37,907 nt of DNA from an uncultured Prevotella sp. (GCA_905235905.1 CAJONO010000074.1:1-37907), one strand, 5' to 3'. Numbered from the stretch's first letter, positions 1 through 37,907 are shown. The notes: generated from the letters alone by a model not told the origin. Numbers and translations are program-made.

Positions 1-1386
1 CTTCAATTCCACGACGTACTGCTGTCCACGGTAGTCTACAATGACATCGGTGCGCGTCAAGTCGCGCGTCTCAGCCTCACAATAGTAGTTACCAATGCCG
101 TTGATGATGGGTCGTAGGTAAGTAAGGAATATTTTGCGCCCGTTGTCCTCCACAAAGCGGTCGTCATGGTCAGGACGGAACGTCTGGTTGAAATGGACGG
201 AGAATCGTTCTATCAAAAGACGCATGTCGATCACTCCGTCGTGGATGAACTGGTTGTGGTAATCCTCCCCCTTCCGGTAGATTTCTGATGAGTGTTCCTC
301 GCTTGCAAAGTAGTTGTACAACCATGTCTCAAATATCCTGCAAGAGACGGCAACGGCCCCTTTGTTGTCGTAAACAAAGTTGAACATGGCTGCCAAGTTT
401 ATATTTTTGTCGTAGTAATTGAATGGTATGCGCTCTCCTCTGTAAAGTATAGCTTTCAGCATGTTGGCCATCTCGGGGAACTGCGATATTTTCTTCATGA
501 GATCATCAAATAGGGTGTTACCCTCTTTCAATAGAATGTTGACTGCCGCCAACACACCCTCTTTGTCCCACGTCAGACGCTTCTCGTCAATGATCTGGCA
601 GAGACGGCTTACGAGGAAAGGATAGCCGGAAGTGTAGTCATATATCAGTTGAGCCACGGCATGGCAGTCAAAAGTGACTTTGTGTTCTGATGCATAGTCC
701 TCAAGCATCAGGGCGATACCGTCGGCTTGGAGGCTCATATCAGTATCGAAAGGGGCTGCAATGTTCCACGGTGAGTTGTACTGGTGTTGTTCTTCGGGGC
801 GAATCTTCAGTTTTAGATTCTTGATGTCATATACCCCGGCAAGGATGACGGACTGGAAAGTGGGAATCTCGTCACGTTTGAGGAACATGTCGCGTAACAG
901 ACCAAGGAACTTGATGAACTCCGGATAGTTGCCGGCAGCATCCACTTCGTCAATGATAAGGACACAACGGTTAGTGGCACAAAGAGTGCTTACCAGTTCT
1001 ATGAAAACAGGCTGCTGCATACTCTTGCTATGCTGTTCATAGAGCTTGTTAAGCGTTTGCAATGCCGTTTCTTTAAGATTAGGCATCCCTACCCATTTAA
1101 TGGGTTGCCCCATCAGTTCCACTGTTGCAGCCAACAGGTTCTCCAAACTCTCAAACGCGCTGTCGGGCAGCCCCTCAAAACTGATTGAAAACACCACATA
1201 ACCCTTCTTCTGAAGATAGTTCTTCAGGAAGGCCAAAGTTGTCGTCTTTCCATATTGCCGACCGCGGTTGATGCAAAAGTACAGACCGTCTTCTATCAAC
1301 TGGGCAGCGGCCTCCACTTGTCTGTCTATGGGCACCATATAATGCCTATCGGCAATGCACTTGCCTGTTGTATTATACCTCTTCAT
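1..1386 (-). CDS. AAA-ATPase-like protein with C-terminal PD-(D/E)XK nuclease-like motif; 3' end truncated by window edge
   Basis: Manual minus-strand translation from ATG at 1386 (MKRYNTTGKCIADRHYMVPIDRQ...) shows Walker A-like NRGRQYGKTT, Walker B-like CVLIIDEVDAAG and, near the window edge, DVIVDYRGQQYVVELK. Not in the ORF track because it runs off the edge. Confidence 0.85.
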   Translation of the reverse strand, partial: MKRYNTTGKCIADRHYMVPIDRQVEAAAQLIEDGLYFCINRGRQYGKTTTLAFLKNYLQKKGYVVFSISFEGLPDSAFESLENLLAATVELMGQPIKWVGMPNLKETALQTLNKLYEQHSKSMQQPVFIELVSTLCATNRCVLIIDEVDAAGNYPEFIKFLGLLRDMFLKRDEIPTFQSVILAGVYDIKNLKLKIRPEEQHQYNSPWNIAAPFDTDMSLQADGIALMLEDYASEHKVTFDCHAVAQLIYDYTSGYPFLVSRLCQIIDEKRLTWDKEGVLAAVNILLKEGNTLFDDLMKKISQFPEMANMLKAILYRGERIPFNYYDKNINLAAMFNFVYDNKGAVAVSCRIFETWLYNYFASEEHSSEIYRKGEDYHNQFIHDGVIDMRLLIERFSVHFNQTFRPDHDDRFVEDNGRKIFLTYLRPIINGIGNYYCEAETRDLTRTDVIVDYRGQQYVVELK

Positions 1387-1421
1387 ACTTTACGTTGCTT
1401 GTCTGTATATTCGAGTAAACA

Positions 1422-2999
1422 TCAGCTTTTCTGCCACCGTTCTATCTGACACTCATGCTGTTTTGTCTTCTTGTCATAGTTGATGCCAACGAGGAGAATG
1501 TCGCCCGTATAGTCGGTCACTGTCTGGGGGTAGTTGCGGGTCTTGATCTGGCTGATGGCGGCCTGTGTGCTTTTGTCGTATTTCAACTCAATGACAAGTG
1601 CAGGCGACGAAACGTTCTTGCGCGGTATGAGCACCAGGTCGGCATAGCCCTCACCGGCAGGATATTCTCTATGTATGTGATAGTCGTTGCGGACGTAGTA
1701 GTAAGCCAGGCTGAGGACACAGGCCAGGGAGTTCTCGTCGTTGTAGGAGAAGATGCTTGTCTCGTCGCTGTGGATGGCCCGCAGCGCACGTGTCACGTAG
1801 TCGCTGTCGCCGCGCAGGGTGGCCTTGAGCAATGCTTCCGACTGATTGATTGACTTGACGACCAGTCCCCATTTGTTCTCTTCAACTGCGTTCACCAGTT
1901 CGTCGCCCACCTCTTTATTAGGCACATAACATTCATTATGTCGCCAGTCAAACGACAAATAGCCCAAGTGGATGAGCACGGTCAACACATCGTCCTTGCC
2001 ACGAACTATCGACATGTCGTTCTGGAACTTCGTGGAATTCACCTTAACGCGACCTCCACCCAACATGCAGATGATGTCATCCTTCAGACCATCGAAGTTC
2101 ATTCCTATGTAATTAGCCACAGCATCAAAAGAGCCTGTGCCAGCCCAGTAACTGCGACAGCGACCACGACCGACGGCCTGCATCACACTGTTGGGATTGA
2201 ACATCGACATGTCATCGCCTATCTGATAGCCATCGTACCATCTTTCCAGTTCATCGAAGTCCATGTCATGCTTTTGGGCGAGAGCGAAGACTTCGTCTTT
2301 GGTGAACCCGAAATAGCGGGCCATCTTGCCAGGATCCACCATGGAATACTCTATGAAATTATTGAGGGCAGACTCTGTCTTGTATTTCTTGATGGGTAAG
2401 ATGCCCGTCATATACACTCCCGCAACAGCCTGTATGGCAGTGACATCCTTGAACATACGGCGGAGCCAATCCACATACCTGTCCATGGCTTGTGGCTCAT
2501 TAGCATACATGCGACATGGTGCGTCCCATTCGTCAATGATGAATATAAAGCGTTCGCCCGTCTCGCCTGCCACACGTAGCAGGAAGTCCATCAGGTCATC
2601 GTCGCTTTTCTCCGGGACATCGGGATAAGTGGCAACGACTTCTTCCTTTACTCTTTTCTCTATTTCGCTCACCACGTTACTACCATCGTTTCCCGACGTG
2701 AAGCGGGTCATGTCAAGATAAATGACGGGATATTTGTTCAGATGCTCCTCAAACGAGGGGTGGCTGGCAATCTCCAGGTCGGCAAACAGGCTGTGGGAGT
2801 CGCATGAGTGGTCATAGTAGGCCTGAAGCATTTCCGCCGCCAATGTCTTGCCGAAGCGTCGGCTACGGGTGACGCAGCTGAAACAACTCCGAGTAAACAG
2901 TGTGGAGTTTACAACTGCAATCAGTCCGGATTTGTCAATAAACTCACTATTACGGATTCGCTTGAACCCTTCGTTTCCTTTGTTGATGTATATACTCAT
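1422..2999 (-). CDS. AAA-ATPase/PD-(D/E)XK nuclease superfamily protein (DUF1703-like)
   Basis: 525 aa ORF; P-loop-like SRRFGKTLAAEML, Walker B FIFIIDEWDAPC, C-terminal YADLVLIP...ALVIELKYDKS (D...ExK). Confidence 0.9.
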   Translation of the reverse strand: MSIYINKGNEGFKRIRNSEFIDKSGLIAVVNSTLFTRSCFSCVTRSRRFGKTLAAEMLQAYYDHSCDSHSLFADLEIASHPSFEEHLNKYPVIYLDMTRFTSGNDGSNVVSEIEKRVKEEVVATYPDVPEKSDDDLMDFLLRVAGETGERFIFIIDEWDAPCRMYANEPQAMDRYVDWLRRMFKDVTAIQAVAGVYMTGILPIKKYKTESALNNFIEYSMVDPGKMARYFGFTKDEVFALAQKHDMDFDELERWYDGYQIGDDMSMFNPNSVMQAVGRGRCRSYWAGTGSFDAVANYIGMNFDGLKDDIICMLGGGRVKVNSTKFQNDMSIVRGKDDVLTVLIHLGYLSFDWRHNECYVPNKEVGDELVNAVEENKWGLVVKSINQSEALLKATLRGDSDYVTRALRAIHSDETSIFSYNDENSLACVLSLAYYYVRNDYHIHREYPAGEGYADLVLIPRKNVSSPALVIELKYDKSTQAAISQIKTRNYPQTVTDYTGDILLVGINYDKKTKQHECQIERWQKS

Positions 3000-3017
3000 T
3001 TCCTGTTTATTTTACGT

Positions 3018-3695
3018 TTATGATTGTTTATCTTCCACCCTCTCCAAGTAATACGGTGGAATATATGCTGTGGTTATGCAGGATTCCAGCCCTTTGATTA
3101 ATACTACGACCCTGTTCTGGCGGGCCACCCGGGCAACGCGGCCTGTGATGCCCTCAAAAGGTCCGAAGGTGACTCGCACCATGTCGTCGGACACAAAGTT
3201 GCACTTCTTGACGTCCACCTCCATGACGTGCTCGTCTTGCAATGCTGTCAGGCGGACAAAAGGCTCCATGTCATGGGAACTGATGGTCAAGGGTGGGTTT
3301 TGGCCCTTGGCGTCGGTGAGAAAATGATTGTAGTAGTACGTCGTGTACGCGGACTCTTTGCTGTCCTTGACGTACTTTTCGGTTTCCTGATATGTGGCGT
3401 AGACAAAGAGAAGATTCATGAAAGGGAACAACTTACGCTGCTTCTTGCCTGTCTCTTTGTTCCTGATGTCTTTCCAAACCTTGGCCAGATACACGTAGGT
3501 GCCGTCTTCTATGATGGCATCTGCCACGGTCTGCACCTTGCCGTACTTAATGCGGAGAACGTACCATTCTCTTTCTTCGCATGGAGCATATCTTACCGAC
3601 ACCCCTGTTTTTGAGCTTTTCGCTTCGGGGAAGACAAAGGAGGCAAATCCTTTGCTGTTTTCGTCATTGATATTAGCATTATCCAACGCGTTCAT
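3018..3695 (-). CDS. NusG-like (UpxY family) transcription antiterminator
   Basis: EREWYVLRIKYGKVQTVADAI...FPFMNLLFVYAT (NGN-like) plus KOW-like VRVTFGPFEGITGRVARVARQNRVVVLIKGL. Start moved from 3725 to 3695 because a TTTG-N20-TACCTTTG promoter overlaps the longer start. Confidence 0.85.
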   Translation of the reverse strand: MNALDNANINDENSKGFASFVFPEAKSSKTGVSVRYAPCEEREWYVLRIKYGKVQTVADAIIEDGTYVYLAKVWKDIRNKETGKKQRKLFPFMNLLFVYATYQETEKYVKDSKESAYTTYYYNHFLTDAKGQNPPLTISSHDMEPFVRLTALQDEHVMEVDVKKCNFVSDDMVRVTFGPFEGITGRVARVARQNRVVVLIKGLESCITTAYIPPYYLERVEDKQS

Positions 3696-3722
3696 ATCTG
3701 ACTTTCTGTCACTTTGACTTTG

Positions 3723-3754
3723 CAAAGGTACTGCTTTTTTTCGAGTTAATCAAA
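3723..3754 (-). promoter_or_regulatory. Bacteroidetes-type promoter for the NusG-like gene (TTTG-N20-TACCTTTG)
   Basis: + strand caaaggta at 3723-3730 and caaa at 3751-3754, read on the minus strand, give -33 TTTG and -7 TAnnTTTG with a 20-nt spacer. Confidence 0.6.
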
Positions 3755-3766
3755 TAACAAATGAAA

Positions 3767-3859
3767 TTTTGCTGATTTTGAAGCAATTTTTGCAGATTTT
3801 AAAAGCCACCCTCGACTTTTTGCATATTTTGAAAGTCGGGATTGCATATTTTGAAAGTC
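3767..3859. repeat. Four imperfect direct repeats of TTTTGCATATTTTGAAAGTC
   Basis: Cores at gctgattttgaag (3771), gcagattttaaaag (3792), gcatattttgaaagtc (3822), gcatattttgaaagtc (3844). Confidence 0.7.
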
Positions 3860-3870
3860 AAAACGGCATG

Positions 3871-4986
3871 TTACAACTGTGTCGTGTCGTGCATCCAGGC
3901 CGTTACGCTCTGGCCCGTGCGCTGCTTGAAGGCGAGGCTGAAGGTGCTGTAGCTGCGGTAGCCGCTGTCGCTGGCCAGTTGCTGGGCGATGATGGGCCGT
4001 CCGGCAGCGGCGGCCTCTTGGTAGCGGCTGATGAAGTGATTGATGCGCAGATTGTTGATATAAGTGTTGTAGGTGATGCCTTGACGGGAGAAATACTGGC
4101 TGAGATAGAAGCGGTTGGTACCAATGGCGTGAGCCAGTTGCTGCGAGGTCAGGTCGTGCTGCAGGTAAAGCTGTGTGGCCACGCAGTGCTCTGCCAACAG
4201 CCGTTCAATCTGGGCGAGGTCGATATTGACAGCCTCAACATCGAGCCCTTTCCCAAAAGCATCGCCGTTAGCGGTGAGGCTCTTGGGGGTGAGGCTACTT
4301 AACGTATCTACCCGCCACAGCAGGAGACCGAAAAGCACGAACTCGGTGAGATGCATGAGGAAGATTAAGAGAGTGAAGCTAATGTCAGCAATTGCATAGA
4401 GGATGAACAGCAGCAGGCAGCCAAGCGTCACCGTCTGGCTCAGCCACACCTTCTTATTCTCCAGGTCGGCATAGTTGTCGTTCAGCCATCGCCCGTACCG
4501 CCTGACGGCAAACACCATATATACGGTGAAGAGCACGAAGAGGAACAGGACGTAGGCACTGGCTATCTGTTTGAACCGGTCGTCGGGATAGACCATGAGC
4601 ACCCCCCAAAGTGCCACGAACGGTATCATGGCCACAAGGACTGGCCACACGGGTCGCCGTCGGTCCTGGAGCATGGAGAGCAGTGTGCCGGCGATGGTGG
4701 TCAGCAGCGTCACGCAGTCGAGCATGACAACCAGCACATAGGCCATTGGATTGATGTCGCGGGAAAAGATATAGAGAAGCAGCCACCACACATGGCTCAA
4801 GGTTACTGCGGCAAAGAGTGACGCAGCCCAGCGGCGCAACCGCAGCGGCGGCGTGATGTCGGGCGCGAAGGCATTGCCTCGGCGCAGCAACAGGTAGAGG
4901 GCAGCGATGAATGGCACCGCTCCCGTTACGCCGTAGAGGACGAAAAACAGTATCACCTGTGCAGGTGTTTGCCCGAATATCTCCAT
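3871..4986 (-). CDS. AraC-family regulator with N-terminal multi-TM sensor region
   Basis: N-terminal hydrophobic helices; C-terminal HTH_18-like region (TSQQLAHAIGTNRFYLSQYFSRQGITYNTYINNLRINH...SGYRSYSTFSLAFKQRTGQSVTAW). Start set to MEIFGQTPAQ (4986) since a TACCTTTG -7 element lies just upstream. Confidence 0.85.
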   Translation of the reverse strand: MEIFGQTPAQVILFFVLYGVTGAVPFIAALYLLLRRGNAFAPDITPPLRLRRWAASLFAAVTLSHVWWLLLYIFSRDINPMAYVLVVMLDCVTLLTTIAGTLLSMLQDRRRPVWPVLVAMIPFVALWGVLMVYPDDRFKQIASAYVLFLFVLFTVYMVFAVRRYGRWLNDNYADLENKKVWLSQTVTLGCLLLFILYAIADISFTLLIFLMHLTEFVLFGLLLWRVDTLSSLTPKSLTANGDAFGKGLDVEAVNIDLAQIERLLAEHCVATQLYLQHDLTSQQLAHAIGTNRFYLSQYFSRQGITYNTYINNLRINHFISRYQEAAAAGRPIIAQQLASDSGYRSYSTFSLAFKQRTGQSVTAWMHDTTQL

Positions 4987-5153
4987 TTCGCGTACAAAGG
5001 TACAAAGAATTTCAGAATAATCGTGCAATTATGTAGTTTTTATTTTTTTACCATCACTAAGGAGTGCAATTTTTTTTGCATTCTCTTCGTTTTAATCGAA
5101 ATTTTACACTACCTTTGTAGGCGAAACCAAACGTTTGTACCTTTTTCACCGAG

Positions 5154-6068
5154 ATGCAGAAACTGATTACCATACTTGGCCCCACGGCCAGCGGAAAGAC
5201 GCCGCTGGCAGCAGCACTGGCGCGTGAGATCGACGGAGAAATCATTTCGGCCGACTCGCGGCAGGTGTATCGGCGCATGGACATAGGCACGGGCAAGGAC
5301 CTGGCCGACTACGGTGAGGTGGCCTATCACCTGATAGACATCTGCGAGCCTGGGACAAAATACAATCTCTTCCAGTATCAGCAGGACTTCAACAATGCCT
5401 ACGCCGACATTGTGAGCCGTCACAGACAACCTATCCTGTGTGGCGGCACGGGGCTGTATATTGAGGCCGTGCTGAAGGGCTACCGCCTTTCGCCTGTGCC
5501 CCAGAATGCGGAGCTGCGGGCGCGGCTCGAGGGCAAGTCGTTAGCAGAGCTGACGCAGATGCTCAAGGAACTGAAACGGAAGAACGGCACCACGATGCAC
5601 AATACCACCGACGTAGACACGGCGCAAAGGGCCATCAGGGCGATAGAGATTGAAGCCTCGTCTGCGCCCCCTGTCTCGGACGAGGGGGGAGTCGGTGGCG
5701 AGGCTCCCGATTCGCTCATCGTCGGTGTCAACATTGACCGGGAGTTGCGCCGCGAGAAGATTACGCGGCGACTGAAAGCCCGCCTCGACGAGGGCATGGT
5801 CGACGAAATCCGTATGCTGCTCGATAGCGGCATTGCGGCCGAAGACCTCATCTACTACGGACTGGAATACAAATACCTGACTGAGTATGTCATAGGCCAG
5901 TTGAGCTATGACGAGATGTTCCGCCGGTTAGAGATAGCCATCCACCAGTTTGCCAAGCGGCAGATGACGTGGTTCCGGGGCATGGAACGCCGCGGATTCA
6001 CCATTCACTGGATCGATGCCACCCTCCCGATGGAGGAGAAGGTGGCCGCCATCCTGCGACTTATTTGA
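5154..6068 (+). CDS. miaA: tRNA dimethylallyltransferase MiaA
   Basis: MQKLITILGPTASGKTPLAAALAREIDGEIISADSRQVYRRMDIGTGK, CGGTGLYIEAVLKG, typical MiaA motifs. Confidence 0.96.
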   Translation: MQKLITILGPTASGKTPLAAALAREIDGEIISADSRQVYRRMDIGTGKDLADYGEVAYHLIDICEPGTKYNLFQYQQDFNNAYADIVSRHRQPILCGGTGLYIEAVLKGYRLSPVPQNAELRARLEGKSLAELTQMLKELKRKNGTTMHNTTDVDTAQRAIRAIEIEASSAPPVSDEGGVGGEAPDSLIVGVNIDRELRREKITRRLKARLDEGMVDEIRMLLDSGIAAEDLIYYGLEYKYLTEYVIGQLSYDEMFRRLEIAIHQFAKRQMTWFRGMERRGFTIHWIDATLPMEEKVAAILRLI

Positions 6069-6690
6069 TTTGCTTCAGCGCCAGCTTCACCACCTGCTCT
6101 ACGGGCAGCGACGGCTGTTCCTGCAGAATCTGCACCACCACCTTCTGCGTGGGGGCAGGCGAGAAGCCCAGCATGGTGAGGGCAGCCACGGCCTCGTCGC
6201 GCACGGCATTGTTCACGGGCGTGGCCACGCTTCCGCCGGCAGGAATCTCGTCGGCAATGCCCAGGGCCACAATCTTGTCGCGCAGGTCGACGATGATGCG
6301 CTGGGCCGTCATCTTCCCGATGCCCTTGATGCTCTGTATGAGCTTGGCGTTGTCGGTCGAGATGGCGTTACACAGTTCAGATACCGTCATGCCCGAGAGC
6401 ATCATGCGCGCCGTATTGGCACCCACGCCCGAGACGGTAATGAGCAGTTCGAACATCTCGCGCTCTTTCTTCTGGAAAAAGCCGTAGAGCACGTGGGAAT
6501 CTTCGCGAATGGCCTCATAGACGTAGAGTTTCACGGGCGTAGGGTGGGGGTTGTTGGGCGAAGGCAGATGCCGCTGGCAAGCCGAATAGGTGTAGAGCGA
6601 AATGTTCAGTGCGTAGCCCACGCCGGCGGCCTCAATAGTGGCCAGTGCGGGGGTCAGTTCGGTCAGTTCGCCTTTGATGTATTCTATCAT
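6061..6690 (-). CDS. ruvA: Holliday junction branch migration protein RuvA
   Basis: MIEYIKGELTELTPALATIEAAGVGYALNISLYTY...ISVSGVG-like and KGIGKMTAQRIIVDLRDK HhH motifs. Confidence 0.95.
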   Translation of the reverse strand: MIEYIKGELTELTPALATIEAAGVGYALNISLYTYSACQRHLPSPNNPHPTPVKLYVYEAIREDSHVLYGFFQKKEREMFELLITVSGVGANTARMMLSGMTVSELCNAISTDNAKLIQSIKGIGKMTAQRIIVDLRDKIVALGIADEIPAGGSVATPVNNAVRDEAVAALTMLGFSPAPTQKVVVQILQEQPSLPVEQVVKLALKQIK

Positions 6691-6872
6691 GACGTTTTCG
6701 TTTTTGGGTTATTGCTATATAGTAAGAAAACGGTGCAACACCCTCGTTTATTGTGTGTGCGCGGTGTGTGTTTTTTTAGCGACCATCAGTTTTTTTGTTC
6801 CCATTGGCATTTAATTCAGAAAAAATGTTTACTTTTGCAGTCGTAATGTACATTATTAAAAAGTTGATGGTT

Positions 6873-7631
6873 ATGAACTACATGAAAAAGATGGTGGTCC
6901 TGATGGCACTGTTCCTGCTACAGGGCATTTGTGTTCAGGCACAGGTTATGAAGTCGTCCGACTTGGAGAAGTATGCCAAGGAGCGTTATGGCGAGAAATG
7001 GCTCGATGCCGCCAAGAACCTTGCCGGCAGTCTCACGCTCGACAAGAACCAGTCGCTCACCTACCAGCAAGTGATAGACTGTGGCGACAAGAGCAAGGAG
7101 CAGATCTACGTGCAGCTGAATTACTGGGTCACGTCGACTTTCAACAAGAACAAGCAGGCCATCACGCTCAACGACAAGGATGCCGGCTGCATCATCGTCT
7201 CGCCCACTATCGATGCCATTGCCGACCATACCGGAACGCTCAACCGCTACGTGGTGAGCATCACCCCCGTTATTCGCATCGACATCAAGCCCGGGCGCAT
7301 CCGCGTCACCTATACCGTGCCCACCTACGACGTGCTGAAGGTAGAGGATGGCGGTTGGCTTGGCGGACTTGCCGACGACACGAAGACCAATCAGAAGAAC
7401 CAGAACTACTACAGTGACGGCAAGCGCTTGAAGGACGACAAGACCGACCGCCGAATCTATGACGAGCAATGGGAAATTTCCAAGCACTATCCCTTCGTAG
7501 AGAAGGACAGCAAGAAGCGCACCGCTGCCAAGGCGCTCGTCATGACTCATGCCTACTCGAACGTGGTTATGGACAAGATTGAGGAGGCCGTCACCAATGG
7601 CATTGTGGGCAACGAGGACGACGACTGGTAA
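6873..7631 (+). CDS. Exported DUF4468-like domain protein
   Basis: Signal peptide MNYMKKMVVLMALFLLQGICVQAQ, then a DUF4468-like beta-rich region. ORF opens at 6795, but a TACTTTTG -7 element at 6830-6837 favours a start at 6846-6873. Confidence 0.65.
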   Translation: MNYMKKMVVLMALFLLQGICVQAQVMKSSDLEKYAKERYGEKWLDAAKNLAGSLTLDKNQSLTYQQVIDCGDKSKEQIYVQLNYWVTSTFNKNKQAITLNDKDAGCIIVSPTIDAIADHTGTLNRYVVSITPVIRIDIKPGRIRVTYTVPTYDVLKVEDGGWLGGLADDTKTNQKNQNYYSDGKRLKDDKTDRRIYDEQWEISKHYPFVEKDSKKRTAAKALVMTHAYSNVVMDKIEEAVTNGIVGNEDDDW

Positions 7632-7672
7632 TCTTTTTGTAGTTTTTTTTCAGGTTTTTCCTGTCTTTTTTT

Positions 7673-7703
7673 ATTGTTTTTCCAAAAAAAAGACGTACTT
7701 TTG
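7673..7703 (+). promoter_or_regulatory. Promoter of ddh (ATTG-N19-TACTTTTG)
   Basis: ATTG 7673-7676 and TACTTTTG 7696-7703, just upstream of the ATG at 7737. Confidence 0.55.
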
Positions 7704-7736
7704 CACGTCGATTCGAAGAATTAACATCATAATGAC

Positions 7737-8636
7737 ATGAAAAAGATTAGAGCAGCCGTCGTTGGTTACGGCAACATTGGCAAGTATGCACTCGAGGCAC
7801 TCGAAGCCGCTCCCGACTTCGAGGTGGCCGGCATCGTGCGTCGTCAGGGAGCAGAGAACAAGCCCGCTGAGCTGGCACAGTATGAGGTGGTGAGCGACAT
7901 TTGCCAGCTGAAGAATGTCGACGTGGCCATCCTTGCCACGCCCACCCGTTCGTGCGAGGAATATGCACGGCAGATTCTGCCTTTGGGCATCAACACCGTC
8001 GACTCGTTCGACATCCACACCCTGATACGCGACTACCGCCACAACCTTGCAGAGCTGAACAAGCAGACGGGCACGGTGAGCGTCATTGCCGCCGGATGGG
8101 ATCCGGGCAGCGACTCGATCGTGCGCACACTGATGCAGAGCCTCGCCCCGAAAGGCCTCAGCTATACCAACTTCGGCCCCGGCATGTCGATGGGCCACAG
8201 CGTCTGTGTGCGCTCGAAGGCCGGCGTCAAGAACGCCCTCTCCATGACCATACCCTTGGGCGAAGGCATTCACCGCCGCATGGTCTATGTAGAGCTGGAA
8301 GACGGCGCCAAGCTCGACGAGGTGACGGCAGCCATCAAGGCCGACCCCTACTTCGCCAGCGACGAGACCCACGTGTTCCAGGTGGAGAGCGTCGACGACG
8401 TGCGCGACATGGGCCACGGCGTACACCTCGTGCGCAAGGGCGTATCGGGCAAGACGCAGAACCAGCGCTTGGAGTTCAACATGAGTATCAACAACCCCGC
8501 CCTCACAGGCCAGGTGCTGGTCAACGTGGCCCGCGCCTCCATGCGTCAGCAGCCCGGCTGCTACACGATGATCGAGATTCCCGTCATCGACATGCTGCCC
8601 GGCGACCGCGAGGAGCTTATAGCACATCTGGTTTAG
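7737..8636 (+). CDS. ddh: meso-diaminopimelate dehydrogenase
   Basis: MKKIRAAVVGYGNIGKYALEALEAAPDFEVAGIVRR...AILATPTRSCEEYA...NTVDSFDIH...GWDPGSDSIVRTLMQ. Confidence 0.93.
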   Translation: MKKIRAAVVGYGNIGKYALEALEAAPDFEVAGIVRRQGAENKPAELAQYEVVSDICQLKNVDVAILATPTRSCEEYARQILPLGINTVDSFDIHTLIRDYRHNLAELNKQTGTVSVIAAGWDPGSDSIVRTLMQSLAPKGLSYTNFGPGMSMGHSVCVRSKAGVKNALSMTIPLGEGIHRRMVYVELEDGAKLDEVTAAIKADPYFASDETHVFQVESVDDVRDMGHGVHLVRKGVSGKTQNQRLEFNMSINNPALTGQVLVNVARASMRQQPGCYTMIEIPVIDMLPGDREELIAHLV

Positions 8637-8645
8637 TTTTTTTTC

Positions 8646-9266
8646 ATGGAGCTAATCAAGAAGTATTTTCCTCAACTGTCTGAAGAACAACTGAGGCAGT
8701 TGGACGAGCTCGACTACCTCTACCGTGAGTGGAACGAGAAAATCAATGTCATTTCGCGGAAGGACATTGATTCTCTCTATCTGCACCACGTGCTCCACTC
8801 CATGGCCATCGGCCTCATGGTTAGTTTCAGGCCGGGCACACGTATTCTCGACTTAGGCACAGGCGGCGGCTTTCCCGGCATACCCCTTGCCATCCTTTTT
8901 CCTGAATGCCAGTTCAAGCTCATCGACGGCACGGGCAAGAAAATACGTGTGGCCCAGGAGGTGGCCACCGCCATCGGCCTGAAGAACTGCCGCTTAGTGC
9001 AGCTGCGCGGCGAGGACGAGAAGGAGAAGTTCGACTTTGTGGTGAGCCGTGCGGTGATGCCCTTGCCCGACTTGGTGAAGATTGTGCGCAAGAACATTTC
9101 CCGCGTACAGAAGAACGCCTATCCCAATGGCATCTTCTGCCTGAAAGGCGGCGACGTGCAGGCCGAGACAGCCCCCTTCCGCCATATTGTAGAGACGCGC
9201 CACCTGAGCGAGTGGTTCCAGGAAGAGTGGTTCCGTGAAAAGCATTGCATCTACCTTCCCCTATGA
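8646..9266 (+). CDS. rsmG: 16S rRNA (guanine527-N7)-methyltransferase RsmG
   Basis: YREWNEKINVISRKDIDSLYLHHVLHSMAIG...ILDLGTGGGFPGIPLAILFPECQFKLIDGTGKKI. Confidence 0.95.
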   Translation: MELIKKYFPQLSEEQLRQLDELDYLYREWNEKINVISRKDIDSLYLHHVLHSMAIGLMVSFRPGTRILDLGTGGGFPGIPLAILFPECQFKLIDGTGKKIRVAQEVATAIGLKNCRLVQLRGEDEKEKFDFVVSRAVMPLPDLVKIVRKNISRVQKNAYPNGIFCLKGGDVQAETAPFRHIVETRHLSEWFQEEWFREKHCIYLPL

Positions 9267-9910
9267 TGACCATCAAGACTTTCCAGTGCAACATGCTGCA
9301 GGAGAACAGCTATGTTGTCTACGACGACAGTTGCGAGGCAGTGGTGATAGACTGCGGCGCCTACTACGACAGCGAGCGCACGGCCATCTGTAAGTTTCTG
9401 CGCAACAACCGGTTGCAGCTGCGCCATGTGCTCTGCACCCACGGCCATCTGGACCACTGCTTCGGCAACGACACGCTCTATGACGAGTTCCAGCTGAAGC
9501 CCGAGGTGCATCAGGCCGACGAGTTCCTCATGTGCGACCTGGCGCAGCAGGCCAGCAACTTCTTCGGCATGGACTACGGGCACCCCACACCGCCCATAGG
9601 CCACTTCTTCTCCGACGGCGAGAGCATCGGCTTCGGCACCCACCAGCTGAAGGTCGTCCACACGCCGGGTCACACGCCCGGCGGCTGCACGTTCTATTGT
9701 GCCGAGGAGGGCGTAGCCTTCACGGGCGACACGCTGTTCCGTATGAGCATAGGCCGCACCGACTTTGAGCGCGGTTCGTGGAGCGACATGCAGCAGAGCC
9801 TCGCCCGCCTGGCCCGCGAACTGCCACCCGAAACCGTCGTCTATCCCGGCCACGGCCCACAAACCACCATGCGCGAGGAAATAGCCATGAACCCCTATAT
9901 GAGGAACTAA
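9263..9910 (+). CDS. MBL-fold metallo-hydrolase
   Basis: CTHGHLDHCFG (HxHxDH), HTPGHTPGG, FTGDTLF, YPGHGP. ATG at 9263 overlaps the rsmG stop (ATGA). Confidence 0.92.
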   Translation: MMTIKTFQCNMLQENSYVVYDDSCEAVVIDCGAYYDSERTAICKFLRNNRLQLRHVLCTHGHLDHCFGNDTLYDEFQLKPEVHQADEFLMCDLAQQASNFFGMDYGHPTPPIGHFFSDGESIGFGTHQLKVVHTPGHTPGGCTFYCAEEGVAFTGDTLFRMSIGRTDFERGSWSDMQQSLARLARELPPETVVYPGHGPQTTMREEIAMNPYMRN

Positions 9911-9975
9911 CTTAGATGATGTAACACTTTGTCAGTCAATACTTTTGAAGAAACTAAAATTGAACAATAACCTCA

Positions 9976-11649
9976 ATGAAAAAACTATTACTCTTCTTTG
10001 CACTGCTTGCTGGCGGCATAGAGGTCAGCGCACAGATAACTGAAGTACTCTCAGAGACACTGAAGAACAAGTTCACTGTAGGCGCAAACGAAGGAGATTA
10101 TTTGAAATTAGAAGAATCTCCGTCGGGTTACGACAACTGGTTTTTTGAGAACTGCTATGCCATGAGAGATAGCTATGGAGACGTATGGGTACAAGCAGGG
10201 TCAACAAAGACTAAAGGCTCAATAACAACGCCCTTTCTCAATGGATTGCCAGACAAATCACCTCTAAGCGGTAATGCCAGAGTCTCAGTTTGGGCATACA
10301 TGAGAGATGATGATAGTAGCTTGAAGTGCCAGACTATTGGAAATGGCTGGGTTTGCAGCCCAGACTATCGGGCAATAAGTAAAGAATCATGGAAACTGCT
10401 GGACTGCTTTGCCATTAGAGGCGGCAATGAGCTGACAAAGATAAAATTCTATACTGGCAACTCGGAAGGTGCCGATGCGATAAGGAGAGTTCAGCTGGCT
10501 AATATCTCCGTTCTTGACATGGGTAGGAACATTTATTACGAGACCTTTGACCGAAACACATCTACAGGTGGAAACACGGGTGGTTTTGCGCCTAAAGTGA
10601 GTTCCGATGCCGATGCAAAGTTTGATTATACCAGTAGCTCACTGTTCAACACTAAAGCTGCCGATGGCTGTGTCTATTTCTATTTGGCTGCATCTTATGC
10701 AAGCTACACCACAGCCACCATTCCTGTCTTCAATACCTCTGGCGATGCCAAGGTCAAATTGACATTCCGAATGGCTGGCGATACCGATGCTGGTAGTACC
10801 CTCCACAGATTGGAATTCAGCAGTCCTGATGCTACTGTCACACCCAGTAATTTTGAAATAGCAGCCGGAGAATGGTTTTCTAAAGAAGTTGTCATTACTA
10901 ATTTTAAATCGAACTCCTCTATTACATTTCAGGGTCGTCAGGTTTTCCTCGACGACGTGGCCATTGAGGAGCTGTCGACGGTTTCCTTGGCTCTTGCTCA
11001 GGGAGAAAATAATGGCGAGGGCTTGACGGCTGCCGTGGGCAAGGTGGCCGACGTGACGCTCACCCGCACCCTGACGCCGGGCTATTGGAACACGCTGTGC
11101 CTGCCCTTCGACTTCAGCACACGGTTTAACCTGCCCACGCAGATGGAGGGCAAGACGTTGGAGGTGAAGCGATTGGATAGGATTGAGGATGGTGTTTTCT
11201 ATTTCCGCGACGACACCGTGGTGCCTGCCGGCGAACCGTTCCTGATTCGCGTATCAGGAGCGGTCGAGAATCCCGTGTTTACGAATGTGCCCGTGCGGGT
11301 CTCTGTTCCTCAGCCCATAACATCGGATGGCTACTCGTTTGCAGGCACGTTCTCGCCGACCGCACTGAATACCAACGGCACCCACCTGTTCCTTGGCACC
11401 GACGGCGCGCTCTGCAAGCCGACAACTTCGGGCAATAGCCTCCCCGGCCTGCGGGCCTATTTCGTGGTGCCCGAAGGGGAATCGTCGGCTCGCGTCAGCC
11501 TTTCTGCCGACGAATCAATGTCGGTGGCCGATATGCTTTTCGAACAGCCGTCGGCCACTGTCTACAGTCTCAGTGGCCAGCCCGTCGACAGCCGTTGTGC
11601 CAAGAAGGGCATCTATATTCAGAATGGCAAGAAGTTTGTTGTGAAATAA
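9976..11649 (+). CDS. Secreted protein with C-terminal Prevotella-type tail (T9SS-sorting-domain-like)
   Basis: Signal peptide MKKLLLFFALLAGGIEVSAQ; C-terminus ATVYSLSGQPVDSRCAKKGIYIQNGKKFVVK. Confidence 0.75.
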   Translation: MKKLLLFFALLAGGIEVSAQITEVLSETLKNKFTVGANEGDYLKLEESPSGYDNWFFENCYAMRDSYGDVWVQAGSTKTKGSITTPFLNGLPDKSPLSGNARVSVWAYMRDDDSSLKCQTIGNGWVCSPDYRAISKESWKLLDCFAIRGGNELTKIKFYTGNSEGADAIRRVQLANISVLDMGRNIYYETFDRNTSTGGNTGGFAPKVSSDADAKFDYTSSSLFNTKAADGCVYFYLAASYASYTTATIPVFNTSGDAKVKLTFRMAGDTDAGSTLHRLEFSSPDATVTPSNFEIAAGEWFSKEVVITNFKSNSSITFQGRQVFLDDVAIEELSTVSLALAQGENNGEGLTAAVGKVADVTLTRTLTPGYWNTLCLPFDFSTRFNLPTQMEGKTLEVKRLDRIEDGVFYFRDDTVVPAGEPFLIRVSGAVENPVFTNVPVRVSVPQPITSDGYSFAGTFSPTALNTNGTHLFLGTDGALCKPTTSGNSLPGLRAYFVVPEGESSARVSLSADESMSVADMLFEQPSATVYSLSGQPVDSRCAKKGIYIQNGKKFVVK

Positions 11650-11664
11650 GGAGGAGAAAGTGCT

Positions 11665-12138
11665 ATGACCGAAGAGTTTATCCTGAATATCTGCGTGGCC
11701 GCCCTGCTGGGTGGTGCCATCGGCCTGGAGCGTGAGTATCGCGAGAAGGCCGCCGGCTTCCGCACCCACTTCCTCGTGGGTCTGGGCGCCGCCCTGTTCA
11801 TGATTCTTTCGGCCCACGGCTTCGACAGCATCGTGGGCACCCCCGGCATCCGTCTCGACCCCAGCCGCATTGCCTCGCAGGTGGTCACGGGCATCGGCTT
11901 CATCGGTGCCGGCACCATCATCTTCCAGAAACACGCCGTGAAGGGCCTCACCACCGCTGCCGGCCTCTGGGTCACGGCGGCCATCGGCATGGCCTGCGGT
12001 GCGGGCATGTATGTGCTGGCCGCGGTCACCACGTTCTTGGTGCTGCTGTGTTTGGAGGGCATGATTTTCGTGCATCATAACATCTTCCACCGCAAGTCGC
12101 AGGACATGGAAGAGGAGGATGAAGAGGGAGTGAGTTGA
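11665..12138 (+). CDS. MgtC/SapB-family membrane protein
   Basis: LGGAIGLEREYREKAAGFRTHFLVGLGAALFMI...QVVTGIGFIGAGTIIF...VKGLTTAAGLWVTAAIGMACG. Confidence 0.93.
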   Translation: MTEEFILNICVAALLGGAIGLEREYREKAAGFRTHFLVGLGAALFMILSAHGFDSIVGTPGIRLDPSRIASQVVTGIGFIGAGTIIFQKHAVKGLTTAAGLWVTAAIGMACGAGMYVLAAVTTFLVLLCLEGMIFVHHNIFHRKSQDMEEEDEEGVS

Positions 12139-12156
12139 ATTAGGTTGAGGTTCATG

Positions 12157-12199
12157 CTGAATTGCGCCGTAATCTGGTATCGATTACGGCGCAATTCAG
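12157..12199. terminator. Perfect 18-bp-arm hairpin between convergent genes (bidirectional terminator or dispersed palindromic element)
   Basis: ctgaattgcgccgtaatc / gattacggcgcaattcag, 7-nt loop. Confidence 0.65.
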
Positions 12200-12249
12200 T
12201 ATTCGTTGTGAGGTAATTCAACCTGCTTTGCTATGCGGCTGATTATCAG

Positions 12250-13599
12250 TTACTTGCGTTTTTCTTGCTTGGGGCTGGCAACAACAGGTTGCAAGATGGT
12301 CTGCAGGCTCTGTTCGGGCTGAATGGTTATCCTCGACTCGTCGGCAAGGCTGCGGTCGAGGCCGAACACGCGGGCGAAGAAGTCGTAGACGGCCTCGCGC
12401 TTGCTTGGGCCGAAGTCGTGGCGCTCGTCGGGCAGATGTACGTTGGCCACCTGCCCTTCTGCCCCGTAGAAGCCGTAGATGCGTTGCAGAAAGGGATACT
12501 CTATCTCGGGCACCGAGGCCGTCCAGTCGCCGCCGTCAGAGACGACGAGCAGGGGTCGCGGGGCAAAGGTGGCCGCCAGCTCTGGCTCGCAGGTGCCGCC
12601 TGCCGCCAACTGCACGGGCATGCCGCTCTCACAGGGGCAGCCGCCGTCGAAGTGGGAAGCTACATGTACTACCGGGGCGATGGCCGCTAAGCGCGGATAA
12701 TGGCCGCCCGTCTGTGTCTCGGCCAGCACCGCGAGCAGGATGGTGTGGGTGCCTCCGCCGCTGCCTCCGCACACGCCTATGCGCAGGGTGTCGATGTCCT
12801 TGCGGTGGCGCAGCATGTAGTCGAGCAGCTTCAGGCCGCAAGCCGCCTGAAACACATGGGCACGGGCCGTGGCATGCTCACCCACCTCGGCCTTCGACTG
12901 GCCGTAGCCGTAGAGGTCGAAGTCTACGCAGATGGCTCCCATGCGGGCCAGACAGCCCAGCCGTTGCTGCTCGTCGTCGCGATAGCGCGAGGGCCAGTGG
13001 CCGTCGGGGCATACGATGAGCGGATGCCTGCCCTTGGCCGTGGGACTGTAGATGGTGCCGAAGACGTGCTGGCCGGGCGTCAGCTCTAAGCAGACGTTTT
13101 GCGTGGTGTAGCCGTCGTGCTTGCTTGTCTTGGAAAGGATGGGCTTGGCGTCGTTCACACACGAGTCGAGGAAGGCATCGATGCCGAGGCGCTCCCTCAC
13201 CTCGCGCAGCAGCACCGTGCGCCGCTGCTGCCACTGCTCGCGGCTGTCGTAGAGCGTCGAGAGGTAGCCCAGCATGTCGCGGCCCTCGTCGGTGTGGCGC
13301 CGGTAGTACTCGTAGCGGCTGATGCGATAGAGCTTTCCCGAGCGCGGCCACCAGTTCCAGTCGTAGTAGCGGCAGATGTTGGTGAGCGTCTGTTCGAGCG
13401 AGTAGGGGCGTATGCGGAAGTCGGCGTAGGGCAGGGTGAGCCTCGTGGTGTCCATGTCGAAGCGGAACTTCACGCCGAAGCGCCGGGCCACGTCGGCCAT
13501 GACGTTGCTCAGCGGGCGGCGGTACTGTGTGTCGTAGGTCTGGGCCCCGGCACAGGTGGCGGCGAAGAGTGCCACCAGTAAAAGAATGTTTTTCTTCAT
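12250..13599 (-). CDS. Exported alpha/beta hydrolase (acetyl-esterase-like) with N-terminal STN-like domain
   Basis: Signal peptide MKKNILLLVALFAATCAGAQ; STN-like MADVARRFGVKFRFDM...YSLEQTLTNICRYYDWNWWPRSGKLYRI; nucleophile elbow GVCGGSGGGTHT. Confidence 0.75.
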   Translation of the reverse strand: MKKNILLLVALFAATCAGAQTYDTQYRRPLSNVMADVARRFGVKFRFDMDTTRLTLPYADFRIRPYSLEQTLTNICRYYDWNWWPRSGKLYRISRYEYYRRHTDEGRDMLGYLSTLYDSREQWQQRRTVLLREVRERLGIDAFLDSCVNDAKPILSKTSKHDGYTTQNVCLELTPGQHVFGTIYSPTAKGRHPLIVCPDGHWPSRYRDDEQQRLGCLARMGAICVDFDLYGYGQSKAEVGEHATARAHVFQAACGLKLLDYMLRHRKDIDTLRIGVCGGSGGGTHTILLAVLAETQTGGHYPRLAAIAPVVHVASHFDGGCPCESGMPVQLAAGGTCEPELAATFAPRPLLVVSDGGDWTASVPEIEYPFLQRIYGFYGAEGQVANVHLPDERHDFGPSKREAVYDFFARVFGLDRSLADESRITIQPEQSLQTILQPVVASPKQEKRK

Positions 13600-13602
13600 A
13601 AC

Positions 13603-14007
13603 TTATTCCGTCACGGGGATGAGCGTACCCTGCTTCCTGTATCCGCTCGACGTGAAGACGGCCACCAGCCGGCCCTCCTCGTCGGTGACGCGCACCTCGC
13701 CATAGGGCATGCGGGGGTGGTCGACCGTCTCGGTGGCCTCGGCATAGAGGTAGCCCTGGGCCACGGAACGAAGAAACGTGATGTTGCTCGTGGTCGAGAA
13801 GGTGAGCACTCGGTGGCTGTTCACGGCGGCGGCAAAGGCCAGGTCGGCCAGGGTGAAGATGGCACCTCCCTGGCACACATTCCCGCCGTTCAGATGGTTC
13901 TCGGTGATGAGCATGCGGGCACGGGCATGGCCCTCGCCCACTTCCAACAATTCGCAACCTGCCCCTACGGCAAAACGGTCGCCTTTGAAAAATTCAATGA
14001 AATTCAT
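13603..14007 (-). CDS. PaaI-like hotdog-fold thioesterase
   Basis: LNGGNVCQGGAIFTLADLAFAAAVNS typical PaaI motif. Confidence 0.9.
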   Translation of the reverse strand: MNFIEFFKGDRFAVGAGCELLEVGEGHARARMLITENHLNGGNVCQGGAIFTLADLAFAAAVNSHRVLTFSTTSNITFLRSVAQGYLYAEATETVDHPRMPYGEVRVTDEEGRLVAVFTSSGYRKQGTLIPVTE

Positions 14008-14016
14008 ATTGCTTGA

Positions 14017-14814
14017 TTAAGTAACTGTTCCTGTGTTCAGGCTTCGCACCACGAACCAGGCATGCTGCAAGAGCGTGTCGATGAGGCCGTAGTGCTTGGC
14101 CATGATGCGGAAGCGCTCCACGAGCGAGGCGCGGTGATGGCGCGTGGTGGCTCCCTGCTCGGTGTAGCAGGCCACCACCATGCCGATGTTGCGTAGCGGA
14201 AGTCCTGCCCGCTCGCCCTCGCGCATCACGCGGATGCACCAGTCAACGTCGGCCGAGTAGCGGTAGCCCGTGTCGTACTGCAGGTTCTTTGCCAGGTCGG
14301 TGCGGGCGTAGAATGCCTGATGGCACACCAGCATGCCCTGTCGGAACGAGCGCCACGAGAGCTGTTGCGGTGCCTGCAGTCGGCGTGGTCGCAGATAGCG
14401 GCCCTCGTCGTCGACAATGTCTGTCTGGCCGTAGAGCACGGCAGGCAGCTCTGCCGAGGGTGTCTCGCTCAGGCGGCAGCGGCGGGCCGTCTCTTCGAGT
14501 GTCGTGGCCGAGGGGAAGAAGTCGCCCGCGTTCATATAGACGATATAGTCGCCCGATGCCTGCGTGAGACCCTTGTTCATGGCGTAGTAGATGCCTCCGT
14601 CGGGTTCCGACTGTATGATGACCTTGTGGCCGCGCCCCGCCTCGTCGCTCTTCTGCTTGTAGTGCTCGGCCATGCGCAGTGTGCCGTCGGTCGACTGGCC
14701 GTCGATAATCAGGTGCTCCACGCCCTCGTAGGTCTGCTCGAGCACACTCTGCAGGGTGCGCTCCACCGCCTTTTCGGCGTTATACGTAATGGTGATTATG
14801 GTGAATCGTCTCAT
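14017..14814 (-). CDS. Glycosyltransferase family 2
   Basis: MRRFTIITITYNAEKAVERTLQSVLEQTYEGVEHLIIDGQSTDGT...SEPDGGIYYAMNKG...YIVYMNAGD. Start placed at 14814; the longer ORF overlaps the upstream GT4. Confidence 0.92.
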   Translation of the reverse strand: MRRFTIITITYNAEKAVERTLQSVLEQTYEGVEHLIIDGQSTDGTLRMAEHYKQKSDEAGRGHKVIIQSEPDGGIYYAMNKGLTQASGDYIVYMNAGDFFPSATTLEETARRCRLSETPSAELPAVLYGQTDIVDDEGRYLRPRRLQAPQQLSWRSFRQGMLVCHQAFYARTDLAKNLQYDTGYRYSADVDWCIRVMREGERAGLPLRNIGMVVACYTEQGATTRHHRASLVERFRIMAKHYGLIDTLLQHAWFVVRSLNTGTVT

Positions 14815-14834
14815 GGTTTTCTCCTCTTTGTTGT

Positions 14835-16097
14835 CTATGCCTGCCCGCCTGCAAGCGAGTTGTAAAGCTGAATGTAGCGGTGGGCCACGATGCTCTCCGA
14901 ATAGCGCCGTGCCACGCTGCGCCGCAGTTGCTGTGCCGGTATGTCGGCCAGCAGTCCCCACGCTATGCCGTCGGCAAGGCTTTCTGCTGAGAGCCGTTCG
15001 GCCAGATAGCCGCTGACTTTGTGGTCGATGATGTCGGCCTGTCCGCTGCCCTCAAACGACACTGGCACACTGCCGCAGGCCTGTGCCTCGATGAGCGTCT
15101 GTCCGAACGTCTCGTAGAGCGACGACGACACGGTGACGTTGGCTGCCGAGTAGATTAGCGACAGCTGGTGTTCATCGTCAATATAGCCCATGTGGGTGTA
15201 GGCCACGGGCAGCTGTCCGAGCAGTTCCGGCTGCCTGACGGTGCCGAAGAGCAGGAGCCTGATCTGGTCCTTGCCAAAGCGACCGCTGTCGACGAGCCTC
15301 TGCAGCGCCCCCACCAAGTAGTCGAAGCCCTTGATGGGGTCGTCGATGCGGGCGGCACCGAAGGCCACGATATAAGGCTCGGTCACGTGGAGCGTGGTGC
15401 GGGCATCGGTGCGGTCGATAATCTTGAATTGTGAGAGTGAGATGGCGTTGGGAATCACCGTGATGGGAAAGCGGCCTATGAGGGCACTCTGCCGTGACCG
15501 CTGTGCCAGCCACTCGCTCACGGCCACGAAGTGCAGGCAGCCTGGCGCGGCACTGTCCCACATGCGCTGCTTGCGCTGGAACGTGCGGCGCGAGAGGTCG
15601 TTGTTCCGTGGAAAGCGCAGCAGCCAGCAGTGGCCGCACTCGGTGGCAAAGCGCTCACAGCCGTAGGAGTGATGGCAGATGGCCGTGGCCTCCCACATGT
15701 CGTGCATGGTCCACACCACGGGCTTGCCGCTCTGCAGCACCTTGCCGATGCTGCCTAACGAGAGCATGCCCTGATTGATCCAGTGCAGGTGTACCACGTC
15801 GGCCTCCTGGAACTCCGGCAGGCGGGTAATGTCCTGCCCCGTGTTGGCTATCGACACCTTCCACAGGTTGGAGCGGCTGAGGCCGTTGCAGAGCCAGATG
15901 ACCACGCGCTCCCACACGAAGTTCCACTGGTTTTGCAGCCATCCTCCTGCCTGTGTGGTGCTGTGGGCCTTCGTCTGCTTGTGCATCACCAGCATCCTCG
16001 CGCTCACCCCGTTGTTGGTCAGGGCCTCCGCCAGGCGGCTGGCAGCTACCGCCGCCCCGCCCGTGCGTTCGCTCGTGTTTATGATGAGTACTTTCAT
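14835..16097 (-). CDS. Glycosyltransferase family 4
   Basis: MKVLIINTSERTGGAAVAASRLAEAL...VVHLHWI...SSSLYETFGQTLIEAQACGSVPVSFEGSGQADII. Confidence 0.92.
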   Translation of the reverse strand: MKVLIINTSERTGGAAVAASRLAEALTNNGVSARMLVMHKQTKAHSTTQAGGWLQNQWNFVWERVVIWLCNGLSRSNLWKVSIANTGQDITRLPEFQEADVVHLHWINQGMLSLGSIGKVLQSGKPVVWTMHDMWEATAICHHSYGCERFATECGHCWLLRFPRNNDLSRRTFQRKQRMWDSAAPGCLHFVAVSEWLAQRSRQSALIGRFPITVIPNAISLSQFKIIDRTDARTTLHVTEPYIVAFGAARIDDPIKGFDYLVGALQRLVDSGRFGKDQIRLLLFGTVRQPELLGQLPVAYTHMGYIDDEHQLSLIYSAANVTVSSSLYETFGQTLIEAQACGSVPVSFEGSGQADIIDHKVSGYLAERLSAESLADGIAWGLLADIPAQQLRRSVARRYSESIVAHRYIQLYNSLAGGQA

Positions 16098-16216
16098 ATC
16101 TTAATGAGTCCTATCCCTGGCTCAGGGTAGTAGGTCACGCTGCAAAAGTACGAATAATTGCCGACATGCCCAAGCGATTGCAAAAGATTAACCAATTTTT
16201 TTACGTCTGTCAAACA

Positions 16217-16317
16217 GTTAGGCATTAACTCTGCCGGAGTTAGGCATTAACTCTGCCGGAGTTAGACATTAACTCTGCCGGAGTTAGGTATTAACTCTGC
16301 CGGAGTTAGGCATTAAC
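16217..16317. repeat. 22-bp tandem repeat, about 4.6 copies (GTTAGGCATTAACTCTGCCGGA)
   Basis: Units at 16217, 16239, 16261 (gttagaca), 16283 (gttaggta), partial at 16305. Single-base variants occur only in the GGCAT core. Confidence 0.95.
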
Positions 16318-16378
16318 GTTTTTACCGAGTGACTTGTCTGCTCCTTTCGCCTGTTTTCCTGCTTCCTTTTCCCTTTCT

Positions 16379-16405
16379 TGTAGAACAGTTTTGGAATGTT
16401 CTACA
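16379..16405. promoter_or_regulatory. Perfect 9-bp-arm dyad TGTAGAACA-N9-TGTTCTACA
   Basis: Direct reading of 16379-16387 and 16397-16405. Confidence 0.6.
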
Positions 16406-16487
16406 GATTCTGTTAAAAAAAGGTTTAAAGATGTTAGATAATCTTAATTCATGAATGGCTGTTAGCAGATATAGTGCTGTTTTTTAT

Positions 16488-16495
16488 TAAATTTG
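16488..16495 (+). promoter_or_regulatory. -7 element TAAATTTG for the WD40/caspase/fimbrillin operon
   Basis: Matches Bacteroidetes TAnnTTTG, about 55 bp upstream of ATG 16550; the -33 element is not clear. Confidence 0.4.
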
Positions 16496-16549
16496 CATAA
16501 CCAAAAAGCTATAAAAAAGGAAAAGATTTTACAAAACAACCTAAAATAT

Positions 16550-18649
16550 ATGAAAACAATAACCAAACAGTGTTCTTTGCTATTACTGGCTACGTGCATG
16601 TGCCCGGTAATATCGTTAGCGCAGGAGCCAATTCTGCTGAACGGACAAGACGATGCCTACAGGCAGGCGTTCACTCCTCAGCTCCTGGCAAATTACCAGA
16701 ACAACACCATCTTTGCCGACGGCAAGAATGTGTGGAATCTTCGTGGGGGCAAGATGCTCTCTGTCAAGGGTGGCATCGGCGGTCTGGCCGTGAGTCCCGT
16801 TGGCGACCTCTATGCGGCCCATCGCCAGGGCGACAAGACGGTCGGCGTGTATAACCTATGGAAGAAGAGCAAGCGCGTGGGACAGGCCAAGATGACCGCC
16901 CCGGTGGCCTGCTACTGCTTCTCCTCTGACGGTTCGCGGCTCTTCGTGGTCGACGACCAAGGCAAGGCCGGCACGTTCCGCTGCACAGACTTCACCCTGA
17001 TGAACGCCCTGCAACTGCCCTCGGCTGCCACAAGCATAGTGGCTGCCGCCGATGGGCAAAGCCTGGCCGTCACCGACGGCAGTGCAGTGACAGTGGTGAG
17101 CGCTGCCGACGGCAGCGTCCTGACCACCCTGAGAAATGGCAACGCTGTCAAGGCAATGGCTTTCGCGGCCGACTCGAAAGACCTGGCCGTACTGTCGGCC
17201 GATGGTAGCCTGACTGTCTATGACACCCGCACCTGGCTGGCAAAGAAGCAGGTGAGTGCCCTGGGCGATGCCCGCGACTGCGCCTTCCACCCCAGCGGCA
17301 AGTATGTGGCCGTGGTCACTGGCGACAGCCGCATCTCGATTGTCAACCTGATTGACGACAGCGACCGAAAGTATGTGGACAGCGACGAGAGCGGCATCAG
17401 CGAGATTCTCTTTGCCAAGGACGACCGTGGTGGCATATACCTGGTCTACAACACCGCTGCGGCAGTACACTACAAGCAGGTGAACGAGCTTCCGCCTTAC
17501 TACTCGAAACTCTTGGAGGAAGAAGTCACGAAACTCATGGACGAGTGGGAGCTGCGCATGCCTGAAGAGACGATGGAGGCCTACCAGATACGTGTGAACG
17601 ACGAGACACGCGCCGCCCAGCTGCGACTGTTCGAGGAGGAGGTGGCCACCCGCATGGCCGAAGACCTGATGCGCACCGACGACATGCAGTTCACCTCGGC
17701 CGACAATATGCAGTTCAGCAGCTATAACCCCGAGACGGGCATGATGACGCTCGACTTCGAGCAGCTGCCACCCATCTATATCAATGTGCCGAAGGAAGAG
17801 GTGGGCTATTTTGCCAACTCGAACGACGTCGAGCTGCGCAACCCCATCTACGGCATTGGCGAGAACGACCAGTTCGAGCTGGTCTATGCCGACGTCTACA
17901 ACAAGAAGACGGGCAAGACCTACGTGTTCAACAACCGTGACCGCCAGTCGCTCGACTACATGGCCAACGACAACCGCTTCGTGCCGCTGGAATATGTGGC
18001 ACAGGGCAACGAGGAGCAGATGAAGCTCGACGAGCTGAAGAACAAGGTGGTGACCGATGCCAAGCAGCAGAACTCTATCTCCGACCACACGAAGATCAAT
18101 GTGAGCACGAAGACCATTTCGGACACCGGTGCCAACGGCGAGAAGGTGGTGGACTACCAGGTGAGCTTCGACTACCAGGTGGAGCAGGGCTTCACCGAGA
18201 AGGAAGACTTCGCCCCGGGCCGCTACGTGGCTGCACAGTCGGCTGCCGCCCGCACCATGCTCAGCATCATTGGCAAGGCCCTGCAGACCGACTTTGCCCA
18301 GTACATGAAGGAGGGCAAGGCCGTGGTAGTGAAGATTACGGGTTCGGCCGATGCCAGTCCCGTGAGGCGCGTCATTCCCTACAAGGGCGAGTATGGCGAC
18401 TTCGAGGAGGCCCCCGTGCGCTATAACGACGTCGACACGCTCATTACCGTGACCCGCAAGAGCGGCATCAGCTCGAACGAGCAGCTGGCCTTCCTGCGCG
18501 CCATGGGCATGAAGGACGGCATCGTGAAGAACGTTGAGCAGCTGACGAAGATGGATGCCCGCTACGACACGTTCATCGAGCAGGGCGAAGGCGTTGGCGG
18601 TGAGTTCCGCCGCATCCGCGTAGACTTCCTCTTCAAAAATGCGTTCTAA
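16550..18649 (+). CDS. Exported WD40-like beta-propeller protein with central domain shared with the next gene and an OmpA-like C-terminal region
   Basis: Signal peptide MKTITKQCSLLLLATCMCPVISLAQ; blade-like repeats (GGLAVSPVGDLYAA, AVACYCFSSDGSRLFVV, VKAMAFAADSKDLAVLSADGSLTVYDTRT, ARDCAFHPSGKYVAVVTGDSRISIVNL). Confidence 0.75.
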   Translation: MKTITKQCSLLLLATCMCPVISLAQEPILLNGQDDAYRQAFTPQLLANYQNNTIFADGKNVWNLRGGKMLSVKGGIGGLAVSPVGDLYAAHRQGDKTVGVYNLWKKSKRVGQAKMTAPVACYCFSSDGSRLFVVDDQGKAGTFRCTDFTLMNALQLPSAATSIVAAADGQSLAVTDGSAVTVVSAADGSVLTTLRNGNAVKAMAFAADSKDLAVLSADGSLTVYDTRTWLAKKQVSALGDARDCAFHPSGKYVAVVTGDSRISIVNLIDDSDRKYVDSDESGISEILFAKDDRGGIYLVYNTAAAVHYKQVNELPPYYSKLLEEEVTKLMDEWELRMPEETMEAYQIRVNDETRAAQLRLFEEEVATRMAEDLMRTDDMQFTSADNMQFSSYNPETGMMTLDFEQLPPIYINVPKEEVGYFANSNDVELRNPIYGIGENDQFELVYADVYNKKTGKTYVFNNRDRQSLDYMANDNRFVPLEYVAQGNEEQMKLDELKNKVVTDAKQQNSISDHTKINVSTKTISDTGANGEKVVDYQVSFDYQVEQGFTEKEDFAPGRYVAAQSAAARTMLSIIGKALQTDFAQYMKEGKAVVVKITGSADASPVRRVIPYKGEYGDFEEAPVRYNDVDTLITVTRKSGISSNEQLAFLRAMGMKDGIVKNVEQLTKMDARYDTFIEQGEGVGGEFRRIRVDFLFKNAF

Positions 18650-18661
18650 AGTGAAAAGCTT

Positions 18662-21226
18662 ATGCTAAGACGCTTATTATATATAATAATGTGGGCGGCT
18701 TGGATGGCGGGTCCGTGCCATGCGCAAAGCCTTCAGACAGGACTGCAGCAATACCAGCAGTTCCTGACCCTGAAGGACGGCGGCAACACGGGCAGTGCAT
18801 ACGCTATGCTGTGGCAGAGCTATCAGAACCTGGAGCAGGCGGCACGAAACGTCAGGGCGGGCACCGCAGAGTATGACCAGCTGCGGACGACGTTGCGCGA
18901 CATGCGGCAGCACTTGGAGCAGGGATGGCTCTACAACTCGCAGATGCGGCAGCGGTCGAACACGACACTCTTCGGCCAGGCCTATCTCGACATTGAGCGC
19001 ATGCCAATCATGGTGGGCATGGACATGGAGCACACCAGCAACTATCCTTCCATAGCCTATAACACGTCGGCTGCCACCTATAACCAGGCAGTGGGCTCGA
19101 AGAGCACCGCCGACTTCCAGAAGGCCATAGCCTATTTCAAGGCCTATCTGTCGACGGGCGAGACCACCCATCGGCGCAACGTGCTGCAGTTCATGTTCAA
19201 CGCCTGCCTGAAGGCCGGCGACAACGAGTCGGCACGCGACATTGTCGAGGAGATGGTGACCAACGACCCCCGCAACCTGAACCTGCTGCGCTATGCCGTC
19301 AACGTGTGCATGGAGTCGAAGGACTACCATGCCATGAAGCGCTATCTCGACCGCGCCATTGCCCTGAGTCCCAACGATGCCAGCCTGAAGAAACTGCAAG
19401 GTCAGGCATTGGAGGAAACCCAGCAGTATGAGCAGGCGTTAGAGGTGTTCGGCAAGTTGCGTCAGCAGAATCCGCGCAGCCTGGAGTTAGCCAAGCACAT
19501 AGGTCTCTGCAACTATAATCTGGGCGTGGCCTATCACAATGCAGCCCAGCAAGGCAGCAACGTGAAGCGCAACCAGAAAATGGCACGAGACTATTTTGCC
19601 GCTGCCGCCACCGACTTCGACGTGGTGGTGGGGCAGGAGAGCAACTCCCTGAAGTATGCCCAGGCACTGGCCACCAGCTACCTCTATTCCGACCAGACCG
19701 ACAAGCTGTCGGCTGCCAACCAGCGGGTGGTGGCGCTCGGCGGCATGGCCGTGACGAAGGACCAGCAGCCCGTGGCCATGACATCGGCAGGCAAGTCGGC
19801 ATCGGCCAGTTCGTTAGCCTCCTCGGCATCGGACGCCCGGCAGTCGGGTGCACAGCCGTCAGCATCGTCGTCCGACGAGCTTCCGCTCTATTCCGAGTTT
19901 GCCAAGCAGTTCGTCGAGGACAGGCTGCGCAAATGGCAGAAGAAAGACCCCTACGAGACCGCCGACGAGTATCGCAAGCGTGTCACCGAAGAGACCCGCA
20001 ACGCCAAGGCCAAGGAACTGCTGAGCCTGGCCGAGCAGGAGTATATCAGGACCTATACGCAGAACATACGCTTCGACCGCGAAATGAAGCTGCGCCCTTA
20101 CGACGCCGAGAACAGGGTGTTCCTCATCGAGTCGAAATATGGCGAGCTCATCGTGCCCGTGCCGCGTGAGAACAACGAGGCCCGCGCCTTCGAGACAGGA
20201 TGGAGCGGCATGCAGTTCAGCAATCCGCAGTTCTACATCTCCGGCGACAAGCTGACGCTCTCGAGCCTCACCTTCCGTACGCCGTCGGGCCGCACCTACC
20301 AGTTTGCGGGCGACAAGTCGCTCAACTACACCGAGACGGTGGTCGACGTGCAGTTCGACCAGTTAGACAACAGCCTCTTTGCCAGCAACGACCAGAAGCA
20401 GGGAAAGAGCAAGCGCAAGAAGCAGACGCTGACGGTGGGGCAGTCGGATGTCGACATGGACATTCCGCAGACTTCCAAGACCAACGACAACACCTTTGCC
20501 GTGATTATCTGCAACGAGCACTACAGCATGGTGTCGGAAGTGCCGATGGCCGAGAACGACGGTACCGTCTTTGCGCAGTACTGCCAGAAGACGCTGGGCC
20601 TGCCCAAGAACAACGTGCGACTCTACAAGGATGCCTCCTACGGCGTCATGCTGCGAGCCATGCGCGACATTGCCTCGATAGCGTCGGCCTACCAGGGCGA
20701 CCTGAACATCATCTTCTACTATGCCGGCCACGGCATTCCCAACGAGTCGACGAAGGATGCCTTCCTGCTGCCTGTCGATGCCGACGGTCTGCAGACCGAG
20801 GGCTGTTACCCCCTGAGCAAGCTCTATGGCGAGTTGGAGTCGCTCGGCGCCCGCAGTGTGGTGGTGTTTCTCGACGCCTGCTTCAGCGGAGCCAAGCGCG
20901 ACGGCGGCATGTTGGCCTCGGCACGAGGCGTGGCACTGAAGCCGAAGAAGGAAGGGCCGAAAGGCAATATGGTGGTGTTTACCGCCGCTACCGACGACGA
21001 GACGGCCATGCCCTACGAAGAGAAGAACCACGGACTCTTCACCTACTACCTGCTGAAGAAGCTAAAGGATAGCAAGGGCGACGTGACGCTGCAAGACTTG
21101 GGCAGCTATATCTCGACACAGGTGAAGCGGCAGTCGACGGTGGTCAATCATAAGCCGCAGACTCCCTCGGTCATGCCGTCGGCCTCGATGGTCAATGTGT
21201 GGAGCAACATGAAACTGATAAGATAA
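18662..21226 (+). CDS. Exported TPR-containing caspase-family (peptidase C14, clan CD) protease
   Basis: Signal peptide MLRRLLYIIMWAAWMAGPCHAQ; TPR-like helices; caspase His motif IIFYYAGHGIPNE and Cys motif VVVFLDACFSGAKR. Confidence 0.9.
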   Translation: MLRRLLYIIMWAAWMAGPCHAQSLQTGLQQYQQFLTLKDGGNTGSAYAMLWQSYQNLEQAARNVRAGTAEYDQLRTTLRDMRQHLEQGWLYNSQMRQRSNTTLFGQAYLDIERMPIMVGMDMEHTSNYPSIAYNTSAATYNQAVGSKSTADFQKAIAYFKAYLSTGETTHRRNVLQFMFNACLKAGDNESARDIVEEMVTNDPRNLNLLRYAVNVCMESKDYHAMKRYLDRAIALSPNDASLKKLQGQALEETQQYEQALEVFGKLRQQNPRSLELAKHIGLCNYNLGVAYHNAAQQGSNVKRNQKMARDYFAAAATDFDVVVGQESNSLKYAQALATSYLYSDQTDKLSAANQRVVALGGMAVTKDQQPVAMTSAGKSASASSLASSASDARQSGAQPSASSSDELPLYSEFAKQFVEDRLRKWQKKDPYETADEYRKRVTEETRNAKAKELLSLAEQEYIRTYTQNIRFDREMKLRPYDAENRVFLIESKYGELIVPVPRENNEARAFETGWSGMQFSNPQFYISGDKLTLSSLTFRTPSGRTYQFAGDKSLNYTETVVDVQFDQLDNSLFASNDQKQGKSKRKKQTLTVGQSDVDMDIPQTSKTNDNTFAVIICNEHYSMVSEVPMAENDGTVFAQYCQKTLGLPKNNVRLYKDASYGVMLRAMRDIASIASAYQGDLNIIFYYAGHGIPNESTKDAFLLPVDADGLQTEGCYPLSKLYGELESLGARSVVVFLDACFSGAKRDGGMLASARGVALKPKKEGPKGNMVVFTAATDDETAMPYEEKNHGLFTYYLLKKLKDSKGDVTLQDLGSYISTQVKRQSTVVNHKPQTPSVMPSASMVNVWSNMKLIR

Positions 21227-21253
21227 CAGGAACTAAAAATAACTTAAAGATAT

Positions 21254-22027
21254 ATGAACAAAACATTATTGCTAAGTATGGCACTGGCAGCCTGCAGCCA
21301 GTTTGTGGTAGCACAGACTATCATCAACGGCACGGTGACCGACACCAAGGGTGTGCCTATGCCTGGAGCCAGGGTACAAGTGAAAGGTACCAACGAGAGT
21401 GTGCTCACCAATATGGACGGCACCTTCTCTATCGTGACGCCGAAGGCTTCTTCCAAGCTTCAGGCCGAGTATGTGGGGTGGACAACAACCACCAAGACTG
21501 GTAAGGACGGAATGGTCATCAGGATGGGCAAGCAGAGCTGGTCGAAACCGGAGAAGTACCAGTGGTTTGTGGCCCTCAACGCAGCCTTCCCCTCCGACGA
21601 CCTGAAGAACTTCAACTTCTCGCCGGGCCTCATGCTGGGACGGGTGAAGAACTTCGGTTGGTATGTGAAAGGACAGTTCAACGGTACCGTCGACGATGTT
21701 GAGTATTACTCCGACTGGTACACGGGCAACGACAAGCGCAAGTACTGGAGCGTGTCGGGCGGCGGCATCGCCAGGGTGCTCGGACCGGTCTATCTCTATC
21801 TGGGTGGCGGCTATGCCGAGCGCAACGTCTACTGGGAGTTCCAGAGCGGCGACTACGAGAAGCACCGCGTCGACTGCTACGACGGATTCATGGGCGAAGT
21901 GGGCCTCATGGTGAGAATCAAGAGCTTCATGCTCTATGGCGGTGTGCAGAACACCTTCGACGAGTTCTGCTTCGACGAGATGGACCGTCATGTCGTGGGT
22001 AACTTTGGTATAGGTATTTACTTCTAA
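21254..22027 (+). CDS. Outer-membrane beta-barrel protein with N-terminal carboxypeptidase-regulatory-like domain
   Basis: Signal peptide; IINGTVTDTKGVPMPGARVQVKGTNESVLTNMDGTFSI; barrel-like alternating strands ending GNFGIGIYF. Confidence 0.8.
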   Translation: MNKTLLLSMALAACSQFVVAQTIINGTVTDTKGVPMPGARVQVKGTNESVLTNMDGTFSIVTPKASSKLQAEYVGWTTTTKTGKDGMVIRMGKQSWSKPEKYQWFVALNAAFPSDDLKNFNFSPGLMLGRVKNFGWYVKGQFNGTVDDVEYYSDWYTGNDKRKYWSVSGGGIARVLGPVYLYLGGGYAERNVYWEFQSGDYEKHRVDCYDGFMGEVGLMVRIKSFMLYGGVQNTFDEFCFDEMDRHVVGNFGIGIYF

Positions 22028-22041
22028 AAACGATGAGCATT

Positions 22042-23439
22042 ATGAAAAAGAAAGCATATTATCTATTTGCCCTGCTTGCAGGGATGGTATTCTTGCTTGC
22101 TTCGTGCGAGGAGCTGGATACTCCCTATAACACCGTGCCACGCCTGGACAAGGTAACCGTTACGCCGAGCAAGACAGAGCTGAAATACACGCTCTACCAC
22201 GAAAACAAAAATGCCAACAGTGGCTACTACGAGATTTCGCAATATGCCGACATGCGCGACGCCGAGCGGGTAAATAGTTCCCACTATAATGGCTACTGGA
22301 GTGCCGAGGTAGACTTGCTGCCCTCGACGACCTATTACATCCGACTGGTACTGTCAAACAACAACAGCTCGGTGGCAGGACCCGTCACGGAGTACACCAC
22401 GCCGGAAATATCGAGAACGGTGAGCGTCAGCCAAGTCACCACTAACAGTGCCCGTTTTGCCATCTCTTGGAATCGCACGGACTGTCTGGTGTTCTTCCAG
22501 TATTCCACCAGCGAAGACCTAAGCGGTGCCAAGACGAAGCAGGCAACGCCCTACAATAGCAGCTATGTGCTCTATTTGGACGGTCTTCAGAACTATACTA
22601 CCTACTACGTCCGCGCCGCCATACAGCTGCCTGACGGAAATTACTACTATACGCCAGTGACGAAGTTCACGACGACAAGGCCCGTTACCATCAGTACGTC
22701 AGACAGCAGCGTGAGTGGCAGCACCCGTTACTGGATAGTGGGCGAAGACTATACCACCAGCGGCAGCGCTACTGGCAATTCGTGGAATATCAATGCCTCC
22801 GGGTCTTCGACCATCTATGTCTTCAAGCCCTATAAGAGTGCCAACGACTACAAGGCTGTTCCCATTTACTACAACGAATATGAAGTGTTCGAGTGGGGCT
22901 ATGGCAAGATCGACCCGTCAAGCTCTCAATCCGTTTCCTGCAAGATGAACAAATGGCTGGCTTACAGTGTGACGCTGAACATCAGCATCAAGTCGGCCAA
23001 CGGAGCCACCTCGTCGAAGTCTATCAGTCAGGTGGAGATTGCCAATGCCGGCACGGCACAGGCCATCAGCACCGATGCCACCTTCGACGTGAGCACTGGC
23101 AACATAACGCCTGTGAAGAACAACGCTGCCAAGTGGACGGCCAAACCCAACATTCCGCTAACCTACACGAACGCATATCCCGTCAGCTTCAGGTCGCTCA
23201 TTCCCATCAAGTTCAACGACGGTGAGGTGAAGGTGAACATTGTGCTGAACAACCCGACCAATATGACCACCGAGGTCTATCCCGCCACATTACCCGCAAG
23301 CGACTGGAAGCAAGGCCAGCCTTACCCTTACAACATCACCTTGACCTATACCCGTACCGATGTAGAGGTGACCGTTGGCGACGTGACCGTCACACCGTGG
23401 AAGGAAGGCGACAACAATGACATTGATATTTACGACTAA
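22042..23439 (+). CDS. Lipoprotein with FnIII-like repeats and fimbrillin-like C-terminal region
   Basis: Lipobox FLLASC; FnIII-like LLPSTTYYIRLVLSNNNS...EYTTPE and LQNYTTYYVRAAIQLPDG...KFTTT; C-terminal YPYNITLTYTRTDVEVTVGDVTVTPW. Confidence 0.7.
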   Translation: MKKKAYYLFALLAGMVFLLASCEELDTPYNTVPRLDKVTVTPSKTELKYTLYHENKNANSGYYEISQYADMRDAERVNSSHYNGYWSAEVDLLPSTTYYIRLVLSNNNSSVAGPVTEYTTPEISRTVSVSQVTTNSARFAISWNRTDCLVFFQYSTSEDLSGAKTKQATPYNSSYVLYLDGLQNYTTYYVRAAIQLPDGNYYYTPVTKFTTTRPVTISTSDSSVSGSTRYWIVGEDYTTSGSATGNSWNINASGSSTIYVFKPYKSANDYKAVPIYYNEYEVFEWGYGKIDPSSSQSVSCKMNKWLAYSVTLNISIKSANGATSSKSISQVEIANAGTAQAISTDATFDVSTGNITPVKNNAAKWTAKPNIPLTYTNAYPVSFRSLIPIKFNDGEVKVNIVLNNPTNMTTEVYPATLPASDWKQGQPYPYNITLTYTRTDVEVTVGDVTVTPWKEGDNNDIDIYD

Positions 23440-23454
23440 ACGAACAGAAACGAT

Positions 23455-24969
23455 ATGAAAAAAGCAATATTATCACTTCTTGCCCTCCCACTGCTGTTTG
23501 CTTGCAGCAGTGAGGACAGCGAGATAGCAGGCAATGCAGGGCGAGTGCCCCTGCAAATAGAGTTTGGCGACATCACCCGCGCTGCACTTGAAGGCAGCAC
23601 ACTGCCCGACAACGCACAGTATGGCGTGTTCGCCGCAAGCACCACCGCTCCCTACAACAGTCTGCTGGAGAACGGAGAGAACCGCCGTGTGACATATTCA
23701 GGAGGCAAAAGCACCTTCGACCAGAACGTCTATATTCCTGAGGGCAAAACGGCATACGTGTGGGCCTACTATCCCTACAATTCCTTGATGAGCCGCACCG
23801 TGCTGTCAGATGGGTGGACTATCGATGCCCAGAGCCAGACAGACTATCTGCTGAGCAATTCCTACCAGACGGCTACCGAGAGCTCGCCCACCGTGAGGCT
23901 GTCGATGCGCCACCTCATGTCGCGCATACACATCACGGTGAAGAAAGCTGCCGACAACACGACAAACTATGAATATAAGGAAGCCAATCTCTATAATGCC
24001 TATCGCTATGGCAGGTTCTTTTTCACCAACACGTCGATGACGTTAGACAACAAGACCACCATAACACTGCATGGCTATATGACCAATGGCGACTCAAGCC
24101 TGCAGGACGGCAAGACCATAGAGTTCGACTTCCTCGTGCTGCCTACCACCAACACTCACGTCATGACTGTGGAGCTGCCCAACGGCTCTTCTGTGCTGAG
24201 CACGTCATTGCCCGAACGCAGGTATGTGGCCGGCGAGCAGTATAACATCACGCTGACCATTAACCACCTGGGAGAGCTGACCGCAGGCGAGTGGACCATC
24301 GTGCCCTGGCAAACCTCGACGAAAAGCGGCCTGAATGTCTGGAAGGACGACCAGACGGGGGAGGAAGAAGTGACACCGACACCCACAGAAGAGCATGAAT
24401 ACGTTGACCTCGGCCTGCCCAGCGGAACATTATGGGCCACCTGCAACATTGGAGCCAAAGTGCCAGAGGAAGCAGGTAATCGATATGCATGGGGAGAAAC
24501 AGAGGTGAAAGAAAGCTATTCGGAGGCTAATTACAAATGGATGGATGGCTACTATTACACCAAGTATAATTCTATAGAAACCAATGGAGTACTTGACAAT
24601 TTGACTGAGCTGGAACTATCTGATGATGCAGCTTACGTTAACTGGGGTAAGAGCTGGCAAATGCCTACAAACGGCAATGTGGAAGAACTTGTAAAACATT
24701 GTACAAAAGAACTGGTATATATCGGCGATGCCTTTGGATGTAGAATAACTGGACCTAATGGCAAGTCTATTTTCTTGCCCACAGATCCTCGTAGCAACAA
24801 CAGCATGGTAGGTCAGTATTGGACAAGTTCAAAACCAACTCATAATTATGCATACGTAATATATTTCAGCGAAAAATATCCACTCAATAGTAGTGGAACG
24901 TCTACAGGAAGATTCCAGGGCCTTTTGGTCAGACCAGTTATCAGAGGTGTTGTAATAACCAACAACTAA
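23455..24969 (+). CDS. Fimbrillin-family lipoprotein with C-terminal FISUMP-like domain
   Basis: Lipobox LLFAC; ITRAALEGS...YVWAYYPY...RHLMSRIHITV...YNITLTINHLGELTAGEWTIVPW; C-terminal HEYVDLGLPSGTLWATCNIGA. Confidence 0.85.
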   Translation: MKKAILSLLALPLLFACSSEDSEIAGNAGRVPLQIEFGDITRAALEGSTLPDNAQYGVFAASTTAPYNSLLENGENRRVTYSGGKSTFDQNVYIPEGKTAYVWAYYPYNSLMSRTVLSDGWTIDAQSQTDYLLSNSYQTATESSPTVRLSMRHLMSRIHITVKKAADNTTNYEYKEANLYNAYRYGRFFFTNTSMTLDNKTTITLHGYMTNGDSSLQDGKTIEFDFLVLPTTNTHVMTVELPNGSSVLSTSLPERRYVAGEQYNITLTINHLGELTAGEWTIVPWQTSTKSGLNVWKDDQTGEEEVTPTPTEEHEYVDLGLPSGTLWATCNIGAKVPEEAGNRYAWGETEVKESYSEANYKWMDGYYYTKYNSIETNGVLDNLTELELSDDAAYVNWGKSWQMPTNGNVEELVKHCTKELVYIGDAFGCRITGPNGKSIFLPTDPRSNNSMVGQYWTSSKPTHNYAYVIYFSEKYPLNSSGTSTGRFQGLLVRPVIRGVVITNN

Positions 24970-24999
24970 GCATCCTCTCCATATTTTAACATAACGACT

Positions 25000-25983
25000 A
25001 TGAAGATGAAAAGATATACAATCATGATGTCCTTGGCAACGGTGTTGCTGGGACTGGTGTCGTGCTCCCAGGACGAGAGCGTCGACAATATGACGGGGAC
25101 AGCCGACCTGCGGCTGAGCACGGAGATTGCCACTACCCGCGCCATCATTGAGGGCACCGCCTTCAGCAGCGGCGACAGGGTGGAGCTGTTCGTCAACAAT
25201 ACCATCGGCGCAAACACTGTCAGTGCCATCTGCGATGACGGCAAGTGGATTATCGACCCCGCCGTGAAGCTCAACAACCTGAGCATGGGCGTGGTAGGCA
25301 TTGCCAATCGCCCTGCCTTTAGCATTGCCCCCGACTCTGCCGGCAACCAGCAGGACATTCTCATCGGCCTGCCCGACAAGATTGCCAACGGCACCAGCAT
25401 CAATGCTGCCAACCCGGAGGTTCACATGACGTTCCACCATGCCCTGGCCCGCCTGTCGTTCCAGTTTACCGAGACCAACGGCAGCGACAATCTGACGCGC
25501 CTCTCGCTGGTCAACGTCAATGGCAAAGCCATCAAGACGCAGTGCGACAGCAGCTTGCTATCGAACGCCGCCTGGCAGCTGGCTTACGATATGGCAAAGA
25601 ACCGTAACTACTCTGCCATGTGGACGATGTGCCAGAGCAGCATCCTGGCCTATCTGAGCGAGTATGGAAAAGCCGAAACGATGACGCTCAACAAGACCGT
25701 CACGCTCTCGGAGAAAGAGCAGGTGGTCGACCTCCTGGTCTTCCCCACCACCATCAACTCGAGCAACCGCGTGAGCCTCGAACTGGTCGTCAGCGGCAAG
25801 GTCTACAAGGTGGAAATGCCCGCCGACACGTGGTCGGCCAACGTGCGCTACGTCTATCCCGTCAGCATCGACGTGACGAAGGACTACGAGCAGAGCGTCA
25901 CCATCGGCAAAGCCACCATCGAGAAGTGGGGCGCACAGAAGTCGCTCGACGAGATTACGGTGCCCACCACCATGGACTACTAA
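25000..25983 (+). CDS. Fimbrillin-family lipoprotein
   Basis: Lipobox GLVSC; TTRAIIEGTAFSSGDRVELFV; FHHALARLSFQF; ends VTIGKATIEKWG. Confidence 0.85.
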   Translation: MKMKRYTIMMSLATVLLGLVSCSQDESVDNMTGTADLRLSTEIATTRAIIEGTAFSSGDRVELFVNNTIGANTVSAICDDGKWIIDPAVKLNNLSMGVVGIANRPAFSIAPDSAGNQQDILIGLPDKIANGTSINAANPEVHMTFHHALARLSFQFTETNGSDNLTRLSLVNVNGKAIKTQCDSSLLSNAAWQLAYDMAKNRNYSAMWTMCQSSILAYLSEYGKAETMTLNKTVTLSEKEQVVDLLVFPTTINSSNRVSLELVVSGKVYKVEMPADTWSANVRYVYPVSIDVTKDYEQSVTIGKATIEKWGAQKSLDEITVPTTMDY

Positions 25984-26048
25984 TGGCCGTGGCAAGACAC
26001 TCGAAGCATTTCACTTATTCTTGACAAACTAAAAAACATAGAATAGCA

Positions 26049-27299
26049 ATGAAAAAACTGAATATATTCCTTACGCTGATGGCTGCCGGCCTGATGGCTG
26101 CCTGTAGCAACGATATGGAGATAGACGGCCTGACGGCAGGCGAGCCAGTGAAACTGAGCGTGAGAGCCGAGATGCCCACCACACGTGCGGCCATCGACGA
26201 CACACAGTTCAGCAAGAGCGACCGCGTGGGTCTCTATCTGAGCGGATACCAGCAGTACCAGAACGTGCCTGCCACCTGGCAGAGCAGCACCACGCTGACC
26301 CCCGAACAGGACATCATGCTCACCTCGCAGAAGACCACCGTCCGCGCCTACTATCCCTATCAGGAGCTGCGCGACGGCCAGTGGTTCGACATCGATGTGG
26401 AGAAGCAGCAGAACATACTCTATGGCGAGAGCACCGCCGAGGTATGGAACAAGAACCCGCAGGCCACCCTGCAGTTCCGTCATCTCATGGCCCGTGTGCG
26501 CTTCAACATCACCTATAAGCAGGGCTTCAACCTGGAGAAGATGCAGCTCACGGGCGTTGTCAGAAGCTACGGTATCGACGTGGCCTCTGCCGGAGAAAAG
26601 TTCTCCATAGAACCGGCCACGGCCGAGAAGCCGCTCGTCATCACCGCTGCCGCCGGCAAGACGGGGAAGACCATCGGCCAGGACGTGCTGCTCATACCGA
26701 TGGGAAAGAGCGAGGGCGTCGTGCTGCAGCTCACCTACAGCAACGGCAAGGTGTTCGACATTCCCCTGAACCTGCCTGAACTCAAGGCCAACGACTACTA
26801 CACCTATCCCATCACCATCAAGGAAGACCCCTACAACGGCCACGAATACGTAGACCTCGGTCTGCCCAGCGGACTGCTGTGGGCCACCTGCAACCTCGGT
26901 GCCACCAACGAGAGCGACTACGGCCTCTATCTGGCCTGGAACGCTACCGATGCCGCCAAGGAGGCATGGAAGGGCGTGTGGCGCATGCCAACGTCGACCG
27001 ACGTGCAGGAGCTGCTTACCAACTGCAAGTGGGAGTGGGCCGAAACGGGCTGCCGCGTCACCAGCAAGAAGAATGGCAACAGCATCTTCCTGCCTGCCGC
27101 CGGCATGAAGAGCGATGAGGGAGCGCTGATGCGCAACGGCACCTACGGCTACTACCTCACCACCGACCAGGATGAAGGCTTCGTCTTCGAGATGCAGTTC
27201 AACGAAGAGCCGTGGGGCAGGCCCTCACACTTCCTGGGCAGCGTACCCGCTGGCTACCAGTGCAGTGTGCGCCCCGTAGCCCCCAAGACGGCCAACTGA
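26049..27299 (+). CDS. Fimbrillin-family lipoprotein with C-terminal FISUMP-like domain
   Basis: Lipobox LMAAC; TTRAAIDDTQFSKSDRVGLYLSG; RHLMARVRFNITY; C-terminal HEYVDLGLPSGLLWATCNLGA. Confidence 0.87.
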   Translation: MKKLNIFLTLMAAGLMAACSNDMEIDGLTAGEPVKLSVRAEMPTTRAAIDDTQFSKSDRVGLYLSGYQQYQNVPATWQSSTTLTPEQDIMLTSQKTTVRAYYPYQELRDGQWFDIDVEKQQNILYGESTAEVWNKNPQATLQFRHLMARVRFNITYKQGFNLEKMQLTGVVRSYGIDVASAGEKFSIEPATAEKPLVITAAAGKTGKTIGQDVLLIPMGKSEGVVLQLTYSNGKVFDIPLNLPELKANDYYTYPITIKEDPYNGHEYVDLGLPSGLLWATCNLGATNESDYGLYLAWNATDAAKEAWKGVWRMPTSTDVQELLTNCKWEWAETGCRVTSKKNGNSIFLPAAGMKSDEGALMRNGTYGYYLTTDQDEGFVFEMQFNEEPWGRPSHFLGSVPAGYQCSVRPVAPKTAN

Positions 27300-27398
27300 C
27301 GGCTCAGAAGAGACTTGAATAAACATTCACTGTGGTGAGTCTGCAAAACGACTGATTTTCAGTGAGTTATAATTCGACTTGAATTGTGTTATAATTTG

Positions 27399-27445
27399 TG
27401 CTGAATTGCGCGACAATTGATGATGGATTGTTTCGCAATTCAGCA
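27399..27445. terminator. Hairpin TGCTGAATTGCGCGACAAT...ATTGTTTCGCAATTCAGCA, probable end of the fimbrillin operon
   Basis: 19-bp arms with two imperfect positions and a 9-nt loop; same arm core as the hairpin at 12157-12199. Confidence 0.55.
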
Positions 27446-27546
27446 TTAATTTTCGGCGTGTTTCCAAAGAGCCTCAAAATGCATGATTATGCAAACGTTT
27501 CCTGTAGATGATGACCCTTTGGCATGCAAAATATTGCGACCTGCAG

Positions 27547-27595
27547 TATCCTAATTCCTTAAAGATTGTTAAGGAAATGGGGGTTAATTAGGATA
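27547..27595. promoter_or_regulatory. Nested inverted repeats upstream of nrfH
   Basis: Outer tatcctaatt (27547-27556)/aattaggata (27586-27595); inner ttccttaa (27555-27562)/ttaaggaa (27569-27576). Confidence 0.5.
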
Positions 27596-27635
27596 TGTCG
27601 AATATTGTTTGTATATTTGCTGCAAATATATAAAT

Positions 27636-28235
27636 ATGAATATACGCAAACTACTATCCTTTAAAGATTGGTTCTCCTATCGTCAAAAGATAGGCCTGTT
27701 GGTTGTGGCTGGCGTTGTATGTGGGCTTGGCGGATTGTTTATGTATCTGCTGCGGGCGCATACCTATTTTGTAGGCGACAATCCATCGGCCTGCGTCAAC
27801 TGTCACATCATGACACCTTATTATGCCACGTGGAGCCACTCAAGTCATGGAAGGGATGCCACGTGTAATGATTGTCATGTGCCGCATCAGAACCTGGGCT
27901 TCTATTATGGCTTCAAGGCGGTGGACGGACTGAAACATACGGCTTATTTTGTGACACACTCGGAGCGACAAGCGCCAATGGCTGAAGCATTGACAGGACA
28001 GGTGGTGATGGACAACTGTATTCGCTGCCACACTCAACTGAACCAGGAGTTTGTAAAGACAGGACGTATGGGCTACATGCAGCAACAGGCTCAGGGAGGT
28101 AAGGTGTGCTGGGACTGTCATCGCAACGTGCCGCATGGTGGTATGAACTCACTGATGGCGACACCGAATGCCGAGGGCGTAACGCCTCTGCCGCCATCGC
28201 CCGTTCCAGATTGGCTACAGGGAATGCTGAAATAG
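27636..28235 (+). CDS. nrfH: Cytochrome c nitrite reductase small subunit NrfH
   Basis: N-terminal TM helix and four CxxCH motifs (CVNCH, CNDCH, CIRCH, CWDCH), followed by nrfA. Confidence 0.95.
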   Translation: MNIRKLLSFKDWFSYRQKIGLLVVAGVVCGLGGLFMYLLRAHTYFVGDNPSACVNCHIMTPYYATWSHSSHGRDATCNDCHVPHQNLGFYYGFKAVDGLKHTAYFVTHSERQAPMAEALTGQVVMDNCIRCHTQLNQEFVKTGRMGYMQQQAQGGKVCWDCHRNVPHGGMNSLMATPNAEGVTPLPPSPVPDWLQGMLK

Positions 28236-28271
28236 TCAAATTGTAAAATCGTAAAATAGTCAAATAAATCT

Positions 28272-29804
28272 ATGGCAAAGACATTAAAGAAATGGCAAGG
28301 TTGGGCACTCTTTTTAGGCTCAATGGTTGTGGTATTCCTTTTGGGACTGCTCGTCTCATCGTTGATGGAGCGCCGTGCCGAGGTGGCCAGTGTGTTCAAC
28401 AACAAGCGCACTGTGTTTGAAGACAGTATCGTGGCCCAGAACGAGAAGTTCAAAGCCGACTATCCGCGTGAATACGAGACGTGGGCAAAGACCGAGGACA
28501 CCTCGTTCGAGTCGAAGTACAACGGTTCTGAGGAAGTTGACGTGCTTGAACAGCGTCCAGAGATGGTAGTACTGTGGGCTGGCTATGCCTTCTCGCGTCA
28601 CTATAACACGCCTCGCGGACATAAGCATGCTCTGGAGGATATGCGCAAGATTCTGCGCACGGGCAATCCGGGTATCGATGGCGACGGCGATATGCAGCCT
28701 GCTACATGCTGGACGTGTAAGGGGCCTGATGTGCCTCGTATGATGCGCGAGTTGAGCGCCTCGAAGTCGGTGATGGATCCCGCCAACTTCTATGCCAAGA
28801 AGTGGAGTGAGCTGGGTGCCGAAGAGATGAACACCATCGGCTGCAGCGACTGTCACGATGCTACGACGATGGACTTGCGCCCTGCCCGTCCTGCGCTCTA
28901 TGAGGCTTGGGCTCGCGTAGGCAAGGATGTCCGCAAAGCCACCCATCAGGAGATGCGTTCACTGGTATGTGCACAGTGCCATACGGAGTACTATTTTATC
29001 AAGCCCGACGACCCCGACAATCCCGGCAAAGCCAACTATCTGATGTTCCCGCAGGACAAAGGTTTGACCTGCGAGGCTGCTGAAGAATACTTTGACTCTA
29101 TTGGTTTCTATGACTATATCCATCCACTATCGAAGACACCGATTCTAAAGGCTCAGCATCCAGGCTACGAGATTGCTTTGCAGGGAATTCATGGACAGCG
29201 TGGCGTGAGTTGTGCCGACTGCCACATGCCTTACAAGCAGGAGGGTGGCGTGAAGTACAGCGACCACCAGATCATGTCACCGCTGGCCAAAATCGACCGC
29301 ACCTGCCAGACCTGTCACCGTCAGGATGCCGAGACCCTGCGCCAGAACGTCTATGAGCGTCAGGACAAGTGTACGGAGATTCGCAACCGTGCAGAGAAGG
29401 AACTGGCACGCGCCCACTTCGAGACCAAGTTCATCATCGACAAGGGTGCTACCGAGGCTGAACTGAAGCCCATCCAGGCCCTGTTGCGCAAGAGTCAGTG
29501 GCGTTGGGACTACTCCATTGCCTCGCACGGAGCCACCTTCCATGCACCGCAGGAGGTTATCCGTCTGCTTGCAGCATCTATCGACTATGCCAAGGAGGCC
29601 CGTATCCTGATTGCCCGCACAGTAGCCAAGTATGGACACACCGGCGAGATTCCCGTGCCCGACTACTCTACGAAGGCTAAGGCTCAGCAGGCCATCGGTC
29701 TCGACATGCAGAAGTTGAACGAGAAGAAGCAGCGTTTCCTCGACGAGATCGTTCCCAAGTGGATTGACGAGGCCAAGAAGAACGGTAAGTTGATAGAAAT
29801 ATAG
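28272..29804 (+). CDS. nrfA: Ammonia-forming cytochrome c nitrite reductase NrfA
   Basis: CWTCK active-site haem motif plus CSDCH, CAQCH, CADCH, CQTCH. Confidence 0.97.
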   Translation: MAKTLKKWQGWALFLGSMVVVFLLGLLVSSLMERRAEVASVFNNKRTVFEDSIVAQNEKFKADYPREYETWAKTEDTSFESKYNGSEEVDVLEQRPEMVVLWAGYAFSRHYNTPRGHKHALEDMRKILRTGNPGIDGDGDMQPATCWTCKGPDVPRMMRELSASKSVMDPANFYAKKWSELGAEEMNTIGCSDCHDATTMDLRPARPALYEAWARVGKDVRKATHQEMRSLVCAQCHTEYYFIKPDDPDNPGKANYLMFPQDKGLTCEAAEEYFDSIGFYDYIHPLSKTPILKAQHPGYEIALQGIHGQRGVSCADCHMPYKQEGGVKYSDHQIMSPLAKIDRTCQTCHRQDAETLRQNVYERQDKCTEIRNRAEKELARAHFETKFIIDKGATEAELKPIQALLRKSQWRWDYSIASHGATFHAPQEVIRLLAASIDYAKEARILIARTVAKYGHTGEIPVPDYSTKAKAQQAIGLDMQKLNEKKQRFLDEIVPKWIDEAKKNGKLIEI

Positions 29805-29834
29805 AAATATAAAACAACAAACTGGTTTTTCCCA

Positions 29835-29900
29835 TACCTACAATTGATTATTGGTTGCACAACGAGGCACGTCCCAATAATCGGTTGTAGGTATTTTTTT
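29835..29900 (+). terminator. Rho-independent-like terminator after nrfA
   Basis: tacctacaattgattattgg / ccaataatcggttgtaggta inverted repeat followed by a T-tract. Confidence 0.75.
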
Positions 29901-29953
29901 TGTTTGCGATTGCCTGAAATGGCTCAAAATGGGCCTTTTCATTATTTTTAGGT

Positions 29954-29985
29954 ATTGTCTGAACGCCCTAATATCCGTACTTTTG
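29954..29985 (+). promoter_or_regulatory. Promoter upstream of porin gene (ATTG-N20-TACTTTTG)
   Basis: ATTG 29954-29957 and TACTTTTG 29978-29985. Confidence 0.5.
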
Positions 29986-30012
29986 CAGCCGTTTTTAAAG
30001 AAAAAAGTTCAG

Positions 30013-31356
30013 ATGAATGGTTTTCAGTTGTTATTAAAGGTGTGTAGGTCGGCAAAAGGTCTGTCGGCTCTTTTCCTGTTCACTCTCATATCGTTAGGCG
30101 CAACGGCTCAGGAGAGCATTGCCGACAGCGTGATGAATCAAGTTACAGACAACCGTCTCAGTGTGGGTGGCTACGGCGAGGCGGCCTTTTCGCGTAACTT
30201 CTATAGTGACAACCAGTACCGCTACCGCAATCCTGCAAAGTATAAGAACGACCCAAGCAACGGGCGCTTCGACATTCCTCACGCCGTCATCTACTTAGGC
30301 TATGACTTCGGCAAGGGATGGACGATGGGTACAGAAATAGAATTTGAACATACAGGCACCGGCTCGGCCATCGAGATTGAGACCGACGAAGGCGGTGAGT
30401 ATGAACACGAGATAGAGAAAGGTGGCGAGGTGGAGCTGGAACAGTTCTGGCTGCAGAAGCAGTTCTCAAAGGCAGCGAACCTGCGTATTGGACATATCAT
30501 CGTGCCAGTAGGCTTGAACAACGCCCATCACGAGCCGTTGAACTTCTTTACGGTCTACCGTCCGGAAGGTGAGAATACCATTCTCCCCTCAACCTGGCAT
30601 GACACGGGCATATCCTTTTGGGGCAAGGCAGGCAAGTTGCGCTACGAACTGCTGATGGTTGCCGGACTCAATGCGCTGCAATACAGCCGCGACAACTGGA
30701 TTCAGGGAGGCAATAAGTCGGCCTACGAGTTCAAGCCCGCCAATAAATATGGTTTTGCAGCGCGGCTCGATTACTATCCCATGCTGGGGCTGCGCGTAGG
30801 GTTGAGCGGATACTACGGGCAAGGCATGCACAATACGTCGCCCAATGAAATGGAGGGCGAAGGCAAGACCTACGACCAGGTGAAGGCCAGCACCTTCGTG
30901 GGATCTGTCGACATGACGCTGAGACGCTGGAACTGGATTGTGCGCGGACAGGCAGATTACGGATATGTATCAGACACACCGCTGCTGAATCAGGCGAAAA
31001 TCAATCAGCGCGGCACGTCGCCTTATAACAAGACATACGTGGGCAAGAACGCCTACACCATAGGCATTGAGGCGGGCTACAACGTCTTTTCGCAAATTGA
31101 GAGCCTTTGCCATGACCACCAGAAGTTGTATATCTTCGGACGCTACGAGCAATACGATTCCTATCTGCCTGAGAGTACGCAACCCAAGGCTACCAATGAT
31201 TATACGAAGCGCACGAACATCACCTTCGGACTGAATTATTTTCCTGTTCCGCAGATTGCCATCAAGGCCGACTATTCGCTGCGCAAGTTGAAGGAGCCGT
31301 GCAACAACGAGCCGAGCCTGAACATCGGCATCGCCTACGAGGGATTCTTCTTGTAA
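30013..31356 (+). CDS. Outer-membrane porin-like beta-barrel protein
   Basis: Signal peptide (GLSALFLFTLISLGATAQ); GYGEAAFSRNF..., GKGWTMGTEIEFEH, repeated amphipathic strands, terminal aromatic GIAYEGFFL. Confidence 0.78.
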   Translation: MNGFQLLLKVCRSAKGLSALFLFTLISLGATAQESIADSVMNQVTDNRLSVGGYGEAAFSRNFYSDNQYRYRNPAKYKNDPSNGRFDIPHAVIYLGYDFGKGWTMGTEIEFEHTGTGSAIEIETDEGGEYEHEIEKGGEVELEQFWLQKQFSKAANLRIGHIIVPVGLNNAHHEPLNFFTVYRPEGENTILPSTWHDTGISFWGKAGKLRYELLMVAGLNALQYSRDNWIQGGNKSAYEFKPANKYGFAARLDYYPMLGLRVGLSGYYGQGMHNTSPNEMEGEGKTYDQVKASTFVGSVDMTLRRWNWIVRGQADYGYVSDTPLLNQAKINQRGTSPYNKTYVGKNAYTIGIEAGYNVFSQIESLCHDHQKLYIFGRYEQYDSYLPESTQPKATNDYTKRTNITFGLNYFPVPQIAIKADYSLRKLKEPCNNEPSLNIGIAYEGFFL

Positions 31357-31379
31357 AAAATAAAAAAAATAAAAAACGC

Positions 31380-32675
31380 ATGAAAAAGATTTTTCAGTTC
31401 GCCATGCTCTTCGCAGCTGGCATGATGACCATGGGCATGACGGCATGCTCGAGTGATGACAACGACAACAACAACGCTGACGTTGCCAAAGAACAGAACG
31501 AGGCTATTGCAAGCCTGACGGCAAAGTATCTCAACGACGTGGTCTATCCCACCTATGGCAGCCTTGCCAGCGAAAGTGAGAGCCTCTTCAATAAAATCAG
31601 TGCCCTGAAAGTCAAGTTGAAGGCTGGTACAACGGTCAGTCAGAGCGAGATCGACGCCATCTGCACGTCGTACAAGACCGCCCGCAAGTACTGGGAGCAG
31701 AGCGAAGCCTTCCTCTATGGTGCTGCCTCCGACTTCGAGATCGATCCGCACATTGACACATGGCCCCTTGACGTACCTACTCTTGGTGAGGACCTGACCG
31801 ACGATGCCAAGATTGCGCGTCTCGATGCAGCCGACGGCATTGAGTATGCCCGTACGAGCCTCACCGCCGAGAACCTTGGCTTCCACGGCATTGAGTTCAT
31901 TTTCTTCCGCGACGGTGTCAATCGCTCGGCAGCCTTCTTCAACAATAATGAGAAAGAGACCGACAGCGACATTACGGCCAAAGGCGACGTGACGGGCAAG
32001 GAAGAGGTGATCTTCGCCACAGCTGTTGCCGGCGACCTGCGCGACAAGTGCTTCCAGCTCGAAGTGGCGTGGAACCCCAATGCCAACAGTGCCCATAAGA
32101 GCCGTGTGGCCGAATGTGCCAAGACCTCGGCCGACTTCGAGACCAAGGTCGTCAAGAACGGCTTGACTTACGGCGAGAACCTCACGGCCGTGAATGCAGG
32201 CAACAGCACCTATAATTCCTGGAAGAAGGTGATGGAGGAAATCCTTGTCGGCGGCTGCTCGAACATCTGTGCCGAGGTGGCCGACCAGAAGATGGGCCAG
32301 GCCTATCGTGCCGCTACGGGAACCGGCGATGCCGAGGACGATCCCAACTACATCGAGTCGCCCTACAGCCACAACTCGTTTACCGACTTCCGCGACAATA
32401 TCATGAGCATCCAGAACGCTCTTTACGGTAATGTGGAAGGCTCGGCTGTCGCTAACAGCTCCGTGATGGCCTATCTGCAGAAGTATAATGCTGCCGAGGC
32501 AGCCGCACTCCAGTCAAAGCTCACGGTCGCACTCAATGCCCTGCAGGCTTGTCTGAACAGCGGGAAGTCGTTCGTAGAGGCTCCAGGAGCTACCTGTGTG
32601 AAGACTGCCATGGATGCCATTGGGAATCTTGACGATGAGTTGAACACAGCTGCCAGCTGGATCCTGAAGAATTGA
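31380..32675 (+). CDS. Imelysin-family lipoprotein (peptidase M75-like, iron-regulated)
   Basis: Lipobox MTAC followed by an acidic stretch; imelysin-like LGFHGIEFIFFRDG (GxHxxE) and TARKYWEQSEAFLYG. Confidence 0.88.
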   Translation: MKKIFQFAMLFAAGMMTMGMTACSSDDNDNNNADVAKEQNEAIASLTAKYLNDVVYPTYGSLASESESLFNKISALKVKLKAGTTVSQSEIDAICTSYKTARKYWEQSEAFLYGAASDFEIDPHIDTWPLDVPTLGEDLTDDAKIARLDAADGIEYARTSLTAENLGFHGIEFIFFRDGVNRSAAFFNNNEKETDSDITAKGDVTGKEEVIFATAVAGDLRDKCFQLEVAWNPNANSAHKSRVAECAKTSADFETKVVKNGLTYGENLTAVNAGNSTYNSWKKVMEEILVGGCSNICAEVADQKMGQAYRAATGTGDAEDDPNYIESPYSHNSFTDFRDNIMSIQNALYGNVEGSAVANSSVMAYLQKYNAAEAAALQSKLTVALNALQACLNSGKSFVEAPGATCVKTAMDAIGNLDDELNTAASWILKN

Positions 32676-32697
32676 AGGATTGAAGAATTGAAGGATT

Positions 32698-34410
32698 ATG
32701 AACAGAATACCAACAAGACAGCTCCTTGCCGCTTTTAGCGTGTGTTGCGGTTTAGCCGCAACAGTAGTATCCTGCTCCGACAGCGACGACTCGCAGCCCG
32801 CCAGCGTGGCCATCAGTACCACGGGCGAAGACGACTATACGTTCGTGGGTAGGGAAACAGCCGGCTTCAAGGCTGAAGAATGGTTCCCCGGCGGCGAGCT
32901 GGGCACCACGACAAACACGGTGGCAGGCTGCTACGAGGACGAGACGCCCGCAACCGAGAATGCCGACCTGCTGGCCGCCTTCAAGCGCGGCGAACTGCTC
33001 TTCGAGCACGACTTTACGCCCACCAGTACCGCCAGCTTCGGCGGACTGGGGCCTGCTTACGTTCGCTCCTCCTGTATTCACTGCCATCCGGGCTACGGCC
33101 ACGGCAAACGCGTCGAGACGTACAACGCCGACCAGCGCGGCAACGGCTATCTGCTGGTCATCTACCATCCTGCCGACGGTGCCAATAGTGACGACGGCCC
33201 CTACATATCCGAAGTCACGGGCATGCCGCAGACACGCGCCGTCTCGCCCTTCCTGCCGCCTGTCGACGAAAGTGGCATACACCTGGCCTGGCTGCCCGTT
33301 ACGGCAATGGAGAGCGGTCTGCCCATGCAGTTTCCCGACGGTGAGACCTACGAGCTCATCTATCCCGAGCTGAGCATCGACATCGATGCCTTCAACACCG
33401 ACCCCAAGCCCTCGAACCTGGCTTTTCGCCTCGAATCGACCATTGGCATCATAGGTTCAGGACTGCTCGATGCCATCCCCGAGGATTCTATCAAGGCACA
33501 ATATCAGCGTGAGGCGCCCTACGTCGAGTTGAATCCTAATTTCTGGGACAAGGATGCCAACGACTGGGCTGCCGGTGCCTGGTACACGCTGGCCGACGGC
33601 ACCAAGAAGATTAAGCGCTTCACATACGCCATGACCCGTGCCTCTCTGCAGGACGGTGCCGGAGCCAACGCCATGTGGAACATCCCCAACGTTTCGCGTA
33701 GCGACCGTCCTTATCTCTACACTACCACCGCATGGGCTCAGGCCATGTCGAAAAACCCCGACGTCATTGCCGCCATCAAGAAGGATCCGTCGTCACCTTA
33801 TTATAACGACGGCACCGACGAGGGCATAGCCGAGGCCGTGGCCGCCCTGTTAGACCCCAAGACTAACCAGTTCGACAATCCCTATCACAATTTCCAGCCG
33901 GAGATGACCGATAACAATTTCTGGTCGTTCATGGTGTGGCATCGCGGACTGGCCATTCCTCGTGCCCGCGACCTCAACGACAAGCAGGTGCAGCGTGGCA
34001 AGCTGGTGTTCAATGAGATTGGCTGTGCCTCTTGCCACCGTGCGAAGTGGACTACGGGCAGCGACGACTACTGGGCACCGTCGCCCATCGTCAGCAACAA
34101 CCTCAGTCTGCCCCGCTATCCAAACCAGACAATCTACCCCTATACCGACATGATTCACCACCGCCTGTATATGAAGAACGGCATACACGGCTCCTGGTGT
34201 CGCACCACACCGCTGTGGGGCAGGGGACTCTCGCGTATCAACACCGGTGCCGAAGACCGTCTGCACGACTGTCGTGCCCGCAACGAGATTGAGGCTATCA
34301 TGTGGCATGCCTACTCGAAAAAGAGTGATGCCTATAAATCGACGGAACGCTTCTTCTATCTCTCGAAGGAAGACCGCGATGCCGTTGTGAAGTTCCTGCA
34401 GAGCATATAA
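32698..34410 (+). CDS. Di-haem oxidoreductase (DUF1111-type) lipoprotein
   Basis: Lipobox VVSC; CIHCH and CASCH haem motifs; C-terminal MHHRLYMKNGIHGSWCRTTPLWGRGLSRINTGAEDRLHDCRARNEIEAIMWH-type segment. Confidence 0.88.
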   Translation: MNRIPTRQLLAAFSVCCGLAATVVSCSDSDDSQPASVAISTTGEDDYTFVGRETAGFKAEEWFPGGELGTTTNTVAGCYEDETPATENADLLAAFKRGELLFEHDFTPTSTASFGGLGPAYVRSSCIHCHPGYGHGKRVETYNADQRGNGYLLVIYHPADGANSDDGPYISEVTGMPQTRAVSPFLPPVDESGIHLAWLPVTAMESGLPMQFPDGETYELIYPELSIDIDAFNTDPKPSNLAFRLESTIGIIGSGLLDAIPEDSIKAQYQREAPYVELNPNFWDKDANDWAAGAWYTLADGTKKIKRFTYAMTRASLQDGAGANAMWNIPNVSRSDRPYLYTTTAWAQAMSKNPDVIAAIKKDPSSPYYNDGTDEGIAEAVAALLDPKTNQFDNPYHNFQPEMTDNNFWSFMVWHRGLAIPRARDLNDKQVQRGKLVFNEIGCASCHRAKWTTGSDDYWAPSPIVSNNLSLPRYPNQTIYPYTDMIHHRLYMKNGIHGSWCRTTPLWGRGLSRINTGAEDRLHDCRARNEIEAIMWHAYSKKSDAYKSTERFFYLSKEDRDAVVKFLQSI

Positions 34411-34447
34411 AAGACCCATCCCCACCGCCTTCGTAGGGACAGATGCT

Positions 34448-35149
34448 ATGCTGAAGATTTATCTCATTATATGGTTGCAGATTTCCTCACTCCCTCTTCT
34501 TGCCTTGCAAACCAGCAAAGCAGGAACAGGGGGTGAGGCTGCTTCGCCCCGCTCGTTGCCTCAAGCCCAGGCCGCCCGCTTCTGCCAGCTCTTCGTCAAC
34601 GACGGCGAAGGGAAGGTCTATCCCCTCAGCTTGTACGCCCAACATCTGGTGACCATGCTCTGCGGACAGCCTTCATACAGCGGCTATACAGCCGAGCAGG
34701 TGTTTACGGGCCTCATCTTCTATTATGAGGACTGGATACGTGAACCTTTCATTTTGGAAGCCGATGCCGACCGCCAGATGCTTGTCCATGAGTTGCATAG
34801 TGGAGGAACGTTGCGCATTTTCCCTCACAAGAACGGCCAGACGACAGACTGGTATGCACCTACCGACCGTATTCCTGCTACCATCGACGCCGAGCACCGT
34901 CGTTACATACAGGAGGTGTTCAGTCGGCTTAACAGTGAGGTGAGGGCCGGAAACACAAAGACCGTCGATGCTTACATCGATCGCATGCTCGAATATCAGT
35001 GCCAGTTTGGTGGCAGTCGGCAGGCCTCTCAGCCGTCGCTCTGGGCCATTATTGCTATTTTTTTTGTGATTTCTTTTGCTTTTTGCTCGCTTATTCGTAC
35101 CTTTGCAAGCAAAATCAGTAAAAAATGTGGACTAAACCATACGGAATGA
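34448..35149 (+). CDS. Membrane-anchored protein resembling the periplasmic middle domain of Bacteroidetes CcsBA cytochrome c synthases
   Basis: GKVYPLSLYAQHLVTMLCGQPSYSGYTAEQVFTGLIFYYEDWIREPFI and C-terminal TM LWAIIAIFFVISFAFCSLI, directly upstream of ccsA/resB. Confidence 0.6.
   Translation: MLKIYLIIWLQISSLPLLALQTSKAGTGGEAASPRSLPQAQAARFCQLFVNDGEGKVYPLSLYAQHLVTMLCGQPSYSGYTAEQVFTGLIFYYEDWIREPFILEADADRQMLVHELHSGGTLRIFPHKNGQTTDWYAPTDRIPATIDAEHRRYIQEVFSRLNSEVRAGNTKTVDAYIDRMLEYQCQFGGSRQASQPSLWAIIAIFFVISFAFCSLIRTFASKISKKCGLNHTE
35075..35105 (+). promoter_or_regulatory. Promoter TTTG-N19-TACCTTTG inside the end of the upstream ORF, driving the ResB-CcsA gene
   Basis: TTTG 35075-35078; TACCTTTG 35098-35105; ATG 35125. 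Confidence 0.6.
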
Positions 35150-36636
35150 AAGAAGGCTTCCTCATCGGAGGAGGCCTTATACTTGCGGGACTGATGCTCG
35201 AACTGAGCGTCGGCCCTGTTGATTGGGATGCCTTCCGCTGGCCGGTCAATGGCATCGTGCTGGCGGGATTCCTCGCGCTTATTGCCATCATCTTCCTGCT
35301 GCGGAAGCGGGTGTATGGCCTGAAGTTTATTAGCACCTATAAGGCTGCGATTCCTGCGCTCATCTACGCCGTCGTACTCACCATCATCATGGGGCTGACG
35401 CGGCAGACGGTAGATGGCACGTGGCTGAACAATATGCTGTCGTTCTGGCCCTTCGTGCTCATCTACGTCTATATCGCCGTGATTCTCGGACTGGTGGTAT
35501 TATCTAAACTCAGGAGGCTTGTGAAGCAGCAAGACCATTCTCTCACCTCTCACCTCTCACCTCTCATCTCTATCTTGAACCACCTCGGACTTTTCCTCGC
35601 CATGACCACTGCCACCCTTGGCAATGCCGACATGCAGCGGCTGAAGATGATTACGGTGAAGGGAGAACCCGAATGGCGCGCACTGACCTCGCAACAGCAG
35701 ATTGTAGAGATGCCCATCGCCATCGAACTGAAGGAGTTTATCATGGAAACCTATGATGACGGCTCGCCTAAGCGTTTTGCCTCAGACATTCAGATTCTGA
35801 CAAAGACAGGCAAAAATATCCAGACCACTGTAGAAGTGAACAAACCCGTAGAGGTGGACGGTTGGAAGATCTACCAATACGGCTACGACACGCAGATGGG
35901 GGCCATGAGCCAGACTTCGATACTGGAATTAGTGAGTGACCCGTGGCTACCGCTGGTTTATACGGGCATCTATATGATGCTGGCCGGTGCCCTGCTGATG
36001 ATGCTTCGTGCGATTCCTTGGAGACAAGGTGTGCAGCAGGCCCGCAAACATCCTAAGACGGCGTCGCTTCTGTGTGCGGTCGTTGCGGCCTGTTTCTTCT
36101 GCGTACACCACTTCATGCCCATCCTCCATTCCGACACACTGGTGCCCGCCCTGCAGAGTCCGTGGTTCAAACCCCACATCATCGCCTACATGCTTGCCTA
36201 TACCCTGATGGCATCAGCCGCCCTTATCGCTTTATTCCAATTAGTCAGAGGCATGGGGAAAGACCATTCTCCCACCTCTCACCTCTCACCCCTCACCTCT
36301 CATCTCTCACCTCTCACCTCTCACCTCTCACCTCTCACCTCTACAGTATTCGTCGGCATATCCCTGATTACTATCGGCATGCTCTTCGGAGCATTGTGGG
36401 CCAAGGAGGCATGGGGCCATTACTGGTCGTGGGACCCTAAGGAGACGTGGGCTGCCATCACCTGGTTCGCCTATCTGGTCTATGTCCACTATCGTCAACT
36501 GCCTACTCACAAACCTCGGCTCGCCCTGTGGGTACTGCTCATTTCCTTCGTACTGCTCCAGATGTGTTGGTGGGGCATCAATTACCTACCCTCAGCCCAA
36601 GGCTCCAGCGTCCATGTCTATAGCATGCCGTCGTAA
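35125..36636 (+). CDS. Cytochrome c biogenesis protein, ResB-CcsA fusion
   Basis: N-terminal ResB-like TM and periplasmic region; C-terminal CcsA WWD motif WGHYWSWDPKETWAAITWFAYLVYVHYR. Confidence 0.9.
   Translation: MWTKPYGMKEGFLIGGGLILAGLMLELSVGPVDWDAFRWPVNGIVLAGFLALIAIIFLLRKRVYGLKFISTYKAAIPALIYAVVLTIIMGLTRQTVDGTWLNNMLSFWPFVLIYVYIAVILGLVVLSKLRRLVKQQDHSLTSHLSPLISILNHLGLFLAMTTATLGNADMQRLKMITVKGEPEWRALTSQQQIVEMPIAIELKEFIMETYDDGSPKRFASDIQILTKTGKNIQTTVEVNKPVEVDGWKIYQYGYDTQMGAMSQTSILELVSDPWLPLVYTGIYMMLAGALLMMLRAIPWRQGVQQARKHPKTASLLCAVVAACFFCVHHFMPILHSDTLVPALQSPWFKPHIIAYMLAYTLMASAALIALFQLVRGMGKDHSPTSHLSPLTSHLSPLTSHLSPLTSTVFVGISLITIGMLFGALWAKEAWGHYWSWDPKETWAAITWFAYLVYVHYRQLPTHKPRLALWVLLISFVLLQMCWWGINYLPSAQGSSVHVYSMPS
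35544..35571. repeat. Heptanucleotide tandem repeat (CACCTCT)x4, last unit CATCTCT
   Basis: Units at 35544, 35551, 35558, 35565, inside the ResB-CcsA CDS. Confidence 0.95.
36273..36342. repeat. Heptanucleotide tandem repeat (CACCTCT)x10, two degenerate units
   Basis: Ten contiguous 7-bp units from 36273 to 36342, coding for TSHLSPL repeats. Confidence 0.97.
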
Positions 36637-36939
36637 TTATTTCTTGTACTTCTCCCAAATATGGATGATGGCATCCTTGGGCGAATAGAGTATCATTCTT
36701 GGGCCTACCCGGCGCATGATTTCACGGATTTGTTCTCGCTCCTTTGGAGCATAACAGTGAGTGGGGCAGTCCTTGCAAGCGGTCTTCTGTTCGCCATATT
36801 TGCAATGGTCGAGGCGGTGACAAGCAAACTCTGCCAGATGTTGATATTCTTCTGGCATTGTTCTCTCCTTCAGATGATGACGGCAATACAGTTCGATCAT
36901 CTTTCGGACGGTCTGCTTCTCTCGCTCAATCCTGGTCAT
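36637..36939 (-). CDS. Nitrous oxide-stimulated promoter family protein
   Basis: IEREKQTVRKMIELYCRHHL...LAEFACHRLDHCKYGEQKTACKDCPTHCYAPKEREQIREIMRRVGPRMILYSP. Confidence 0.85.
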   Translation of the reverse strand: MTRIEREKQTVRKMIELYCRHHLKERTMPEEYQHLAEFACHRLDHCKYGEQKTACKDCPTHCYAPKEREQIREIMRRVGPRMILYSPKDAIIHIWEKYKK

Positions 36940-37322
36940 ACCGTAATCTCAATCAGAATCCTCTCAGGCCCGACTATGCAACTCTCATAATAGCCGTCGC
37001 CCGTGACTCTCGGGCCACTCAGCACTTGATAGCCATCTTCGTTCAATACCTTCGTGAGATTGTCAACCTTCTCCTTGGAACCGACGGAGAATGACAGATG
37101 TATGAAGCCTTGACGGTAGATATTCTCTTCCTCGTTCTCAACCTCTGGCCTTGTCATCAGTTCAAGTCTTGCATCGGAGTCATCAAAACTTAAAATATAC
37201 GTCTTCAGCCCCGTTTTAGGATTATGGTACATGTCGTTTGGGACGCCATTGAAATAGCGGATGAAGAACTCTTTCATCCCTTCCAAATCCAGGCAATATA
37301 ATGCTACATGATCAATTCTCAT
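36936..37322 (-). CDS. VOC-superfamily (glyoxalase-like) protein
   Basis: MRIDHVALYCLDLEGMKEFFIRYFNG...FIHLSFSVGSKEKVDNLTKVLNEDGYQVLSGPRVTGDGYYESCIVGPERILIEI. Confidence 0.92.
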   Translation of the reverse strand: MRIDHVALYCLDLEGMKEFFIRYFNGVPNDMYHNPKTGLKTYILSFDDSDARLELMTRPEVENEEENIYRQGFIHLSFSVGSKEKVDNLTKVLNEDGYQVLSGPRVTGDGYYESCIVGPERILIEITV

Positions 37323-37907
37323 TTTGCGGCAGTTTTAAAGAGCTCCTTTTTCAGCCATTCGCGCACGGGCAGGTCGTAGAGTTTCAACGAACCGTAGGCC
37401 ACGAAGACGGCGAGGATGAACAGAGTGATGCCGACAGCGACGTGCGTGGATGCGGGCAGGTCGGGATGGCTGGCCTGGAACGACATCTGGAAGTAGATGA
37501 ACGGATAGTGGGTGACGTAAAGCGGATAGGAGATTTCGCCCAGGAACTTGCATACAGCTTGACCTCGTTGGTCGGTGACCTTACTTCCTGCACCAAGGCC
37601 TACGATGAGCGGGAAGCAGACAATGATGACAAAGGCTTCGTAAAGACCGTTCATCCAGAGCTGATTCATGTCAGCACCGCCCAGACGGGGCACAGACAAC
37701 AGGACGACGACGGCCAAGGCGCACCACCAGAAACCGCCACGCACGCGGAATGACTCTAATGCGAGCACCTTTCGCCCACCGTCGGCTCCCGTAAACATTC
37801 GCGAGAGCAGCAGGCCCATAAAGAAAGGATAGAACAGGCGCGTAATGGCGATGAGAAGTTGCATGGGCCTGAGACTCCACCCGCCGATGACAGTGTAGGC
37901 GTATGGA
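37319..37907 (-). CDS. Acyltransferase_3-family membrane protein; 5' end outside the window
   Basis: LGEISYPLYVTHYPFIYFQM...LKLYDLPVREWLKK. The frame stays open past M37864 to the window edge (PYAYTVIGGWSLRPMQLL). Confidence 0.85.
   Translation of the reverse strand, partial: PYAYTVIGGWSLRPMQLLIAITRLFYPFFMGLLLSRMFTGADGGRKVLALESFRVRGGFWWCALAVVVLLSVPRLGGADMNQLWMNGLYEAFVIIVCFPLIVGLGAGSKVTDQRGQAVCKFLGEISYPLYVTHYPFIYFQMSFQASHPDLPASTHVAVGITLFILAVFVAYGSLKLYDLPVREWLKKELFKTAAK

Follow-up and report, generated by a model that had tools for sequence, protein, structure and literature searches.

A protease encoded together with several candidate substrates raises the question of whether it is dedicated to them. 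Such a case is found in a 37,907-nucleotide stretch of DNA from an uncultured Prevotella sp. (hereafter, the window), in which the gene of an exported caspase lies upstream of three fimbrillin-type lipoprotein genes. A sequence-only reading of this DNA had proposed that the caspase matures the co-encoded fimbrillins by cleavage at a Thr-Arg-Ala (TR-A) motif. The literature searched names no pilin-maturation protease for Bacteroidota without gingipains, and the operon offers a concrete test case for pilin maturation, with a C11 lipoprotein as the rival candidate.

Organization of the operon

Seven co-directional ORFs were found on the plus strand between positions 16550 and 27299, separated by intergenic gaps of 12, 27, 5, 15, 30 and 65 bp, and their Pfam domains agreed with the close-set gene series originally described.

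16216..16317, no strand: 22-bp direct repeat, 4.6 copies, intergenic, 5′ of the operon
16550..18649, plus strand: scaffold/partner protein, 699 aa (Pfam, AF2, Foldseek, linker homology)
18662..21226, plus strand: exported TPR-caspase, 854 aa (Pfam, alignment)
21254..22027, plus strand: CarboxypepD_reg-like domain and small outer-membrane beta-barrel-type protein, 257 aa
22033..23439, plus strand: lipoprotein, FN3-like N-terminus and fimbrillin-like C-terminus, TR-A site absent
23455..24969, plus strand: FIM1, Mfa_like_1 fimbrillin lipoprotein, C-terminal Lcl_C domain, ITR-A site at Arg42
25000..25983, plus strand: FIM2, Mfa_like_1 fimbrillin lipoprotein, ending after the fimbrillin domain, TTR-A site at Arg47
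26049..27299, plus strand: FIM3, Mfa_like_1 fimbrillin lipoprotein, C-terminal Lcl_C-type domain, TTR-A site at Arg46

The identical seven-gene order was observed in two Prevotellaceae MAGs from the rumen, RUG10775 (locus L001) and RUG11543 (locus L002), with protein identities of 39–62%, thereby indicating a true operon rather than a chance arrangement. All three Mfa_like_1 genes detected in the genome, a 3.2-Mb draft assembly that is 82% complete and has the window on contig C74, sit in this operon. No Bacteroides-type promoter was matched in a search of the region 5′ of the operon. The unit of the 22-bp repeat located there is AGTTAGGCATTAACTCTGCCGG, and arrays or single copies like it occur on contigs C193, C89 and C212 as well. 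On the 3′ side, a 336-bp spacer separates FIM3 from a NapC/NirT-type cytochrome gene, and the region 27636–34410 encodes nrfH/nrfA-type cytochromes, a porin, an imelysin and a di-haem oxidoreductase, all in a single direction. Arrays of the heptamer CTCTCAC at 36269–36342 (10.6 copies) and 35540–35571 (4.6 copies) lie inside a ResB/CcsA-type cytochrome c assembly gene (35125–36636), where in-frame translation gives SHLSPLT repeats. Adding or removing one unit of such an array would shift the frame, so this gene is possibly phase-variable.

The exported caspase and its predicted specificity

The caspase protein consists of a signal peptide, a TPR region (approximately residues 130–290), a linker domain shared with the partner protein (404–562) and a C14 domain (595–854), in which PF00656 was matched at residues 612–837 (E=1.5e-22; 80.9 bits against a Pfam cut-off of 21.4). 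The catalytic residues are His690 (YYAGHG) and Cys740 (FLDACFSG), and both motifs are intact, as the sequence-only reading had stated. Alignment of 14 caspase orthologues showed that the His motif (YYAGHG or YYSGHG) and DAC are invariant, as are the Asp at position −2 relative to the Cys and a second Asp, which belongs to an AxNDG motif close to where the caspase domain begins; in the alignment, the L051 caspase (L051_9) has DAC at the active site. Searched against PDB sequences, the profile of the caspase domain matched MALT1 best (E 1e-5); the −2 Asp was aligned there with the DMC motif, and the Asp of NDG with an Asp around helix 1. Both aligned positions are S1 acids in MALT1 and TbMCA2 (PMC4357240). 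With Asp633 and Asp738 as the predicted S1 acids, a basic (Arg/Lys) P1 preference, previously suggested from the −2 Asp, is a fair prediction from the alignment. Since these acids are equally present in orthologues without fimbrillin neighbours, such a preference would not be an adaptation to fimbrillins. In an AF2 model built from three sequences, much of the caspase domain had pLDDT values under 50; the prediction of the S1 acids does not draw on this model.

The Pfam scan matched neither Por_Secre_tail nor any other C-terminal sorting domain of the type IX secretion system (T9SS) in the caspase. The caspase and its partner both have Sec-type signal peptides and lack both a lipobox and a T9SS tail, which would place the two proteins in the periplasm.

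The caspase is paired with a WD40–OmpA-like protein

The partner protein comprises a signal peptide, a WD40 beta-propeller (approximately residues 70–300), a linker domain (310–470) and an OmpA-like C-terminal domain (500–699). Its earlier description as a WD40 protein holds for the propeller, which is supported by AF2 and by Foldseek (WD40 and other propellers only, among the matches listed), and is extended by the C-terminal domain. This domain contains the motifs NxxLxxxRA and RR, with strands and helices in the order b-a-b-a-b-b in the AF2 model; PF00691 matched below threshold in five of 14 members of the partner family (best E 0.0021), the window member being unmatched, and a PDB sequence search with the C-terminal profile returned nothing credible.

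Pairs of partner and caspase were identified at 20 loci, which belong to six or more families of the order. The partner gene was upstream of the caspase gene, and the linker domain and C-terminal half of the partner were present, at all 20. The linker domain, for which AF2 predicts a helical hairpin and a beta domain and which had zero Pfam matches in the window scan, was common to partner and caspase protein at 18 of the loci (exceptions, L145 and L146; BLAST E ~1e-7). In the branch that includes L059, an outer-membrane (OM) barrel (PF13505, E=4e-7) replaces the WD40 propeller at the N-terminus of the partner. Moreover, natural fusions of an OmpA-like domain to a C14 caspase occur at L085:3216-5507, L148:3549-5750 and L149:2823-4079; these distant relatives span three families of the order and provide independent support for joint action of the domain and the caspase.

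Usual neighbours of the pair

At least one of three genes lay near the pair at 18 of the 20 loci, encoding a DUF4384 protein of approximately 290 aa, a protein of approximately 220 aa (P220) or a transglutaminase-like (TGase) protein of approximately 500–630 aa. All three have signal-peptide-like N-termini, and the TGase-type neighbour shows a conserved CDCED...GH...CDPTY pattern with weak transglutaminase-like matches. The window locus is without these neighbours, and relatives of all three are encoded on other contigs of its genome. On contig C93 of this genome (L066:5938-8643), a DUF4384 gene comes after two caspase genes that lie side by side.

Several further arrangements were observed around envelope caspases. 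A large exported family with a CDCED(R)S...GHLA.AV...CDPTY-type pattern adjoins them at L054:2653-4137, L057:6843-8750, L002:16718-18352 and other places, and the family is probably a transglutaminase-like Cys-His-Asp enzyme. Tandem lipoproteins of approximately 460 aa and two small OM proteins are encoded upstream of the caspase at L068:1654-7252 and L086:5820-8589; one of these lipoproteins has a weak BACON match, and they form another exchangeable lipoprotein set. At L084:11174-15172, a 1332-aa protein with approximately eight FN3 domains lies between the caspase/barrel genes and the P220, DUF4384 and TGase genes.

The barrel and the fimbrillin lipoproteins

Orthologues of the small barrel protein are encoded directly 3′ of the caspase in L001, L002 and L050–L053. 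FIM1, FIM2 and FIM3 each have a lipobox and matched Mfa_like_1 (PF13149) with E=3.3e-26, 1.1e-15 and 2e-22 (93.2, 58.8 and 80.8 bits, respectively, against 27). The TR-A motif, reported for all three after the first strand of the mature protein, was recovered approximately 25 residues past the lipobox Cys (R42, ITRA; R47, TTRA; R46, TTRA). The first lipoprotein had been described as an FnIII lipoprotein, which is correct for its FN3-like N-terminus and incomplete for its C-terminal half, which is fimbrillin-like: the protein itself had zero profile matches, and the L002 orthologue matched Mfa_like_1 (E=4e-10), which brings the fimbrillin-like lipoproteins of the operon to four. It is possibly an anchor-type subunit; no Mfa2/FimB-type anchor was identified by profile. 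An extra C-terminal domain of the Lcl_C type follows the fimbrillin domain in FIM1 (by Pfam) and FIM3 (by alignment), where it would be expected to stand in the way of a free C-terminal donor strand, and FIM2 stops after the fimbrillin domain. The fimbrillins carry acidic residues after the lipoprotein Cys, and such residues fit surface export in Bacteroidota.

Fimbrillins are linked to the caspase in one clade

Neighbourhoods were read within at most 20 kb of each pair, the contig of L059 being too short to judge, and Mfa-domain neighbours were found at five of the 20 pair loci, namely the window, L001, L002, L050 and L051. Neighbourhoods in which the pair rarely occurs with fimbrillins had been named in the sequence-only reading as evidence against it, and this is largely what was found. 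In L050, the fimbrillin domains are contained within one long protein and the TR site is absent. FN3/Lcl_C lipoproteins occupy the equivalent position in L052 and L053, with no Mfa domain by Pfam, and one of those in L052 bears a SATRS motif; the other pair loci have neither fimbrillins nor FN3/Lcl_C lipoproteins. When 35 caspases were placed in a tree, those linked to fimbrillins fell within a single nested group of eight members (SH-aLRT 96), with two label changes. Comparison over hundreds of genomes indicates that the protease module came first and that the pilus genes joined it later.

At the genome level, Mfa_like_1 was detected in 147, C14 in 68 and both in 49 of 201 genomes of the family, and C14 was undetected in 98 of the 147 fimbrillin genomes. 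The odds ratio was 0.92 (Fisher p=0.87, which is only indicative because related genomes are not independent), and fimbrillins and C14 caspases thus showed no sign of association.

The TR-A motif and candidate processing proteases

Thirty Mfa_like_1 proteins taken from the top of a family-wide search were screened by pattern for a motif with Arg or Lys at the corresponding position, which was present in at least 29; this number is a lower bound, as the one protein missed by the pattern, in L092, does contain FKRATDYAF. The motif was likewise found in at least 20 of the 21 fimbrillins from genomes without a detected C14 caspase, bearing out the caution in the sequence-only reading that it is common where caspases are absent. 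The Pfam profile match of FIM1, like that of FIM3, starts at the TR-A motif. By this sequence comparison, the TR motif belongs to the fimbrillin family as a whole.

Other proteases were sought in the window genome. The sole C25 enzyme found was PorU, so no gingipain was found to account for TR-A processing. One C11 peptidase gene was present, and its product has a lipobox (LAIGC) followed by GKDHD. C11 was found in 141 of the 147 fimbrillin-positive and 49 of the 54 fimbrillin-negative genomes. Fragipain is a clostripain (C11)-type enzyme. In B. fragilis, it cuts Arg-Ala sites of exported proteins (PMC8406203). That these fimbrillins are cut at TR-A by the C11 lipoprotein or another general surface protease is no less likely than that the caspase cuts them.

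Discussion

In our view, the locus represents a conserved caspase module of the cell envelope, with clade-specific surface lipoproteins appended downstream, and not a dedicated pilus-processing enzyme (probability, roughly 0.55). This interpretation is based on the pairing of partner and caspase at 20 loci, the OmpA–caspase fusions, the core neighbours at 18 of the 20 loci, the S1 and catalytic residues that are invariant with or without fimbrillins, the replacement of the propeller by an OM barrel in the L059 branch, the confinement of fimbrillin linkage to one nested clade, the null genome-level association and the family-wide occurrence of the TR motif. Against it count the OmpA-like assignment, which is weak and below the Pfam cut-off, the lack of DUF4384, P220 and TGase genes at the window locus, and the poor AF2 model of the caspase. 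In such a module, the periplasmic caspase and partner would be joined through their common linker domains, and the OmpA-like domain of the partner would anchor them to peptidoglycan. The WD40 and TPR parts, or the N-terminal OM barrel in one branch, may sense or recruit clients, which the caspase would cleave after Arg or Lys. The small barrel could link the complex with surface lipoproteins, which vary from lineage to lineage. The barrel and the lipoproteins (in this operon Mfa fimbrillins, in its relatives FN3/Lcl_C proteins) would represent the exterior or the cargo of the module. The DUF4384, P220 and TGase relatives on other contigs are assumed to act in trans with the window pair.

The dedicated maturase of the sequence-only reading, in which a cut at TR-A clears the groove for the donor strand so that type V pili can assemble, appears unlikely. 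The operon is kept in three genomes, it holds the only Mfa_like_1 genes found in the window genome, an Arg/Lys P1 pocket is predicted, no gingipain-type C25 enzyme other than PorU was found, and Rgp matures fimbrillins in P. gingivalis (PMC5954841). However, fimbrillins of C14-free genomes have the same motif, co-occurrence with C14 is null, 15 of the 20 pair loci are without Mfa neighbours, L050 lacks the TR site, the caspase lacks a T9SS tail, and the extra end domain of FIM1 and FIM3 should obstruct a C-terminal donor strand. A claim that is bolder still, and which we regard as more doubtful, is that an ancestral periplasmic caspase machine, comprising an OmpA-like scaffold with DUF4384 and TGase partners, was coupled to type V fimbrillins in one Prevotellaceae clade, such that an envelope-anchored caspase, not a gingipain, controls pilus maturation or display; lineage-specific co-option of the caspase for fimbrillin maturation is possible, but is not the parsimonious reading. 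Maturation at TR-A by the C11 lipoprotein, with the caspase doing something else, is a substantial possibility and is compatible with an envelope caspase module. The single lipobox-bearing C11 gene, the presence of C11 in nearly all fimbrillin-positive genomes and the cleavage of Arg-Ala sites by fragipain argue for it, whereas the near-universal, and hence unspecific, distribution of C11 in the family and the six fimbrillin-positive assemblies without a C11 match argue against it.

The fimbrillin genes might also be mere passengers, inserted behind the envelope caspase pair and having only the promoter in common with it. Linkage confined to one clade and a lipoprotein content that varies among close relatives are consistent with insertion, but the order is kept in three genomes at 39–62% protein identity and related loci retain an FN3/Lcl_C-type lipoprotein at the equivalent place, which suggests selection for linkage; we find this somewhat doubtful, although less so than dedicated maturation. 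Many bacterial caspases act as immune effectors, and the caspase matched the PADLOC 'caspase' model (E 1.9e-7, 28.7 bits). This match is weak and generic and spans approximately one-third of the model, the caspase and partner are predicted to be exported, and other defence genes were absent among the genes scanned; an anti-phage or abortive-infection function is very improbable, and this identity was rejected.

Bacterial caspases are discussed mostly as cytoplasmic or cell-death factors. No description of an exported module made up of the scaffold–caspase pair, its DUF4384, approximately 220-aa and TGase partners, and the OmpA–caspase fusions was found in the literature searched. If the caspase is periplasmic and conserved, a new question would arise concerning processing or surveillance in the envelope.

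The closest known enzymes are the prokaryotic metacaspases/orthocaspases (MEROPS C14B), which share the p20 His-Cys dyad, DAC, association with TPR and WD40 domains and a predicted basic P1 preference. Genes for OmpA domains have been counted in 14 metacaspase operons (PMC3501461). The module differs in that its caspase is exported, has a separate WD40–OmpA-like partner with a common linker and is accompanied by DUF4384, P220 and TGase neighbours. The MALT1 paracaspase has the −2 Asp and the aligned helix-1 Asp in its Arg-binding S1 pocket (PMC4357240), but is a eukaryotic, cytoplasmic protein with an Ig/death-domain architecture. Gingipains work at the cell surface. In pilin maturation by gingipain R (C25) of P. 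gingivalis, a clan CD protease likewise meets fimbrillins that are lipoproteins and have an Arg site following their first strand; gingipain R, however, belongs to another peptidase family, is secreted by the T9SS and has its substrates encoded elsewhere. Fragipain and the C11 clostripains are also clan CD enzymes, but represent a gene and family separate from the module caspase. Finally, FIM1–FIM3 resemble the subunits of type V pili (Mfa_like_1, PF13149) in their above-cut-off matches, lipobox and TR site, and differ from them in the C-terminal Lcl_C-type domains carried by FIM1 and FIM3.
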